This document shows, in pieces, positions 1 to 64,000 of a DNA stretch of 64,000 nucleotides. Within the stretch, counting starts at the first letter, position 1. Each line of letters opens with the position of its first letter. Under the pieces are notes generated by a model. The model did no database searches. It was not told the origin of the DNA and worked only from the letters and a program-made list of their open reading frames with translations. A program made the position numbers and the translations under genes. The DNA is from a virus: positions 24,996-88,995 of the IMG/VR virus record IMGVR_UViG_3300017706_000970; one strand, 5' to 3'.

Positions 1-96
1 ATTCTAACCTCACCTCCCGTAGCCGGATCCAGTTATAGTTCTCAAGGAACACAAGGATCTATAGACGTACCAAACAATTACGGGCAAGACTTGTAG
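1..96 (+). CDS. C-terminal end of an unidentified gene (truncated by window)
   Basis: An open frame enters from the left edge and stops at TAG 94-96, giving the last 31 residues. The tail is rich in Ser, Gly and Pro and has no motif I recognise. Its place just before gp8 suggests a baseplate or tail structural gene, but that is inference from context only. Confidence 0.5.
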   Translation: MLTSPPVAGSSYSSQGTQGSIDVPNNYGQDL

Positions 97-104
97 TATA
101 AATA
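97..104 (+). promoter_or_regulatory. T4-type late promoter before gp8
   Basis: Exact T4 late promoter octamer TATAAATA, starting one base after the preceding stop codon and 16 bases before the gp8 start. A Shine-Dalgarno-like AAGGA follows at 109-113. Confidence 0.8.
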
Positions 105-120
105 AACTAAGGAATAATAA

Positions 121-2589
121 ATGTCCAACTTGCAATTTTCTTTCAATGTATCAGCAGCAGAATCGTTTCTTGATGATTTTTCAAGTGACTCAGATTCTTT
201 CTATCTGATGATTTCTCGGCCAGAATCGTGGCCAAATGAAAACACACCACCAACTTCTATGGATACATCGAGCAATCAATTTGATTCGTGGTCTTCTGCT
301 ATTGCTGCAAAGAAAATTACAAGTAAAGATGCGAGACTCGTAACAAAAAGATACGACTGGACATCTGGTGTAACGTATTCACAATTCTCAGATACAAATG
401 AAATTTTTCGTTCTGCGACATATGAATCAAGACCGTTCTATGTAATGACTCCGCAGTATAGAGTCTACAAGTGTCTTGATAATAACAGAGGATCGGTTGC
501 ATCTACAGTACAACCAACACATACTTATCCAGATTATCAAACGCCCGGGACCGATGGTTACTCTTGGCAGTTCATGTATCAACTCAAAGAAGAAGATCTG
601 GAATTTGTGACTGACGACTATATTCCAGTTTCAGTTGCCGGTTCAACCACTAAGATTGGAACAATCGAGTACCTTCAACGAGAGGTTCAGGAAAATTCCT
701 CGAATGGTGGAGTATTCGGAGCTAAACTAGATCGTTCTGGAAGTTACTGGTCTGAATCAGAAATAATGAGGAAGGGAAATAGTTCTGATGGAACATTCTA
801 CATAAAGCATTCAGTTTATGGTTTGGATAACACATCAGTATTCCCCACTCCACTCGGAGACGTAGATGCTTGCAAATGGACAGTAAACAATTCATATACC
901 GTCGGTCAGTATACAGACTGGGCACTAACTGATCTTGATATGGGAACAGGTATTATTCCGAATAATCCAACTTCCTATACTAAAATAGGTTTCTATAAGA
1001 AAATTCTCGGAACATCTGGTGGAGATATTTTCACCACAAGGTTTGAAAATACCCCATCGTTCGTGCCAAGTTCCAGTACACCGGCGTATTTTAATATTGT
1101 ACCTTACATATATGTTGCAAGTGGAACTGGGAACACATCTGAACAGAATGCTGTTATATATCCACTGTTTCAGGGAATTTCTTTCTCTACCGATGTTAGT
1201 GTACCAAGAGACTCAGACGGTATAGTAAATGAAACAAAGGTAATAACTGGCATTCGAGTTCTCGACCCCGGTTCTGGTATTACTGATCCCTCAATTCAGA
1301 TGTTAACCCCAACAGGTTCCACTGCTGCTGGAATTGGATTCCAAGCTTCCGCAGTTGGTTCGCCATTAGGTGGACATGGTTCTAACGCTCCATATGAATT
1401 AGGTGCAAACAAGGTAATGATTCGAACATTACTAAAGGGTTCCGAAGGCGGCGCGTTTGATGTTCAGAATGATTTTAGAAAATTCTCAATTATTAAGAAC
1501 CCACAACTTGCAGGATGGACTGCGGGAGTTACTGCCGGATTTGTTGCGGGAACTGCAACACCGAACTTCACTGACGTAAGAATACGAAACGAAAACAATA
1601 CTGCTGTTATAGATTTCCACACAGTGGGAACACCGGGAATGACTCACCCAGTAGACGCATTTGTTGTTGGACAAAAGATTCATCAAGGCGAATACAGCAC
1701 AACACAGGCAAGAGGAACAGTAACAAATTGGGTTCCAAATACTGCCGGAAAACTAACCGTGTCTGTAGACAACGGATCATTCAGAGCTTGTGTAATTCCA
1801 GATGAACGACCAAGTTCCGTGACCTCCGGTAGAATTTTCTACGGAGAAACAACAGGAACCGGTTACACATTTGGCGGAGACGGAAATAGTTTCGGTGGAT
1901 TTGTAGATTCCGTAACACACAGTAAGACATTCGTTAATGAATCATTCCCAATCGGATCTGTTGTGTATGGTATGGACTCCGGTTCTACTGCCAAAGTAAC
2001 TCGATTCGTTGCTGATGCAGATGGTGAACGAGGAATTATGACACTCACAGATAAAGTTGGTTCTTTCATTGCTCCTCGCGTTGCACTCGGAACTCAACTA
2101 GATGGCGAAAAGGTATTTGGTTTCCGATCACTTTCGGAAGATGGCACAGTTCAGCTGAGCAATTCTCCAGTGGGAACTATTACCAAAACCGAAAGTCAAC
2201 CAGTAAATATTGATGAGACTCACAGACTCACCACCAAGGTTCGGTCGTTATTTAACAGTCCACAATTTCAATTAGATTCGAGTCTTCTTGACTTGAATGT
2301 AAGTGCAAATTCAAATTTGTTTAGTTCGACTTTAGTTGGATTTAGTTATGCAACCGGAAGCACTTCGGGTGTATCAGGAAGCACCGTGGATATGTTCCTG
2401 ACATCCACAATAGGTTCAATAACATCAGGAAATGTAGTAACACTAAACGGTTTTACTGGTGAAGTTCTGGGAACAACTATACCGGAATTCTTGAGAAATA
2501 CCGGACAAGTGTTATACATAGAGAACGTAAGACCTGTAGAAAGAAATCCAGACCAAGACGAAGAAATCAAAGTCGTAATTGACTTTTAG
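121..2589 (+). CDS. 8: baseplate wedge protein gp8-like, enlarged
   Basis: The first ~190 residues follow T4 gp8: a W-P-N-E-N-T-P-P segment, the R-Y-D-W block, the Y-R-V-Y-K-C-L-D strand near residue 120, the DGYSW-x-F-M-Y segment and D-D-Y-I-P-V. The last ~30 residues (YIENVRPV then acidic, ending VVIDF) match the gp8 C-terminus. gp8 forms part of the baseplate wedge and contacts gp7 and gp10 in T4. T4 gp8 is 334 residues; this one is 822, so about 480 residues rich in Gly, Thr and Ser have been inserted in the middle. It has its own late promoter and lies 14 bases before the giant DUF4815-type gene. Identity rests on the two ends; the middle is not recognised. Confidence 0.82.
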   Translation: MSNLQFSFNVSAAESFLDDFSSDSDSFYLMISRPESWPNENTPPTSMDTSSNQFDSWSSAIAAKKITSKDARLVTKRYDWTSGVTYSQFSDTNEIFRSATYESRPFYVMTPQYRVYKCLDNNRGSVASTVQPTHTYPDYQTPGTDGYSWQFMYQLKEEDLEFVTDDYIPVSVAGSTTKIGTIEYLQREVQENSSNGGVFGAKLDRSGSYWSESEIMRKGNSSDGTFYIKHSVYGLDNTSVFPTPLGDVDACKWTVNNSYTVGQYTDWALTDLDMGTGIIPNNPTSYTKIGFYKKILGTSGGDIFTTRFENTPSFVPSSSTPAYFNIVPYIYVASGTGNTSEQNAVIYPLFQGISFSTDVSVPRDSDGIVNETKVITGIRVLDPGSGITDPSIQMLTPTGSTAAGIGFQASAVGSPLGGHGSNAPYELGANKVMIRTLLKGSEGGAFDVQNDFRKFSIIKNPQLAGWTAGVTAGFVAGTATPNFTDVRIRNENNTAVIDFHTVGTPGMTHPVDAFVVGQKIHQGEYSTTQARGTVTNWVPNTAGKLTVSVDNGSFRACVIPDERPSSVTSGRIFYGETTGTGYTFGGDGNSFGGFVDSVTHSKTFVNESFPIGSVVYGMDSGSTAKVTRFVADADGERGIMTLTDKVGSFIAPRVALGTQLDGEKVFGFRSLSEDGTVQLSNSPVGTITKTESQPVNIDETHRLTTKVRSLFNSPQFQLDSSLLDLNVSANSNLFSSTLVGFSYATGSTSGVSGSTVDMFLTSTIGSITSGNVVTLNGFTGEVLGTTIPEFLRNTGQVLYIENVRPVERNPDQDEEIKVVIDF

Positions 2590-2603
2590 GGAGTAATAGA
2601 AAC

Positions 2604-5600
2604 ATGCCTTCATATGACCCTGAATTGACATCGGGAGATCCATACTACGACGATTTTGATAAGACAAAGAATTATCTTAAGATTCTTTTCAAGCCAGGAT
2701 TCGCCGTTCAAGCAAGAGAACTCACGCAACTTCAAACCGCTCTTCAAACACAGATCGAGCGTTTTGGAGATCATGTCTTTAAGAACGGAACTCCAGTTCT
2801 CGGTTCTGGTCTGACAGAAAAGAACGTAGGTTATATTCGAGCAACTGGACTCAGTGAAGCAAACAGAGCTCTTATTGCCGGTGACTTCTTAACTGGTACA
2901 GGTGATAAATCAAATCTACGAGCGAGAGTAATTTCAACAGAAGCTCCTCTCTCTACTGGTGTAGATACTTTTCCAGTCGTGTTTCTTCAGTACCTAAGTG
3001 GCGGTGGAACTGCTGGTGATTCCTTTGGTCTGGGTGATCAAGTTTACAGCGAAACTCAGAGTGTCAACTTTGCAGTAAAATCTACCACAGGTGATTATGT
3101 TGCATCAACCGGCAATGGACTGGCATGTTCCATTGATACTGGTGTATTTTATGTTGATGGTTTCTTTGTTTATGTCAATCCACAAACCAACGTACCTTTT
3201 AGATTATCAACAGCCAATCAAATCGAAAGTCCATCTTCTGGTGAAGACGGAACGGCCGCCGGCGCATCAGCTGGTGTTCGTCTTTACCAATTCCCAACCA
3301 ACCGTGTCGGTCTTCAAATCAATAAGAAAATCATTGATAATATTGATGATCCTACTCTTGTCGATCCTGCAAAGGGTTCTTACAACTACTCAGCACCCGG
3401 TGCCGATCGGTATCAAGTAGATCCTGTTTTTAGTTCTAAGGTTCTAAACATTACTACAAACACTCCGTCTGAATTTATCGACGAAGATTTCGTAGATGTC
3501 CTTCGAGTTGTAAACGGTAAGATTACTAAGCGATATAACAAGACAGAATATGCTGAATTAGAAAAGACACTTGCAAGAAGAACATTCGACGAATCTGGTA
3601 ACTATACCGTCAAACCATTTAATGCTACTATTCTAAACAATCTTAGAATTGACAAGTATCAGGTAGATGTTACCCTAAGTTCGGCCGCGGCAACTTTTGG
3701 TATTGGAGATAATGTTACCAGTAATGGTGTTACTGCTGAGGTTCTCAATGTATTAGATCGAACGAACTTCATCGGTTCTACCGCACAGAGATTAATCGTA
3801 GACATGGATTCTGGAAGATTTGCATCTGGTATTAGCATGACCAACAATGAAAGTCCAGATCCAGCTACCGGAACCGTAAACGCAATATCTTTCTTACCAG
3901 ATTCAACAGGTATTTTTAGTGCAGAACAGGGTGGTACTGCATCTAAGTTAGCTGTATCCATAAATTCCGGTAAGGCTTATGTTTTTGGTTATGAATTCGA
4001 AACACAGTCGAAAACAAATATCTCTTCGGATAGAGCAAGAACAGATGAATCTTTAATTGGTGCTAATCTAAATGCTAATTTAGGCAATTTTATCGTTGCA
4101 GAGACAGATGCACTTCCCGTCAATGATGTAGCAATCAAATATTCTGGAAATAGATTTGACAGTTACCCATTCGATTCTGGTGTTTCTATATTAGGAACAG
4201 ATGGTCCTTTTGAATATAACAATTTACCCAAAGTAGATCTTAAAGGTAAGTTCATTCAAGTTAACATTCCATATAGAGCTAACGAAGCAGGAACGGCTAC
4301 CATTAGATATTGGGCCCCATTGTTTGCCACAGAACATGACGGTTCATTCGATAGTGCTCTTGTTATCGATAATTTTGCTTCCGCTACTATGGAATCATCA
4401 GATACATCTTTAATTGTGGGATCCGAATCTTCCGCATATTATCTGCCAACTTCAATTGACAGTCAAGGTGGTTATGTTAGTTCCGGTGCAAATTCTCCCG
4501 GTGCAAGTGCAGATCGATTTCTACAAAAAATAACTTTTAGGCAGAATTATAGAAGTGGTGTAAACTACAGCACAGGGCGAGGAATTGCACCCAGTTTAAA
4601 TGAATATGCTTCCTTTAAAGGTCAAATAGGAACTCCCGGTGCTACTTGTTCGTTTGTTCGACAAGTTTTCATGGGTAACATTGACGGTGATATCGGCTCT
4701 GGAAACGGACCAAATGCTTATGTTAGAGCTGGTGGTGTTGCTAGACGATGGGTTCCAGCGGAGTCTGTTACCTTTAGATCTGGCAGTTCGATGATTCTAC
4801 AATCAGCAGGGACCGGAGGGTTTGAGAAATCCGGTGGTGTTATTCAACAGGGTTGGGCTGGAATCAGCGGAACGATTCAAGATTGCAGTCCAGTTTCATA
4901 TGGGTCTAGTATTAACTCCATCATTAATAAAAATATATACGCACTTCCAGTTGCGGATGCTTATGTTACTGGGCAGAATGGTTACAATTCTGCATCTAAC
5001 TTTGCAGTTGGTGATGTAGTGAGACAGTTCCAATATGGAGCTACCGGAAGCCCGGCCGCCGGAGGATTTACGCTCGGTGCTTCTGGTGGTGGATATGCTT
5101 ATACTGATCCAACCAGTCTATCAGAAGCAATAGCTGAAGTTGTTGGTTGGGTGTTAACTGTAAATGGTCCGATTCTTTATGCGGAACAGGTATCAGGTGT
5201 AACCTTCGCAGCATCTTGTGGATTTAGTAATCTTTCATATCCCGGAGTTCTTCCCGGAATCGCGTTTGGTAACACATGTGATGGTTGTCCCGGAGCCGGT
5301 TGCACTGTAGGATTTAATGGTCTCATAGACTTAGTTTCCACTTCTGCTCCTTCGAGCGGAGCAACCGTAGATTACACATTCAAGTATGGATTAAGATCAG
5401 GTTTTACTGCCGACATGACAGTACAAGAGGTCAGGTTTGAATCAGACGATCCCGGTATTGTTGGTGATGGATATCTAAATGTACTTCAGGACGAAGGTAA
5501 AGTCGATGCAGACTTTAATGCGGGATCAGCTGCTGTTGATAATCAAACTGCGACGGGGTTGATTGATGCTGGAATAGTTTCCACTTCATATAAACATGGA

Positions 5601-8600
5601 CAAATAGTAGTTCAGTTTACATATAATGACTGGGACGTTTCGAGAATTGATTATAATGATTATAAGGGCGATCCAAATATAATCAATAAGGGTAACGTGA
5701 TTAGTTGGGATAATAGTCAAAACAAACTTCTGTTAGAAATCTGCACAGGGTTCCAAGGATTCCAACGCGATCTTGGTTACATATATGGTATCAGAGATAC
5801 ATCATGTGATATGGCTTTCGTTGGATATGGTGGAAATGGTATAAATTCAAATAGTGACGTTTCAGAAAACTTTAGTAATATCGTTGATGTGGCTGGACCT
5901 TATAATATTACAACTGCTAATTTCAATGGTTTTGGTTCATATACTGAAGGTGAAACAGGAACTCAACTTCTACAGTCCAAGAGTAATTTTGTTCCCGGTC
6001 GATTCTATTCGGTCGGTGAGAAAGTTGCTCAGAATGTTCCGGGATCACAACCAACCAAATACGCAACTGGTACGGTGGTAAATTTCACGGCAAGGAACTC
6101 AGGAAATTCTGCTGACGTTCAAGACACAACACTTCTCATTGAGTTAGATTCAACTAATGGTGCTTCTTTCGAGGTTGGTGCAAATGCAAAACCAATTTTA
6201 GAAGGAACACTTTCGAGTGCTTCGGGTGTAACTGGATTTGTTCCAAGTCCAACAGGTAAGGTCACAACTGTTCAGAATTCTTATGGACTAAACGGTGCAT
6301 ACTTTAATGGATTCCTTGGTACTGCTGGTTCTTCTATGGATCAATATACTACAACGCAGGTTCCAGTTACTATTGGTACAGCAAGAATTAGGCAAATTCA
6401 AGAACAATCAAATGACGCTCAACAAGTTTCACTCTTTGATGTGAATATGGGCAACAAGAGATCAGGTGTTAAGTTCTTCCTAAATGAAATGAACGCAGCT
6501 TTTTATGGATTCGCAAAACAAACAAACAGAGCTGGATTGGTTCAATCCGCCGGCGGCAAACTGTTTGATGTTCATCCAACTTATATTGGTAAGGTATTCA
6601 ATCCTGATCAGAACAAGTTAGTTTTCCCAGTTCCAGTAGGAGATGTAGTCAAGACAATTAATTCTCTTGACTACAGAGTAATCAAGTCATTCCCAATAAC
6701 CTTTGATAATCCTAGTGATCTATCTGCCGAGGCTTCTTCCGGAAATTCTAATATTCGATTCGTAGGAGGTGGAGTTTCTGGTGGTATAGTAGATGGAACT
6801 GATCTAAACAACTATATCATGGTAGATAATAATGGTAAGATTATGGATCTGTTCTCAGATGCCTTTACACTTAGAACCAACAACACAGATTTCGGTGACC
6901 TAGGCAAATTAACTGTAACCAAGAACATTGGCGGTGGTACTGGGACATATCCAGATACTACCAAGTTTGATCTTATTGCCATGTTGGATGTAAATCCGGG
7001 TGAAAGTATTACCACAAGTCCAATTAGATTCAAGAAACTAAAAGAAGTTTCAACCACACTCGCAACAGGTGATATTAAAACATCAGCCACTGGATTGAAA
7101 TACTTCGAATTATCGAATAATGATATCTACTCATTCGTTTCTGCCTTCGATGAAGGTATTTCAGCAACCGCCGATGTATTTAACTTATTCTCACTGGACA
7201 ACGGACAACGAGATAATCTTTACCAGAATGGTAGATTGTACATCTCAAATAATGGTTTAGAATCAGCTGGAACTGTTGCGGATGTTAAAGATAAAAAGGC
7301 AAACCTCGCCGGTCCTATTAGTGTAGTGTATAGGTATTTCGAACATAGTGGTATTGGACCATTCGTTTCCGAATCATACATCAACGACTCTCCTGCTTCC
7401 GGTGAAATTAAATTTACATTCGATGACATTCCAGAATATACATCACCCGATAGTGGTGAAGTTATTAATCTAAACAAGATTATTGATTTTCGTCCAACAT
7501 TCGATGGAATAAACTTCAACGCAGTGTTCTTACCTGCAAGTGGACAGTCGTTTAATATCTCATATTCTTACTTTCTTCCGAGAATCGATAAACTCGTTCT
7601 TACAAGAGACAAAGAATTCAAGGTAATTCAAGGTGTTCCCGCACTCGAACCCACAACCCCAGATAAGGTTGTCGATGCAATGGAACTTTATAAGTTCTAT
7701 ATTCCTGCTTACACATATAAATCAACGGATGTAATCTCCAAGTTCATCGAGAACAAGAGATTTACCATGCGAGATATTGGTAGTCTTGAACGAAGAATTC
7801 AACAAATTGAATACTACAGCACACTTTCTCTTCTTGAAAGACAAACAGAAGCCCTGTTTGTTAAAGATGAAAATGGAAATGATAGATTCAAGAACGGTAT
7901 TATTGTTGATCAGTTCTCTGGTCACAATATCGGTGACGTAAAGAACAAAGATTACAATGTCGCAATGGACTTTGAAAACCAAGAGTTGAGATCACCATTT
8001 ACTTCACGCAGTGTTGATTTTGATGTGAAGACACTCAACAGTCTTCATAAGACATCAGATAATCTGGTTATGTTACCATTTACCAGCGAATCACTCAATA
8101 CTCAACCACTGTCCACATCAACAGTAAATCTCAATCCGTTTACTGTTACAAACTGGTTGGGTCGGGCTAAATTGACTCCACCATCAGACAACTGGTATGA
8201 TGACACAAAAAACCCAGATGTTCTTGTGAACATAGAAGGTGAAAACGATGCGTGGAAGGCTCTTGGATCAAACGCATTCGGAACCCAATGGAATGATTGG
8301 AAGACAAACTGGGTTGGTTCCGAGTCAATGTCCGATACAATTCTGAATAAGAATGCAAAGGGAATTTCAAGAACAACTGACGTTACCTCCAGTAGGCAAC
8401 TTCGCACTGGAATTGAAACCCGAGTGGTTCCAGAAAGAATCGTAAAGGAAATCGGAAGCAAGTTTGTAGATCTAAGTGTCGTACCTTTCGTTAGATCGAA
8501 GAGTGTATCAATTACTGCTACAAACCTTCGACCAAGTACAAAGGTTCACGCATTCTTCGATGGAGCGAATGTAGATGAACATTGCACCTTCTCAGTGGAT

Positions 8601-10211
8601 GGTACTACTTACAGGTTAACTGAAGCCGACTTGATTACAGATTCGACTGGTTCGATTGCATCAAGTGTTAATTTGACATTTACCATTCCATCCGGTCAAT
8701 TCCGCGTTGGTGAGAAACTATTCCGACTCACAGATAGTGCAACTAATGTAGTTTCTGCCGCAACCACAAGTGCAGAAATGGTCTACCCAGTTGAAGGGTT
8801 AGTTGATACGAGAGAAGATATTACAATCACAACTCGCAAACCAAATCTAATTCGAAAGAGTGTAAATGAAGAAAGAATCATAACTGATACGGACACGGAT
8901 CTCTTCGTGAATGAAAGTTCACCAACCAATCCAGTATCACAGACATTCTTCGTATCACCATCAGAATATCCTAACGGTGTTTATGTTGATAAGGTAAGTA
9001 TTTACTTCAAGAGTAAATCAAACACACTACCAGTTACTCTTCAACTTCGACCAACTTCAAATGGATACCCTAGTTCTTCTATAGTGTACCCGTTTGCGGA
9101 AGTCGTTAAGAACGCATCCGAAGTAAACATCAGTGAAAGTCCAGATGTTGCAAGTGTTGGTTCTGCCACTACATTCACATTCTCTTCGCCAGTATATCTA
9201 CTTCCCGGTGAACATGCTGTATCACTTAAGACAAACAGTGACGAATACTCCACATACATTGCCGTCATGGGCGACAATCAAATTGGAACTGAGATTCCCG
9301 TTACAGAACAACCAAACCTCGGATCACTTTTCCGATCTGAAAATGCTGGTAAATGGGAAGCAGATACAACTGCGGATCTCATGATGCAGGTAAGTAAGTG
9401 TAAGTTTACTTCCGGTGGTTTAAATGTTCTAACCCTAAAGGAAGAAAAGGGTTCTGGTGGATATACCGACGAAATCAAACTTGATACGGGCAACTTGAAT
9501 GCCGAAGTTACAAACTGGCCTGAAAGTCGTTTCGATATTAAGATGAGATTTACACCAAACAATCCATCAAATGTCTCAGCAACGAGCACAGAATTTGCAG
9601 TAACGACGAATGAATCATTCTCGTTCGATAGTTCTCGTAAGATTAATCTTAACGTATCTGACACAAACGAAACATTGATTCTAGATGCTACGATTTCTGG
9701 AACAGATGATCATGTGTCCCCGGTATTTGATCTGGATCAAGTAAGTCTGATATCAGTTGAGAATATTATCGAAGGTGCCAAGGACTTAACGCCGGGTGGG
9801 GCCAACAATAATGGCGAACTAGACCCAGAGGCAAAACCAGTTGCAAGTGGATCGGTGCCAAGATCTCGTTATGTTTCACGACAGGTAAACCTCGCAGACG
9901 GTTTCGAGTCTAAGAATATCAGAGTAATTTTGAACGAGTTCAAACCACAAAACACTGATATACAGGTGTTTGTGAAACAACAACCAGCGGGCGAAGATGC
10001 ACCGTTCGAGAACGAACCATACGTTCAGTTGACTACATCGACAACAGGAACATTTGATGGATTCAGAGAAGTAGAGTATAATTTACCCGCAGACCTAACG
10101 GAAGCAATGGGTAAATTTGCAATCAAGGTTTGTATGTACGCCGACGGAGCTCCACTAAATACTGCGGTTGTTCCAAGAGTTAAAGACTTAAGGACGATTG
10201 CCCTCGCATGA
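2604..10211 (+). CDS. giant DUF4815-type baseplate/tail structural protein
   Basis: 2535 residues. The N-terminus (YDDFDKTKNY, then FKPGFAVQARELTQLQT near residues 33-50, then IERFGDHVFK) is typical of the DUF4815 family, found in large virion proteins of T4-like marine phages beside gp8. The middle (~700-1300) is a long Gly/Ser/Asn-rich stretch with a local cluster of cysteines near residue 890 (CDGCPGAGC). The C-terminal third has beta-rich Thr/Ser/Val repeats and ends with a jelly-roll-like region. A role as a baseplate arm or wedge-to-fibre connector (gp10-like position) is inferred from family and neighbours. It overlaps the next gene by four bases (ATGA). No frameshift seen. Confidence 0.75.
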   Translation: MPSYDPELTSGDPYYDDFDKTKNYLKILFKPGFAVQARELTQLQTALQTQIERFGDHVFKNGTPVLGSGLTEKNVGYIRATGLSEANRALIAGDFLTGTGDKSNLRARVISTEAPLSTGVDTFPVVFLQYLSGGGTAGDSFGLGDQVYSETQSVNFAVKSTTGDYVASTGNGLACSIDTGVFYVDGFFVYVNPQTNVPFRLSTANQIESPSSGEDGTAAGASAGVRLYQFPTNRVGLQINKKIIDNIDDPTLVDPAKGSYNYSAPGADRYQVDPVFSSKVLNITTNTPSEFIDEDFVDVLRVVNGKITKRYNKTEYAELEKTLARRTFDESGNYTVKPFNATILNNLRIDKYQVDVTLSSAAATFGIGDNVTSNGVTAEVLNVLDRTNFIGSTAQRLIVDMDSGRFASGISMTNNESPDPATGTVNAISFLPDSTGIFSAEQGGTASKLAVSINSGKAYVFGYEFETQSKTNISSDRARTDESLIGANLNANLGNFIVAETDALPVNDVAIKYSGNRFDSYPFDSGVSILGTDGPFEYNNLPKVDLKGKFIQVNIPYRANEAGTATIRYWAPLFATEHDGSFDSALVIDNFASATMESSDTSLIVGSESSAYYLPTSIDSQGGYVSSGANSPGASADRFLQKITFRQNYRSGVNYSTGRGIAPSLNEYASFKGQIGTPGATCSFVRQVFMGNIDGDIGSGNGPNAYVRAGGVARRWVPAESVTFRSGSSMILQSAGTGGFEKSGGVIQQGWAGISGTIQDCSPVSYGSSINSIINKNIYALPVADAYVTGQNGYNSASNFAVGDVVRQFQYGATGSPAAGGFTLGASGGGYAYTDPTSLSEAIAEVVGWVLTVNGPILYAEQVSGVTFAASCGFSNLSYPGVLPGIAFGNTCDGCPGAGCTVGFNGLIDLVSTSAPSSGATVDYTFKYGLRSGFTADMTVQEVRFESDDPGIVGDGYLNVLQDEGKVDADFNAGSAAVDNQTATGLIDAGIVSTSYKHGQIVVQFTYNDWDVSRIDYNDYKGDPNIINKGNVISWDNSQNKLLLEICTGFQGFQRDLGYIYGIRDTSCDMAFVGYGGNGINSNSDVSENFSNIVDVAGPYNITTANFNGFGSYTEGETGTQLLQSKSNFVPGRFYSVGEKVAQNVPGSQPTKYATGTVVNFTARNSGNSADVQDTTLLIELDSTNGASFEVGANAKPILEGTLSSASGVTGFVPSPTGKVTTVQNSYGLNGAYFNGFLGTAGSSMDQYTTTQVPVTIGTARIRQIQEQSNDAQQVSLFDVNMGNKRSGVKFFLNEMNAAFYGFAKQTNRAGLVQSAGGKLFDVHPTYIGKVFNPDQNKLVFPVPVGDVVKTINSLDYRVIKSFPITFDNPSDLSAEASSGNSNIRFVGGGVSGGIVDGTDLNNYIMVDNNGKIMDLFSDAFTLRTNNTDFGDLGKLTVTKNIGGGTGTYPDTTKFDLIAMLDVNPGESITTSPIRFKKLKEVSTTLATGDIKTSATGLKYFELSNNDIYSFVSAFDEGISATADVFNLFSLDNGQRDNLYQNGRLYISNNGLESAGTVADVKDKKANLAGPISVVYRYFEHSGIGPFVSESYINDSPASGEIKFTFDDIPEYTSPDSGEVINLNKIIDFRPTFDGINFNAVFLPASGQSFNISYSYFLPRIDKLVLTRDKEFKVIQGVPALEPTTPDKVVDAMELYKFYIPAYTYKSTDVISKFIENKRFTMRDIGSLERRIQQIEYYSTLSLLERQTEALFVKDENGNDRFKNGIIVDQFSGHNIGDVKNKDYNVAMDFENQELRSPFTSRSVDFDVKTLNSLHKTSDNLVMLPFTSESLNTQPLSTSTVNLNPFTVTNWLGRAKLTPPSDNWYDDTKNPDVLVNIEGENDAWKALGSNAFGTQWNDWKTNWVGSESMSDTILNKNAKGISRTTDVTSSRQLRTGIETRVVPERIVKEIGSKFVDLSVVPFVRSKSVSITATNLRPSTKVHAFFDGANVDEHCTFSVDGTTYRLTEADLITDSTGSIASSVNLTFTIPSGQFRVGEKLFRLTDSATNVVSAATTSAEMVYPVEGLVDTREDITITTRKPNLIRKSVNEERIITDTDTDLFVNESSPTNPVSQTFFVSPSEYPNGVYVDKVSIYFKSKSNTLPVTLQLRPTSNGYPSSSIVYPFAEVVKNASEVNISESPDVASVGSATTFTFSSPVYLLPGEHAVSLKTNSDEYSTYIAVMGDNQIGTEIPVTEQPNLGSLFRSENAGKWEADTTADLMMQVSKCKFTSGGLNVLTLKEEKGSGGYTDEIKLDTGNLNAEVTNWPESRFDIKMRFTPNNPSNVSATSTEFAVTTNESFSFDSSRKINLNVSDTNETLILDATISGTDDHVSPVFDLDQVSLISVENIIEGAKDLTPGGANNNGELDPEAKPVASGSVPRSRYVSRQVNLADGFESKNIRVILNEFKPQNTDIQVFVKQQPAGEDAPFENEPYVQLTTSTTGTFDGFREVEYNLPADLTEAMGKFAIKVCMYADGAPLNTAVVPRVKDLRTIALA

Positions 10212-10432
10212 GTTCAGGATTCCTAAATATCGAAGGTAGAAAAGATTTGGTCAGAGATCTAAAGTCTGGCGCAGTTCTTTCTCAAAATAAAGAAGCGCTT
10301 CTTGCTTATAAGCAAAAAGGTGAAGATAAAGATCAGATTAGAAAACTACAAGAGCAACAAAATTCTTTGCAACATGAAATGAGTGAAATCAAATCCATGT
10401 TACAAACATTACTGACTAGAGGAAATAATTAA
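10208..10432 (+). CDS. small coiled-coil protein between structural genes
   Basis: 74 residues, starting within the ATGA overlap with the giant structural gene. Residues ~35-70 are Gln/Glu/Lys-rich with leucine or methionine at heptad-like spacing, predicting a short coiled coil. The TAA stop shares its last A with the next start codon, so translation is probably coupled to both neighbours. I do not recognise a family. Its position suggests an assembly aid or a small trimerising link between the baseplate protein and the following fibre. Confidence 0.7.
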   Translation: MSSGFLNIEGRKDLVRDLKSGAVLSQNKEALLAYKQKGEDKDQIRKLQEQQNSLQHEMSEIKSMLQTLLTRGNN

Positions 10433-12996
10433 TGCCCGGATACACACTATCTAACTTGGGGATCACCGAAACCTTTTATGGTTGGTTCACAAAGACTAAC
10501 GATATTATTGCACAACTAAACTCGGTCTCTGGACAGGGTGTTTCAGCTGCTGGTCTTTCTGGTGATAATTTAATTATTACATTAATTGACGGTAGTACGT
10601 TTGATGCTGGATCCGCAGTCGGTCCTACTGGAGATGCTGTTGCTGGTGCTGCCATAACAAATGGCGAACTGATCTTTACTCTGGATAGTGGAATCGTTAT
10701 CAATGTGGGTAATGTTGTGGGTCCAACGGGAACAACCGGACCGATAGGTCCAGCAGGATCAACTGGTCATACAGGTGCTTCAGGTCCAGCGGGTGAGGGA
10801 GTCCCGACCGGCGGAAATGTTGGTTATGCACTGGTCAAAGCCTCAAACACTGATCGAGATACAGAATGGTCTGACATTACCAGTCTTTCTAGATCACATC
10901 CCGGTCAAATTGGTGGGTTCGAAGCAGGAACCGGAGACTTAATTTTTGGTATTGGTATTTCTCAAGATAGTCTCGCTAGAGATTTATATCCTCGTTGGTC
11001 AACTAACTATTATCTCTCAGAGGTTCACACAGGGCCCGGCGTCTCTCAAGAGGGTGCCAAGGGATTATACTCAGTTGCCCTACAGATGGATGGATATACA
11101 CAGGGTTATGACGACGGGTTAACATCTGGTATAAAAGTACTAAACTTCTTAGAATCTACAAGACCATTTGAATCTAATTACTTCACTCGTGGTTCTTGTA
11201 CTGGAGAAACATTAGACGGACCTCCCGGATTCTACTGGAACCGTATGAAGTATTTCCCAACAACAAAACTTCAACCAATCTATGTTGCTAATTATTGTAC
11301 AGTAGATAAGTATCTCATGTATATTTCTGGTTACACTGGAGGAGCAACCGCAACTGCGGGTAACCTTTCGAAGAGAAGGGGAACCTACGGTTGGTTTGGT
11401 ATGATTCCAATGCAAAGTTTTCCAGTGGGAACTCCATCTAGTGAATCTACAAACTTTGATGGATTCGTTAATGGATCAACCTGTGCATACTTATTCAGAC
11501 CACAGGGAGCTGCATTAAACTCAGGCGGAGTTGGTATCTCGGTTACCGATTCGAATTTTGATGTTGATGGTATTTCATATGGATCATGGACTGGTGATTA
11601 TGTTAGAGAGGTAACTCCGGGTAGAACTGGACCAGTTGCACTTTACCCTGAGTCAAATGGTGAATTGGGATTAGGATCAGGATTTACTCTATCTCCCGGT
11701 TGGTATTATCTTGCTAGTGAAATTATTCCTGCTGCTTGGTTTAGTGTTGGTTCAGAGATAGATCCACTGAAAGACGGTGGTGTAACCGATCAGGGATTAT
11801 TGGGTGATGATATTATTATCACCCATACTAATGCTAGTACCAGTCAAGGTTCTTCTGATATGTTTGGACTGAATGGATTTGAACTAGCCCCCGAGGGAGA
11901 AAGCACTGGGGTTGGAGCTCCGTTTACACCTTCTGCTTATCTAGGAATTGCATCACTTACGCAAGACATGGAAACTATTCCAACTGGTCTTCCCCCGTAC
12001 CTATGGTATACACAGGGACTTTCTGGTGCTTCAGCAGAAGGTAGATTTGGATCTAGTGGTTCTGATCTTTTCTTTGTTGGTCACAAGGGACTTCATCCGT
12101 TAGATACGTCAGTTGACACCGATGGTGCAATCACAGTTAGAGCTCAGAATGCTGAACAGGCATCTGCTCCAAGAATTGCAATTTCTATTGCTAGTTCTTC
12201 TTCACAATTAGATTCGTTACGACCATTGGTCAATCCACAAGCAGAACAACAAGAAGCAGAAAAATGCATTGCTTTCTGGGATGGTCATGTAAACCCACTA
12301 ACAAACCCCGGAAACGCCGGTGGTGCGGGTGATCCGGGTTATAGTGGAGATTGGACTGGTGGACTAGACGGAATTGCGTGGACATACGCATTGTTCGGTC
12401 AAACATACAGTGATGGAGTTAGTGCGGGGTGGACATTCGAAAGTGTAAGATGCCCAGACGGAACTTGTCCAGAGTTCCTCCGACCTCCTGCTCACGGAGG
12501 TACATACGGTGTTGTCGGAGGTGACAGAACCGGACTACCCGGTAGTTACAGTTCGTTCGACTTAAACCCTCAAGGACTGACTACTGCTGGTATTACAGGT
12601 AGCACCGCTGAAGGATTTATTCGAATTACCGGAACAGGTGGAGATATATTCTACTATGGATTTGGTTTAAATGTTGCTGCTAGAGGACATGGTGTATCGG
12701 GCGCTACCGCAGCAGGATGTACTGGTGCTATTACGGATCCGGCCGAAGGCGGTGGTTTTAATGTGATCTATAGATTCCCGATCGGCGATACCATCTCGAT
12801 TCCGGGCAACAACTCTCTACCGGTAGATGGTTTAGGTATTGACGCGAGCATTTCACTCTTTGTGAATGCACAAGAAGATATTCACAAGAAATGGTTCGGT
12901 ACTGTTTCCGGATCAGAGAAGAACCACTTGGTTCACTTCACGGGAACATTTGGTTGTTCTGGTGATGGTGGATATCCAGTTTATACAGGACCATAA
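10432..12996 (+). CDS. collagen-like tail fibre protein
   Basis: 854 residues. The N-terminus (Y-T-L-S-N-L-G-I-T-E-T-F-Y-x-W) looks like a fibre attachment domain and holds two repeats about G-D-N-L-I-I-T-L. A short collagen-like Gly-X-Y run (GPTGTTGPIGPAGSTG) lies at about residues 99-125. The rest is Gly/Ser/Thr-rich with no catalytic motif seen and resembles other long marine phage fibres. The position between the baseplate genes and the PAAR spike gene supports an adsorption or decoration role. An AGAGGA-type Shine-Dalgarno lies about 8 bases before the start. Target and receptor cannot be judged. Confidence 0.75.
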   Translation: MPGYTLSNLGITETFYGWFTKTNDIIAQLNSVSGQGVSAAGLSGDNLIITLIDGSTFDAGSAVGPTGDAVAGAAITNGELIFTLDSGIVINVGNVVGPTGTTGPIGPAGSTGHTGASGPAGEGVPTGGNVGYALVKASNTDRDTEWSDITSLSRSHPGQIGGFEAGTGDLIFGIGISQDSLARDLYPRWSTNYYLSEVHTGPGVSQEGAKGLYSVALQMDGYTQGYDDGLTSGIKVLNFLESTRPFESNYFTRGSCTGETLDGPPGFYWNRMKYFPTTKLQPIYVANYCTVDKYLMYISGYTGGATATAGNLSKRRGTYGWFGMIPMQSFPVGTPSSESTNFDGFVNGSTCAYLFRPQGAALNSGGVGISVTDSNFDVDGISYGSWTGDYVREVTPGRTGPVALYPESNGELGLGSGFTLSPGWYYLASEIIPAAWFSVGSEIDPLKDGGVTDQGLLGDDIIITHTNASTSQGSSDMFGLNGFELAPEGESTGVGAPFTPSAYLGIASLTQDMETIPTGLPPYLWYTQGLSGASAEGRFGSSGSDLFFVGHKGLHPLDTSVDTDGAITVRAQNAEQASAPRIAISIASSSSQLDSLRPLVNPQAEQQEAEKCIAFWDGHVNPLTNPGNAGGAGDPGYSGDWTGGLDGIAWTYALFGQTYSDGVSAGWTFESVRCPDGTCPEFLRPPAHGGTYGVVGGDRTGLPGSYSSFDLNPQGLTTAGITGSTAEGFIRITGTGGDIFYYGFGLNVAARGHGVSGATAAGCTGAITDPAEGGGFNVIYRFPIGDTISIPGNNSLPVDGLGIDASISLFVNAQEDIHKKWFGTVSGSEKNHLVHFTGTFGCSGDGGYPVYTGP

Positions 12997-12999
12997 TCT

Positions 13000-13281
13000 A
13001 TGCCGGGAGTCGCAAGAATAGGAGATGGTACAAATTCAGAAGCAAAGGTCGGTCCAAAACCCGGATCTACTAATGTCTTTGTAAACAGTCGATCAATTGC
13101 AACTGAAGGTAATTCTTTTCTAACTCCGCACCAGCATGGACAGAGTACAATTACTTCTACTTTTGTTGGAACAGGAAATCAGAAAGTTCTTGCGAATGGA
13201 AGTCCTATACTGAAACAAGGAAGTCAAGCTTTGTGTGGTCATAGTATCATAGAATCTTCCCCCAATGTTCAAACGGGTTAG
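13000..13281 (+). CDS. 5.4: PAAR-repeat spike tip protein (gp5.4-like)
   Basis: 93 residues with the layout of PAAR proteins: an N-terminal MPGVARIGD strand, S-T-N-V-F-V-N-S-R hairpin, then His at H-Q-H-G (~43-46), N-G-S-P-I at ~66 and a late C-G-H near residue 80. These His/Cys residues are the usual metal ligands at the spike apex. T4 gp5.4 (97 residues) caps the gp5 needle and pierces the outer membrane. Here it is three bases behind a fibre gene and just before the neck genes, so it is separated from any gp5 homologue, which is not in the window. The Shine-Dalgarno is weak, which suggests coupling to the upstream gene. Confidence 0.8.
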   Translation: MPGVARIGDGTNSEAKVGPKPGSTNVFVNSRSIATEGNSFLTPHQHGQSTITSTFVGTGNQKVLANGSPILKQGSQALCGHSIIESSPNVQTG

Positions 13282-13290
13282 TCTTTCGTT

Positions 13291-13298
13291 TATACATA
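13291..13298 (+). promoter_or_regulatory. possible divergent late promoter before gp13
   Basis: TATACATA, one mismatch from TATAAATA, in the 36-base gap before gp13 and 19 bases ahead of its start. The spacing matches the other late promoters here, and a strong CGGAGG follows at 13305-13310. The mismatch leaves it uncertain. Confidence 0.4.
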
Positions 13299-13317
13299 GT
13301 ATAACGGAGGTGTATAG

Positions 13318-14067
13318 ATGAGCGTAACATCAAGAGAAGAACTCAAAGAATACTGCTTGCGAAAGTTAGGTTTTCCTGTCGTTGAAATTAACGTGGATGA
13401 TCAACAAGTAGAAGATCGAATTGATGATGCTATCGAACACTTCACGGAGTATCACTTCGACGGAGTAGAAACTCGATACCTAAAACACCAAATTGTTGCA
13501 GATGATGTAACCAATGGATATCTGGATATGAATCTGGTAGATCCAAGTGTGGTTTCCGTTGTTCGTGCTTTTCAATTTGGAAGTGGAGCCGCAGGTAACT
13601 TCATGGGTGTCAAATACCAAATGGCATTCAATGACTTCTACGGTCTTCGTAACGGCGGTACACTTCAGTATTATGATCAGGTAATGAGACACATGCAAAT
13701 GATCTCAGACTATCTCACACCAGAAAAGAAAATTCGTTTCAACCGAGTAACTAATAAGTTATTCCTTGATATGGACTGGTCAGAAGAAGTTTCGGTAGGA
13801 GATTATCTGATGTTTGAGTGTTATGTTGCCGTTGATGGTGAGTCATACAAAGAACTATATAATGATCGTTTCCTTAAAGAGTATGCCTCGGCCCTCATTA
13901 AAAGACAGTGGGGTTCGAACCTCTCGAAGTTTGAGGGAATGCAGTTACCCGGTGGTGTACAGTTCAACGGACAACAAATGTTTCAGGATGCACAAGAAGA
14001 AATTAGAAGGCTAGAAGACGAGATGTCTCTCAAGTATGAACTTCCACCAGACTTTATGACGGGATGA
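13318..14067 (+). CDS. 13: neck protein gp13
   Basis: 249 residues. The N-terminus (Y-C-L-R-K-L-G-F-P-V-V-E-I-N-V-D-D-x-Q-V-E-D-R-I-D-D-A, residues ~12-38) is the characteristic block of cyanophage-type gp13, followed by FTEYHFDGVE. In T4 gp13 joins gp14 to close the filled head and seat the tail. The following genes 14, 15, 16 and 17 are in T4 order, which supports the call strongly. T4 gp13 is 309 residues, so this one is shorter. The start has a strong Shine-Dalgarno (CGGAGGTG). Confidence 0.9.
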   Translation: MSVTSREELKEYCLRKLGFPVVEINVDDQQVEDRIDDAIEHFTEYHFDGVETRYLKHQIVADDVTNGYLDMNLVDPSVVSVVRAFQFGSGAAGNFMGVKYQMAFNDFYGLRNGGTLQYYDQVMRHMQMISDYLTPEKKIRFNRVTNKLFLDMDWSEEVSVGDYLMFECYVAVDGESYKELYNDRFLKEYASALIKRQWGSNLSKFEGMQLPGGVQFNGQQMFQDAQEEIRRLEDEMSLKYELPPDFMTG

Positions 14068-14070
14068 TAA

Positions 14071-14724
14071 ATGGGAACTAATCCGTTCTTCAACAAAAAA
14101 CCACACACTTCTTCAAGTGTTCTAGAAGATCTCACCGTCGAAACCATTCGAATGTATGGTCGAGATATGGTCTACCTTCCACGAACACTCGTTCGAGAAG
14201 ACACTATCTTCGGTGAAGACAATGCCTCTATCTTCTCAGATGGTATGCAAATGGAAATGTACATTGATTCGATTGATGGGTTTGGTGGTGGAGATCAGAT
14301 TACACAGTTCGGTTTTGAAATTCAAGACACCGTAGATCTTGTAGTTGCAAAGAGAGTTTTCCGCGATAACTTTGTTGGTTCTGGTTCTACGCAGATTCAC
14401 CCGCAAGAAGGTGATTTAATTTACTTTCCGATGTCTCGTTATATCTTTGAGATTAAATTTGTAGAACATGAAAATCCTTTTTACCAGTTAGGTAAACTCT
14501 ACACATATAGATTATCCTGCGAACTCTTCCGTTACTCACACGAGAAACTGGATACAGGTTGGTCTGCGATCGATGGTCTAGAAGATGCGATCGATGGTGT
14601 CACTGGTGCCTCTGGAGATATTATTCCACAGGACGGATATGGTACGAACTCCGACATTAAGACTGATGGTGATTCAATTCTCGACTTCTCAGAGAATGAT
14701 CCATTCTCGGAGGGTAACTACTGA
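14071..14724 (+). CDS. 14: neck protein gp14
   Basis: 217 residues; T4 gp14 is 256. The N-terminal segment NPFFNKK, then Q/T-rich V-E-T-I-R-M-Y-G-R-D-M-V-Y-L-P-R near residues 22-40 and the E-D-x-I-F-G-E-D motif are shared by T4-like gp14 proteins. It works with gp13 at the head-tail joint. It follows gp13 by three bases and its TGA overlaps the ATG of gp15, so the three form a coupled unit. The C-terminus is acidic and Gly-rich. Confidence 0.9.
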   Translation: MGTNPFFNKKPHTSSSVLEDLTVETIRMYGRDMVYLPRTLVREDTIFGEDNASIFSDGMQMEMYIDSIDGFGGGDQITQFGFEIQDTVDLVVAKRVFRDNFVGSGSTQIHPQEGDLIYFPMSRYIFEIKFVEHENPFYQLGKLYTYRLSCELFRYSHEKLDTGWSAIDGLEDAIDGVTGASGDIIPQDGYGTNSDIKTDGDSILDFSENDPFSEGNY

Positions 14725-15629
14725 TGTTTCAATCACACTTCTATCATGAGACAATAAGAAACACTGTTGTAGCTTTCGGTACTTTATTTGATGATATTAA
14801 AATACAAAAGTTAAATGCGGATGGTACTGAACGAGTAAGTATTCAGGTTCCTCTTGCTTATGCTGCAAGAGAAAAGTACATTGAACGGTTAAAACAAGAC
14901 AACCGATTAAACGATGACGAATACCCAAACGCACATGTCCAGATGACGCTGCCTAGAATGTCTTTCAATATGACATCTCTGAATTATGATGCAAGTCGAA
15001 AGAGAAATACAATTCACCGCCGTCGTGTCAAGGATGTTGAAGGTACACAAGGACAATTATCATATCAGTACGCCGAAGTGCCATATAATATGGGTTTTGA
15101 ACTTGGTATCTATGCGTCTACATTTGAAGATGGATTACAGATTGTAGAACAGATTGTTCCATACTTCACTCCAGAATTTAACGTAACCTTTCAAAAGGCT
15201 GGTGGAACTTCTGATATTAACAGCAAGATCGATTTGCCTATTGTGTTGGATAGTGTAAACTTAGACTATGACTTCCTTGGTGATATGGAAACAAGAAGAT
15301 TACTAAACTGGACACTCTCCTTTAATGTAAGAAGTTATTTGTATGGTCCGACTAGAAGAGACAAGACAATCATATACACAAAGTCCACTTTGTTTGATCT
15401 CGGAGACGGATTAACTTCTGGTCAAGTTGCAGGACTCTGTGGAGCAACGGGAGCAGTGGCTAGAATTGATATTGGAATATCGGGCGGTACTGGAATCTTT
15501 ATCGATGGTTCTCAGACAGATCCATCTGCTATACCACCTTATACATTTACACAAACTGAATATCAATTCAACAATCCATCTGGATCTGGAACTGGTGATG
15601 TGATTGATGGAGGAGGAGAAACTGTATGA
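14724..15629 (+). CDS. 15: tail sheath stabiliser and completion protein gp15
   Basis: 301 residues (T4 gp15 is 272). Matching features include the N-terminal F-Y-H-E-T-I-R-N, F-D-D-I-K-I-Q-K, the block VPLAYAAREKYIERL at ~42-57, L-P-R-M-S-F-N-M with NYDASRKRN, and the E-Q-I-V-P-Y-F-T-P-E-F-N-V-T segment near 144. gp15 caps the tail terminus and binds the neck. The last ~60 residues, after the conserved sheath-binding part, are Gly/Thr-rich and look like an added tail. It overlaps gp14 and gp16 by 1 and 4 bases. Confidence 0.9.
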   Translation: MFQSHFYHETIRNTVVAFGTLFDDIKIQKLNADGTERVSIQVPLAYAAREKYIERLKQDNRLNDDEYPNAHVQMTLPRMSFNMTSLNYDASRKRNTIHRRRVKDVEGTQGQLSYQYAEVPYNMGFELGIYASTFEDGLQIVEQIVPYFTPEFNVTFQKAGGTSDINSKIDLPIVLDSVNLDYDFLGDMETRRLLNWTLSFNVRSYLYGPTRRDKTIIYTKSTLFDLGDGLTSGQVAGLCGATGAVARIDIGISGGTGIFIDGSQTDPSAIPPYTFTQTEYQFNNPSGSGTGDVIDGGGETV

Positions 15630-16075
15630 GTGAAGATCGTGTAGATAAAAATCTCAATGAGGTATTTGAGATAGAACCCGTGGTAGTTGATGCTGAAATT
15701 ATCGAACCAGAAAAACCAAAACAAGTCGGTGATCAAAAGGCAGAGAGAGATTTTCACGAAGTTCGTGGGTCTCTCAAAGATATCATAGATCGAGGCAGTG
15801 AAGCCATTGATGGTATTCTTCAGGTTGCCTCCGAAACGGAAAGTCCGAGAGCATATGAAGTCGCAGCTCAGATGATTAAAACCGTCGCAGATGCGAACAA
15901 AGATCTCTTAGAGATTCACAAGAAACTCAAGGACATCAATAAAGAAACAACAACAGTCAACAACACCACAAATAATTCTCTATTCGTTGGTTCAACTAAA
16001 GAACTTCAAATGTTCTTGAAAGAACAAAAAGAAAATATGATGCTGGAGGAGAAAGATGCCGAGGTCGGAGACTGA
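15626..16075 (+). CDS. 16: terminase small subunit gp16
   Basis: 149 residues (T4 gp16 is 164). Recognised by the central helical block with T-E-S-P-R-A-Y-E-V-A-A-Q-M near residue 72, L-L-E-I-H-K-K-L-K-D-I (~92-102) and the N-N-T-T-N-N-S-L-F-V-G-S-T-K-E-L region, all in the same order as T4 gp16. It regulates packaging and recognises DNA for the gp17 motor. The N-terminus is acidic. A strong AGGAGGAG precedes the start. The gp17 ATG lies 20 bases inside its 3' end. Confidence 0.88.
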   Translation: MSEDRVDKNLNEVFEIEPVVVDAEIIEPEKPKQVGDQKAERDFHEVRGSLKDIIDRGSEAIDGILQVASETESPRAYEVAAQMIKTVADANKDLLEIHKKLKDINKETTTVNNTTNNSLFVGSTKELQMFLKEQKENMMLEEKDAEVGD

Positions 16076-17684
16076 TCATTACTTAGGCAACCCATTATTA
16101 AAGGCTGCCGGAGTAGAACAACAATTTACACAAGAAGAGATCAAAGAATACATCAAGTGTTCTCAAGATCCTATTTTCTTTATCAAGAACTACATTCAGA
16201 TTGTATCACTTGATAAGGGTCTTGTTCCATTTACTCTATGGGACTTTCAAGAAGAAGTTGTAGAGACCGTTCACAACAATCGTTTTGTCATTTGCAAGTT
16301 CCCGCGTCAGACGGGAAAGAGTACGACAATGATCGCATACATCTTGCACTATGTTTTATTCAATGACAATATGAATGTAGCAATTCTTGCTAACAAACTT
16401 GCAACTGCACGAGAGTTGTTGTCTCGATTGCAACTGGCATATGAAAATTTGCCGAAGTGGTTACAACAGGGCGTGATATCATGGAACAAGGGATCGATCG
16501 AACTAGAAAACGGATCCAGAATTATCGCTTCTGCTACCTCGTCCAGTGCAGTTCGTGGTGGATCTTTCAACATGATTTTCCTTGACGAATTTGCTTATGT
16601 TCCACATGAAGTAGCTGACGAGTTCTTCAGTTCAGTCTACCCCACCATTTCATCTGGTAAGGATACTAAAATTCTAATCGTCTCCACTCCAAGGGGTATG
16701 AATCTGTTTCACAAATACTGGGTGGGTGCAAACAAAAAAGAAGGCGAACCGGGCAAAAATACATACGTTCCTATCGAGGTGCATTGGTCACAGGTGCCGG
16801 GTAGGGATGAGAAGTGGAAGAAGGAAACAATTGCCAACTCGTCAGAAGAACAATTCCGTACAGAATTTGAATGTGAGTTCTTGGGTTCAGTAAACACTTT
16901 AATCTCTCCTGCTAAATTAAAATGTATGACATATGAGTCTCCAATCATGAAAAGAGAAGAGGGTCTAAAGGTATACAAAAAACCGGAAAAGGATCGACAG
17001 TACTTTATCACTGTGGACACCTCCAGAGGTCTAGGGCAGGACTACCATGCATTTGTTGTGTTCGATACTACTGAGAGTCCATATCAGATCGTAGCTACGT
17101 TTAGAAATAACGAAATGGCTCCGATGGTTTATCCAAATGTGATATACCAGACCGCTAAAGAATACAACGAAGCACAAGTTTTATGTGAGTTAAATGATAT
17201 CGGCGGACAGGTTGCGGACATTCTTCGTAACGATCTTGAATACGAGAATATGTTGTCTACTTCTATGAAGGGTAGATCGGGTCAGGTTCTCGGTGAAGGA
17301 TTTGGTCAGCAAGTAACTTACGGTATGAAAATGACTCAACCAGTGAAAAAAATTGGTTGTTCTACTCTAAAGAGTTTCATTGAAACCGATAAGATGATAA
17401 TTAACGATTATAATATATTGGAAGAGTTAATCAACTTCGTTTCAGTTCGTACTAGTTACGAAGCAGACGCTGGTCATCATGATGACTTAGTTATGTGCCT
17501 CGTCATATTTGCGTGGATGACTACTCAGAAGTATTTTCAAGAGTATTTTGATGTTGATCTTAGAAAACAATTATACGAAACTGAAATGAAAACTATCGAA
17601 GAGGATATGATGCCTTTTGGGTTTATTCAGGATGGATTAGAAGATCAAGGAGAGATCGATGCAGAGGGTGATAGGTGGTTTTGA
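16056..17684 (+). CDS. 17: terminase large subunit gp17
   Basis: 542 residues (T4 gp17 is 610). The N-terminal ATPase shows an adenine-binding W-D-F-Q region, Walker A RQTGKST at ~84-90 and Walker B with catalytic Glu, IFLDEFA, at ~174-180, followed by the S-T-P-R-G coupling motif. The C-terminal RNase H-fold nuclease shows V-D-T-S-R-G near residue 322 and H-H-D-D-L-V near 477, the acidic metal-binding residues. It packages DNA through the gp20 portal. The gene overlaps gp16 by 20 bases and has its own GGAGGAG inside gp16. Confidence 0.95.
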   Translation: MPRSETDHYLGNPLLKAAGVEQQFTQEEIKEYIKCSQDPIFFIKNYIQIVSLDKGLVPFTLWDFQEEVVETVHNNRFVICKFPRQTGKSTTMIAYILHYVLFNDNMNVAILANKLATARELLSRLQLAYENLPKWLQQGVISWNKGSIELENGSRIIASATSSSAVRGGSFNMIFLDEFAYVPHEVADEFFSSVYPTISSGKDTKILIVSTPRGMNLFHKYWVGANKKEGEPGKNTYVPIEVHWSQVPGRDEKWKKETIANSSEEQFRTEFECEFLGSVNTLISPAKLKCMTYESPIMKREEGLKVYKKPEKDRQYFITVDTSRGLGQDYHAFVVFDTTESPYQIVATFRNNEMAPMVYPNVIYQTAKEYNEAQVLCELNDIGGQVADILRNDLEYENMLSTSMKGRSGQVLGEGFGQQVTYGMKMTQPVKKIGCSTLKSFIETDKMIINDYNILEELINFVSVRTSYEADAGHHDDLVMCLVIFAWMTTQKYFQEYFDVDLRKQLYETEMKTIEEDMMPFGFIQDGLEDQGEIDAEGDRWF

Positions 17685-17696
17685 AAAACTGATTTT

Positions 17697-17704
17697 ACTA
17701 AATA
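17697..17704 (+). promoter_or_regulatory. late promoter (CTAAATA variant) before gp18
   Basis: ACTAAATA in the 59-base gap between gp17 and gp18. The flanking ATTTTACTAAATA is repeated exactly before gene 22. AAAGGAGA follows at ~17732 and the ATG at 17744. Confidence 0.6.
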
Positions 17705-17743
17705 TCATGACTATATTGAGATATTCTCACAAAGGAGAGCACA

Positions 17744-19579
17744 ATGGCCTTTCAAGTAAGTCCCGGCGTACAAGTAAAAGAATTAGATTTAACCACGATC
17801 GTTCCCACTATTGCCACGACCCCAGCGGGTTTTGTTGGATTATTCTCATGGGGGCCCGCAAATGAAGTTGCCACTGTTTCTTCTGAAAACGAATTGAGAG
17901 AACTCTACGGCGAACCAAATGACGCAAACGCTGCACACTGGTGGACCGCCGCGAGTTTCCTTCGTTACGGAAGTAACCTCCAAGTCGTTCGTGCAGAACC
18001 AGACACATCACTAAATGCCGGTCACGGAACATCAGGAAAAGATGGTGTAACTGGATGTTTCCCACTCACAGATAAACTCGCATCAACCACCGGACCTTTC
18101 CAGAGTACCCAATATTCTTCCGGAACATTCGTTGCAAGATATCCCGGTAAACTCGGCAACTCAATCGGTGTTGCCGTTTGGGATAGTGCCGCAGCAGGAA
18201 CCGGCGGTGTAGACGGTGGTACATTTGCAGGATGGGGTGTGGTAGGAGCTACCGGAACATGGGCATCTTACTTCCGCGAGAAACCAGACACATCACAGGC
18301 TGCACAAAACGCCACTGGAATTACAACTGGTTTTAATGACGAACTTCATATTCTCGTTTTTGATGCCGACGGTAAACTTACTGGAACAAAGAACACTCCA
18401 TTAGAAATTTACGAAGCTGTTTCCAAAGCAACAGACGCCAAACTTCCAGATGGATCTACGAACTACTATCGCAACCGAATTAACAATCTTTCGGAATATA
18501 TCGCAGTTACAAAGGCTACAGAACAATCATCACCAACTGGTGATGGAGATACGATCGGCGAAGTATATGATGGTGCGGCCGGTAATTCCTTTGGTGCGTT
18601 CTTCAATCCTACTATCGGCGACGGGACCGGTGCAACAGCCAGCCGACAACTTCGAGATGGTCAACAACTCGCAGGTGGTACTGCCTCTGGTGGTGAGATC
18701 GGTGTTACGAGTGAAATCACTCTTCAGTACGACGCTATCTTCGACAATGCTGAAGAAAGAGACGTATCCTTCCTTATCTCCGGACCAGCTGATACCACAC
18801 TAAAGAATAGTCTCGTATCGATTGCTGAACGCAGAAAAGATTGCATCGTAACTCTATCACCAGATTCCGATTCGGTTGTAGAAAAAAGTTCAGGACAGGC
18901 CACGGAAATTCTCGCCGATGCAGCTGCCGTCACAACTAAGTCATCCTTCGCTGTTATGGACAGTGGTTGGAAACTAGTCTACGACCCATACAACGATGTA
19001 TACCGATATGTCCCACTAAACGGTGACATCGCCGGTCTCATGGTTGCATCTGATCAGGATTCAGAACCTTGGTTCTCTCCTGCCGGTTTCAACCGTGGTA
19101 GACTACGAAACGTAATTAAGCTTGCATACAGTCCCAACAAGGCTGACCGCGATGCTCTCTATGTTAAGGGAGTAAACCCAGTCGTTGCCTTCGAATCAGA
19201 AGGTGTAGTGTTGTTTGGTGACAAGACCATGCTTGCGAAACCAAGTGCATTCGACCGAATCAATGTTCGTCGTCTGTTCAATATTCTTGAGAAATCAATC
19301 GCCACTGCTGCGAAGTTCTCACTCTTCGAATTCAACGATGAGTTTACAAGAGCGTCCTTCCGCAACTTGGTCGAACCATTCCTCAGAGACGTTCAAGCAA
19401 GAAGAGGTATCTTTGACTTCAAGGTTGTTTGTGACGAATCAAACAACACACCAGTCGTGATTGATAGAAACGAATTTGTTGCAGACATTTACATCAAACC
19501 AGCTCGTTCCATCAACTTTATTACTCTGAACTTTATCGCTACCCCAACTGGTGTAGACTTTGAAGAAATTGGTGCTTGA
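17744..19579 (+). CDS. 18: tail sheath protein gp18
   Basis: 611 residues (T4 gp18 is 659). The N-terminus V-S-P-G-V-Q-V-K-E-L-D and the following G-F-V-G-L-F-S-W-G-P-A motif are hallmarks of contractile sheath proteins. The C-terminal third (R-R-L-F-N-I-L-E-K-S-I, F-E-F-N-D-E-F-T-R, then D-F-K-V-V-C-D and Y-I-K-P-A-R-S-I-N-F-I) is the conserved sheath core. It polymerises round the gp19 tube and contracts on infection. Strong AAAGGAG before the start. Codons ending in C are common, as expected of an abundant virion protein. Confidence 0.95.
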   Translation: MAFQVSPGVQVKELDLTTIVPTIATTPAGFVGLFSWGPANEVATVSSENELRELYGEPNDANAAHWWTAASFLRYGSNLQVVRAEPDTSLNAGHGTSGKDGVTGCFPLTDKLASTTGPFQSTQYSSGTFVARYPGKLGNSIGVAVWDSAAAGTGGVDGGTFAGWGVVGATGTWASYFREKPDTSQAAQNATGITTGFNDELHILVFDADGKLTGTKNTPLEIYEAVSKATDAKLPDGSTNYYRNRINNLSEYIAVTKATEQSSPTGDGDTIGEVYDGAAGNSFGAFFNPTIGDGTGATASRQLRDGQQLAGGTASGGEIGVTSEITLQYDAIFDNAEERDVSFLISGPADTTLKNSLVSIAERRKDCIVTLSPDSDSVVEKSSGQATEILADAAAVTTKSSFAVMDSGWKLVYDPYNDVYRYVPLNGDIAGLMVASDQDSEPWFSPAGFNRGRLRNVIKLAYSPNKADRDALYVKGVNPVVAFESEGVVLFGDKTMLAKPSAFDRINVRRLFNILEKSIATAAKFSLFEFNDEFTRASFRNLVEPFLRDVQARRGIFDFKVVCDESNNTPVVIDRNEFVADIYIKPARSINFITLNFIATPTGVDFEEIGA

Positions 19580-19593
19580 TTTTAAAAATCTCG

Positions 19594-19601
19594 TATAAAT
19601 A
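19594..19601 (+). promoter_or_regulatory. T4-type late promoter before gp19
   Basis: Exact TATAAATA in the 48-base gap between gp18 and gp19. AGGAGT follows at 19617 and the gp19 ATG at 19628. Confidence 0.85.
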
Positions 19602-19627
19602 AAGTAGAAAGAAACTAGGAGTCCCAA

Positions 19628-20215
19628 ATGCCTTCACTAAAAGTCGATCAGATTAAACAAGTTCTTAAGGGCGGTGTACGAAGTAATCTCTTCCAAATCA
19701 CCGTTAACAGAACGGCTTCAGGAGTTAATGTTCCTGCCCTGCCGTTCGGTGACAACGGACAGAACCTTTCTGTTCTTGTGAGAGCTGGTCAAATCCCAGC
19801 GTCTACAATTGCACCAATCGAAGTTCCATTCCGTGGAACCAGATTCAAGACTGTAGGTGAGAGAACATTCGAGCCATGGACAATGACCGTTTATAACGAT
19901 CAGGAGATGCAGATTCGTGGATTCTTTGAAGAGTGGGCAAACGCCATGAAGGGGTTTGCTTCGAACGTAGGTCAACAAGATCCAACCACTCTGTTTGGTA
20001 TTGTTGAAATTCGTCAACTAAATATGGCAGGAGAGATCATCGGTCAACCTTGGGTACTTCAAGATTGCTGGCCATCAGACATCAGTGCAATTGATCTCTC
20101 AAATGATGCAGAAGGTGCCTTATCAGAGTTCTCCGTTACTTGGCAATACCAGTACTGGACACATCAACCGTTTACTGATGGTCCCAACATTGATGTCAAC
20201 AACGCCGGTCTTTGA
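19628..20215 (+). CDS. 19: tail tube protein gp19
   Basis: 195 residues (T4 gp19 is 163). The tube fold signature is visible: a basic N-terminus (L-K-G-G-V-R-S-N-L-F-Q-I), P-F-R-G-T-R-F-K-T-V-G near residue 68, the W-T-M-T-V-Y-N-D strand at ~83 and a C-terminal L-S-E-F-S-V-T-W-Q-Y-Q-Y-W strand. Six copies per ring form the inner tube of the tail. It lies between gp18 and gp20 as in T4 and has its own late promoter, consistent with the high copy number needed. Confidence 0.93.
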   Translation: MPSLKVDQIKQVLKGGVRSNLFQITVNRTASGVNVPALPFGDNGQNLSVLVRAGQIPASTIAPIEVPFRGTRFKTVGERTFEPWTMTVYNDQEMQIRGFFEEWANAMKGFASNVGQQDPTTLFGIVEIRQLNMAGEIIGQPWVLQDCWPSDISAIDLSNDAEGALSEFSVTWQYQYWTHQPFTDGPNIDVNNAGL

Positions 20216-20240
20216 TATATTTTAACATGAAGGAAGTGAT

Positions 20241-21803
20241 ATGCCGAACCTATTTGGTTTCTCATTCGGGAAGAACAATAAAGATTTAGATAGTTCCATC
20301 ATCCAACCAGATGGTACACTAGTAAACCCATCATTTGTCCCACCAGAGGTCGATGATGGGTCTACTGTTGTTGGTGGTGGTGGACATTTCGGACAGTACC
20401 TAGATTTAGATGGTGCAGTTCGTAATGACGCAGAAATGATAATCAAGTATCGTTCAATGACGGCTCATGCTGAAATTGAAATGGCAATGGAAGATATTCT
20501 AAACGAAGCCATCGTTTATGAATTGGATTATCCTGCTGTAAAACTCAGACTTGATCAGTCCAATCTAACAGATACAATCAAGGATAAAGTTACCGAAGAG
20601 TTTAATACGATTCTTCGGTTACTGAATTTTGCAAACAAGGGTTATGAAATTTTCAGACGATGGTACATCGATGGTCGATTATATTATCACATCATTGTGG
20701 ATCCTGCTGCTACCAAAAAAGGTATCAAGGAACTTCGTGCAGTTGATGCGGTGAAGATCAAGAAGATTAAGAAAATTGATAAGATAAAAGACCCATCAAC
20801 TCAGGTTCCTATTGTAACCAAAGTCGAAGACTTTTACATCTATTATGATAAAGCATATATGGATCGTTATGGTGGTGGCGGTATGTCTGTAGTGAACAAC
20901 CAAGGCATCGATGGTATTAAGATTGCAAAAGAAGCAATCTGTTATGTTCCATCTGGAATGTATGACTTCGAGAACAAACGAGTGACTGGTTATCTTCAGA
21001 AGGCAATCAAACCACTTAACCAACTTCGGATGATTGAAGACGCTGTAGTCATCTATAGAATCTCAAGAGCTCCCGAACGAAGAATCTTTTATATTGACGT
21101 TGGTTCATTACCTAAGACTAAGGCAGAACAATATCTTCGAGAGATCATGAATAAGTATCGAAACAAACTAGTGTACGATGCTTCTACAGGTGAACTCAAA
21201 GACGATAAGAAGCACATGACGATGCTTGAAGACTTCTGGTTACCTCGTCGTGAAGGTGGTAGAGGAACCGAAATCAGTACACTAGATGGTGGTCAGAATC
21301 TAGGCGAGATGGAAGATGTAGAATACTTCAAAAAGAAACTGTACAGAGCTCTCAATGTTCCTGTTACTCGACTCGAACCAGACAGTGGTTTCAACATGGG
21401 CAGAGCATCGGAGATTACAAGAGATGAACTTAAGTTCTCCAAATTTGTAGACAAACTACGTTCTGCTTTCTCTCAACTTTTTATCAGTCTTCTCAAGACT
21501 CAAGTTATTCTTAAGGGTATTATGAGAGAAGAAGAGTGGAGATCTCTAGAACAGGATATTCGTTTTGACTATATTCGAGATTCTTACTTCACAGAATTGA
21601 AAAATGCTGAAATGATGAAAGAACGACTTGAGATCCTACAACAAATGGAAGAGTTTATTGGTACTTACTATTCAAGAGATTTTGTTCGCAAGAATGTTCT
21701 TCGTCAGACTGAAGAAGAAATTAAAGATATGGACGCACAAATTCGAGCAGAAGAGAAAAGTGGCGACATAGATATTAATGCAGACCAAGATAATCAGGAG
21801 TAG
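20241..21803 (+). CDS. 20: portal vertex protein gp20
   Basis: 520 residues (T4 gp20 is 524). The conserved blocks are R-S-M-T-A-H-A-E-I-E-M-A-M-E-D-I-L-N-E near residue 71, V-D-A-V-K-I-K-K-I-K-K at ~170, YVPSGMYD at ~235, the stem with A-V-V-I-Y-R-I-S-R-A-P-E-R-R-I-F-Y-I-D, and N-V-P-V-T-R-L-E-P-D-S-G-F-N near 370. It forms the twelve-fold ring at one vertex, starts head assembly and is the channel for DNA packaging. In T4 the next gene is 67; here three unrelated genes follow. Confidence 0.95.
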   Translation: MPNLFGFSFGKNNKDLDSSIIQPDGTLVNPSFVPPEVDDGSTVVGGGGHFGQYLDLDGAVRNDAEMIIKYRSMTAHAEIEMAMEDILNEAIVYELDYPAVKLRLDQSNLTDTIKDKVTEEFNTILRLLNFANKGYEIFRRWYIDGRLYYHIIVDPAATKKGIKELRAVDAVKIKKIKKIDKIKDPSTQVPIVTKVEDFYIYYDKAYMDRYGGGGMSVVNNQGIDGIKIAKEAICYVPSGMYDFENKRVTGYLQKAIKPLNQLRMIEDAVVIYRISRAPERRIFYIDVGSLPKTKAEQYLREIMNKYRNKLVYDASTGELKDDKKHMTMLEDFWLPRREGGRGTEISTLDGGQNLGEMEDVEYFKKKLYRALNVPVTRLEPDSGFNMGRASEITRDELKFSKFVDKLRSAFSQLFISLLKTQVILKGIMREEEWRSLEQDIRFDYIRDSYFTELKNAEMMKERLEILQQMEEFIGTYYSRDFVRKNVLRQTEEEIKDMDAQIRAEEKSGDIDINADQDNQE

Positions 21804-21806
21804 TAA

Positions 21807-22310
21807 ATGGCTTCAGCAAATTACGACATTTCACATGAACAGGGAACCAACTTTGTTCTCAACATAAACTATTATGATGATTTAGGTGTTCCTCTTGATC
21901 TTAGTTATGGTTATTGGGCACAGATGGATGTCAGGGGACAAAGATATGAACTTGACACCGAAAATGATACACTAAAGTTACGTTTTTCAACATCAAACGT
22001 ATATGGTGTAACTGGATCTATATCACCAAATAAGGGTGCCACTGCTGGTCACATATCATTAAACGGTGAGTACGTCTATAGTGATACAGGAGAAGGAGCC
22101 ACTACTAGTGGAGTAACCGGTCAAATTTCACTATCCTTTACCAAAGAAATATCCACACAACTTGCATCAGGATCATCACTGTTTGATCTTTTTTTATTCG
22201 ATGACCGAGGAATATCAAGTGGAACCACGGGTGATGCTTACGCAGAAAAACTAATATCCGGTAAATTTATAATCTCACCTGCAATTTCAGATCCAAATTT
22301 CGGAGGTTAA
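21807..22310 (+). CDS. beta-rich virion-like protein, BppU-N-like
   Basis: 167 residues with no T4 counterpart, beginning 3 bases after gp20. The pattern is alternating beta strands: D-I-x-x-E-Q-G-T-N-F-V-L-N-I-N-Y-Y-D-D-x-G-x-P-x-D-L, then S-Y-G-Y-W-A-Q-M-D-V-R. This is the pattern of the small fibre-associated proteins with an N-terminal domain resembling BppU of lactococcal baseplates. A second gene of the same build is at 56517-56966. It probably joins the next two genes in one structure, perhaps a head decoration or fibre, but no function is proven. Clear GGAGTAG-type ribosome site. Confidence 0.6.
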   Translation: MASANYDISHEQGTNFVLNINYYDDLGVPLDLSYGYWAQMDVRGQRYELDTENDTLKLRFSTSNVYGVTGSISPNKGATAGHISLNGEYVYSDTGEGATTSGVTGQISLSFTKEISTQLASGSSLFDLFLFDDRGISSGTTGDAYAEKLISGKFIISPAISDPNFGG

Positions 22311-22313
22311 TCT

Positions 22314-23237
22314 ATGCCATTACAGGTATTAAACGCCACTGGATTTGAAATAGCAAAATTTGGTGGTAGTTTTATTAATTTGCACAGAGTTTCTGTGGAA
22401 CAAAATAATGGAGGCGCTCAGTTTTTACCGGAAGTTGCAAATCCAGCTGTTCCCCGTGGAGCTGTTAGTGTTGGTATGGGAACTAATCAATGTCTTTCTG
22501 GATTTAAACAAGATCCGTCCAGACGATCTTTTTTCTCTATCGACACTAGTGGATTATCAATTCCCATCGAAACATGCAATACTCCTGTAGGTAAGCAGAA
22601 ATTCTTTGATCAATTTAAATTACCAGTTGCACATGATGACCAATTCTTAAATAGAGATCCTACCGGAGATTATATTGACGGTGTTAATATTCTTAACACA
22701 GATTTCGGAAGAAAAAAATATTCGGCTAGCGGAACTGGTAATAATATTCAAGTAGTTTCTGCTATATCCTTTTCCCTTACACAGACCACAGAGTTCAATC
22801 CAACATATGATGCAATGATTGATGTTCATTGGGCAAGAGGTATGGATACTTCTGGTTCCTGTCCATCTGCCACAATATTTCAACCTTTAATTGTACCAGA
22901 TCAAAGAAATGAGGAAGGTTTAAATATTGCTAGATATGGTTACAAGGGTCAGTGGTGGTTATCTGGTTCTAGGTATTATTTAGAAATAAGACACGGATTA
23001 AACACTATGGATTATAGTGCAATCGTTAATGATGGAGGTTGGTTTGTGCAAATTCCTAAAAATAATTCTCTTATTCTTTCTAGATACATTGAACAAAAAA
23101 CTTCTTACTTAGAAACCAATAAAAGATACGAAACAGACGAATCAATGTTTGAACTACCGAAGGGTAGAATAAACGTGACAATTTTTGCTGATCCATGTGA
23201 TATAACTAGTCAAACTAACCCGTTAAGTATTGGATAA
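22314..23237 (+). CDS. unidentified protein, second of three inserted after gp20
   Basis: 307 residues, not recognised. The sequence is beta-rich with aromatic-dense stretches (G-Y-K-G-Q-W-W-L-S-G-S-R-Y-Y, residues ~202-215; W-F-V-Q-I near 243) and no signal peptide or membrane segment. The start is 3 bases after the upstream stop and its stop is 2 bases before the next gene. Tight spacing and composition suggest co-assembly with the BppU-like and Cys-rich neighbours. A/T-ending codons are commoner than in the adjacent head genes, hinting at separate acquisition. Confidence 0.6.
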   Translation: MPLQVLNATGFEIAKFGGSFINLHRVSVEQNNGGAQFLPEVANPAVPRGAVSVGMGTNQCLSGFKQDPSRRSFFSIDTSGLSIPIETCNTPVGKQKFFDQFKLPVAHDDQFLNRDPTGDYIDGVNILNTDFGRKKYSASGTGNNIQVVSAISFSLTQTTEFNPTYDAMIDVHWARGMDTSGSCPSATIFQPLIVPDQRNEEGLNIARYGYKGQWWLSGSRYYLEIRHGLNTMDYSAIVNDGGWFVQIPKNNSLILSRYIEQKTSYLETNKRYETDESMFELPKGRINVTIFADPCDITSQTNPLSIG

Positions 23238-23239
23238 TT

Positions 23240-24607
23240 ATGGAAGGTAGTAATCAAAAAATAACTGGTTATATAAAGATCATAGAACCAACTGAAAGTG
23301 TTCTCTTAACGGGGGGAAATCCGTTAAGACTTTCTCGTAGGCGAGATGAAATAGTTTTAGATTTAACTATTAGAGATAAAAAAAATCATTACTTCTATGA
23401 TGACTACAATAGTAAATTTTTTATGCCAGAACCATGTATTCCATGTTTTAATGGTAGAGGTATAGATGAATGTTGCGGACAAGATTTATGTGATATTGGC
23501 AGTGTTGGTATTGTTACTAATATTTCACAGTCTCCAAAAGATACCGTATTTCTTGCGCCGCCAATTATCCCACCTCCCATAATAATCCCTAGGCCGCCTG
23601 GCATTCCAATACCGGGATTTGAAGATGAGGATGAACAAGAAGAAGAAGATAGTTGTCCATCGACAGTAACTCGTTACGGGAGACTAGGAGACTCTTGCAG
23701 TGAAGAGTGTTGTTTTTGCGGAAATGTAGAACACTGCATAGAAATTACTTCATATAAGTCAGGTTTTATTGTAAGACAATGTGCTCCGGCAGAATCTCAA
23801 CTTCCTCCTGAATGTGCGACATTTAGTGGTTGTACTTGTCCCACATGTGATTGTGATTGTGATAATGATTATAATCCAAATGAATATTGTTACTGTCCAT
23901 GTTCAATACCTAGAAGGGAACCTAGTGTAGAATTTAAAACATGTGAAACTAAAACTGTAAGAGCATGTTGGTCACCAAGTGACGGACTTGAAGATGATGG
24001 AAGAATGAAATTTACAGCAAGTGATGGTACAACAGCTTTCCTAGATTTTGAAACAAGTTCGTTCATTCCCGGAAATTTAGGTTCCGGACTACAACATACT
24101 GAAAATATTACATCAGAGGATCCCGAGGTTCCCGGAGCATTTGATTCATGTCCGCAAGACCAAGCTTCTTCGATTTCATACGGGGGAATACCATGTTTAC
24201 TTGGATGTGGTTATGGAGAAGGATTTAGTTGCGAACCGTTGGAAGATCTTTCACCGGAGACTAACACAAATGGATGTCAAAGTGGAAGCACAACTTATTA
24301 TCAATATGCGTGTTATGGTATTTTAACATGTCCACAAGGTACACATTTTTCTGAGTGTATTAAAGTTCCACGCATAACTTTTTCTTGGAGTAAAATAGAA
24401 TTGCGAGACGACATCGGAGATGGAGGACAATTCAATATACCAACACCCGTGCCTATAGGACTACCTTTCGGTGGGCCCGAATATTCACCTGCTACTGATT
24501 GTCAAACAAGAACATCTTCTTCTTGTGGACAAGAATCTGATGGAGGATTACCAGAAGATTACCAAACAGACTTCGGCGGTACATTATATCCACCATCTGC
24601 TGGATAA
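23240..24607 (+). CDS. cysteine-rich protein of unknown function
   Basis: 455 residues with about 33 cysteines by hand count, most between residues ~63 and ~390. Clusters include C-x-x-C near 65, E-C-C-G-Q-D-L-C near 75, E-E-C-C-F-C and C-T-C-P-T-C-D-C-D-C around 190-200, and Y-C-Y-C-P-C. A proline-rich run (P-P-I-I-P-P-P-I-I-I-P-R-P-P) and an acidic run (E-D-E-D-E-Q-E-E-E-D) divide the N-terminal part from the Cys-rich core. The N-terminal ~60 residues look like a small beta domain. The density suggests metal (zinc or Fe-S) binding or many disulfides in an extracellular virion part. No family recognised. It is the last gene before the late promoter of the head core operon. Confidence 0.65.
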   Translation: MEGSNQKITGYIKIIEPTESVLLTGGNPLRLSRRRDEIVLDLTIRDKKNHYFYDDYNSKFFMPEPCIPCFNGRGIDECCGQDLCDIGSVGIVTNISQSPKDTVFLAPPIIPPPIIIPRPPGIPIPGFEDEDEQEEEDSCPSTVTRYGRLGDSCSEECCFCGNVEHCIEITSYKSGFIVRQCAPAESQLPPECATFSGCTCPTCDCDCDNDYNPNEYCYCPCSIPRREPSVEFKTCETKTVRACWSPSDGLEDDGRMKFTASDGTTAFLDFETSSFIPGNLGSGLQHTENITSEDPEVPGAFDSCPQDQASSISYGGIPCLLGCGYGEGFSCEPLEDLSPETNTNGCQSGSTTYYQYACYGILTCPQGTHFSECIKVPRITFSWSKIELRDDIGDGGQFNIPTPVPIGLPFGGPEYSPATDCQTRTSSSCGQESDGGLPEDYQTDFGGTLYPPSAG

Positions 24608-24619
24608 AAAACACGTTTT

Positions 24620-24627
24620 TATAAATA
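24620..24627 (+). promoter_or_regulatory. T4-type late promoter before prohead core gene
   Basis: Exact TATAAATA in the 45-base gap before 24653. AAGGAGA follows at ~24640 with proper spacing to the ATG. Confidence 0.85.
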
Positions 24628-24652
24628 TACAAGAACTCTAAGGAGACTTTAA

Positions 24653-25144
24653 ATGTCACATGTTAACAAAATTATCGAAGGGTTAATCGAAGAAAACCCA
24701 TCAGAAGTAAAGCAAGCTATCGAGGATACTCTCATGAGTAAACTTGCCGATAGGCTCGAGATTGCAAGAGAAGAAATCGCCTCTGCTATTCTCGACGAGA
24801 AGAAGAAAGAAGACAAAGAAGATGAACTTGAGAAGGAACTCGATGACGATGAAACCGGCGAGTCTTTCCCAGTAAAAGATGAAGAAGAAGAAGAAATAGA
24901 TGACGAGGATGAGGACGAAGAAGTAAAGCCAAAAAAGAAAGTTAAAGAAGGTTCATATATGCCTGGCCGGGGCAAAGCAAAAGACGCAAAACACTCTACC
25001 ATGGCCAAAGACTACAAAGAAAGTGCATTAGATGCAGTTGGTGGAGAAGACGACGATGTTAACAACGATGGTAAGGTAAATTCCTCGGACTCTTATCTCA
25101 AGAACCGAAGAAAAACAATCGCCAACAAGATGAAGTCCCGCTGA
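24653..25144 (+). CDS. prohead core protein (gp67/gp68-like)
   Basis: 163 residues, highly charged. The N-terminus holds a helical block ([16 protein letters not shown], ~30-45) found in prohead core proteins of marine T4-like phages. An acidic, Glu/Asp-rich centre (~55-90) is followed by a basic C-terminus. T4 genes 67 and 68 lie in this position, between 20 and 21, and encode internal scaffold-core proteins cut by the gp21 protease. A match to 67 or 68 cannot be separated, so no symbol is given. No enzyme motif seen. Confidence 0.7.
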
Positions 25145-25167
25145 TATAACCTTAAGAGAGAAGAACT

Positions 25168-25812
25168 ATGCTTCTAATAACAGAACAAAGAGATGACATT
25201 CAATGTCTCACTGAAGCCACCGAAGATGGAAAGAAAAACTATTTCATCGAAGGTATCTTCATGCAGTCAGAGAAAGTAAACCGCAACGGTAGAATGTATG
25301 AGAGAAAAATTCTCTTCAACGAAGCAGACCGTTACAACAAAGAATACGTTCAGAAGAGTAGAGCAATGGGAGAGTTGGGACACCCAGACGGACCGTCACT
25401 AAATCTCGAACGTGTATGTCACAACATTGTTGAAATGAGTTTTGACGGCGACAACGTAATGGGCAAAGCAAAAATTCTCGATACTCCCTATGGAAAAATC
25501 GTCAAGAGTCTCATCGATGATGGGGTAAAACTTGGTGTATCCACTAGAGGTATGGGAACACTTGAAGAGAAAAATGGAGTCAAGATGGTTAAGGAAGACT
25601 TCATGCTCACCGCAGTTGACGTTGTTGCAGATCCATCTGCCCCTGATGCCTTTGTCAACGGTATCATGGAAGGTAAAGAATGGGTATGGAATAACGGTAT
25701 GCTCAAAGAACGAGAAATCGAAACCTATAGAAAAACAATAACCAAAGCTGAACGAGAAAATCTCGAAGAACAGAAACTTAATGTGTTCCGAGATTTCCTT
25801 TCAAAATTATGA
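25168..25812 (+). CDS. 21: prohead core protease gp21
   Basis: 214 residues (T4 gp21 is 212). The herpesvirus-assemblin-like serine protease fold is shown by Y-F-I-E-G-I-F-M-Q-S-E near residue 25, the His of G-E-L-G-H-P-D (His72), the nucleophile in G-V-S-T-R-G-M-G (Ser125) and D-V-V-A-D-P-S-A-P-D-A-F at ~151-162. It matures the prohead by cutting the core and gp23. Sits between prohead core and gp22 as in T4. Confidence 0.95.
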   Translation: MLLITEQRDDIQCLTEATEDGKKNYFIEGIFMQSEKVNRNGRMYERKILFNEADRYNKEYVQKSRAMGELGHPDGPSLNLERVCHNIVEMSFDGDNVMGKAKILDTPYGKIVKSLIDDGVKLGVSTRGMGTLEEKNGVKMVKEDFMLTAVDVVADPSAPDAFVNGIMEGKEWVWNNGMLKEREIETYRKTITKAERENLEEQKLNVFRDFLSKL

Positions 25813-25816
25813 TTTT

Positions 25817-25824
25817 ACTAAATA
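25817..25824 (+). promoter_or_regulatory. late promoter (CTAAATA variant) before gp22
   Basis: ACTAAATA four bases after the gp21 stop. The longer ATTTTACTAAATA also occurs before gp18. AAAGGAG at ~25844 and the ATG at 25858 follow. Confidence 0.6.
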
Positions 25825-25857
25825 ATACTACTGTAAGGTAACAAAAGGAGTCCTTAA

Positions 25858-26991
25858 ATGAGTTCAGATAGCCTAAGCCCAATCGAGGCAGCAAGAAATA
25901 TTCTTGCCGGAAAAAACCGTAAAGAAGAATCAGCTTCGGAACTGGTCGAAGGCCTTGCGATCGAAGACGAGAATGATGAAGTTATCACTCTCGAAGATAA
26001 TGATTATGAGGAATTCGACGAGGACGAAGAGGATCAAGACAACTTAGAAGAGGAGTCACCCGAAATGAAGCCTAAGAAACCATCAATGGCCGGAGAAAAA
26101 GGCGCCGCTGTCGAGAAAGACGCCACCGGTAAGTCCGCATTCGATGCCTCAGGTAAAGGACCAGTCATTGGTACTGAAGCCGGCACCGAAGGTAAAGATA
26201 AGCCTAATAAAAAATCTGTCGCCGCTAAACCTTCTGCTGCTTCACCCAAGGTTGAAAAGCCTCATATGAAAGAGCATATGGATGCTCTCTTCGCAGGTGA
26301 AGAATTAACAGAAGACTTCAAGGAGAAGGCAACAACCATCTTCGAAGCAGCTGTTAATGATTCATTAAGCGTCTACGCTGAAGCTCTCGAAGAGAACTAC
26401 AACGAACGCCTTATGGAAACAGCTGCTGAGATTGAAGAAAACCTCACCGCAGAACTCGACGACTATCTAGGATACGTTGTTGAGAACTGGATGAAGGATA
26501 ATGAACTCGCAGTCGAACGAGGCATTCGTGCTGAAGTTGCCGAGTCATTCATGGAAGATCTTCGCGGTGTCTTTGAAAATCACTTCATTGATATCCCAGA
26601 AGATAAATTCGATGTCGTTGAAGGTATGGCCGAGGAACTCGAAGACCTCACCGCTAAACTCAATGAAGAGATCGAACGAAACATGGAAATGAGAAACGAT
26701 ATGGAAGGCCTTCACTGTGAAGGTGTCTTTACCGATATGGCCGAAGGACTAGTAGACACTGATGTCGAAAAACTTCGTTCACTCGCAGAAGGTATCGATT
26801 TCGATAATGCGGAACAATTCGCAGAGAAACTCTCAGTTCTTAAAGAAAGTTACTTCACTAAGTCAAACGCTTCGGATGAAGTTACCTTTATTACAGAAGA
26901 GTCCGACTCAGAAGAACCAACTTCCATTCAGGAAACAACTGGTCCAATGAGTTTCTACGCCCAAGCAATTTCAAGACAACAAAGAAAATAG
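25858..26991 (+). CDS. 22: prohead scaffold protein gp22
   Basis: 377 residues (T4 gp22 is 269). It is acidic, Glu-rich and almost wholly helical: a disordered acidic and Lys/Ala/Pro-rich N-terminal ~135 residues, then long amphipathic helices (F-K-E-K-A-T-T-I-F-E-A-A-V at ~154 is the typical gp22 block). It forms the core around which gp23 assembles and is then degraded by gp21. The extra N-terminal length is the linker-like segment. The order 21-22-23 supports the call. Confidence 0.9.
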   Translation: MSSDSLSPIEAARNILAGKNRKEESASELVEGLAIEDENDEVITLEDNDYEEFDEDEEDQDNLEEESPEMKPKKPSMAGEKGAAVEKDATGKSAFDASGKGPVIGTEAGTEGKDKPNKKSVAAKPSAASPKVEKPHMKEHMDALFAGEELTEDFKEKATTIFEAAVNDSLSVYAEALEENYNERLMETAAEIEENLTAELDDYLGYVVENWMKDNELAVERGIRAEVAESFMEDLRGVFENHFIDIPEDKFDVVEGMAEELEDLTAKLNEEIERNMEMRNDMEGLHCEGVFTDMAEGLVDTDVEKLRSLAEGIDFDNAEQFAEKLSVLKESYFTKSNASDEVTFITEESDSEEPTSIQETTGPMSFYAQAISRQQRK

Positions 26992-26999
26992 TCTAAATC
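26992..26999 (+). promoter_or_regulatory. possible weak late promoter before gp23
   Basis: TCTAAATC, one base from CTAAATA, right after the gp22 stop and 15 bases before the gp23 ATG. Offered because the major capsid gene would be expected to have a late promoter; the mismatch makes it tentative. Confidence 0.35.
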
Positions 27000-27014
27000 A
27001 AAAGGAGATTTTAG

Positions 27015-28457
27015 ATGTCTAACTACGATCAAACTGCTTCGCTCGCTGAGCAAGTAAAAGCCAAGTGGGAACCAATTCTGGAACACCCAGAACTCCCAAC
27101 AATTGAAGATTCATACAAGAAGAATGTCACAGCTGTTCTTCTTGAGAACCAAGAACAGTACCTTTCTGAAGCCATTCCAAACAGTGGTATGCAGAATGGT
27201 ATGATTAGTGGTATCGGCTCGAACGCACACGCTCAAGGACAGGTTCAGTCATTCGACCCAGTTCTTATCAGCCTCGTTCGTCGCTCCATGCCAAACCTCG
27301 TTGCTTATGATATCTGCGGTGTCCAGCCAATGACTGGTCCTACCGGACTTATCTTTGCAATGAAGAGTAACTACGTTGATGCAGCTGGTGCTCGTGGTGA
27401 CGAAGCACTCTTCGACGAAGCTCGTACAGGTTACGCCACACGCGCTGGTGGTAAAACTGGCGAGAACGAAGCACTTACATCTGCTTCCGTCTTCGGTAAT
27501 GCAGGAGCAGGTCTAACTGGTGATCCGATCGCTGACTTCGTTCATGGAGGTATTACCAACGATCTAGCCGAAAAACTCGACGGAACTGGTGCAAACGCAT
27601 TCCAGCAAATGGCATTCTCCATCGAGAGAACCGCAGTTCAGGCGAAGACTCGCGCCCTCAAGGCCGAATACTCAACTGAACTCGCTCAAGACCTCCGTGC
27701 TGTTCACGGACTTGATGCCGAGACCGAACTCGCTAACATTCTCAGCACTGAGATCCTTAGCGAAATCAACCGCGAAGTCGTTCGTACTATCCTCAAGGTT
27801 GCTAAACTCGGTTGTCAGCAAACTGACCTCAAGGGTAAGGGTACAAATGCGGGCGTCTTCGGCGTCGCCGGCGGCGCCGGTGGTGTCTACGATATCCTCT
27901 CGGACTCAGACGGTCGATGGTCAGCAGAACGCTTCCGTGGTCTGCTCTTCCAAATCGAACGTGAATGCAACCTCATCGCACGACAGACTCGTCGCGGTAA
28001 GGGCAACATCGTCATCTGTTCCTCAGATGTCGCTGCTGCACTCGCACTCAGTGGATCACTTCAGTCAACCCCAATGGGTGGCGGAAGTCTCACGGTTGAC
28101 GACACAGGCAACACCTTTGTCGGTACACTCAACGGTCGTCTCAAGGTCTACATTGACCCATACGCCGACTTCAACTACTGCGTAGTAGGTTATAAGGGTG
28201 CCAGTCAGTATGACGCCGGACTCTTCTACTGCCCATACGTTCCACTACAGATGGTTCGTGCAGTCGGGGAAGATACCTTCCAGCCCAAGATCGGATTCAA
28301 GACTCGTTACGGTCTTGTCTCTAACCCATTCGTCAAGACCGCTGCAGGAACCGGAGCTGACGGTGAATCACTCAATGCTCGTCTCAACCAGTACTACCGT
28401 GCATTCAGAATTGATAACCTCCACGGTATCAACTCTGGCGGTGGTGCAACTCAGTGA
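27015..28457 (+). CDS. 23: major capsid protein gp23
   Basis: 480 residues (T4 gp23 is 521). Clear capsid blocks: P-V-L-I-S-L-V-R-R-S-M-P-N-L-V-A-Y-D-I-C-G-V-Q-P-M-T-G-P-T-G-L-I-F-A-M, R-A-V-H-G-L-D-A-E-T-E-L-A-N-I-L, R-R-G-K-G-N and G-F-K-T-R-Y-G-L near the end. The N-terminal ~65 residues correspond to the segment removed by gp21. Codons strongly favour C-ending forms (CTC, GTC, AAC), unlike the sugar island, as expected of the most abundant phage protein. A terminator follows. Confidence 0.97.
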   Translation: MSNYDQTASLAEQVKAKWEPILEHPELPTIEDSYKKNVTAVLLENQEQYLSEAIPNSGMQNGMISGIGSNAHAQGQVQSFDPVLISLVRRSMPNLVAYDICGVQPMTGPTGLIFAMKSNYVDAAGARGDEALFDEARTGYATRAGGKTGENEALTSASVFGNAGAGLTGDPIADFVHGGITNDLAEKLDGTGANAFQQMAFSIERTAVQAKTRALKAEYSTELAQDLRAVHGLDAETELANILSTEILSEINREVVRTILKVAKLGCQQTDLKGKGTNAGVFGVAGGAGGVYDILSDSDGRWSAERFRGLLFQIERECNLIARQTRRGKGNIVICSSDVAAALALSGSLQSTPMGGGSLTVDDTGNTFVGTLNGRLKVYIDPYADFNYCVVGYKGASQYDAGLFYCPYVPLQMVRAVGEDTFQPKIGFKTRYGLVSNPFVKTAAGTGADGESLNARLNQYYRAFRIDNLHGINSGGGATQ

Positions 28458-28490
28458 TAACTGAAACTCGGACTTGATCCGACACTAGGA

Positions 28491-28524
28491 ACAGGGGAGA
28501 CTTCGGTCTCCCCTGTTTCTTTTT
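28491..28524 (+). terminator. rho-independent terminator after gp23
   Basis: An 11-bp perfect stem (ACAGGGGAGAC paired with GTCTCCCCTGT) closes a UUCG tetraloop at 28502-28505 and is followed by a T-rich run TTCTTTTT. It ends the head transcript 33 bases after the gp23 stop. Confidence 0.92.
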
Positions 28525-28527
28525 GTA

Positions 28528-28535
28528 TATAAATA
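28528..28535 (+). promoter_or_regulatory. T4-type late promoter before tail-tube-fold gene
   Basis: Exact TATAAATA just after the gp23 terminator, 15 bases before the ATG at 28551, with TTGGAGA between. Confidence 0.85.
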
Positions 28536-28550
28536 TATTGGAGAAACACT

Positions 28551-29144
28551 ATGCCAAGTTACAACCAGTATGTTAAGTATGCACTTGACAGACAACCAGA
28601 CAACGAAAACTTATTACAGACGACTGCGTTTAGATTCGTCATGACAAAGGCACCAGAAGTCGTATACTTCTGTCAGAGTGCGTCTGTCCCATCTATCAGC
28701 GTGATAGACACACCAGTATTAAGTAAACATCCCACTCTTCATTTTGCAGATCCCAAATTAAATTATGATCCACTCACTCTATCATTTCTAGTAAATGAAG
28801 ACATGGGTAACTGGATGGAAATATACAACTGGATGCGATCGTTCACTATTCATGATGAAACATTAGAACCAAGAAACCGATCGGAAATTCGTCTAAGTGG
28901 CATTGCAAATTCTGACGATCCTTATAGTGCCAAATCTAAACCCGGCGACCCATCAGATTACCAAGTCGATGGTACATTAGTTTTATTAAATAGTAAATCA
29001 CTACCACAAGCTTCCATAACATTTAAAGATCTTTATCCAAGCAGTCTAGGAGAACTTGATCTGAATGCTTCCGACGGCGAAGCTTCCCCAATAACATGTA
29101 GTCTCACGTTACAATACAGAGATTATGAGGTAACAGTGTATTGA
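28551..29144 (+). CDS. tail-tube-fold protein, probable tail completion protein (gp3-like)
   Basis: 197 residues. It shows the pattern of tail-tube family proteins: F-R-F-V-M-T-K-A-P near residue 27, D-P-L-T-L-S-F-L-V-N-E-D-M-G-N-W-M-E-I-Y-N-W-M at ~73-95, and late strands S-I-T-F-K-D-L-Y-P-S-S-L and L-T-L-Q-Y-R-D-Y. T4 gp19, gp54 and gp3 belong to this class. Marine T4-like phages usually place gene 3 (tail completion and sheath stabiliser) after gene 23 and before uvsY, which favours gp3. gp54 is the alternative. Own late promoter, after a terminator. Confidence 0.6.
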   Translation: MPSYNQYVKYALDRQPDNENLLQTTAFRFVMTKAPEVVYFCQSASVPSISVIDTPVLSKHPTLHFADPKLNYDPLTLSFLVNEDMGNWMEIYNWMRSFTIHDETLEPRNRSEIRLSGIANSDDPYSAKSKPGDPSDYQVDGTLVLLNSKSLPQASITFKDLYPSSLGELDLNASDGEASPITCSLTLQYRDYEVTVY

Positions 29145-29169
29145 CTTACTTGCCTTTGTGGTGTATAAT
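29141..29169 (+). promoter_or_regulatory. sigma70-type promoter before uvsY
   Basis: -35 TTGACT (29141-29146), 17-base spacer, -10 TATAAT (29164-29169) preceded by TG. The expected start of transcription falls at about 29176, the A of the uvsY ATG. The -35 overlaps the end of the upstream gene. The block TGTATAATTACA recurs before gene 55. Confidence 0.8.
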
Positions 29170-29175
29170 TACAGT

Positions 29176-29610
29176 ATGAACTTCGAAGATTTAAAACGAC
29201 ATACCGAACGAGATATGAAAGTCGATGACACTCAGTTGGATCTGGAGTCTCTTAAGATTCCACAACTCCATAATAAGTATCTCAATTTCCTACAAGAAGA
29301 ACGATTCAATCTAAAGAAGATGGGTTTCGACTTTGCTTCCTTACGAAGATCAAAGTGGGAATACTATACAGGTAAGATATCTGAAGAGGATCTCGAAGAA
29401 AAAGGATGGGAACCCTTTGACCTTAAGATTCTGAAGTCAGATATTGACATGTATCTCGATTCTGACAACGATATGATTCTGATGAAACAGAAGATAACAT
29501 ATCAAGAAGAAAAAGTATTCTACTTAGAATCTGTAATTAAAGAGATCGGTCAAAGAAACTGGGAGATTCGCAATGCGATCGAATGGAGAAAGTTTGTATC
29601 CGGTTCTTAA
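29176..29610 (+). CDS. uvsY: recombination mediator UvsY
   Basis: 144 residues (T4 UvsY is 137). N-terminal M-N-F-E-D-L-K-R-x-x-x-x-D-M-K-V-D-D-T-Q-L aligns with the start of T4 UvsY, followed by helical segments and Y-Y-T-G-K near residue 70. UvsY loads UvsX recombinase on gp32-coated single strands. The ATG at 29176 is chosen because it matches the family N-terminus; an upstream GTG at 29158 lies in the promoter. No Shine-Dalgarno exists and transcription should begin at this ATG, so the message may be leaderless. The recombination gene uvsW follows. Confidence 0.82.
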   Translation: MNFEDLKRHTERDMKVDDTQLDLESLKIPQLHNKYLNFLQEERFNLKKMGFDFASLRRSKWEYYTGKISEEDLEEKGWEPFDLKILKSDIDMYLDSDNDMILMKQKITYQEEKVFYLESVIKEIGQRNWEIRNAIEWRKFVSGS

Positions 29611-29645
29611 TTCAAAAGATATTAAATTTTATTGATTCAGAGTTG

Positions 29646-29720
29646 ATGATGATACTGTTTTATATCTCATCAACATTTTATTTACTGATAATGGCATGGT
29701 TGTATCTTTCTCCTAAATAG
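29646..29720 (+). CDS. possible 24-residue membrane peptide
   Basis: A short frame in the 113-base gap between uvsY and uvsW begins with two Met codons and encodes a peptide that is almost wholly hydrophobic (F-Y-I-S-S-T-F-Y-L-L-I-M-A-W-L-Y-L), able to span a membrane once. Only a weak ribosome site is present. Small hydrophobic ORFs are common in T4-like genomes, but chance cannot be excluded. Its last codons contain CCTAAATA. Confidence 0.25.
   Translation: MMILFYISSTFYLLIMAWLYLSPK
29712..29719 (+). promoter_or_regulatory. CCTAAATA motif just before uvsW
   Basis: CCTAAATA ends 4 bases before the uvsW ATG, so transcripts from it would start inside the gene. It may be only the end of the small frame at 29646-29720. 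Kept as a doubtful late promoter. Confidence 0.2.
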
Positions 29721-29723
29721 AGA

Positions 29724-31208
29724 ATGAGTGACTTAGTTATTGAAAAGATTGATGAAGTAAATATTAGAGTTCGATGTGAACGAAGTTTCGCCAAAGAACT
29801 CTCTGACTTCTTTACTTTCAAAGTACCTGGCCATAAGTTTATGCCTGCATATCGCAACAAGGTATGGGATGGTACTATAAAACTATACAACATGTTCTCT
29901 CAAGAGATTCACTCTGGGTTACTTGACTATGTAACTACTTTCGCCAAAGAAAGAGGTTACACTTATCAGGTAACTTTTGACACACCACATAATAAAGTCA
30001 GTGACGATTTAGTCAAACGATACCTAACAGACACCCTAAAAATATCTGCGGGTGGTAAACTAATCGTACCGCATGATCACCAGATACGAGCCATCTCTCA
30101 TGCGATTAAACATGAACGATGTTTGTTGTTGTCTCCTACTGGATCAGGAAAGAGTCTAATCATCTACGGTCTTCTTCGACATCTCATGGAAAAAACGAAC
30201 AAGAAGATTCTAATCATCGTACCTACTACTGGTTTGGTTTCACAGATGTATTCAGACTTCGAAGATTACTCTAAGATGAATGACTGGAACGTAGAAGAGA
30301 ACTGTCATAAGATCTATGCGGGACAAGATAAATCCACCGATAAAAAGATCGTTATATCTACGTGGCAGAGTTTGTACAAATTACCGGCAAAATACTTCGA
30401 GGACTTCGAAATTGCCTTTGGTGATGAGTGTCATTTGTTTAAAGCCAAATCCTTGACTTCTATCATGTCGAAACTAAAGAACGCCAAGTATAGGATTGGA
30501 ACTACAGGTACACTCGACGGAGCCCTTACTCATAAGTTAGTCATCGAAGGACTGTTTGGCCCAGTGAAAGATGTGACCACTACAAAAGAACTGATGGAGA
30601 AGGACATTCTATCTAAATTAGAAATAGACTGCATCCTTTTAGACTACGATGACGAAGACAAGAAGTTAGTAAAGACATTGAAGTATCAAGACGAGATGAA
30701 GTGGTTGATTACAAATGACAGAAGAAACAAATTTATCTCTACTCTTGCAGGGACAACAAAGGGAAATACATTGGTGTTGTTTCAGTTTGTAGAAAATCAC
30801 GGAAAACAACTGTATGAGAAAATAAAGTTAGAGAACCAGCATAAGAAAGTGTTTCTTATTCATGGTGGCGTAGAGACAGACGACCGTGAACGTGTCCGTG
30901 GCCTCGCCGAGAAACAAAAGGACGCGGTTATCGTGGCTTCTTATGGAACATTCTCAACTGGTATCAACATCAAGAACCTCCATAACATTATTTTCGCCTC
31001 TCCTTCTAAGTCTCGCATTCGAATTCTTCAATCAATCGGAAGGCAATTGAGGAAACACGAAAGTAAGTCAGTCGCTAAACTGTTTGATATTGGAGATAAT
31101 CTTCAGTGGAAAAAGAAAATGAATCACACTCTTCGTCATTTCTTCGAGCGAATCAAACTATATAAGATAGAAGAATTTATTTTTAAGACGATTAAGATAA
31201 AACTATAG
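29724..31208 (+). CDS. uvsW: UvsW helicase
   Basis: 494 residues (T4 UvsW is ~500). The N-terminal domain (R-C-E-R-S-F-A-K-E-L-S-D-F-F-T-F, ~17-32; VWDGTIKLY) matches T4 UvsW. SF2 motifs follow: Walker A SPTGSGKS at 137-144, V-P-T-T-G-L-V, box DECH at 234-237, T-G-T-L-D-G, and motif VI Q-S-I-G-R-Q-L-R-K near the end. It unwinds branched DNA and R-loops and shifts the phage from origin- to recombination-driven replication. Start chosen by alignment of the N-terminus. Directly after uvsY, as expected. Confidence 0.93.
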   Translation: MSDLVIEKIDEVNIRVRCERSFAKELSDFFTFKVPGHKFMPAYRNKVWDGTIKLYNMFSQEIHSGLLDYVTTFAKERGYTYQVTFDTPHNKVSDDLVKRYLTDTLKISAGGKLIVPHDHQIRAISHAIKHERCLLLSPTGSGKSLIIYGLLRHLMEKTNKKILIIVPTTGLVSQMYSDFEDYSKMNDWNVEENCHKIYAGQDKSTDKKIVISTWQSLYKLPAKYFEDFEIAFGDECHLFKAKSLTSIMSKLKNAKYRIGTTGTLDGALTHKLVIEGLFGPVKDVTTTKELMEKDILSKLEIDCILLDYDDEDKKLVKTLKYQDEMKWLITNDRRNKFISTLAGTTKGNTLVLFQFVENHGKQLYEKIKLENQHKKVFLIHGGVETDDRERVRGLAEKQKDAVIVASYGTFSTGINIKNLHNIIFASPSKSRIRILQSIGRQLRKHESKSVAKLFDIGDNLQWKKKMNHTLRHFFERIKLYKIEEFIFKTIKIKL

Positions 31209-31217
31209 GAGAATCCA

Positions 31218-31847
31218 ATGGTTGAATACAAAATACTAAAGCTTCGTTCAGGTGAAGAACTAATCAGTATTGTAAATCAAGTTGGTGCAAAAAAGATTGT
31301 CCTAGATCGACCCATGCAAATGAAGTTGACTACAATGCACGATCCTATTACCGGTGAAATTAAAAAAGAAATGTGGGTGTTACGAGACTGGATGAATAAC
31401 AGTGAAGAACTCACATGTGATATTCCACTTGATTTTGTAGTTACCACAATCAAGCCTAACCAAAAAATTATAGATCAATACGAATCAAAAAAGTTAAAGG
31501 AAGATGAGATTGCTTCTTTGGGTATTGATCCAATAGATCCAAATAGTATACTAGAAGATCTTTACAAACAACTTGGTATTGATATGTCCACCGAAAACCT
31601 TAAAGATAAAATAAAACCTCCTTCTTCTGAGGAGGAAATGATCATGATGAATTTTGCGATGTCTAAGAAGATGTTTGAGAAAATGATGGAAGAAGGATTC
31701 TTCGACGAGATGGGACTCGATGATGAAATACCTTTGGACGATTTTGATTTTGATGAAGAAGAAAAAACCGACCGCACTAAAGAAGAACCCGATTGGGGTA
31801 ACGACTGGTCAGACTGGTCTGGGGATAGTGAAGACTATACTAAGTGA
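31218..31847 (+). CDS. conserved phage protein with Sm-like N-terminus
   Basis: 209 residues. The N-terminal ~90 residues begin K-I-L-K-L-R-S-G-E-E-L-I-S-I-V, a pattern of small Sm/Hfq-like beta barrels seen in several T4-like marine phages. The centre is helical and the last ~50 residues are very acidic (D-D-E-I-P-L-D-D-F-D-F-D-E-E-E). Function unknown; RNA binding is suggested by the fold guess only. It begins 9 bases after uvsW with an AGGAGAA site. Confidence 0.55.
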   Translation: MVEYKILKLRSGEELISIVNQVGAKKIVLDRPMQMKLTTMHDPITGEIKKEMWVLRDWMNNSEELTCDIPLDFVVTTIKPNQKIIDQYESKKLKEDEIASLGIDPIDPNSILEDLYKQLGIDMSTENLKDKIKPPSSEEEMIMMNFAMSKKMFEKMMEEGFFDEMGLDDEIPLDDFDFDEEEKTDRTKEEPDWGNDWSDWSGDSEDYTK

Positions 31848-31950
31848 ATGCTTTATAGGCTCTAGAGCTTCCCCTTTCTTTCTTAGCACACATAGTGTAA
31901 CCCGGATTTAAAACCTGTCAAGAAGAAAATCTAAAAAATATCTTATAAGG

Positions 31951-31979
31951 TTGACAATATTTGTTTTATGATGTATAAT
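31951..31979 (+). promoter_or_regulatory. sigma70-type promoter before gene 55
   Basis: -35 TTGACA (31951-31956), 17-base spacer, -10 TATAAT (31974-31979). Perfect consensus. The 159-base gap before gene 55 otherwise holds a short palindrome (GCTCTAGAGC, 31859-31868) and no gene. Confidence 0.88.
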
Positions 31980-31984
31980 TACAT

Positions 31985-32014
31985 ATGAATTCAAGGGAAC
32001 AACATTATGGCTAA
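31985..32014 (+). other. possible nine-codon leader frame before gene 55
   Basis: ATG at 31985 opens a nine-residue frame whose TAA (32012-32014) lies just past the gene 55 ATG (32007). The start sits at the predicted transcription start, so it may not be translated. If it is, it would compete with or couple to gene 55. Confidence 0.2.
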
Positions 32015-32579
32015 AAGAAAAACATCAAAGGGAGATCATTACATAGATAATGAAGCTTTCTTTCAAGAGATGGTAAAATGGAAAAATGATTTAAATCAAG
32101 CAGAGGAACTCGGAGATCCGAAACCTCCTGCGACTCACTACATGGGTGAGTGTTTCATGAAAATTGCTGAACGACTTTCGTACAAACCCAATTTCATGAA
32201 CTACCCATTCAGGGATGAGATGATTGGTGATGCGATCGAAAACTGCTTGATGTATGCACATAACTTCAATCCAGAGAAATCTAAGAATCCATTTTCATAT
32301 TTTACTCAGATGATATATTATGCTTTCATACGCAGAATAGAAAAAGAAAAGAAACAAATATACGTCAAGTATATGATGATGGAAAAGTTAGATCATGAGA
32401 ATAAGTTTACCAAGTGGGCAAATGATAATGAACTGGTAGATCCTAGTTCAAAGAATCCTTATGCTGACTATTTCAAACTCTCAGATAACGACTTAGAAAA
32501 GTACAAACCAAAGAAGAAGAAAAAGAAAACTGAAGAAACCACAGACGGTGGTACATTAGGAAAACTTTTTGAGGATTGA
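32007..32579 (+). CDS. 55: late sigma factor gp55
   Basis: 190 residues (T4 gp55 is 185). A reduced sigma70-family factor: region-2-like helices P-F-R-D-E-M-I-G-D-A-I-E-N-C-L (~67-81), N-P-F-S-Y-F-T-Q-M-I-Y-Y-A-F-I-R-R-I (~95-112) with the aromatic residues that open the -10 region. The C-terminus is Lys-rich and ends G-K-L-F-E-D. It directs host RNA polymerase to TATAAATA late promoters, several of which occur in this window. Own consensus sigma70 promoter fits earlier expression. The last bases overlap gene 47. Confidence 0.93.
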   Translation: MAKRKTSKGDHYIDNEAFFQEMVKWKNDLNQAEELGDPKPPATHYMGECFMKIAERLSYKPNFMNYPFRDEMIGDAIENCLMYAHNFNPEKSKNPFSYFTQMIYYAFIRRIEKEKKQIYVKYMMMEKLDHENKFTKWANDNELVDPSSKNPYADYFKLSDNDLEKYKPKKKKKKTEETTDGGTLGKLFED

Positions 32580-32581
32580 AA

Positions 32582-33628
32582 TTGAAGCTTGCCATTATAA
32601 ATGATACGCACTTTGGTGCAAGAAATGATTCACAGTTGTTTTTGGATCAGTCATTCAAGTTTTTTGAAGAACAGTTTTTCCCGTACTGTAAAGAGAACAA
32701 CATCACAACGGTTTTGCATCTTGGAGATTTCCTTGATCGCCGAAAGTTTGTGAACTTTAATACTCTCTCGCAGGTACGCACTCGATTTATTGATAAGATT
32801 AACGAGTATGGAATACAAGTACACTGTATTCTTGGAAACCACGACACATACTACAGAAACACAAACAGAATTAATTCTATTCGTGAGTTGTTTTCTGACA
32901 CTGATAATTTTCATCTGTATGAAGATCCGATCGAACTAGAGTTTGGTGGGTTGTGTATTGGTATGGTCCCTTGGATAAACAAGAACAACACCGAACAATG
33001 TATTGACTTCATCAAGAACTCGACCTGTCCTATTATGGCTGGTCATTTTGAACTAGATGGTTATGAAGTTATGCGTGGGGTTAAGTATGACGGTGGATTG
33101 AACGACAAACTGTTTAGTAGATGCGAAATGGTTCTGTCTGGACACTTTCATTCGAAGTACAGTAAGAATAATGTTCACTATCTTGGTACGCAATATCAAT
33201 TAACCTTTAGTGATTTAAACGTCAAGAAAGGTTTCCATGTATTGGATACGGAGACCAGAGATCTGAGGTTCGTTGAGAACCCCGTGAACGTCTTTCACGC
33301 GATTACATATGAAGAAGACGAGGATATGTTGGAACGTGATTATTCTAAGTACGAAAACTCATATGTTAAGGTGTATGTTTTTGAGAAAAATAATCCATAT
33401 CTGTTTGACAAGTTCTTGGACAAACTGTATGATGTGAAGGTTGCAAATCTAACAGTCATTGAAGACATGGGTGTGGATCATACCGAAGAAGATTCTTTGG
33501 ACATATCTAAGGACACTGTTTCAATTATCAATGATGAAGTAGATATAATGACTAATGTTCCAGATGAACAAAAGTCAAGAATCAAATCGTTAATGCGTGA
33601 ACTTTATATGGAGAGTCTTTCGTTATGA
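32582..33628 (+). CDS. 47: recombination nuclease subunit gp47 (Mre11/SbcD-like)
   Basis: 348 residues (T4 gp47 is 339). Metallophosphoesterase motifs: N-D-T-H-F-G near the N-terminus, H-L-G-D-F-L-D at ~48, L-G-N-H-D near 85, M-A-G-H-F-E-L near 152 and S-G-H-F-H-S near 188. With gp46 it resects DNA ends for recombination-dependent replication and host DNA use. TTG at 32582 is preferred over an upstream TTG at 32576 because GAGGA (32571-32575) then lies six bases away; it gives MKLAIINDTHFG. Overlaps the next gene by ATGA. Confidence 0.93.
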   Translation: MKLAIINDTHFGARNDSQLFLDQSFKFFEEQFFPYCKENNITTVLHLGDFLDRRKFVNFNTLSQVRTRFIDKINEYGIQVHCILGNHDTYYRNTNRINSIRELFSDTDNFHLYEDPIELEFGGLCIGMVPWINKNNTEQCIDFIKNSTCPIMAGHFELDGYEVMRGVKYDGGLNDKLFSRCEMVLSGHFHSKYSKNNVHYLGTQYQLTFSDLNVKKGFHVLDTETRDLRFVENPVNVFHAITYEEDEDMLERDYSKYENSYVKVYVFEKNNPYLFDKFLDKLYDVKVANLTVIEDMGVDHTEEDSLDISKDTVSIINDEVDIMTNVPDEQKSRIKSLMRELYMESLSL

Positions 33629-34191
33629 ATATCTTTGTACTGGACAAAGATCCTAAAATCTCAGCACAAATGATGTGTGATAAGCACGTTGTAAAAATGA
33701 TTGTCGAATCAGCTCAAATGCTTTCGACTGTTCATCGTTATCTAGACGGTACAGAATACATTTCTTACAGTAAGAATGGTCGCCGAATTAAACGGTGGAG
33801 TCATGATACAGATCGATCCGGCTCTGAAATGAAATTATTTAAGTCGGTCATGTTGAACCATCCCTGTACTATATGGACTAGAGAATCTCTGGCTAATTAT
33901 TGTTGGTTGTCTTGTCATGCACTAAACCTATGTCGTGAATATACTCGTCGATACAACCGACATCACAAAACAGAAGGTCTAGTGAAGTGGTTTATGAAGA
34001 ACTACCCCAATAAATTGTACGGGTTTCATCTAACGGAATTTGCACAGGCAATGCCTGATGAATACAAGGTAGAAGGAAATGCACCACAGGCCTATCGAAA
34101 TTATTACATGGGCGAGAAGAGTGGGTTTGCTAAATGGACTAATCGACTGGTTCCAGATTGGTGGTCGTTAACGGAGGATGTTCCTGCATGA
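33625..34191 (+). CDS. conserved phage protein of unknown function between 47 and 46
   Basis: 188 residues. The N-terminus (M-N-I-F-V-L-D-x-D-P, then C-D-K-H-V-V-K-M-I-V-E-S-A-Q-M-L, ~18-33) marks a family present in many phages and some bacteria whose role I cannot state. It is rich in His, Cys, Trp and Tyr, with R-W-S-H-D near 57, W-L-S-C-H at ~93 and a late W-W. A nucleic-acid enzyme is a reasonable guess because it is sandwiched, with ATGA overlaps on both sides, between the gp47/gp46 nuclease genes. That remains inference. Confidence 0.6.
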   Translation: MNIFVLDKDPKISAQMMCDKHVVKMIVESAQMLSTVHRYLDGTEYISYSKNGRRIKRWSHDTDRSGSEMKLFKSVMLNHPCTIWTRESLANYCWLSCHALNLCREYTRRYNRHHKTEGLVKWFMKNYPNKLYGFHLTEFAQAMPDEYKVEGNAPQAYRNYYMGEKSGFAKWTNRLVPDWWSLTEDVPA

Positions 34192-35909
34192 TAAATTTTA
34201 AAACCGTTAGGTTCCGAAACTTCGGGTCTTTCGGTAACAACGAAACAGAAATAAATTTAGACAAACATAACTTTGTTCTCGTGTCTGGAAACAATGGACA
34301 CGGTAAATCGTTTGCTTTGTTGGACTCTATTACCTTTGCTTTGTTTGGTAAACCGTTTAGAAAAATCAATATTCCTCAGTTGACTAACAGTGTAAATCAG
34401 AAGGACTGCATGGTCGAGGTTGATTTTCTTATTGGAACAGATGAATATACAATTCGTCGTGGACTAAAGCCAAAGATCTTTGAGATATTCAAGGATGGGA
34501 AGATGATTGATCAGTCTGCAAAGGCTAAAGATTATCAACGAATGCTCGAAGAACAAATTCTCAAGATGAACTATAAGTCATTTACTCAGGTGGTGATTCT
34601 TGGTAGTTCGTCGTTTGTTCCGTTTATGCAATTGACAGCCGCTGATAGAAGAAGTGTCATTGAAGACATTCTTGATATTAATGTTTTCTCTCTGATGAAT
34701 GGAATTCTGAAGACGAGAGTCTTAACACTAAAAGAAGAAGAAAGAGAACTGGGATATGAAATTAGTATTGCGAAAGAAAAAATCGACATACAACACAAAC
34801 ATATCAAGAAAGTCCAAGACAAAAGTCAAGAATCAATCAATGAAATACAAGAGGACATTAAAACGATTATCAACGAGGCGCAAGAGGTAAGAACTTCTAT
34901 GAGTTCGATTGAGATTGGAATTGATGAACTAAAAAATCAGATAACCAATAAAGATTCTGTAGTGTCTTCTTTGGGTAAAATTAATAAACTCAAGGATAGT
35001 ATTGATAAGAATATTCAAACCACAGAGAAGGATATTAAGTTCTACATTGATAATCAAAATTGCCCAACGTGTCATCAACATATAGAAGATGATCACCGAG
35101 AAGAAATGATTGAAGATAAAAGAAACAAGAAGTCTGAATATACCGATGGTCTATCTAAAATTAATTTGAAACTAGAAGAACTTTCCGGCGAACTCACTGT
35201 GGTTCAAGAAGTGATGTCTGATATTGTAAAGAAAGAAAAAGAACTTTCCGAACTGAATACAGAACTTTCTATTAAGAAGGATCGTATTGACAATGCTAAT
35301 AAAAGAATCAGTAGTATAAAGTCCAAGGACACGGACGACACGCAGGAAAATGAAAGACTTAAAGAATTAGTAAAGGAACTAGCTGATCTGGATTCTGTTC
35401 ACGAATCGAATACCTCCCAGATGCACGACTACGGAATTGTATCTGGTCTCTTGAAGGACAGTGGAATTAAGTCAAAGATCATCAAGTATTATTTGCCTAT
35501 TATGAATAGGTTGATCAATAAGTATCTTGGATCGATGGACTTCTTCGCACAGTTTCATTTGGATGAAAACTTCAACGAGACAATTAAATCTAGACATCGA
35601 GACGAATTCAGTTATATGAGTTTCAGTGAAGGTGAAAAGATGAGAATTGATTTGGCTTTGCTTCTGTCTTGGAGAGAAGTCGCAAGACTAAAGAACAGTG
35701 CGAATACCAATCTCCTTATTTTAGATGAAGTTTTTGATTCATCTTTGGATAGTATGGGTACAGATGAGTTTATGAAACTGCTATATAATTTGGGTAAAAA
35801 AGTAAATGTATTCATCATCTCTCACAGGACTGATCAACTGTCAGACAAATTTGAACATACGATCACCTTTGAGAAGAAGAACAATTTCAGTCGAATCATT
35901 CGAACTTAA
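34188..35909 (+). CDS. 46: recombination nuclease subunit gp46 (Rad50/SbcC-like)
   Basis: 573 residues (T4 gp46 is 560). Walker A S-G-N-N-G-H-G-K-S at ~33-41, long coiled coil ~175-430 broken by a zinc hook C-P-T-C near 292-295, ABC signature S-F-S-E-G-E-K-M-R near 485 and Walker B L-L-I-L-D-E-V-F-D near 517. It powers the gp47 nuclease. The ATG at 34188 (MINFKTVRF) is chosen over an upstream GTG at 34158 because ACGGAGG lies 10 bases away and the N-terminus matches the family. Confidence 0.94.
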   Translation: MINFKTVRFRNFGSFGNNETEINLDKHNFVLVSGNNGHGKSFALLDSITFALFGKPFRKINIPQLTNSVNQKDCMVEVDFLIGTDEYTIRRGLKPKIFEIFKDGKMIDQSAKAKDYQRMLEEQILKMNYKSFTQVVILGSSSFVPFMQLTAADRRSVIEDILDINVFSLMNGILKTRVLTLKEEERELGYEISIAKEKIDIQHKHIKKVQDKSQESINEIQEDIKTIINEAQEVRTSMSSIEIGIDELKNQITNKDSVVSSLGKINKLKDSIDKNIQTTEKDIKFYIDNQNCPTCHQHIEDDHREEMIEDKRNKKSEYTDGLSKINLKLEELSGELTVVQEVMSDIVKKEKELSELNTELSIKKDRIDNANKRISSIKSKDTDDTQENERLKELVKELADLDSVHESNTSQMHDYGIVSGLLKDSGIKSKIIKYYLPIMNRLINKYLGSMDFFAQFHLDENFNETIKSRHRDEFSYMSFSEGEKMRIDLALLLSWREVARLKNSANTNLLILDEVFDSSLDSMGTDEFMKLLYNLGKKVNVFIISHRTDQLSDKFEHTITFEKKNNFSRIIRT

Positions 35910-35921
35910 AAGAGGAATCCG

Positions 35922-36698
35922 ATGACCATAAACAATGTTCGGGAAGATTGGTATTCTCAGCACCGAAAGAAAATTATGGATCATTTTAAAATTGCCAAAC
36001 CCCTATCCAATAGGGTTAAAAAGTATCAGTCCCCAACGGGTAAGTATACTGTGGTAGTGACTCCAGTAGAATTTAGATTTAGAAATAAGAAAACAAAATA
36101 TATTTACACTATTGGTACTGTCTACCAAGATGGTAAAATGATATTCAACGTCCATAGAAACGCTCCTGATTTTCCATACCTCTTCGTAGAGGATCATGAA
36201 GATGGGTTTGATTATCTTCTCTGTGCAGAAGACAATCAGGCTAGAACCGTTGTTCAATTGAACACATCTAAAGCCAGATCTTTCATCAGTGAGAAATCCC
36301 AACGAGGTATAGAATTCTGTTGGCAGAAATTACACACCTCGGAAAATGCCAAAGTTATTGCCGTTGAGGGGTATGTAAAACACAAACCAAAAGATAAACT
36401 AGAGTACAGAGAAATAAGATTTTACAAATTTTCTGATATTATGGACTTGCCATGGAAGGAAATTGGTGAGAGAATAAATTTTCCTTACGAGGAATTCATC
36501 TCTTGGGAAAATGATTCTCATTACACACTTGCCATTCATGAAGAAGTAAGGTATACTGATGATATGAAAGTTACCGATTTAACTCAAGCTGAGAGAAAGA
36601 ACTCTCTTCTGAAAGATGAAATTCGTTTGAAGAAGATATTTTATAAGTTTCCCCTACAAGAAGGAATTCGAGAAGAAGTTTACTCTGAGTGGATCTAA
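35922..36698 (+). CDS. unidentified protein after gp46
   Basis: 258 residues, soluble, mixed charge, no motif recognised. The N-terminal half is beta-rich (Y-T-V-V-V-T-P-V-E-F-R-F-R), the rest has aromatic-rich segments (F-C-W-Q-K, D-L-P-W-K-E-I-G). It starts 12 bases after gp46 with AAGAGGA and ends one base before the next gene. The neighbours suggest a nucleic-acid role, unproven. Confidence 0.55.
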   Translation: MTINNVREDWYSQHRKKIMDHFKIAKPLSNRVKKYQSPTGKYTVVVTPVEFRFRNKKTKYIYTIGTVYQDGKMIFNVHRNAPDFPYLFVEDHEDGFDYLLCAEDNQARTVVQLNTSKARSFISEKSQRGIEFCWQKLHTSENAKVIAVEGYVKHKPKDKLEYREIRFYKFSDIMDLPWKEIGERINFPYEEFISWENDSHYTLAIHEEVRYTDDMKVTDLTQAERKNSLLKDEIRLKKIFYKFPLQEGIREEVYSEWI

Positions 36699-36699
36699 A

Positions 36700-37830
36700 A
36701 TGAAAACCAAAAGAAAAATTAAACGAGGCGCCACCATTGAGAAGATTCACTATGGTGACGAACCAAGTTGGAATGAGTCAGATGAAATGGATATTGATAC
36801 CTTTCTTCTGCGATCTTATGCTTGGTATAATGCAATGTCCAATCTCAAGAACTACAAGAAGTGGTGTCTTGTTTGGATGAAAGAAAATAATTATGATGTA
36901 GAAAACATCAAAAAAGTTAATCGTGTTGACCACCGAAGTTTTTTGTTTGGTCATAATTGTAGAATGTTGAGTAACGAAGTTCCTCTTCCAGAAATTCTCA
37001 TAGAGAAAACCAAGACTCATATTAAAGAAATGATTGCATTGGGTAGTAGGTCAAAGAAAGTCAAGACTGAAACTGTCGAGAAACCTAAGATTTCTATTCA
37101 GGATAGAATGAAGGAACAGGTAATCGAATACTCCGGTGACATTAATATTATTCTCGACAAAACTCTTGATGAGATTCTTGAGAAGAAGAAGCCTCAGATG
37201 GATGTTGTCAAGTGGTTGAAGGATAATGAAGTAAAGTCTATTCAATCTGGAATGATTTCGTCGGAGTTCAAGTCACTTGTTGATGAACTGAACATGGTTT
37301 ATAACAAGGAAGATAAACAACTAATGGAGGGATGGGGTTTTCTCTCTCGTCCGCAGTTAAAGAAGTATCGAGACTTTGTTCAGAACATTGTCGATACATG
37401 TGAGGAATACTCTACTGTTCTCAAGAAGACTCGTAAGCCTCGTCGTAAGAAGTTGCAGACTAAGGCCAGTCTTGTTAAGAATGTTAAGTACATGATTCAA
37501 ACCGAAGATGGTAAAGTGAAGTCGATCGATCCAAAGCAGATCATCGGTGCAACTAAAGTTATTACCTACAACACCAAGACCGATCAGTTCTCTATCTACG
37601 AAAAGACTAGAATGGTTGACGGACTCTCGGTTAAGGGTACAACCATTGTAGGAGTGGACAACGAGAAGTCGGTGTGTAGGAGAGTGGGTAAGGATAAGTC
37701 CATCGTAAAGGTTGCTAGTTCCAGTGGAATTAGAGCCATCAATAACGCATATAAAAATCTTAAAAATAAGGAATCTGTTCCAAGTCCACGACTAAATAGT
37801 AATGTTGTGATTCTACAGGCGTTCAAATGA
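36700..37830 (+). CDS. unidentified basic protein before rnh
   Basis: 376 residues. The N-terminus is basic (K-T-K-R-K-I-K-R-G), followed by a helical aromatic block W-Y-N-A-M-S-N-L-K-N-Y-K-K-W-C near residues 42-56. The second half is Lys/Arg-rich (R-K-P-R-R-K-K-L ~245) and ends in a beta-rich region. Similar proteins occur beside recombination genes in other T4-like marine phages, but I know no function. Basic charge suggests DNA binding. It overlaps rnh by ATGA. Confidence 0.55.
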   Translation: MKTKRKIKRGATIEKIHYGDEPSWNESDEMDIDTFLLRSYAWYNAMSNLKNYKKWCLVWMKENNYDVENIKKVNRVDHRSFLFGHNCRMLSNEVPLPEILIEKTKTHIKEMIALGSRSKKVKTETVEKPKISIQDRMKEQVIEYSGDINIILDKTLDEILEKKKPQMDVVKWLKDNEVKSIQSGMISSEFKSLVDELNMVYNKEDKQLMEGWGFLSRPQLKKYRDFVQNIVDTCEEYSTVLKKTRKPRRKKLQTKASLVKNVKYMIQTEDGKVKSIDPKQIIGATKVITYNTKTDQFSIYEKTRMVDGLSVKGTTIVGVDNEKSVCRRVGKDKSIVKVASSSGIRAINNAYKNLKNKESVPSPRLNSNVVILQAFK

Positions 37831-38663
37831 TTTTAATTGATAACAGTCAAGTAATACTTTCTAGTATCTTTGCCCAGACAAAGGGCAGTGTAAATGGAAT
37901 TGACGAGTCTCTTGTTCGACATATGACTCTCAATGCCTATCGAAATTTTAAAAACAAGTTTTCCTCTAAGTTCGGCGAACTAGTAATCTGTGAAGATTCT
38001 AGTAACTGTTGGCGTAAGGATCACTTTCCTCTTTACAAGGCGAACAGAAAGAAGAATCAAAATAAGTCTGATGTTGATTGGTCCTCTGTGTATGACACGT
38101 TGACTAAGGTTCGGAATGAAATTCGGGATACTTTTCCATACAAGAACATGAGAGTTCCTCGAACAGAAGCTGATGATATCATCGCCGTTCTGACTCGAAA
38201 GTTTCATGTACAGGAACCCATCATGATTGTATCTGGTGACAAGGACTTCAAGCAGTTGCAGAAGTTCCCGAATGTTCAACAGTATTCGCCTGTCCAAAAG
38301 AACATGATCGAATGTGATGACCCTGAGAAGTTTTTGATTTATCACATTATCAAGGGGGATGCCAGTGATGGCATTCCGAATGTTTTATCTGAAGACGATG
38401 TGTTTGTGTGTGAAGATAAACGACAAAAGCCATGCGGCGAAAAGAAAATTAATTCCTTAATGGAAAATCTTGACCCCGTTGCTTGCACTGATAATTGGAA
38501 TAGGAATGACACGCTCATTAACCTAGACAAAATTCCAGATGATATAGTAAATCTGGTAGTGCAGGAGTGGGACACCCCTATTGTCGGTTCAAAGTCTAAA
38601 GTATTTAATTACTTTATCGAACACAAACTCAAAAATCTCATGGGAGATATACAGGAATTCTGA
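37827..38663 (+). CDS. rnh: RNase H / 5'-3' exonuclease (T4 Rnh-like)
   Basis: 278 residues (T4 Rnh is 305). FEN-family layout: M-I-L-I-D-N-S-Q at the N-terminus supplying the first Asp, C-W-R-K-D near 62, E-A-D-D-I-I-A-V-L (~113-121), S-G-D-K-D-F-K-Q-L near 133 and a helix-hairpin region with K-G-D-A-S-D-G-I-P. It removes RNA primers from Okazaki fragments. The start overlaps the previous stop. An ACTAAATA at 37791 lies 28 bases upstream, inside coding sequence, possibly by chance. Confidence 0.88.
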   Translation: MILIDNSQVILSSIFAQTKGSVNGIDESLVRHMTLNAYRNFKNKFSSKFGELVICEDSSNCWRKDHFPLYKANRKKNQNKSDVDWSSVYDTLTKVRNEIRDTFPYKNMRVPRTEADDIIAVLTRKFHVQEPIMIVSGDKDFKQLQKFPNVQQYSPVQKNMIECDDPEKFLIYHIIKGDASDGIPNVLSEDDVFVCEDKRQKPCGEKKINSLMENLDPVACTDNWNRNDTLINLDKIPDDIVNLVVQEWDTPIVGSKSKVFNYFIEHKLKNLMGDIQEF

Positions 38664-38664
38664 G

Positions 38665-38847
38665 ATGAAAAAACAATACTACTACGAAGATTACGACGAT
38701 ACTCGTGACATAGGTTCACGGTCTACTAAAAAGAATCAAAAAAAGAGTAAACGACACAACGAAAAACAGTCCCTTAAAGATCTGAGAAATCTTTCAGAAG
38801 ATGACATTGAAGATAAATGGGACTCTGAATTTGAAGAGGAGTGGTGA
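38665..38847 (+). CDS. small acidic/basic protein after rnh
   Basis: 60 residues from the ATG at 38665, which has AGGAA seven bases upstream. It starts M-K-K-Q-Y-Y-Y-E-D-Y, is Lys/Arg-rich in the middle and acidic at the end (D-S-E-F-E-E-E-W). An open frame extends further 5' into rnh but lacks a ribosome site. Unknown function; a small interaction partner of the replisome is only a guess. Confidence 0.55.
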   Translation: MKKQYYYEDYDDTRDIGSRSTKKNQKKSKRHNEKQSLKDLRNLSEDDIEDKWDSEFEEEW

Positions 38848-38848
38848 T

Positions 38849-39547
38849 ATGGGATGCGGATGCGGTAAAAATCAAAGTTCTAGTCCAGATTCAGCTAGAG
38901 CTTCTGCTAATTTAAAGAAAGTTTCGGAAAAAAAACTAGAACCTGATCCTAGTTTAAATCAACCTACGTTTCCGTCTATTCCGCAGTTATCTGTGGATAG
39001 ACGAACTCGTACAAATGTTAAAGTTACTTCTAACGATAAAGAAGAATCAACACCAGAAGAAATTGAAACACCCGATTCTCCATCCATATTTAATAAAGTA
39101 AAGAACTTTGGCAAGTCTGTTGCTTCTAGAGTAACTCAAGGTAAGGCTGATGAGAAACTTATTAAGTTGCGACATATCTCTTGCCACGGAGACGAAGAAG
39201 TAGTACCATGTCCATATAGAAGTGCGAGTAATACCAGAGAAGGTGCGTACTTCTGCACCGCATGTGGATGCGGCGACAAACCACGAGCATTCTTAAATGA
39301 TCCAGATGACAGTGGTACATACACCAAATTGGATTATCCGTGGGTTTCTTGCCCAGTTAGAATGCCCGGGTTTGGAGATTACAAACCCTTCTCTGAAGAA
39401 ACGCAAGAAGAGATTGATAAGTTACCCGACGGCATGAAGAGAAAACAATTAACAGAAGTTGTTCTTACTGCCCGAGGAATTGAAATCCCACCTGCATATG
39501 AACCTGTCAAAACAAATGGAGACACTAATGACAGCAGTGAAAGTTGA
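38849..39547 (+). CDS. putative zinc-binding protein, MGCGCG start
   Basis: 232 residues from the ATG at 38849 with GAGGAG before it. It begins M-G-C-G-C-G, has a disordered Ser/Pro-rich linker to about residue 100, then a Cys/His set: H-I-S-C, V-V-P-C-P-Y and F-C-T-A-C-G-C-G near 110-145, then a further Cys near 170. This looks like a rubredoxin-like or zinc-ribbon fold. No named family. It lies immediately upstream of the sliding clamp gene, whose start overlaps its end. Confidence 0.6.
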   Translation: MGCGCGKNQSSSPDSARASANLKKVSEKKLEPDPSLNQPTFPSIPQLSVDRRTRTNVKVTSNDKEESTPEEIETPDSPSIFNKVKNFGKSVASRVTQGKADEKLIKLRHISCHGDEEVVPCPYRSASNTREGAYFCTACGCGDKPRAFLNDPDDSGTYTKLDYPWVSCPVRMPGFGDYKPFSEETQEEIDKLPDGMKRKQLTEVVLTARGIEIPPAYEPVKTNGDTNDSSES

Positions 39548-40229
39548 TACTATGAAATTATCAAGAGAAACATTGGAAATACTAAAGAACTATTCGACGA
39601 TCAATTGTAATATTAAGATCGATGCTGGTTCTACAATCAAAACTCTTTCGCCAATGAAGAACATCATGTCGAAGACGAGTATCGAAGAGACGTTTGAGAC
39701 TCAGGTTTCAATCTGGGATCTCAACAAGTTTCTAGGAACGGTTTCTCTTTACGAGAAGCCAGTGTTTGAGTTTCAGGATGATCATGTGATCATCTCGGAA
39801 GAGAATGGAAAGTCAAAGACTAAGTATCGGTACGCCGAGTCATCACTGATCTCAAGTGTGGACAAGGATGTACAGATGCCAGAACCAGTAGTTTCCTTTG
39901 TTCTATACAACAAGGATCTTTCTCAGGTTCTCAAGGCCGCTTCGGTCCTTGGACTTCCTGATCTTGCCGTTCGTTCATCCGATGACGGGTCGGAGATCGA
40001 ACTCGTTGCTCTGGATCTTAAGGATTCTAGTTGCAATACTTACAGTGTTACACTGGGTGACAATCCCGGTGGTCAATTCACCTTCAATTACAAAACCGAA
40101 AACATGAAGATGATTGCCGGCGATTACGATGTTGATATCACAGATAAGTTTGTAAGTCAGTTGACAAACAAAAATATTGATGTAACATACTGGATCGCAT
40201 TAGATAACACTTCTAAGTATGAGGGTTGA
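39528..40229 (+). CDS. 45: sliding clamp gp45
   Basis: 233 residues (T4 gp45 is 228). The N-terminal core M-K-L-S-R-E-T-L-E-I-L-K-N-Y matches T4 gp45, followed by S-P-M-K-N-I, I-W-D-L-N-K-F-L-G near 77 and late F-N-Y-K-T-E-N-M-K-M. It clamps DNA polymerase to DNA and, in T4, activates late transcription with gp55/gp33. ATG 39528 is preferred: GGAG at 39518-39521 is six bases away. The ATG at 39552 fits the family N-terminus but lacks a ribosome site. It overlaps the zinc protein by 20 bases. Confidence 0.92.
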   Translation: MTAVKVDTMKLSRETLEILKNYSTINCNIKIDAGSTIKTLSPMKNIMSKTSIEETFETQVSIWDLNKFLGTVSLYEKPVFEFQDDHVIISEENGKSKTKYRYAESSLISSVDKDVQMPEPVVSFVLYNKDLSQVLKAASVLGLPDLAVRSSDDGSEIELVALDLKDSSCNTYSVTLGDNPGGQFTFNYKTENMKMIAGDYDVDITDKFVSQLTNKNIDVTYWIALDNTSKYEG

Positions 40230-40231
40230 AC

Positions 40232-41170
40232 GTGAAGCAAGAACATTTGTGGGTCGAGAAGTATCGTCCCAGAACAATTGAAGAGTGTATTCTTCCTGTC
40301 TCTATCAAGAGTACATTTCAGGACATTGTAAATTCAGGAGAGATGCAGAACCTACTTCTCTCCGGCAAGGCTGGGTGCGGTAAGACTACCGTTGCCCGTG
40401 CCTTGTGTAATGAACTTGGTTGTGAGAACATTCTAATCAACTGTTCGGAAGATGGAAACATCGACACACTCCGAACCAAGATTCGAAATTTCGCAAGTAC
40501 AGTTTCATTCAGTGACCAGAAGAAGGTGGTGATTCTGGACGAGTTTGATTATTCAAATGCCCAGTCTACCCAACCGGCACTTCGTGGTTTCATCGAAGAG
40601 TTTTCCAAGAACTGTAGGTTTGTTTTGACTTGTAATTACAAGAACAGAATCATTGAACCTATTCATTCACGATGTACCAACATCGAATTTAAGATTGAGT
40701 CATCAGACAAACCAAAACTTGGTAAGCAGTTCTTCGACAGGTGTAGTAACATCCTAAAGGACGAAGAAGTTCCGTTCAAAGAAAAGGCCCTTGGTGAACT
40801 GGTCATCAAACACTTCCCAGACTTCCGTAGAATTCTAAACGAACTCCAACGGTATTCTGTTTCGGGTCAAATCGACGAGGGTATTCTAACCCAGATCGGT
40901 GAAGTGAACATCAAGAATCTGATGGAGTCTATGAAGAGTAAGGACTTCACCAATGTCAGGAAGTGGGTCGTCGAGAATCTAGACAATGACCCAGTGCAAA
41001 TCTTTCGTAAGTTATATGATTCTCTCTATGATAATCTTACATCGCACAGTATTCCACAAGCAATTCTTGTGATCGCCGAGTATCAGTACAAGGCTGCATT
41101 CGTTGCCGACGCGGAGATCAATCTAACGGCATGTCTTATTGAAATTATGATGGAGTGTGAATTTAAATGA
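40232..41170 (+). CDS. 44: clamp loader large subunit gp44
   Basis: 312 residues (T4 gp44 is 319). AAA+ layout: W-V-E-K-Y-R-P-R-T-I-E-E-C-I-L-P at the N-terminus, Walker A S-G-K-A-G-C-G-K-T (~44-52), Walker B V-V-I-L-D-E-F-D (~99-106), and H-S-R-C near 147 as arginine finger. With gp62 it loads gp45. GTG 40232 is preferred over TTG 40226 because GAGGG (40221-40225) is six bases before it. It begins just after the gp45 stop and overlaps the next gene. Confidence 0.95.
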   Translation: MKQEHLWVEKYRPRTIEECILPVSIKSTFQDIVNSGEMQNLLLSGKAGCGKTTVARALCNELGCENILINCSEDGNIDTLRTKIRNFASTVSFSDQKKVVILDEFDYSNAQSTQPALRGFIEEFSKNCRFVLTCNYKNRIIEPIHSRCTNIEFKIESSDKPKLGKQFFDRCSNILKDEEVPFKEKALGELVIKHFPDFRRILNELQRYSVSGQIDEGILTQIGEVNIKNLMESMKSKDFTNVRKWVVENLDNDPVQIFRKLYDSLYDNLTSHSIPQAILVIAEYQYKAAFVADAEINLTACLIEIMMECEFK

Positions 41171-41388
41171 TCAATGGTATGAAAACTAATACTAAGTCAA
41201 CACTCTCTTCAAACTCTAAACTTTGTACACAGATTATTCATTTTTCTAGTGGAGAGAAGAGAACATTCACGGACATATTGACCGAAAATATTAAGCAAGG
41301 TCAGTTCACGAAACTAGAAAGAAAAGATGGAAGTATGATAATGATTAACGATAAAAATGTTATTTGTATTGAGGTATTTTTCCAATGA
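41167..41388 (+). CDS. small conserved protein after gp44
   Basis: 73 residues. The centre and C-terminus (S-G-E-K-R-T-F, I-K-Q-G-Q-F-T-K-L-E, N-D-K-N-V-I-C-I-E-V-F) form a small beta-type fold seen next to clamp-loader genes in other marine T4-like phages. Function unknown. It overlaps gp44 by ATGA and the next gene similarly, so all are co-translated. A second ATG at 41179 is a possible start. Confidence 0.55.
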   Translation: MINGMKTNTKSTLSSNSKLCTQIIHFSSGEKRTFTDILTENIKQGQFTKLERKDGSMIMINDKNVICIEVFFQ

Positions 41389-41678
41389 AGTTTTATCCAA
41401 CAAGAGGCAAAGTTGCCATCAAGATGGAAGGTTCAAAACAAGCTGATGGACCTATAATTTATGAAGAGAAAAATACTGGTCTTTATGGTACAGGATTTGT
41501 TGCCAGTGTAGGAAATCCTGTTATACTAGAGAGTGGTGAGGAAGTAATTCCAGAATTTCATGAGGGACAACGTGTCGCTTATGAGAATCGAAAAGATCAC
41601 CAATTCTTTGGAGATTTTGTTATGATGGATCAGAGATGTGTCGTTGCAATCTTGGATGGAGAAACCAAGATTGGCTGA
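41385..41678 (+). CDS. GroES-like co-chaperonin
   Basis: 97 residues, the usual GroES length. The strands match: N-terminal Y-P-T-R-G-K-V-A-I-K-M, a mobile-loop-like stretch ending in I-I-Y-E-E-K near residue 30, T-G-F-V-A-S-V-G-N-P, then E-G-Q-R-V-A-Y-E-N and the closing D-Q-R-C-V-V-A-I-L-D. T4 uses gp31 to replace GroES when folding gp23; this may serve the same end with host GroEL. A GroES gene between 44 and 62 is unlike the T4 gene 31 position. Confidence 0.7.
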   Translation: MKFYPTRGKVAIKMEGSKQADGPIIYEEKNTGLYGTGFVASVGNPVILESGEEVIPEFHEGQRVAYENRKDHQFFGDFVMMDQRCVVAILDGETKIG

Positions 41679-42789
41679 ACTGATTCTCAATCAAAGTGAC
41701 ACAGATTATGCTATGTCGAGAGTTCGTGATTACTACGAAAACTTTGATCGCATTGATGGTTACTTTCGGGATCGAAAGAAGGAGAGACTGGAGGGGGTCA
41801 CTCCTTCTCTCTTTCCCGTTGAGAATGAGTTCTTCAATGACTTTACGATGAACCCGATGGATATGAATTTTGCCGTAACAGAAACTTCGAAAGAAGTTTA
41901 CGACAATCTTTTCTGTCAGGTTTCATCGTTCCCCGCAGACGACAACCCCGGCAAGAATGTTCGGTTTTTGATCAAGGAGACAAACACCAACACGATTGCC
42001 GGGTTTGTCCGTCTCGGTTCTCCCACGATTAACAGTGCGCCTCGTAACAAGATGCTGGGCAACACTCCAGATCTTACCGCGTTGAATCGTCACTTTATCA
42101 TGGGGTTTCATATTGTTCCTGCTCAACCCTTCGGTTTCAATTACCTCGGTGGTAAATTACTTACAATGATTTGTTGTTCGCATTTTACACGACGGTATCT
42201 AAACAAGAAGTATGGAGTAGAAATTTGTGCCTTTGAGACTACCTCGTTGTATGGTAATATCAAGGGGTGTAGTCAGTATGATGGAATGAAACCTTACCTA
42301 CGAAACGTAGGACTTACCGATAGCAAGTTTCTGCTCACTATGGCTGACAAGTGGTATGCTGAATTGAACGAGTGGTTCATCAATCGCAATGGTGGAGAAC
42401 ATTTGATTAAGAAAGATGCGTCTAGTCGTAAACTAAAGACACAGACCAAGATGATTGCAATCATCAAGGCCAGTCTTCGTTCACAGGGACGTACAACGGA
42501 TCTGGCGGACTTCAACGACTTCATCAAGAAGGCAATCGACCTCAACACACAGAAACTACAATACTTCTCTAACTATGGTTTTGAGAATGTGGTTGACTAT
42601 GTAAATGGTAAAACCGATGCACTGATTAAGAAACCAAACTACGACAACTATGAACTAGAAAATGCAATCAATTGGTGGAAGAAGAAAGCTCAGAAACGAT
42701 TTGACAATCTAAATGCAGATGGTAGAATACGACATGAGATGGAAGTCTGGAAGTCAGACAACCTAGAAGGAATTGATATTATCCGATGA
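41656..42789 (+). CDS. DUF4338/DruA-like protein between clamp-loader genes
   Basis: 377 residues from ATG 41656 (an in-frame GTG at 41638 is also possible; neither has a good ribosome site). The core N-R-H-F-I-M-G-F-H-I-V-P, L-G-G-K-L-L-T, then K-K-Y-G-V-E-I-C-A-F-E-T-T-S-L-Y-G-N-I-K-G-C-S resembles the DUF4338 domain of Druantia DruA, which has N-x-R-F-L-I-L-P, Y-G, and an E-T-F-V-x-x-x-x-F-x-G-T-C motif in the same order. The C-terminal ~150 residues are helical and Lys-rich. The match is remote. It overlaps the GroES-like gene by 23 bases and gp62 by 4. Confidence 0.45.
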   Translation: MEKPRLAELILNQSDTDYAMSRVRDYYENFDRIDGYFRDRKKERLEGVTPSLFPVENEFFNDFTMNPMDMNFAVTETSKEVYDNLFCQVSSFPADDNPGKNVRFLIKETNTNTIAGFVRLGSPTINSAPRNKMLGNTPDLTALNRHFIMGFHIVPAQPFGFNYLGGKLLTMICCSHFTRRYLNKKYGVEICAFETTSLYGNIKGCSQYDGMKPYLRNVGLTDSKFLLTMADKWYAELNEWFINRNGGEHLIKKDASSRKLKTQTKMIAIIKASLRSQGRTTDLADFNDFIKKAIDLNTQKLQYFSNYGFENVVDYVNGKTDALIKKPNYDNYELENAINWWKKKAQKRFDNLNADGRIRHEMEVWKSDNLEGIDIIR

Positions 42790-43163
42790 AGATGAACCTA
42801 TCCGAAGTTCTAAATGCAATCAACTATGACAAAACGCCTCTTCTCGAAGATGATCTTCAGGAGAAGGCATACGTCCCGTTTGTGATCAACCGATCACTTT
42901 CTTACTTTCCTGATACGATTTTGTATGCAAATCAGGTAAACCACTACAATCAATTGGACAAGAAGATGCAGTTTGACTATCTTCGATTGTCTCTTCGTCC
43001 AAGAAAACGATTCAGTAAGTGGATTAAGTCACAAGAAGAAGATGATTTGCAGTTGATCAAGGACCATTATAACTATTCTAACGAGAGAGCTACTGAAGTG
43101 CTTAGGGTACTTACCCCAAATCAGATTCAAGATATCCGTTCCCTGTACGAATACGGGGGTTGA
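42786..43163 (+). CDS. 62: clamp loader small subunit gp62
   Basis: 125 residues (T4 gp62 is 187). It keeps the segment F-V-I-N-R-S-L-S-Y-F-P-D-T near residue 32, Q-F-D-Y-L-R-L-S-L-R-P-R-K-R-F-S-K-W near 62 and a helical C-terminus. It is the fifth subunit of the gp44/62 loader. Shorter than T4, as in other marine relatives. Overlaps the upstream gene by four bases and precedes regA, as in T4. Confidence 0.85.
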   Translation: MKMNLSEVLNAINYDKTPLLEDDLQEKAYVPFVINRSLSYFPDTILYANQVNHYNQLDKKMQFDYLRLSLRPRKRFSKWIKSQEEDDLQLIKDHYNYSNERATEVLRVLTPNQIQDIRSLYEYGG

Positions 43164-43176
43164 AAACGGGTAAAAT

Positions 43177-43184
43177 CCTAAATA
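43177..43184 (+). promoter_or_regulatory. late promoter (CTAAATA variant) before regA
   Basis: CCTAAATA in the 54-base gap between gp62 and regA, 33 bases before the ATG. AAAAGGTG at ~43203 follows. Confidence 0.55.
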
Positions 43185-43217
43185 TAACGTCTTTTATTTA
43201 ACAAAAGGTGTTATGAC

Positions 43218-43625
43218 ATGGAAGAATATATTGATATAGGCGTAGAAGATTTGTTAGAAGTTACGCTCAGTGAAAAGGATGACTTTCTCAAAGTGAGAGA
43301 AACCTTAACAAGAATAGGCGTATCGTCTAGAACAGAAAATAAACTATGGCAGTCTTGCCATATTTTACACAAGAAAGGTAAGTATTACATCGTACACTTT
43401 AAAGAGTTGTTTGCTCTTGATGGTCTACCAAGTAATCTTTCCGAGAGTGATGTTTCAAGAAGAAATATGATCGCAAGTCTGTTGGAAGAATGGGGTCTAT
43501 TGGAAATTGTAGATCCTACCAGAACCGAAGACAAAGTTCCGATTAATCATATTAAGATAATTCCTCATCGTGAGAAGAGTGAGTGGGAATTGATACCTAA
43601 ATATCATATCGGTAAACGTAAATGA
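43218..43625 (+). CDS. regA: translational repressor RegA
   Basis: 135 residues (T4 RegA is 122). Nearly the whole T4 sequence pattern is kept: F-L-K-V-R-E-T-L-T-R-I-G, then K-L-W-Q-S-C-H-I-L-H-K-K-G-K-Y-Y-I-V-H-F-K-E near residues 47-68, L-L-E-E-W-G-L-L-E-I-V and the closing W-E-L-I-P-K-Y. It blocks translation of early phage messages by binding at their starts. The 11-residue N-terminal extension (M-E-E-Y-I-D-I-G) is absent in T4. In T4 the next gene is DNA polymerase 43; here sugar genes follow. Confidence 0.95.
   Translation: MEEYIDIGVEDLLEVTLSEKDDFLKVRETLTRIGVSSRTENKLWQSCHILHKKGKYYIVHFKELFALDGLPSNLSESDVSRRNMIASLLEEWGLLEIVDPTRTEDKVPINHIKIIPHREKSEWELIPKYHIGKRK
43596..43603 (+). promoter_or_regulatory. 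possible late promoter within regA end, before sugar island
   Basis: CCTAAATA inside the last codons of regA, 46 bases before the first glycosyltransferase. The spacing is like other late promoters, but the motif is read as Pro-Lys-Tyr, conserved in RegA, so it may be chance. Confidence 0.3.
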
Positions 43626-43649
43626 TGCAACTAGTGAAGGATTTATATA

Positions 43650-44297
43650 ATGAGCATTCCAAAAATTATCCACCAAATATGGGTGGGTGATCAGTCCAAA
43701 CGTCCTGTCGAAATGATGGAGACTTGGAAAGAAAAGAACCCAACATGGGACTATCGGTTTTGGTCTGAAGAGAACATGCCGAAACTAAGAAATCAAGCAC
43801 AGTTTGATGCTATGAATGAACTCGCCGGTAAGGCAGACATACTTCGGTATGAACTGCTTTATAACTACGGTGGGTTTTTTATTGATGCTGATTCTATCTG
43901 TGTAAATCCACTTGATGATTTCTTCTTAGAGAATGAAGCATTCTGTTGTTGGGAAAACGAAGAGGTTCGTGAAGGATTGATGTGTAATGGATATCTTGCA
44001 TGTTCACAAAACAACAAGTTGTTGGATGACATGGTTTGGAGGATTCGTGAAATGAATCCAGAAGAACTTTCTAAGTTACCAAATCTTACCGCATGGAAAA
44101 CTGTCGGACCTGTGTTCCTCACAGAGATGACTAAGAAAACTGGTTACGATAAGATCAAAATTTATCCTTCACATTACTTCTTGCCAAAACATTATACTGG
44201 TGTAGAATATAAGGGTAATGATAAGATCTATTCTGAACAGTATTGGGGTAGCACCGAAACAATGAAAGGTAAAATGGGAATGACATATGGACAATAA
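43650..44297 (+). CDS. glycosyltransferase, GT32/OCH1-like (DXD)
   Basis: 215 residues. Begins I-P-K-I-I-H-Q-I-W-V-G, the standard start of Gly_transf_sug proteins, then A-D-I-L-R-Y-E-L-L-Y-N-Y-G-G near 62-75 and the nucleotide-metal motif D-A-D at ~79-81. Members move a hexose from a nucleotide sugar to a glycan or protein. Acceptor unknown. First gene of the sugar island, 24 bases after regA with AAGG before its ATG. Confidence 0.85.
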   Translation: MSIPKIIHQIWVGDQSKRPVEMMETWKEKNPTWDYRFWSEENMPKLRNQAQFDAMNELAGKADILRYELLYNYGGFFIDADSICVNPLDDFFLENEAFCCWENEEVREGLMCNGYLACSQNNKLLDDMVWRIREMNPEELSKLPNLTAWKTVGPVFLTEMTKKTGYDKIKIYPSHYFLPKHYTGVEYKGNDKIYSEQYWGSTETMKGKMGMTYGQ

Positions 44298-44994
44298 AAA
44301 TAATGAAAAAAATTGGTACTCAATAGTAACTAATGAATGTCTTAGTTATCCTATTCCAGTTGATGTTAAAATTTGTTTAGATGTTGGATGTAATGTCGGT
44401 GGATTTGTAAATGCTTGGAAAGATCACATTGAAAAATTTTATTGTGTAGATGCCGGGTCCAGTAATGTGTCAGAAATAAAACATAATACAAAAGACTTTG
44501 AAAACGAAATAACAATAATTCATAAAGCTGTTCATAGCAATTCCAATGAAAAGTTGTCGTTAAGACCCTATCTAGTAGACAACCAAAAACCAATAAATAG
44601 TGGTTCTTATGGAACAACAGAATTTGTTTATGATAATAACAATCATGGATGGAGAACTGATACATCCGCAGATTTTGAAGTAGTCGATACTATAAGTTTA
44701 GAAGACTTACTTACAGATGCTAAGAAACAAATGAATGTAAGTGAAATTGATTTGATGAAAGTTGATATTGAGGGTGCAGAATATGATTTTCTGATGAATA
44801 AAGATTTAAGTTCTGTCAAGTATATCGTTATGGAATTTCATAACTTCTTAAGTAAAATGGAATCTGAGATCGATGGAAAGAATCGTTCTGAGGCTTTACA
44901 TGATCACATATCAAAGACACATATAATGAAAATAAGTAATGGTGATGGGATCCATACTCATTTTAACAGACTTTATGAGAGAAGAGAAAAATGA
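44287..44994 (+). CDS. FkbM-family methyltransferase
   Basis: 235 residues. SAM-binding L-D-V-G-C-N-V-G-G-F near 31-40 and the FkbM hallmark D-I-E-G-A-E-Y-D-F-L near 159-168, followed by M-E-F-H-N-F. FkbM proteins O-methylate sugars or macrolides. In this setting methylation of a glycan made by the neighbouring transferases is likely. Overlaps the preceding gene by 11 bases and the next by 4. Codons are A/T-rich compared with the head genes. Confidence 0.85.
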   Translation: MDNKNNEKNWYSIVTNECLSYPIPVDVKICLDVGCNVGGFVNAWKDHIEKFYCVDAGSSNVSEIKHNTKDFENEITIIHKAVHSNSNEKLSLRPYLVDNQKPINSGSYGTTEFVYDNNNHGWRTDTSADFEVVDTISLEDLLTDAKKQMNVSEIDLMKVDIEGAEYDFLMNKDLSSVKYIVMEFHNFLSKMESEIDGKNRSEALHDHISKTHIMKISNGDGIHTHFNRLYERREK

Positions 44995-45746
44995 GTGTTG
45001 ATGTATTTTTAAATTGTTATAGAAGAACACGTTGGTTACCTGAACAGATAGAAGCCGTAAACAATCAGAGTGTTGATGTTTCTGGGATCTATGCTTGGCG
45101 AAACAATAGTGAACAAGAAGTTCCAGACGAAATAAAGAAACAACTGATCTTTGCAGATTGCAATTACAATCTTGGAGTCTGGTCTAGATTTGCTTACGCT
45201 CTTAACTCGAAGGCTGATTATATTTGCGTTCTAGATGACGACACCATTCCCGGTGAAAACTGGTTGCAAAATTGTCTGGATACTATGGAGAAGACTCCCG
45301 GTCTCCTTGGAACTGTCGGTGTTCTGTTTGGTGACAAACATTACTCGTGGCAAAAACTTAGACGGGTTGGATGGTGTGATCCAAACGAAGAAACTGCAAA
45401 GGTAGATATTGTTGGTCACTCTTGGTTCTTCCCAAGAGAACTTCTAAGTGTTCTGTGGAGAGAACTGCCTCATGTTGATATTCCGCCAATTGTTGGTGAA
45501 GATATTCATTTCTCTCATATGATTCAGAAGTATACGGACTTTGCAACATATGTCCCTCCTCATCCAAAGGATGATCTTTCTATGTGGGGTAGTACCAAAG
45601 GTTCTGAATATGGTCACAGTGAAGAAGGAATCTCAATGACTACGTTTCAGGGTCCAAATGGAAAACCATTTAGAGCGGGGCAACTAATGGGTATTTGTCT
45701 AGCTAGGGCCGTCGATGATGGTTTCAAGATCTTGGAAGCAGAATGA
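44991..45746 (+). CDS. glycosyltransferase, GT-A fold (GT2-like)
   Basis: 251 residues. N-terminal beta strand V-D-V-F-L-N-C-Y-R-R-T, donor-binding Y-N-L-G-V-W-S-R-F near 59-67 and the metal site L-D-D-D-T at ~81-85. Later W-F-F-P-R-E and E-D-I-H-F-S, the likely catalytic acid region. Fits short GT2-like enzymes of phages and capsule clusters. Donor and acceptor unknown. Overlaps both neighbours by four bases. Confidence 0.8.
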   Translation: MSVDVFLNCYRRTRWLPEQIEAVNNQSVDVSGIYAWRNNSEQEVPDEIKKQLIFADCNYNLGVWSRFAYALNSKADYICVLDDDTIPGENWLQNCLDTMEKTPGLLGTVGVLFGDKHYSWQKLRRVGWCDPNEETAKVDIVGHSWFFPRELLSVLWRELPHVDIPPIVGEDIHFSHMIQKYTDFATYVPPHPKDDLSMWGSTKGSEYGHSEEGISMTTFQGPNGKPFRAGQLMGICLARAVDDGFKILEAE

Positions 45747-46519
45747 AAGATTTCAAACAAGAATTTTATAAGTATCTAACAAAAATACAACTACATGAAC
45801 CTTTCGCATTTAGTAGATGGGCGGATGGTGAACTTTGGATTCTTGAGAATAAATCTTACTCTCTGAGTCCTACTTCTCATGGTTATTTAAATCCAGAAGA
45901 TCAGAAAGAGTTCAATTCTGAAACACATAAATTTCATCATGATAAATTGTGGGATGCTTTTAGATATAAGTCTAAAACCTATCACATTGGCATAACTACA
46001 AATTCTGATGCGGGAATAGTTGGGTATAGTCCACGGGACTGGATGATTGATAATAGTGCTTCTGATATTGAAAATATAACTTTTGCCAATTTGTTTATCA
46101 ACTCTAACTATTATAATTTTCGTGAAAAGGTTTTACCTACATTTGACGAGTATGAAATCGTTATTATGTGTAATGAAAATTCTAAGTTAGATAAATTCAA
46201 GAATGTCATAAAAGATTTTAGAGTTGGATCAAACTGTATCATAAACGATGATGATAAGATAGAAGAGATAGTTCAATATACCCGAGAGACTAAACCAGAA
46301 GGTAAATTGTTTTTGTTTTGTGCAAGTAGTCTTGGAAATATTTGCATTCATAAACTGCATGAAATTGCACCAAACAACACATATCTTGATTTGGGTTCTG
46401 CCCTAAATCCCGATCTTGAATTGGGAATTGATAGGGGATATTTGTCTGCTTGGGCTGGAGTCAAGCAAAGAGGCATGTGGGACATGTCCAGTTATCTTGT
46501 GAGAAATGAGGCATGGTGA
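45743..46519 (+). CDS. probable glycosyltransferase, GT-D fold
   Basis: 258 residues. The motif F-S-R-W-A-D-G-E-L at ~23-31 matches the R-x-G-D-G-E motif of GT-D (DUF1792-type) enzymes, with Ala in place of the first Gly. A later L-F-L-F-C-A-S-S-L-G-N-I-C-I and Y-L-D-L-G-S-A match the second half of that fold. GT-D enzymes add glucose to glycosylated serine-rich proteins in streptococci, so a protein acceptor is possible. Inferred from the motif only. Confidence 0.6.
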   Translation: MKDFKQEFYKYLTKIQLHEPFAFSRWADGELWILENKSYSLSPTSHGYLNPEDQKEFNSETHKFHHDKLWDAFRYKSKTYHIGITTNSDAGIVGYSPRDWMIDNSASDIENITFANLFINSNYYNFREKVLPTFDEYEIVIMCNENSKLDKFKNVIKDFRVGSNCIINDDDKIEEIVQYTRETKPEGKLFLFCASSLGNICIHKLHEIAPNNTYLDLGSALNPDLELGIDRGYLSAWAGVKQRGMWDMSSYLVRNEAW

Positions 46520-46902
46520 TGATAAAAATAGTTAACAATGATCCTAAGTATTATGATTTCATACGATTACTTCGTAGTGATCCGAGAGTCCAAGATGGAT
46601 TCATAGAAGTCGTGAACATAACCAAAGATCAACAGGATAAATACATGCGTAAGCATCGTTCCAAATACATTGTCGCCTTGTACAATGATGAACCTGCTGG
46701 GTTTGCAGGGTCTTTGGATAATGATATTCGCGTGTGTGTACATCCTAATTATCAGGGTAAAGGTGTAGGAAAAGTTCTAATAACAGAACTGATGGAAAGA
46801 TTCCCAGATTCTTTTGCTAAAGTGAAAATTGAAAACGAAGCAAGTAGAAAACTATTCGAAAGTTGCGGATTTCAAATTAAGTATTGGTTAATGGAAAGAT
46901 GA
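46519..46902 (+). CDS. GNAT-family N-acetyltransferase
   Basis: 127 residues from ATG 46519, with GAGG seven bases upstream (an in-frame ATG lies at 46513). Acetyl-CoA binding motif V-H-P-N-Y-Q-G-K-G-V-G-K-V-L near residues 75-88, and N-E-A-S-R-K-L-F-E-S-C-G-F near 103-115, the usual motif B. In a sugar cluster a likely substrate is an amino sugar made with the DegT-like protein that follows, but this is inferred. Confidence 0.8.
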   Translation: MIKIVNNDPKYYDFIRLLRSDPRVQDGFIEVVNITKDQQDKYMRKHRSKYIVALYNDEPAGFAGSLDNDIRVCVHPNYQGKGVGKVLITELMERFPDSFAKVKIENEASRKLFESCGFQIKYWLMER

Positions 46903-47501
46903 AACATAACCCTTTTAAAATTGTAGAGATGTTTGAGGAGACAGTTGCTGATTACACAGGTGCGCCGTATGCCGTTGCGGTTACATCATGCACCGATGCT
47001 CTGTTTCTTTGTTGTAAGTATTTTGATGTTGATGAGGTTGAGATACCCGCAAAGACTTATCTCTCAGTACCTCAGTCTATCATTCATTCGGGTGGTGATG
47101 TAAAGTTTACCGATGATGAGTGGGAGGGTATCTACCAACTCAAACCATATCCAATTTACGATTCTGCTAAACGATTTACTTCTAACATGTATATTGAAGG
47201 TACAAACATGTGTCTGTCTTTTCATATCAAGAAGCACCTTGCAATTGGTAAGGGTGGTATGGTTCTAACCGACAACAAAGATATTGTTGAATGGCTTCGT
47301 GTTGCACGATACGAAGGCCGACACGCAGTACCATATAAGGAAGACGATATCACAATGCTTGGTTGGAACATGTATATGACTCCGCAACAGGCGTCACATG
47401 GTCTTGCACTGATGCAGAACTACCCAGAGAACGTACCAGATCTTATTGAAGAAGGAGGATACCGAGACTTGCGAGAGTTTACGGTATTTAAAAACAAATG
47501 A
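46899..47501 (+). CDS. short DegT/DnrJ-type aminotransferase-like protein
   Basis: 200 residues from ATG 46899, about half the usual length (~370). N-terminal F-E-E-T-V-A-D-Y-T-G-A-P-Y-A-V-A-V-T-S-C-T-D-A-L-F is the DegT block; Y-D-S-A-K-R-F replaces the usual E-D-A-A; and S-F-H-I-K-K at ~107-112 with G-K-G-G keeps the PLP lysine. The C-terminal small domain is missing, though the frame ends cleanly. Similar short forms occur in marine phage and metagenomic clusters, so it is probably a real subfamily and not a broken gene. Activity uncertain. Confidence 0.7.
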   Translation: MKHNPFKIVEMFEETVADYTGAPYAVAVTSCTDALFLCCKYFDVDEVEIPAKTYLSVPQSIIHSGGDVKFTDDEWEGIYQLKPYPIYDSAKRFTSNMYIEGTNMCLSFHIKKHLAIGKGGMVLTDNKDIVEWLRVARYEGRHAVPYKEDDITMLGWNMYMTPQQASHGLALMQNYPENVPDLIEEGGYRDLREFTVFKNK

Positions 47502-48358
47502 TAACCTTCAGTAAACTAGGTAGTGCAGGTAGATTGGGAAATCAACTTTTCCAATACGCTGCTTTGTTTAGTCTCGCTAAACATAGAGGCTATGATTACG
47601 GTATACCCAATCTCGAAAACATCGAGTGGCATGGTCAAAAGTGTCTGCTTCGTGAGTTTGATCTCACTGCACAGATTGTTGATACTCGACCGAGCAAAGT
47701 TTACATGGAGCCTGATTCGTGGAACTACGATCCTAATTTTTTTAGACTACAGGACAACATTGATCTGTACGGATATTTTCAAAGCACCTTTTACTTCGGG
47801 GATCTTGTAAAGGAGATCAGAGAAGAATTGACTCCAAGTGAAAAGCATCTGAGTAGGAGTAAAGAGTGGAGAAAGACTTTAGGTGAAAGACCTGTTGTTA
47901 GTGTCCATTTGAGAAGAGGGGACAACTGCGACTGGACAGATAACGAAGGGGCAAAACAAACTGCGTATGGTTGCTCCGAAGAGTTAGATCCCAACAGTTT
48001 CATGGGTAAGTATCTCAAAAATGCCTTTGATGTTTTTTCAGATCTTGAGGATCCTCTGTTTGTCATCTTCACAGGAGGGTCTAGAAGTGGAGATGATACA
48101 TTGGATATAGAATGGTGTAAAGGGCAGTTTACAGGAGATGAGTTTTTTGTAGCAAGTTCAAACGATGAACTTAGTGATTTCTGCAACATCATGTCGTGCG
48201 ATCACAATATCATTTCTCCTATCAGTTCATTTGGGTGGTGGGCAGCATTCATAAATAAAAATGAGAGCAAACAAGTTGTTGCTCCAGAAAACTACCATCC
48301 CGGTAGTGATGTGAAAAACAGACCGATGTTTTACCCCGAGGAGTTTACTTTAGTATGA
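47498..48358 (+). CDS. fucosyltransferase, GT11 (alpha-1,2)
   Basis: 286 residues. N-terminal G-R-L-G-N-Q-L-F-Q-Y-A-A at 11-22 and the GDP-fucose binding H-L-R-R-G-D at 137-142 are the two defining motifs of GT11. Later S-S-F-G-W-W-A-A-F completes the family pattern. It would transfer fucose to a galactose or similar acceptor. GDP-fucose synthase is encoded two genes downstream. Overlaps both neighbours by four bases. Confidence 0.88.
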   Translation: MITFSKLGSAGRLGNQLFQYAALFSLAKHRGYDYGIPNLENIEWHGQKCLLREFDLTAQIVDTRPSKVYMEPDSWNYDPNFFRLQDNIDLYGYFQSTFYFGDLVKEIREELTPSEKHLSRSKEWRKTLGERPVVSVHLRRGDNCDWTDNEGAKQTAYGCSEELDPNSFMGKYLKNAFDVFSDLEDPLFVIFTGGSRSGDDTLDIEWCKGQFTGDEFFVASSNDELSDFCNIMSCDHNIISPISSFGWWAAFINKNESKQVVAPENYHPGSDVKNRPMFYPEEFTLV

Positions 48359-49281
48359 CAGTTGTATGTAGGATCGATAATCACGGAGATGAATATCCCG
48401 ATGTTATAAACTCATTTTATGATCTAAAAAGGTTTGATAATGGGGTTCGAGATGTTGCTATTATTCAAGGTTACAAACTAAGCAGGGACGAAAATTTTCA
48501 TAGAACGATTGATGATATTCCACATCGTGCGTATTTGAACCTCGAAGCGCCGACTGCTTTTGCAAGCACGGATAACTCTATCGCTGAACAGCAAAGATTT
48601 ACACACGTTTATACTTTGTGTCCATACTCTTGTGACTATGCAAATCAAACCGGAGATACCAAGTTTATCCCAATACCATTTCCATATAGAGAGGATTGTT
48701 TTTCACCACACGACTACAGTGTGAAAGACCTAGACGCGATTTATATGGGCACGGCTATAAATCAAGAACATATTGATATAATTGAATTGATGAAACGATA
48801 CTCTTATAACTTTTGTTCATTAGGTCACTTGGGTAGCCCCACTATGTGTGGAGTATCGTCACGCGAAAAGTGGTCGGTTCTCGCAAGAACCAAAGTATCA
48901 GTTGCGATAAATATGTGTCCGATTCATGAAATGCACAAAGACTGGATCAAAAGAAATCCAAACTGGGACAAAATTGAGGCATTCAATAATCTTGATTACG
49001 GTTATTTCCCACAGTTCAAACCGAGAGTCATAGAGGCTGCTCGAATGAAAACACTAAATCTCGTAAAGCGAGATCCGTGGAACGTAATGGAATACTGGTT
49101 TGAACCCGATAAGCATTTTGTATATTGGGATACCGTTGAGGATCTACGGGAAAAAATGAACGATGCGATTGTAAACTTTGATAAGTATCAGCACATTGTC
49201 GATGCTGCATATCAAAGAGTACAAGACTTTGAAATAGATAAAATCATGGATGCTATGATAAAAGGAGATATTGTATCATGA
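48355..49281 (+). CDS. glycosyltransferase, GT-B (CgeB/YkvP-like)
   Basis: 308 residues. The C-terminal half has P-R-V-I-E-A-A-R-M-K-T near 228-238, then D-T-V-E-D-L-R-E-K-M and Q-H-I-V-D-A-A-Y-Q-R-V, the pattern of the CgeB/YkvP C-terminal glycosyltransferase domain. The N-terminal half is not conserved. Usually adds sugars to a surface structure. Donor unknown. In the middle of the fucose genes, with overlaps on both sides. Confidence 0.7.
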   Translation: MTVVCRIDNHGDEYPDVINSFYDLKRFDNGVRDVAIIQGYKLSRDENFHRTIDDIPHRAYLNLEAPTAFASTDNSIAEQQRFTHVYTLCPYSCDYANQTGDTKFIPIPFPYREDCFSPHDYSVKDLDAIYMGTAINQEHIDIIELMKRYSYNFCSLGHLGSPTMCGVSSREKWSVLARTKVSVAINMCPIHEMHKDWIKRNPNWDKIEAFNNLDYGYFPQFKPRVIEAARMKTLNLVKRDPWNVMEYWFEPDKHFVYWDTVEDLREKMNDAIVNFDKYQHIVDAAYQRVQDFEIDKIMDAMIKGDIVS

Positions 49282-50219
49282 GTCTTGAAGGAAAAACTGT
49301 GCTGGTCACAGGTGCAAGTGGTTTCGTTGGAACAAATCTGGTGAACAAAGTACAGTCTACTGATTGTACTTTGCTGACACCATCAAGCAGCGAACTTGAC
49401 CTAACAAATGAAGAAAGTGTAAGTGAATATTTCTCCTCCACGGTTCCAGAAGTGGTTCTACACATCGCAGGAAAAGTCGGCGGTATTCTTGCAAACAAGA
49501 CATACCCCGGAGAGTTCTTTCACAAAAATGCAATGATGAGCGTTCTAGTTGGTCACTACGCTTGGTTGAACGGAGCAGAAAAAGTAGTGTCTCTTGCCGC
49601 TGGTTGTGGATATCCTAAGCACCTAGAAGTCCCTTATCGAGAAGATCAGTTCTGGGACGGGTTTCCCGACGAAAACTCATATGGATACTCTCTTGCAAAG
49701 AAGAATCTGATCGTGCAGTCGTGGTCATACCGAGAGCAATATGGTTTTGACTCCACGGTTCTTCTCCCTGCAAATCTTTACGGTCCACATGATAACTTTG
49801 ATCTAGAGTCCTCTCATGTTGTCCCTGCACTTATTCGTAAGTTCATCGAAGCAAGAGATGAGGGTAGTGATGAAGTTGTTGTTTGGGGAGATGGATCTGC
49901 GAGTCGAGAGTTTTTGTTTGTGGATGACACCGTTGAGGCTATTCTCAAGATGGTAGACTGTAACGAATCAGGTCCGTTCAATCTAGGAACGGGAGTTGAA
50001 ACAAGTATCAAAGAACTCATTGAAACGATTCGGTCATGTGTTGGATATGAGGGGAGTATCGTTTGGGACACTAGCAAACCAAATGGTCAACCAAGAAGAT
50101 TCTATGATATGTCTGAGTTTGAACGTGCGGTTGGATATATCCCATCGACCCCTCTTTCAGATGGTATCTCTAAAACAGTGAAGTGGTATGAGGAGAATCG
50201 AAGTGTTGCAAGAATCTGA
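49278..50219 (+). CDS. fcl: GDP-L-fucose synthase
   Basis: 313 residues, family-normal length. NADP-binding T-G-A-S-G-F-V-G at ~11-18, K-V-G-G-I at 66-70, G-C-G-Y-P-K with the conserved Cys110, catalytic Y-x-x-x-K (Y137, K141), and N-L-Y-G-P-H-D-N-F-D and D-T-S-K-P-N-G-Q-P-R-R late. It converts GDP-4-keto-6-deoxymannose to GDP-L-fucose. The preceding step (GDP-mannose dehydratase, gmd) is not in the window, so the host or another phage gene must supply it. Confidence 0.92.
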   Translation: MSLEGKTVLVTGASGFVGTNLVNKVQSTDCTLLTPSSSELDLTNEESVSEYFSSTVPEVVLHIAGKVGGILANKTYPGEFFHKNAMMSVLVGHYAWLNGAEKVVSLAAGCGYPKHLEVPYREDQFWDGFPDENSYGYSLAKKNLIVQSWSYREQYGFDSTVLLPANLYGPHDNFDLESSHVVPALIRKFIEARDEGSDEVVVWGDGSASREFLFVDDTVEAILKMVDCNESGPFNLGTGVETSIKELIETIRSCVGYEGSIVWDTSKPNGQPRRFYDMSEFERAVGYIPSTPLSDGISKTVKWYEENRSVARI

Positions 50220-51237
50220 TAAAAAGAAAATGGTTATAACAGGTGGGTGTGGTTTCATCGGATCAAACATGTCACACCACTTTGCAAAGTCGGGTGAGTG
50301 GGATGTCTTTGTCTTTGATGATATGTCACGGGGAAGAAAAGAGAACATCAAGGATGATTCGATTACAATTATTGAGGGGTCTGGAGAGAGACTAGATGAC
50401 TGCCTATTTGCCTTTGAGGGAGCAGACACGGTTATTCATCTCGCAGCAAAAGTAGGAGGAATTGGTTACTACGAAGAAAAACCATTCTCTGTCTGTCTTG
50501 AAAATACCCTTATTGATACAAACGTAATTTTAGGTATGATAATGGCTGGTGTGAATAAATTTGTCTACGCAAGCACCACGCATGTATATCCCCACGAACT
50601 ACAAACAAGCCCAGATTCGCCGCCCCTGAAAGAAAGTGATGCAGGCTCCGATCCTCTTTTGTCTTATGGGTTGGAGAAACTTTACATCGAAAAACTACTC
50701 TCTTTCATGGACGTAGAGAGGGACGATGAAATTGATCATGATATTCCTAATTTGGGTATTGCTCGTTACTGTGGAATATATGGATCGGGTCAAGATACCA
50801 ATCTTGAAAATACATCTCTACTTCCTGCTCTCTGTAAAAGAGCATCGTTGTATCCAGAGGTTCCTTATCAAATTAGGGGCGACGGAAGAGAAACAAGATC
50901 ATATTGCTACATTGATGATGCGATTGAGGCTACTGAGATGATGCTAAATAAAATGGAGACAGAGAGAATAGTCGGACCATATAACGTGGGGTCTGATGAA
51001 AAGTTTACGGTGATGCAAATCGCAGAGAAGATTGCAAATATTTCAGGGAAAGATATGGCGATACAAACCCAACCTGAGATTGTTGCAAATATCATGGGAC
51101 AATCCTGTGACCTAGAAACTATAAAGTCAGAACTCGGCTGGTATCCAAAAACTACCCTTGACAAAGGACTGATCAAGATATACAATGATGTAAAGGAGCG
51201 AGTAAATCATGAGAAAGTATCTACCAACGCTGAGTGA
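50203..51237 (+). CDS. GDP-mannose 3,5-epimerase-like SDR
   Basis: 344 residues from GTG 50203, chosen because AGGAG (50191-50195) lies seven bases before it; ATG 50188 and 50230 are alternatives. G-G-C-G-F-I-G-S at ~14-21, A-A-K-V-G-G-I-G-Y-Y, Y-A-S-T-T-H-V-Y-P, L-K-E-S-D-A, catalytic Y-G-L-E-K and G-D-G-R-E-T-R-S-Y follow the GDP-mannose 3,5-epimerase plan. Exact substrate is uncertain: other extended SDRs share parts. Overlaps fcl by 17 bases. Confidence 0.72.
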   Translation: MLQESDKKKMVITGGCGFIGSNMSHHFAKSGEWDVFVFDDMSRGRKENIKDDSITIIEGSGERLDDCLFAFEGADTVIHLAAKVGGIGYYEEKPFSVCLENTLIDTNVILGMIMAGVNKFVYASTTHVYPHELQTSPDSPPLKESDAGSDPLLSYGLEKLYIEKLLSFMDVERDDEIDHDIPNLGIARYCGIYGSGQDTNLENTSLLPALCKRASLYPEVPYQIRGDGRETRSYCYIDDAIEATEMMLNKMETERIVGPYNVGSDEKFTVMQIAEKIANISGKDMAIQTQPEIVANIMGQSCDLETIKSELGWYPKTTLDKGLIKIYNDVKERVNHEKVSTNAE

Positions 51238-51604
51238 ACTGATCGACAGACTCAGCATCAATCAACTCAAAGAAGTTTTTATTGCGGACCACAAAGATGA
51301 ATATGCAGATGAGATCAAACTTATTCTACATGACATTGATGAGATTCTAAAGGACGAAGACATCACCCTTGATGCGGATTCGATCCGATCGATTATTGTT
51401 CTTGCACAGATGAATCTTCATATCTGGCACAATGAGTCCGCTGCCCGTCAGGGTAAAGAGGGAGCAGACTTGTTCCTTACCCACGGTCTAAATGGAATCA
51501 GAAACACCGCAAAAAATAAGATCCAAGAAAAGGCAGGAGGTCGAAAGGACTATAAGATTGATTGTCTTGGTAGCGACTTCAAGGACTGGGATGTAAGTTG
51601 GTGA
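51209..51604 (+). CDS. unidentified helical protein in sugar island
   Basis: 131 residues, helical, with M-R-K-Y-L-P-T-L-S-E-L-I-D-R-L-S-I-N-Q-L-K-E-V-F at the N-terminus and H-N-E-S-A-A-R-Q near 74. I have no function for it. The start has AAGGAG about 12 bases upstream and the gene overlaps its neighbours (29 and 7 bases). Its place between sugar enzymes suggests a role in the same pathway or its control. Confidence 0.6.
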   Translation: MRKYLPTLSELIDRLSINQLKEVFIADHKDEYADEIKLILHDIDEILKDEDITLDADSIRSIIVLAQMNLHIWHNESAARQGKEGADLFLTHGLNGIRNTAKNKIQEKAGGRKDYKIDCLGSDFKDWDVSW

Positions 51605-52341
51605 TACTCGTCATCGGCGATTCTTGCACAGACGTATATCATTATGGATATACAAAGAGACTCGCACCCGAGGGTCCGGTTCCTGTTTTTCATATAAGCA
51701 AAACAGTGAAAAATGGAGGGATGGCAAAAAACGTATGTGAAAATATACATTCTCTTGGTGCAGAGTGTGAAATGGTGACAAATACTTGCGATGTGACAAA
51801 AACAAGATACGTTGACGATAGACATAATCACCTTCTTTTGCGTGTTGACTCTCACGAAAGAAAAGTTGAAAGAGTGCAAGATCTGTGGAGCATTGATTTT
51901 TCCAAGTATGAGTCTATCGTAATATCTGATTATGATCACGGATTTTTGACAGAGAGCGATATAGAATTTATTGCGTCAGAGTGTTCAGGCACTACTTTTC
52001 TCGACACAAAAAAGAAACTAGGCTCTTGGTGTAAGCAAGTTGACTATATCAAGATAAATGAATTTGAGTTTGAAAATACTAAACACACTATAGATCCCGA
52101 TATCAAAGATAAACTAATCGTGACTCTTAGCAAAGATGGTTGCTCTTTCAGAGGTAAGACCTATGGGGTAAAAGAAGTAGAGGTCAAAGACATGACCGGA
52201 GCAGGCGATACTTTTCTAGCATCTTTAGTCGTTTCCATGCACGAAGGAAAAACTATTGAAAAATCAATTGAAGTTGCAAACAAAAACGCTACAATCATTG
52301 TGCAACAAAAAGGTGTGGCTAAGATCGGAGATCACATATGA
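51598..52341 (+). CDS. heptose-7-phosphate kinase-like (HldE domain I, PfkB family)
   Basis: 247 residues. N-terminal G-D-S-C-T-D-V-Y-x-Y-G-x-T-x-R-L-A-P-E-G-P-V-P-V (~7-30) is the HldE kinase start, followed by K-N-G-G-M-A-K-N-V near 38-46 and the anion-hole D-M-T-G-A-G-D-T-F at ~198-206 with the catalytic Asp. HldE kinase phosphorylates heptose-7-phosphate at C1. It is shorter than the usual ~310 residues. Start TTG 51598 or GTG 51601. The matching nucleotidyltransferase domain is a separate gene at 52699. Confidence 0.8.
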   Translation: MVILVIGDSCTDVYHYGYTKRLAPEGPVPVFHISKTVKNGGMAKNVCENIHSLGAECEMVTNTCDVTKTRYVDDRHNHLLLRVDSHERKVERVQDLWSIDFSKYESIVISDYDHGFLTESDIEFIASECSGTTFLDTKKKLGSWCKQVDYIKINEFEFENTKHTIDPDIKDKLIVTLSKDGCSFRGKTYGVKEVEVKDMTGAGDTFLASLVVSMHEGKTIEKSIEVANKNATIIVQQKGVAKIGDHI

Positions 52342-52706
52342 GCAGCATTGAAAAACCAGAAATTGTACAAAAGGGGTGGGGTAGTGAAGTAATTTTTGCC
52401 AATAATGAAATGTATTGCGGTAAACTACTTAGATTCAACAAAGGGTCAAAATTTAGTATGCACTTTCACATGAAAAAAGATGAAACGTGGTATTTATCAG
52501 AAGGTACGATTAAACTTAATTGGATTGACACAACCGATGCTTCTAGAACAACTGAGATTGTAGAGTGTGGTGGTGTTATTCGAAATAGACCCGGAGAACC
52601 CCATCAGGTAGAAGCATTAACAGATGCAATAATTTTTGAAGTTTCCACCACCCACTTTGATGAAGATAGTTATAGAGTAGAATCGGGAGATAGTCAAATT
52701 GGTTGA
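52338..52706 (+). CDS. cupin, mannose-6-phosphate isomerase type II-like
   Basis: 122 residues. K-G-W-G-S-E near 12-17, cupin motif 1 S-M-H-F-H-M-K-K-D-E (~40-49) with metal-binding His, and motif 2 P-G-E-P-H-Q-V near 86-92. Single-domain cupins of this kind occur with nucleotide-sugar genes as isomerases or epimerases. It lies between the kinase and nucleotidyltransferase genes, overlapping each, so it probably acts on the same sugar. Specific reaction unknown. Confidence 0.75.
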   Translation: MSSIEKPEIVQKGWGSEVIFANNEMYCGKLLRFNKGSKFSMHFHMKKDETWYLSEGTIKLNWIDTTDASRTTEIVECGGVIRNRPGEPHQVEALTDAIIFEVSTTHFDEDSYRVESGDSQIG

Positions 52707-53106
52707 AACCTATTCTATAATTTGGATAAATGGATGTTTTGATATTTTACATCGCGGTCATATTGAGATGTTCAAATATGCAAGTAGTCTCGGCGGAAGA
52801 GTTGTAGTGGGATTGGATACAGACGAGAGAATTAAAGAATTAAAAGGTAATTCTCGTCCAATAAATACATTAGATGATAGGATGGAATTGGTTCGGTCAA
52901 TCAAATATGTGAATGGAGTAGTTTCGTTCGGAAGTGATGAGGAGTTAATCGCCTTACTAAAAGAAATATGTCCTGTGCATAGAGTGATAGGCGGCGACTA
53001 CAGAGAACTCCCAATTGTGGGGGAAGAGTATTCTGGAGAAATTCTTTTCTTCGATAGGATAGCAGACTACTCTACAACAGGAATACTTAATGTACAAAGA
53101 GACTAA
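52699..53106 (+). CDS. heptose-1-phosphate nucleotidyltransferase-like (HldE domain II)
   Basis: 135 residues. N-G-C-F-D-I-L-H-R-G-H (~11-21) holds the H-x-G-H nucleotidyltransferase motif, then V-V-V-G-L-D-T-D-E-R-I, L-K-G-N-S-R-P-I and late G-G-D-Y-R and Y-S-T-T-G-I-L matching the HldE C-domain more than TagD-type enzymes. Start TTG 52699 with GGGAG upstream. It activates the heptose phosphate (probably ADP-linked). The kinase is a separate gene 358 bases upstream. Cytidylyltransferase is the alternative. Confidence 0.78.
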   Translation: MVETYSIIWINGCFDILHRGHIEMFKYASSLGGRVVVGLDTDERIKELKGNSRPINTLDDRMELVRSIKYVNGVVSFGSDEELIALLKEICPVHRVIGGDYRELPIVGEEYSGEILFFDRIADYSTTGILNVQRD

Positions 53107-53299
53107 GTTACGAACAATTCTAAAAACTATATTATGGAGATTGTTTGCTACACTTAATAGTTTTATAATTTTGTATTTGGCTATGACCGACAAACATATA
53201 TGGAACGCAGTGTTTATGAATATTAGTGGTTTTTTTGTTTACTTTTTTTACGAAAGAATATGGAATAAAATTCCATATGGAAAGGTTTGTGATAAATGA
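53090..53299 (+). CDS. DUF2061 membrane protein
   Basis: 69 residues. K-E-T-K-L-R-T-I-L-K-T-I-L-W-R-L-F-A-T-L matches the start of DUF2061, followed by two hydrophobic segments (~20-32 and ~38-54) and Y-E-R-I-W-N-K-I-P-Y-G at the end. A small inner-membrane protein of unknown role, often near sugar or sulfate genes. Overlaps both neighbours. Confidence 0.75.
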   Translation: MYKETKLRTILKTILWRLFATLNSFIILYLAMTDKHIWNAVFMNISGFFVYFFYERIWNKIPYGKVCDK

Positions 53300-54252
53300 A
53301 TGATCGTGTTTTGATTACGGGTGGTGCTGGATATATTGGAACAACTCTTGTTCCAGTATTATTGGATATGGGATATAATGTTACAGTAGTTGATAATCTA
53401 ATGTATAGACAAACAACACTAACTACACATTGTTTCAATCCCAAGTTTAAATTTGTAAAAGGAGATGTTAGAGATTATGATTTAATTGATCCTCTCATTA
53501 AAGAACATGACATTATTATTCCTCTTGCTTGTATCGTAGGAATGCCTGCTTGTAAGAAGGACGAGAGAGCCGCGGTTCAAGTTAATGAAGACGCAGTGAA
53601 ACATATAGCGGATATTGTTGGTAATAATAAGAAAATTATTTTCCCAACTACTAATTCTGGTTATGGGATTGGGGAAATGAAAGATGGAGAACTTGTTCAC
53701 TGTAACGAAGAAACTCCACTCGCCCCTTTAAGTCTTTACGGTACAACTAAAGTAAATGCAGAGAACTATCTTAAGGAAACATCAGGTGCAGTTTGTCTTC
53801 GACTTGCAACGGTGTTTGGAATTTCCGAACGAATGAGACTCGACTTACTTGTAAATGACTTTACATACAAAGCGTGTACAGATAAATACATTGTTCTCTT
53901 CGAAAGTTCTTTCAAGAGAAACTTCATTCATGTCAAAGACGTAGTTGGTGCAATGATTTTTGCTATTGAACATTATGATAAAATGAAGGGCGAATCATTC
54001 AATGTAGGACTCAGTAGTGCCAATCTTTCAAAGATGGAATTATGTGAGACTATAAAAGAATACATTCCAAACTTCTCTATTCAAGAATCTGAGATTGACA
54101 ACGACCCAGACAAGAGGAATTATATAGTGAGTAATGATAAAATAGAATCTCTTGGATGGAAACCATCTGTTGATTTACATGTGGGTATAAAAGAACTAAT
54201 AGAAGCTTACGAAATTATTTCATATAATAATAGGTTATTCACAAATCAATGA
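53296..54252 (+). CDS. NAD-dependent epimerase/dehydratase (SDR)
   Basis: 318 residues. T-G-G-A-G-Y-I-G-T at ~8-16, P-L-A-C-I-V-G, catalytic Y-G-T-T-K near 148-152, R-L-A-T-V-F-G, R-N-F-I-H-V-K-D and late N-V-G-L-S are extended-SDR motifs. It acts on a nucleotide sugar, but which is not clear; similarity is general. Overlaps neighbours by four bases. Confidence 0.8.
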   Translation: MNDRVLITGGAGYIGTTLVPVLLDMGYNVTVVDNLMYRQTTLTTHCFNPKFKFVKGDVRDYDLIDPLIKEHDIIIPLACIVGMPACKKDERAAVQVNEDAVKHIADIVGNNKKIIFPTTNSGYGIGEMKDGELVHCNEETPLAPLSLYGTTKVNAENYLKETSGAVCLRLATVFGISERMRLDLLVNDFTYKACTDKYIVLFESSFKRNFIHVKDVVGAMIFAIEHYDKMKGESFNVGLSSANLSKMELCETIKEYIPNFSIQESEIDNDPDKRNYIVSNDKIESLGWKPSVDLHVGIKELIEAYEIISYNNRLFTNQ

Positions 54253-55229
54253 TATTACTATGTTATGGCACTCGTCCCGAGTGGATAAAAATTAAACCTC
54301 TAATCAAAGCCTTCGAGGGTAAGATTCCTTTTCGGGTATTGTTCACTGGACAACATGCAGATATTTCTGGTGGTTGGTTTCATGATAAGTTGAAGATCGA
54401 AGAAGGAGTCAATCGTCTAGATTCGATCTTCTCTTCTGTGATGAACAACATAGACTTCAATGAAGTAAGTGCCGTTCTGGTGCAGGGTGATACTGCGACT
54501 TGTCTTGCAGTCGGTCTGTCTGCCTTCAACCACAAGGTTCCCGTGATTCATCTAGAAGCAGGCCTGCGAACTTACGATCTTGAACACCCATACCCCGAAG
54601 AGGGATACCGACAGATGCTCTCTCGCATCACTGATATTCATCTTTGTCCTACTAAGATCGCAAAGACTCATTTGCTTCGTGATTCTGTTGGTGGTGAGAT
54701 TCATGTCGTAGGAAATACTGTCCTCGATAATTTAGTCGATACTAAATCATCTTATGGTGACGAGGTTCTTGTGACCATTCATCGTCGAGAGAATCACCAC
54801 ATCATTGACGATTGGATGAGAGAACTCGATAGTCTAGATGAAAACGTCACATTAATTCGACATCCTAATCCTGTCGTCATGAATGCCGTTGATAAACTAA
54901 AGAATGTAAATGTGATTGATCCCTTACCACATGACAAAATGGTTGAACGAATTGCAAACTGTAAGTTTCTAATCACGGACAGTGGCGGACTACAGGAAGA
55001 AGGGTCATTCTTCAACAAGAAAATTATTATCTGCCGAGAAACAACAGAACGACCAGAGGTATTGGAACATTATGGTGTTCTTTGTTTAACTCCAAAAGAC
55101 CTTCCTTCAATTGTAAACTCAATTAAAAACACATACATATTAGACAAACCCTGTCCCTTTGGTGATGGTAAGTCAGCAATTAAAATTATGGAGATATTAT
55201 GTCGCGCCCAACTATTACACTTTGCATGA
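54249..55229 (+). CDS. wecB: UDP-N-acetylglucosamine 2-epimerase
   Basis: 326 residues (WecB ~370). G-T-R-P-E-W-I-K near 7-14, V-Q-G-D-T-A-T near 78-84, H-L-E-A-G-L-R-T near 101-108, P-E-E-G-Y-R near 115-120 and the late D-S-G-G-L-Q-E-E motif are diagnostic. It converts UDP-GlcNAc to UDP-ManNAc. No UDP-ManNAc dehydrogenase is seen here, so the product is used directly or finished by the host. Confidence 0.9.
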   Translation: MILLCYGTRPEWIKIKPLIKAFEGKIPFRVLFTGQHADISGGWFHDKLKIEEGVNRLDSIFSSVMNNIDFNEVSAVLVQGDTATCLAVGLSAFNHKVPVIHLEAGLRTYDLEHPYPEEGYRQMLSRITDIHLCPTKIAKTHLLRDSVGGEIHVVGNTVLDNLVDTKSSYGDEVLVTIHRRENHHIIDDWMRELDSLDENVTLIRHPNPVVMNAVDKLKNVNVIDPLPHDKMVERIANCKFLITDSGGLQEEGSFFNKKIIICRETTERPEVLEHYGVLCLTPKDLPSIVNSIKNTYILDKPCPFGDGKSAIKIMEILCRAQLLHFA

Positions 55230-56455
55230 TCGTAAAAGATGAAGAACACTGTATCAAACGGTGTCTTGAATCTATGGCACCTCATATCGATAGGTATGAT
55301 ATTTCGGACACGGGTTCGAGTGACAAAACTAAAGAAATCATCAAAGAGTTTTTTGATGAGAAGGGTATTCCCGGTGAGGTCCATGAGATTCCTTGGCAGG
55401 GATTCGGCAAGTCAAGAACACAGGCCCTTCGCAACTGTGACGGGAAGGCCGATTATGCGTGGGTCATCGACGCAGATGATTCATTGGAAGGCGACATAAA
55501 ATCTGTAGTAAACTTTATCGACAAGACTCGATTTAGTTCATACTCTCTGCGAATTGGTAGAGGTCCAGAGTTTACTTGGTGGAGAAATCAAATCTTCAGG
55601 ACTGAAGATAAGTGGTTTTATGTCGGTGTTCTTCATGAATATGCTCACTGTGAAGGACGAGAACAAAAACAAATGGCTCAGATTCCGGGAGAGTATTTCG
55701 TACATGCTCGAACGGAAGGTGGTCGAAACGTAGGCATAAGTGCTAAGGAAAAATATCTACGAGATGCTGAAACTCTCAAGGATGCTCTTCTTAATCCTGA
55801 GTCTGATGTATATGATCCTACAAATGATCGATATCATTTCTATCTTGCTCAGAGTTACTTTGACTCTCAAGAATATGAACTTTCTAAGGAATGGTATGCA
55901 AAGAGAGCAAAGATGGGCGGATGGGATGAAGAAGTATTCTATTCACTTTATCGAGTGGCAATTTGTTCTGGTCTATTGGAAGAACCGTGGGAAGCTACAC
56001 AAGCAGCTTTTCTTGCTGCATGGGAGAATAGACCTTGGCGTGCAGAACCTCTTCATCAGATTTCACGGGTATTTCGACTGAACGGTCATCCAAGACTCGC
56101 TTATATCTACGCATCTCAAGCTGCTAAGATTGCATTCCCGGAACAGGATATTCTGTTTCTTGCTTCTGATATTTACGACTGGATGGTCCTTGACGAACTA
56201 GGTTCTACAGCGTTTTATGCGGGACAACTTGATGAGGGTCTAGATGCTTGTAATAAACTTTTATCTAGTGGTAAAGTTCCAAAGGATCAAGTAGAACGTA
56301 TCAATAATAACAGAGATATGTATATGAATGCAATTAAACAGAGAAATGTTGCCATATTAGAATCAAAGAAAAATGCACAGGAATTGCAGGAAAAGTATGG
56401 TTTTGCAGATAAAGAAGTGAAAAAGAAGAATTACAAGAAGAAAAAGAAGAAGTAA
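55199..56455 (+). CDS. glycosyltransferase GT2 with TPR-like and poly-lysine tail
   Basis: 418 residues. T-I-T-L-C-M-I-V-K-D-E-E near 5-16, D-T-G-S-S-D at 37-42 and the metal site D-A-D-D at 91-94 define a GT2 domain of about 240 residues. The rest is helical and TPR-like (Y-F-D-S-Q-E-Y-E-L-S-K-E-W-Y, ~ 222 on). The last ~15 residues are almost all Lys. Last gene of the sugar island, starting 31 bases inside the epimerase gene. Donor unknown. Confidence 0.82.
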   Translation: MSRPTITLCMIVKDEEHCIKRCLESMAPHIDRYDISDTGSSDKTKEIIKEFFDEKGIPGEVHEIPWQGFGKSRTQALRNCDGKADYAWVIDADDSLEGDIKSVVNFIDKTRFSSYSLRIGRGPEFTWWRNQIFRTEDKWFYVGVLHEYAHCEGREQKQMAQIPGEYFVHARTEGGRNVGISAKEKYLRDAETLKDALLNPESDVYDPTNDRYHFYLAQSYFDSQEYELSKEWYAKRAKMGGWDEEVFYSLYRVAICSGLLEEPWEATQAAFLAAWENRPWRAEPLHQISRVFRLNGHPRLAYIYASQAAKIAFPEQDILFLASDIYDWMVLDELGSTAFYAGQLDEGLDACNKLLSSGKVPKDQVERINNNRDMYMNAIKQRNVAILESKKNAQELQEKYGFADKEVKKKNYKKKKKK

Positions 56456-56491
56456 TTTAACCAATTTGTATAGTATGCAGACAAATAAATC

Positions 56492-56510
56492 TTCCTAAAT
56501 ACGTTAGGAG
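56492..56510 (+). promoter_or_regulatory. hairpin covering late promoter and ribosome site of fibre cluster
   Basis: TTCCTAA (56492-56498) pairs with TTAGGAG (56504-56510) over a five-base loop: six Watson-Crick pairs and one G-U. The 3' arm contains the whole AGGAG Shine-Dalgarno of the next gene. Late promoter motif CCTAAATA is at 56494-56501, so late transcripts would begin inside or after the stem and escape it. Confidence 0.5.
56494..56501 (+). promoter_or_regulatory. late promoter (CTAAATA variant) before second fibre cluster
   Basis: CCTAAATA in the 61-base gap after the sugar island, 15 bases before the ATG at 56517. Confidence 0.6.
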
Positions 56511-56516
56511 AAAACT

Positions 56517-56966
56517 ATGCCCGCAGGCGAATACAATATAACAGTAGATCGTGGAAGTACGTTTAAGTTTCATGTGACATTCTTCAACTCATCTGAAGTT
56601 GCAGTGGATCTAAACACATATTCTGCTTCTATGCAGGTCAGAAAATCTTACACCACCGAGAATATCCTTCTCTCTGCAACTGGTAGTACCGGAGACAGTA
56701 ACAAGGGTGTTGTCGGTGGTGGTTCTACTGGTTACTTTACGGGAACTGGTGGTGTTGCAGGTATCGGTGGGATAGAGTTAAACTCTAGTACCGCTGGTGT
56801 GATAGGAACAACTGGTGGTATATTCCTGTCAGTTGATCATACCACCATGCAAAACATACCATCAGGTAGACATTTTTACGATCTAGAATTGACAAATCTT
56901 TCAGATAGTACCGTAACCAGAATACTTCAAGGTAGATTTGAAGTTGAACCCGAGGTAACTAGGTGA
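56517..56966 (+). CDS. beta-rich BppU-N-like virion protein
   Basis: 149 residues. The N-terminal pattern [19 protein letters not shown]-x-V-A-V-D-L, then [10 protein letters not shown], matches the build of the gene at 21807 and of other BppU-N-like fibre adaptors. It ends with F-E-V-E-P-E. Probably links or caps fibres of the second cluster. Overlaps the next gene (GTGA). Confidence 0.65.
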
Positions 56967-58879
56967 CAAAAGTAAAAGTCAACGAAACGAATACCATAGT
57001 ACGAACAACTACCGAACGAAATGTTGTGAAGGTTGTCGATCAAACTAACACGTTTATAGTAAGACCTGTTGGTGTGATCTCTGGTATTGGTGCAGTTGGT
57101 TTGCAGGGCCCTCAAGGTGTCACTGGTATGACTGGTGCTACTGGTATGACTGGTGATGTTGGTGCAACTGGAACTATTGGGTTAGTGGGTATTTCTGGTG
57201 GGACTGTTGTTCAAGGACAACCAGCATTATTGTTTGCTTCTGATACGACAGGATTGACCTTTACAGTTTCTTCTGCGGGTGAAACCGCAACAGTTTTACT
57301 TTCTGCTGATGATATAGCACGGTCATTTGGTGGTGTTGGAGTTTATGATTATACGGTTTCATCTGGCGTATTGAACGTACCGGTAGCTACTAGTGCTGGT
57401 GAGTTTATATTCAACCCAGAAATGATAAATTCATCAAACACGAACTTATCTATTTTTAATGTAGACAAAAATAATGATCAATTCAGAGAAACTTTAATTG
57501 CACTTGCAAGTGATGAGTTTGCAGAAATTCGTTTTTCTGTTAAGAACAATCCAAACGAAAATGTTTTATATCTTCAGAATATAAATTACAACCCAAGTGC
57601 TCAAAGATTTGATGCCTTTGTTTATGATATTTCACCTGCATCTGTTACTGGTGGTAATGGAAAAACAATAGAAGTTGTAGGTTTTCCTACTGCCCCAATA
57701 ACTTCTGCATCGCAATCTTTTAGACTTCCCGGCGGTGCAACCTTTAGTTCTGTTGTTACTTCTTGGAACAGTCAAACTGGTGATGTAGTATTTACTGAAT
57801 ACGTTTCTTCACTGAACGGGCAGACCGGTGACATAACGGGACAGGTTGGACCTACTGGTTCGATTGGATTTACGGGCCCTACCGGAGCACAAGGGGTTAC
57901 AGGAGCTCAGGGTATTCAAGGTGTGACAGGCGTTACAGGATCTCAGGGTATTCAAGGTGTAACTGGTACTGATGGTGTAACAGGAATCACCGGACCTACT
58001 GGTGCCGATGGAGTTGATGGTGTAACTGGACCCACTGGTGCCGATGGTGTGGGTGACACATACGTTGCGGGTACGGGACTCACGCTAAACGGTCCAACCT
58101 TTTCGGTTCGAGGTTGGACTAGAGGTGGTGAAACATTCCCAGAATCAGTCGGTGGTGTAGATGCAGGAACATCTTTTGCCGATGGAACTACTGCAATTAC
58201 AATACTCGAAACACTTCTTTACCCATATCAATCTGTCTCGTTCTCTGCCTTTGATATTGGAATTTCTTCTGGACCATATGAAGTTGGTCAAACAGCCGGT
58301 AACGGATCAGTTAGTTCTACATGGTCTACATCTGGTCCAAACGCAAACTGGGTTGCTGGTTCAATTTCAATCTCTGCAAATCAAAGCGTAGGAACATTAG
58401 TTTCTGGATTGAATTATAATGGTTCTCCTCAAAGTGTTTTGCATGGTGCATATAACTTTACCGCCGAAACCACCTTGACATTTACTATAAGTGGTCAACA
58501 AGATGAAGGAAGTAATCCAAGTCGAACTGATGCCTTAAATTGGCGATATAGATATTTTAGTGGTAAGACTGGTGCTGGATTCAATGGAACTGGTTTGACG
58601 GGACAAGGATTTACTGACACGCTTAGTAGAACTAGTCCAAATAATTTCTCGGTAACTTTTGCTGCCGCTTCTCCTCCGGATAAGGGATATTTCATTATTC
58701 CTACCGCCGAGTTCTCTGGATCTCTTTCATTCACGGACACTGGAACTGGATTTGCATTCCCATTCACAAATGCTGGTACATTCACTCATACGAATGACTA
58801 TGGACACGGTGTTGGATATACGATCTTTGAATCTACAAATAACTTTGCAGGCGAAACAACAATAAGGGTTAACACATAA
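56963..58879 (+). CDS. collagen-like tail fibre protein
   Basis: 638 residues from GTG. Short collagen runs at ~53-75 and a long one at ~294-375 ([13 protein letters not shown], then G-V-T-G units). Between them is a Ser/Thr-rich domain; the C-terminal 250 residues are beta-rich with aromatic residues and no catalytic motif. Triple-helical fibre shaft with a C-terminal head is the likely plan. Its TAA shares a base with the next ATG. Confidence 0.8.
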
Positions 58880-61569
58880 TGGCAAGTATAACTGGAGGAG
58901 TACCATTAGGTGGATTTATTTCGCCGACAGATTCGGCGGATACTTTCCCCGTGACGAACCCAACTTTTGGTTTGGGTGGTTTGCGTAATGTTGGATCAAC
59001 TGCGGACAGAGATGCAATTCCTGCCGATCGCCGCGAACAGGGTATGTTGGTTTTTGTTGAAAATGAATTAAAGTATTACTCCTTGAGTGGTGGTACAGGT
59101 AATAGTAATTGGGAAATATTCAGTTCGGGTGCCGGTGCCGGTGTTACTGGTCCTACTGGTGCCGATGGTTCCGCAGGTGTAACTGGTCCAACTGGAGCCA
59201 CGGGTGAACAAGTAACGGCAAAAACCTATGATGTAACTGTCGTCAACGCGGGTGGAAACAAATACTTTATCGACACTGTTCAACAAGATACGATTTATCT
59301 TCTCCGTGGTCAGAAATATATTTTCTCACTTGCAGGAAGTGTAAGTGGACATCCATTCCACCTACAAACCACCGACAATGGTGGTGCCTACGATTCTGGT
59401 AATCTATACACCACGGGAGTTGTAAATGCGGGAGCAGATAGTGGCGATATAACATTTACTGTTCCTTATAATGCACCTGATACTCTATATTACAGATGTC
59501 AATACCACAGTGGTATGGGTGGTGAAGTAACAATCAAGAACCTCACACCTAATGATCTAGAAGGTCCGACCGGACCCACTGGTGCTGATGGTTCTGATGG
59601 TGTTACTGGGCCCACTGGTGCTGATGGTTCTGATGGTGTTACTGGGCCCACTGGCGCCGATTCTACCGTTGCAGGCCCGGCCGGTGTAACTGGTCCTACT
59701 GGCCCTGCTGGACAGGATGGTGCAGGTGGTGGTGGTGCAACTCTTGCCGCTGGTGCTGGTCTTGACTTATCGTCAATCGTTGCGGGTGTTGGTCATACTC
59801 TAGGTATAGATCCAACCGCCGTAGTTCATGTCGCTGGTATTTCTGCTGATGGTGGTATTACTGCCGATGGTACTATTGCAACTGATAATTTCCGTGGAGT
59901 CAATTCTGCAACAGTTATAGAAATGGATCGAGGAGGCGCGGGATCGGGAACAATTGGGCTTAATCCCGGTGGTAACTTTGCTGCTCAGTTTACCCCAACT
60001 AGTTTTTATCATGGGGGTAATTTAACGAATGAAGGAACGGGACTTTTTAATCAACTGTTAACTGCTACTAACGGCATTAAAGCAAACGGTCTTATTCATA
60101 CCGTAGCAGGTATCTCTATGGATGCCGCTGGTATCACCTTCCCTGATGGAACTTATCAAGATACTGCATCCTCTGGTGTAGGAGGCGGAACTGGTCCCAC
60201 TGGTCCTACTGGTGCCGATGGTTCTGATGGTACTTCCGTTGGTTATACCGCAGGAAATACCGCACCATCTGGTTCAAATACAGGAGACTTCTGGTATGAG
60301 AACGACAGTGGATTATACTACGCAAATGTGTTCGACGGATCTACTTTGGCTTGGTTGCAAATTAGTGGTCGCCCCGGAACTGCTGGTGTCACTGGACCTG
60401 CTGGACAGGATGGTGCAGGTGGTGGAGGTGCAACACTTGCTGCTGGTGATGGTCTTACATTATCACCAGTTGTTGCTGGTGTTGGTTATACTCTAGGTAT
60501 AGATCCAACCGCCGTGGTTCATGTCGCTGGTATCTCAATGGATACTGGTGGTATCACCTTCCCTGATGGAACCTTCCAGTCAACTGCTGGTGGTGGTGGC
60601 GGAACTGGACCCACTGGTCCTACTGGTCCTCAAGGTGATGACGGAGCGACTGGATCAGTAGACTTATCTTATACTGGTGGGGTTCCTGCCGGGGCATCTG
60701 CTGGTGATTTGTGGTTTGATTCAAATGCCGGTGTGTTCTCCGTTTATATTGATGATGGTGACTCACAACAATGGGTAGAATTAGCAGGTAAACAAGGTGT
60801 TACGGGTCCAACTGGTGATGCTGGATCTGGTGGTGGTGCTGGTACTACTCTTGCCGCTGGTGCTGGTATGACATTATCAGCAGCCGTTGCTGGTGTAGGA
60901 CATACTCTAGGTATTGATCCAACCGCCGTGATCCATGTCGCTGGTATCTCTAGTGATGGTGGTATTACTCTTGGTGGTGAGATTCGATCTAGCAACGGTA
61001 AGTTTTATAATACCGCTGCTGATACAGGTATTGATGTAAGTAGCACAAGTCAGGCAAATATTCGTGTCGGCGGTTCTGCTAGATTAAGTCTCAGTTCATC
61101 TGTAGTAAGTACGCCTGTCAGATTTATTGGCGAAAATATTATCGAAGCAAGAGGAATAATTGAAGCAGAAGCGGGTATCTCACTGGATGTTGGTATCACC
61201 TTCGCTGATGGAACCTTCCAGTCAACTGCTGCTAGTGGATCTGGATCTGGTGGTGGACTCACTGGAAGTCTTTCATACAATGGACTTCTAGAGTTCCCGA
61301 CAAACAAGACATACAGACTCGACAGATATACAGTTGAAGCAAGAACATTTAACTTCTTGTATGTTGACTGTGCAACTGGAGGATGTAGTGCCGATTTCTA
61401 TGCCGCTGGATCTACACTTTCAAATACTCTGAATGTCACACCCAGTGGAGCAAGTGCCAGTTTTGCAACTGTTGTTCCTGCGGGATCGACATTCTCTCTT
61501 GTTGTTACTGGAATAACTAGTGGAAATCTGATTCAGGACTTTGGATTTGTAGCAGGATATACGCAATGA
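58879..61569 (+). CDS. modular collagen-like tail fibre with cupredoxin-like domain
   Basis: 896 residues. An N-terminal virion-attachment-like domain (~1-90), collagen runs near 92, 230-290, 435 and 575, and a beta domain at ~108-221 with G-H-P-F-H-L and Y-Y-R-C-Q-Y-H-S-G-M-G-G, the H/C/H/M set of type 1 copper sites. The module V-H-V-A-G-I-S ... F-P-D-G-T is repeated at least four times, followed by a C-terminal beta domain. It shares a 129-bp block with the next fibre gene but one (63030 on). Confidence 0.82.
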   Translation: MASITGGVPLGGFISPTDSADTFPVTNPTFGLGGLRNVGSTADRDAIPADRREQGMLVFVENELKYYSLSGGTGNSNWEIFSSGAGAGVTGPTGADGSAGVTGPTGATGEQVTAKTYDVTVVNAGGNKYFIDTVQQDTIYLLRGQKYIFSLAGSVSGHPFHLQTTDNGGAYDSGNLYTTGVVNAGADSGDITFTVPYNAPDTLYYRCQYHSGMGGEVTIKNLTPNDLEGPTGPTGADGSDGVTGPTGADGSDGVTGPTGADSTVAGPAGVTGPTGPAGQDGAGGGGATLAAGAGLDLSSIVAGVGHTLGIDPTAVVHVAGISADGGITADGTIATDNFRGVNSATVIEMDRGGAGSGTIGLNPGGNFAAQFTPTSFYHGGNLTNEGTGLFNQLLTATNGIKANGLIHTVAGISMDAAGITFPDGTYQDTASSGVGGGTGPTGPTGADGSDGTSVGYTAGNTAPSGSNTGDFWYENDSGLYYANVFDGSTLAWLQISGRPGTAGVTGPAGQDGAGGGGATLAAGDGLTLSPVVAGVGYTLGIDPTAVVHVAGISMDTGGITFPDGTFQSTAGGGGGTGPTGPTGPQGDDGATGSVDLSYTGGVPAGASAGDLWFDSNAGVFSVYIDDGDSQQWVELAGKQGVTGPTGDAGSGGGAGTTLAAGAGMTLSAAVAGVGHTLGIDPTAVIHVAGISSDGGITLGGEIRSSNGKFYNTAADTGIDVSSTSQANIRVGGSARLSLSSSVVSTPVRFIGENIIEARGIIEAEAGISLDVGITFADGTFQSTAASGSGSGGGLTGSLSYNGLLEFPTNKTYRLDRYTVEARTFNFLYVDCATGGCSADFYAAGSTLSNTLNVTPSGASASFATVVPAGSTFSLVVTGITSGNLIQDFGFVAGYTQ
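59581..59652 (+). repeat. two perfect 36-bp tandem repeats in fibre gene
   Basis: Identical 36-bp units at 59581-59616 and 59617-59652 encode G-A-D-G-S-D-G-V-T-G-P-T twice. Pure collagen-type DNA repeat. Confidence 0.9.
60241..60369 (+). repeat. dispersed fibre module, copy 1
   Basis: About 129 bp encoding S/G-x-T-A-G-N-T-A-P-S-G-S-N-T-G-D-F-W-Y-E-N-D; near-identical copy at 63297-63425. Confidence 0.85.
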
Positions 61570-63011
61570 TTTTAAATACAAGTGGTGTTGTTAGAGATTC
61601 TGATCTTACATTTTATTTTGATCCGTCGATTGCTGGTTCGCAGTTTAACGGATCTGCATTATATGATTTGAGTGGAAATAATCATCATGGATCCTCTGCT
61701 GATGGAAGTCCTTCTGTGTCGAGTGATTTTGGTGGAATACTTGTAACTGATGGTGATACGGATCAATTAAAAGTAGAACATAGTGTATGCGATAATTTAA
61801 ATTCTAATTTTTCCGTTTTTACTTTTGTAAGATATCATAGTCTAAGCAACGCACATAGTTATCCAACGCTTCAATATATTCAAGTAGGTCCAATTAATGG
61901 TTCCGCTTCTATTTCCTTGGGGGAACGAAGCAATAAACATATGGCATGGAGATATGGTACATCAAGTGGTGTTTCGACTACTATAGACATAGAAATAGAT
62001 CGGTGGTACTCTGTGGCCTATACACATGACGGAACAAATCATAGAATGTATATTGACGGTATATTGGCGGGAACAAGCACACTTTCTGCACAAAACTCAA
62101 CCGATACTAAACTTTTATTTTCTGGTTGGAGAACACCAACATCAGGAATGTCCTCTTACAAAGAAAATTTTCCCGGAGATATGGGCCCGCTTTTGGTATA
62201 TAATAGAACCCTATCTGATGATGAAGTCTTGCAAAACTTTCGTGGCATGGCACCGAGATATGGTTTACTTTATTATGACATTGTTACTGATGATTTGCTT
62301 TTTAATATTGACAGTTTTTATCCACCATCATATGGTGGATCTGGAACAGTGTTGACTGACACAGTTAAAGGACTTACTGTGGATTTTTCTGATGCCTCTG
62401 CGTCTGGTTATGATATTGATAACGCAGTGAATGGTTGGTATTTTAACGGTGATCCTTGTCAGTATGTGAATCAAAATAGTTCAGATTTTGAATTTCAGTA
62501 TGGTGATCCATTCTCTGTTGAAGTATGGACTTACATGGATGAAAACACAAATACTGGTTATCTTGTAAGTAATAGACAAACTGACGCTTCTGGTGTTCAG
62601 TACTCTGGATGGGCATTAATACAAAGTGGAGGAAAGATCAGGGGTGCTATTGGTGGATATCCATCAAATTCATTAGACTGGAGAAACGCCGACATCTCGA
62701 CTTCAGATTTTACTAATTATGTGTATCAAAAATGGTGCCATATTGTTTGGTCAAGTGATGGAACGACTAGTGGCACAAAACTATATATCAATGGGGTAGA
62801 TAGAACAGATAATGTTTCTGATGATGCAACACCACCACATACAATAAACTATGACGGTGATTTTAAATTAGGATTTGCTGCTGATTCGGTCGATGGAACT
62901 TCTCACCCAGTTGCTGCTAATATATCTGCGTGCAGGATATACAACAAGAGTCTCTCTTCGGCCGAAGTCAATCGCAACTTCAATGCAGTTAGAAATTATT
63001 ACGGTTTATAA
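61566..63011 (+). CDS. double LamG/concanavalin-like fibre protein
   Basis: 481 residues. Two similar halves: the first has L-Y-D-L-S-G-N-N-H-H-G near 36 and W-Y-S-V-A-Y-T-H-D-G-T-N-H-R-M-Y-I-D-G near 146; the second has F-S-V-E-V-W-T-Y near 318 and W-C-H-I-V-W-S-S-D-G-T-T-S-G-T-K-L-Y-I-N-G near 390. These are LamG/ConA-like lectin folds that usually bind glycans. Likely the receptor-binding tip. It overlaps the previous fibre gene by four bases. Confidence 0.82.
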   Translation: MILNTSGVVRDSDLTFYFDPSIAGSQFNGSALYDLSGNNHHGSSADGSPSVSSDFGGILVTDGDTDQLKVEHSVCDNLNSNFSVFTFVRYHSLSNAHSYPTLQYIQVGPINGSASISLGERSNKHMAWRYGTSSGVSTTIDIEIDRWYSVAYTHDGTNHRMYIDGILAGTSTLSAQNSTDTKLLFSGWRTPTSGMSSYKENFPGDMGPLLVYNRTLSDDEVLQNFRGMAPRYGLLYYDIVTDDLLFNIDSFYPPSYGGSGTVLTDTVKGLTVDFSDASASGYDIDNAVNGWYFNGDPCQYVNQNSSDFEFQYGDPFSVEVWTYMDENTNTGYLVSNRQTDASGVQYSGWALIQSGGKIRGAIGGYPSNSLDWRNADISTSDFTNYVYQKWCHIVWSSDGTTSGTKLYINGVDRTDNVSDDATPPHTINYDGDFKLGFAADSVDGTSHPVAANISACRIYNKSLSSAEVNRNFNAVRNYYGL

Positions 63012-63016
63012 TGGGA

Positions 63017-63024
63017 TATAAATA
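63017..63024 (+). promoter_or_regulatory. T4-type late promoter close to last fibre start
   Basis: Exact TATAAATA, ending six bases before the ATG at 63030, so the message would start about at the ATG. ATACTAGTAT, a perfect palindrome, lies at 63022-63031 across the start. Confidence 0.6.
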
Positions 63025-63029
63025 CTAGT

Positions 63030-64000
63030 ATGACACAGTTTCCAAATAGTCCATCAGTTGGCGATAAAGTAACTTTCAATAATGCTACCTACGAATGGGA
63101 TGGCAATCGTTGGAAGTCTCTTGGTACTGTTGCAGTTGGTCCTACTGGTGCTGATGGTGTTACTGGACCCACTGGTGCAGACTCTACGGTTGTTGGTCCT
63201 ACTGGGCCTACTGGTGCTGATGGTTCTGCTGGTTCCGCCGGTGTAACTGGTCCTACTGGTCCTATTGGTGCCGATGGTTCTGCTGGAACATCTGTGGGTT
63301 ACACCGCAGGAAATACCGCACCATCTGGTTCAAATACCGGAGACTTCTGGTATGAAAATGATACTGGATTGTACTATGCATATGTATTTGACGGAACTAC
63401 TTTAGGTTGGTTGCAGATTTCTGGTATTGATGGCGTTACTGGTCCTACTGGATCTGCTGGATCTGGTGGTGGAGGTGGTGCTACTTACTATGGTGGTGAT
63501 GGTATTACACTCTCCTCTGGTAATACATTCTCCATAGACTCAAATGCAATCATCCATGTCGCTGGTGTTTCGAGTGATGGTGGAATTACCCTCGGCGGTG
63601 AATATTTGCGGTGGAGCAGTAACGATTCCATCCGTAGTTCTGGTGGTGTTTTCAGGTTCTATGCTAGTGGAACCAATGTCCTGAACATGACACCTTCATT
63701 GCTGGACATGAAGAAGGCTATTAATGTAGAAGGTCTTGCACACTTTGAAGCGGGCATCTCAATGGATGCAGGTGGTATCACCTTCCCTGATGGAACCTTC
63801 CAATCAACTGCATCCAGTGGAATTGCTGGTATAACTGGTCCTACTGGTGAAGCTGGTACTAACGGAACCAACGGCACTAATGGAACTAACGGTGTCACTG
63901 GTCCTACTGGTGAAGCTGGTACAAATGGAACCAACGGCACTAATGGAACTAACGGTGTCACTGGTCCTACTGGTGAAGCTGGTACAAATGGAACCAACGG
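63030..64000 (+). CDS. collagen-like tail fibre, truncated by window end
   Basis: 323 codons up to the window edge, no stop reached. M-T-Q-F-P-N-S-P-S-V-G-D is a standard start of marine phage fibres, followed by Y-E-W-D-G-N-R-W-K-S. Collagen runs, the S-V-G-Y-T-A-G-N-T-A module, V-H-V-A-G-V-S and F-P-D-G-T-F-Q-S-T, then a 63-bp collagen repeat at the edge. Modules are shared with 58879-61569. No Shine-Dalgarno at normal spacing; translation may be leaderless. Confidence 0.8.
   Translation, partial: MTQFPNSPSVGDKVTFNNATYEWDGNRWKSLGTVAVGPTGADGVTGPTGADSTVVGPTGPTGADGSAGSAGVTGPTGPIGADGSAGTSVGYTAGNTAPSGSNTGDFWYENDTGLYYAYVFDGTTLGWLQISGIDGVTGPTGSAGSGGGGGATYYGGDGITLSSGNTFSIDSNAIIHVAGVSSDGGITLGGEYLRWSSNDSIRSSGGVFRFYASGTNVLNMTPSLLDMKKAINVEGLAHFEAGISMDAGGITFPDGTFQSTASSGIAGITGPTGEAGTNGTNGTNGTNGVTGPTGEAGTNGTNGTNGTNGVTGPTGEAGTNGTN
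63297..63425 (+). repeat. dispersed fibre module, copy 2
   Basis: Second copy of the 129-bp module at 60241-60369, differing at scattered, mostly third-codon positions. Confidence 0.85.
63837..64000 (+). repeat. 63-bp tandem collagen repeats reaching the window edge
   Basis: Units start at 63837, 63900 and 63963, each 63 bp encoding 21 residues (G-P-T-G-E-A-G then T-N-G units, then V-T). The first two differ at few positions. The array probably continues past the window. Confidence 0.9.

What the first reader, a model, noticed from the sequence alone, without database searches (positions are those of the whole stretch)
41656..42789. DruA-like (DUF4338) protein inside the clamp-loader operon
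A 377-residue protein with an apparent DUF4338 core sits between genes 44 and 62, where T4 has nothing. DruA is known from the Druantia defence system. A phage copy among replication genes could be a counter-defence decoy, a DNA-modifying factor or a replication helper.
Basis: inference. Interest (0 to 1): 0.6.

Follow-up and report, generated by a model that had tools for sequence, protein, structure and literature searches.

The report
DruA-like gene swaps with phage methylase
Many ocean viruses of bacteria carry, beside their DNA-copying genes, a relative of the bacterial defence protein DruA with an acyltransferase-type fold, and it sits almost exactly where their cousins keep a DNA-adenine methylase, which suggests that it chemically marks the virus's own DNA.

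Summary
The 377-residue ORF at 41656-42789, between genes 44 and 62, is a real DruA-family protein: it passes Pfam PF14236's cut-off (E 1.7e-7), and profile-profile comparison with bacterial DruA gives E 1.1e-19 over 260 columns. A confident model (pLDDT 91.7) has a GNAT acyltransferase core. DruA-like proteins in Synechococcus phages were already published (Phold, PMC12774648), so the resemblance itself is not new.

What I add is a slot swap. In most T4-like cyanophages the place before gene 62 holds a D12-class N6-adenine DNA methylase (421 records). Among IMG/VR loci, 80 carry that methylase, 96 carry this protein and none carries both; between genes 44 and 62 it is methylase 49, DruA-like 30, both 0. 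Of 13 complete DruA-like phage genomes only one has any D12 methylase, at another place. The gene also recurs beside 43, uvsX, 41 and 46/47, is under purifying selection like 44 and 62, and keeps DruA's invariant motifs.

Best reading: a GNAT-fold enzyme that modifies phage DNA in place of Dam, working like Mu Mom without belonging to the Mom family (inferred, about 50%). A Druantia decoy is unlikely. No substrate or modification has been shown.

The parts
41656..42789 (+). DruA-family (PF14236) protein, clade A of marine T4-like phages, 377 aa; GNAT-like core about residues 70-220, helical C-terminal part 230-377
42124..42159 (+). Residues 157-168, Q-P-x-G-x-N-x-x-G-G-K-L: loop after strand 4 at the place of the GNAT acyl-CoA pyrophosphate loop; P158 and GGKL invariant in phage and bacterial DruA
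42238..42282 (+). Residues 195-209, TTSLYG..K..SQYD: end of strand 5 and following loop, putative active-site motif; Y208 invariant, TTS and S206 nearly so, also in bacterial DruA
40226..41170 (+). gp44 clamp loader large subunit, upstream boundary of the slot
42786..43163 (+). gp62 clamp loader small subunit, downstream boundary; start overlaps the DruA-like stop as ATGA
41385..41678 (+). GroES/Cpn10-like 97-aa ORF just upstream, overlapping the first ATG by 23 nt; present only in the closest relatives
41167..41388 (+). 73-aa ORF of unknown function in the same slot

Best explanation
It is a GNAT-fold member of the DruA (DUF4338) family that most likely modifies the phage's own DNA, probably by transferring an acyl or similar group to a base, co-expressed with the replisome so that new DNA is marked as it is made. 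It takes the place, and by inference the job, of the Dam-type N6-adenine methylase that most T4-like cyanophages encode at the same spot. SHOWN: family membership, GNAT-like predicted fold, conserved motifs, place, purifying selection, near-exclusive alternation with Dam. INFERRED: that it is catalytically active, that DNA is the substrate, that adenine is the base, that the benefit is protection from host nucleases.
For: Family: PF14236 over cut-off; profile-profile with bacterial DruA E 1.1e-19 over 260 columns, C-terminal part included. Fold: pLDDT 91.7; the 50 listed PDB hits of the trimmed core are acetyltransferases or the AHL synthase LasI, best 6yug E 2.9e-4, prob 1.00; in the viral library a phage Mom ranks 6th, prob 1.00; DUF4338 independently called GNAT in PMC10853773. 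Motifs: G99, G116, R130, P158, GGKL 165-168, Y186, Y208, G219, R348 essentially invariant across 57 clade A, 12 clade B and 6 bacterial DruA proteins. Slot swap: S-RIM4 and P-TIM68 hold a D12 N6-adenine methylase directly before gp62; 421 phage records carry that methylase; in IMG/VR 80 Dam loci and 96 DruA-like loci, none with both; slot contents Dam 49, DruA-like 30, both 0, neither 14. Whole genomes: 12 of 13 DruA-like phages and 7 large IMG/VR contigs have no PF02086 anywhere, nor has this contig; 10 other Dam-bearing records have no DruA. With Dam in 87.5% of Synechococcus-phage records, at most 1 in 11 has p about 1e-8 if genomes were independent. Where the gene sits after gp43 instead, 44 and 62 adjoin with no Dam (L040, L043, L053, L057). 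Selection: pN/pS 0.03 to 0.29, close to gp44 and gp62.
Against: No substrate, cofactor or modification is shown; no DruA has a known activity in the papers found. No sequence-profile link to Mom (E 0.17), and Mom 8bv8 is not among the 50 best PDB hits. The canonical GNAT Q/R-x-x-G-x-G/A loop is altered. One phage, S-SCSM2R, has both genes, and one, DSL-LC03, has neither. Alternation could partly reflect phage lineage, since related genomes are not independent. Pelagibacter phages with the gene still avoid GATC strongly.
Confidence: 0.5

Rival explanations
1. GNAT enzyme that acylates a protein (replisome, host polymerase or host nuclease) or a small molecule rather than DNA; its alternation with Dam is then a matter of lineage.
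For: Most solved GNAT relatives act on proteins, tRNA or small amines; the gene adjoins replisome genes in most loci.
Against: Does not predict near-exclusion with a DNA methylase in 12 of 13 genomes.
Confidence: 0.2
2. Catalytically idle DNA-binding accessory of the replisome, using the GNAT scaffold to bind DNA or the clamp loader.
For: Location beside 44/62, 43, uvsX, 41 or 46/47 in most loci; altered acyl-CoA loop; extra helical C-terminal part.
Against: Motif residues at the presumed active site are nearly invariant across phage and bacterial DruA; the 44-62 interval is a general insertion spot.
Confidence: 0.13
3. Phage-borne defence or superinfection-exclusion factor acting alone, as DruA does within Druantia.
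For: True homology to DruA; defence homologues in phages are common.
Against: No DruB-E partners were seen among the annotated neighbours in the phage records fetched; replication-gene setting in an apparently lytic phage; alternates with Dam.
Confidence: 0.08
4. Decoy or inhibitor of host Druantia.
For: Phages do mimic defence parts; homologous to DruA.
Against: Slow evolution like gp44, very wide distribution (600+ stretches), DruA-family genes in only 3 of 197 Pelagibacteraceae genomes, one of them the phage type. Cyanobacterial hosts could not be screened.
Confidence: 0.05

Closest known systems
DruA (PF14236/DUF4338) of Druantia type I and related bacterial loci
   Same: Homologous over the core and C-terminal part: profile E 1.1e-19; R130, P158, GGKL, Y186, Y208, G219, R348 shared.
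   Different: Shorter; stands alone in a phage replication operon; no DruB-DruE seen; about 20% identity; forms a separate viral clade.
DruA-like proteins of six Synechococcus phages reported with Phold (PMC12774648)
   Same: Same protein family: S-PRM1, their example, is a 47% identical relative at the same place.
   Different: That report gives only structural similarity to DruA (TM 0.73); no context, GNAT assignment, Dam alternation or clade B in the passages read.
Mom of phage Mu (PF25680; PDB 8bv8)
   Same: GNAT-type fold; phage gene; a Mom model is among the nearer viral structures.
   Different: No sequence-profile match (E 0.17); different motifs; not a member of the Mom family.
Dam-type D12 N6-adenine methylase (PF02086) of T4-like cyanophages
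   Same: Same slot before gp62, same strand, similar tight packing; the two alternate.
   Different: Unrelated protein family and, by family, a different chemistry; swap is by place, not homology.

Membership tests
DruA / DUF4338 (PF14236) | Match to the curated profile over its cut-off | tested here: met
   31.2 bits vs 27, E 1.7e-7; relatives 34-80 bits
DruA / DUF4338 (PF14236) | Profile-profile similarity over the length to bacterial DruA | tested here: met
   99.2%, E 1.1e-19, 260 columns
DruA / DUF4338 (PF14236) | Conserved motif residues of the family | tested here: met
   G116, R130, P158, GGKL, Y186, Y208, G219, R348 shared by phage and bacterial sets
DruA / DUF4338 (PF14236) | Direct structural comparison of the model with a DruA model | not testable with these tools
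   No pairwise structure tool; published for the S-PRM1 relative (TM 0.73, PMC12774648)
Druantia type I system | Operon DruA-DruB-DruC-DruD-DruE with a large helicase DruE | tested here: not met
   Neighbours are 44, 62, 45, regA; no DruE-like gene among the window genes examined or the annotated neighbours in relatives
GNAT superfamily | GNAT fold (strand order and helices of the N-acyltransferase core) | tested here: met
   Predicted model; all 50 best listed PDB matches of the core are GNAT-fold, best E 2.9e-4; remote, TM about 0.4-0.5
GNAT superfamily | Q/R-x-x-G-x-G/A acyl-CoA loop | tested here: inconclusive
   Replaced by invariant N-x-x-G-G-K-L at the equivalent place
GNAT superfamily | Acyl-CoA binding or transfer | not testable with these tools
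   Needs protein
Mom family (PF25680) | Sequence-profile match to Mom | tested here: not met
   No Mom hit in Pfam; hhalign 0.4%, E 0.17
DNA-modifying enzyme | Modified base in phage DNA that depends on the gene | not testable with these tools
   Only indirect support from the Dam slot swap

The most novel reading that the evidence does not exclude
DruA-family proteins are a new class of DNA-base acyltransferases, and marine T4-like phages use them as a drop-in replacement for Dam methylation; this would also reveal the so far unknown chemistry of DruA in Druantia I.
Probability: 0.35. Interest if true: 0.85.

Novelty: new variant of a known kind. Interest (0 to 1): 0.6.

Why it matters
I found no described activity for DruA in the papers searched. 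An abundant, standalone phage version that alternates with a DNA methylase gives a concrete, testable prediction: virion DNA of cultured phages (S-SM2, S-SSM7, S-CAM9, HTVC008M) should carry an unreported base modification. If true it would add a DNA hypermodification carried by very common ocean viruses, explain a 'putative cytoplasmic protein' seen since 2010, and hint at how Druantia type I works.

Tried and rejected
(1) Membership of the Mom family, suggested by one record's 'methylcarbamoylase mom' label: no profile link in either direction and Mom 8bv8 not among the listed PDB hits, so kept only as a functional analogy. (2) Solved relatives by sequence: none for the phage family or bacterial DruA. 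(3) Remnants of Dam beside the DruA-like gene: none significant (best E 0.07). (4) S-T4 'methyltransferase' next to the gene: no Pfam match, sequence looks nuclease-like, so not a Dam remnant. (5) Restriction-site avoidance as a test of modification: Dam phages avoid GGCC (o/e 0.18-0.37), carriers less so (0.30-1.43; exact Mann-Whitney p 0.0013, picked after seeing 16 palindromes), but a phage with neither gene has 0.54, so lineage and host confound it. (6) NCBIfam has no model that fits. (7) genome-contig hits are all MAGs, probably mostly phage contigs, so give no evidence on host copies. (8) Host Druantia content could be tested only for Pelagibacteraceae, not for cyanobacteria. (9) Transcription timing: no held paper found for a carrier phage.

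Full report
OBSERVATION. The ORF at 41656-42789 (+) is intact, 377 aa, and lies between gp44 and gp62, with gp45 and regA on either side. Two small ORFs (73 aa; 97 aa, GroES-like) also lie between gp44 and it. Its stop overlaps the gp62 start as ATGA. The true start may be ATG 41656 or TTG 41671. The contig is an IMG/VR virus record of 88,995 bases; its gp44 is below 60% identical to every phage record, so it is a T4-like phage with no close named relative.

FAMILY. PF14236 (DruA) matches above the curated cut-off, as do the relatives. PHROG 19197, of unknown function, covers the whole protein (2.8e-141). Thirty-one phage records encode relatives (25 to 51% identity), nearly all marine or freshwater cyanophages plus Pelagibacter phages, annotated 'putative cytoplasmic protein' or hypothetical. 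In IMG/VR more than 600 stretches match. A second clade (B), prototype Mosig 'DUF4338 protein' (PF14236 1.8e-22), sits between gp46 and a peptidase gene (58 of 92 loci); HTVC008M has both clades, and one contig (L066) has them in tandem. In a tree of 85 proteins clade A and clade B are each well supported and separate from bacterial DruA, although several long branches make the deep joins unsure and the root is only a midpoint. Profile-profile comparison with six bacterial DruA proteins gives 99.2%, E 1.1e-19, and the residues G99, G116, R130, P158, GGKL(165-168), Y186, Y208, G219 and R348 are shared.

FOLD. AlphaFold2 on a 69-sequence alignment gives pLDDT 91.7. PDB hits of the full model are led by GNAT proteins with weak E-values. 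With the core alone (163 residues, pLDDT 80) the 50 listed hits are acetyltransferases or LasI, which shares the fold, best E 2.9e-4. In the viral library the best hits are uncharacterised giant-virus proteins (E 3.7e-17), and a phage Mom ranks sixth. PMC10853773 independently calls DUF4338 a GNAT domain. The acyl-CoA loop differs from the GNAT consensus but is strictly conserved within the family.

CONTEXT. Of 109 clade A loci, about 95 show at least one known replication, recombination or neighbouring gene within the 6 kb fetched: 44/62, 43/uvsX, 41, 46/47. Since these genes are clustered in T4-like phages and the loci are related, this is not by itself proof of a replication role. Selection is strongly purifying: pN/pS 0.033, 0.120 and 0.292 against three relatives, next to 0.042, 0.105 and 0.194 for gp44.

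SLOT SWAP. Looking at what non-carriers have between 44 and 62, S-RIM4 and P-TIM68 carry a D12-class N6-adenine DNA methylase directly before gp62. That methylase is found in 421 phage records, 329 named Synechococcus phage and 60 'Cyanophage', against 376 and 61 with gp44 and 25 and 1 with the DruA-like protein. In IMG/VR loci, 80 have Dam, 96 have the DruA-like gene, none has both; within measured 44-62 intervals the counts are Dam 49, DruA-like 30, neither 14, both 0. Loci were chosen for having one of the two, so the informative number is the zero overlap. In whole records, 12 of 13 carriers (S-SM2, S-CAM9, S-PRM1, S-SSM7, S-T4, S-SRM01 and others, of several genera) and 7 large contigs have no PF02086 match; the exception is the 244-kb S-SCSM2R, with one 85 kb away. 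This contig has none. Ten Dam-bearing records have no PF14236 match. DSL-LC03 has neither. With Dam in 87.5% of Synechococcus-phage records, one or fewer in 11 has p about 1e-8 under independence, which overstates the case because phages are related.

MECHANISM. Step 1, GNAT-fold protein of the DruA family: shown by profile and predicted structure. Step 2, catalytically active: inferred from invariant motifs and purifying selection. Step 3, substrate is DNA: inferred from alternation with a DNA methylase and the replication-gene setting; Mom of Mu is the precedent for a GNAT-fold DNA modifier (PMC7824862). Step 4, the benefit is protection from nucleases or another use of Dam marking: inference only. 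I give this 0.5. Protein acylation, an idle replisome accessory, a standalone defence factor and a Druantia decoy follow.

WHAT IS KNOWN. The Phold paper (PMC12774648) reported DruA-like proteins in six Synechococcus phages by structure. I found no paper on their function, on their alternation with Dam, or on DruA's activity; subscription journals are mostly not held.

Noticed in passing
window 43650-56455: About 13 kb of glycan and nucleotide-sugar genes (glycosyltransferases, nucleotide-sugar epimerases, UDP-GlcNAc 2-epimerase, PfkB kinase, heptose nucleotidyltransferase-like, aminotransferase-like) between regA and tail-fibre-like genes.
   Followed up: partly
window 41385-41678: GroES/Cpn10-like 97-aa ORF between 44 and the DruA-like gene, found only in the closest relatives and evolving much faster (pN/pS about 0.4) than its neighbours.
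   Followed up: partly
BFVD A0A3G4ZXG3, A0A5K0UAJ3, A0A3G4ZRA1: Giant-virus proteins (Faunusvirus, Yasminevirus, Dasosvirus) are the best structural matches of the DruA-like model (E down to 3.7e-17).
   Followed up: no
L066:1454-3994: Clade A and clade B DruA-like genes in tandem, 22 nt apart, on a 6-kb viral contig; HTVC008M carries both at separate places.
   Followed up: partly
L222:492-1301: Methylophilales phages Melnitz (same phage family) carry a protein related to Mu Mom (32% identity) and no DruA-like gene.
   Followed up: partly
L253-L332, L339-L418: Cyanophages with Dam avoid GGCC (o/e 0.18-0.37), DruA-like carriers much less (0.30-1.43); the HTVC008M, Mosig and Melnitz phages strongly avoid GATC (0.03-0.22).
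   Followed up: partly
L336:2584-2982: S-T4 protein annotated 'methyltransferase' beside the DruA-like gene has no methylase match and looks like a PD-(D/E)xK-type nuclease (by eye).
   Followed up: partly
L236 (CP070751.1, about 1.62-1.63 Mb): A 5.2-Mb 'Thermoplasmata archaeon bin33 chromosome' contains T4-like phage gp62, regA and a broken DruA-like gene, so the assembly is probably chimeric.
   Followed up: no
L244, L245: Two Pelagibacteraceae genomes carry 660-700-aa bacterial-type DruA proteins; whether a Druantia system surrounds them was not examined.
   Followed up: no
window 56963-63011: Large proteins with collagen-like repeats and a laminin-G-like lectin domain, probably receptor-binding or tail-fibre proteins.
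   Followed up: no
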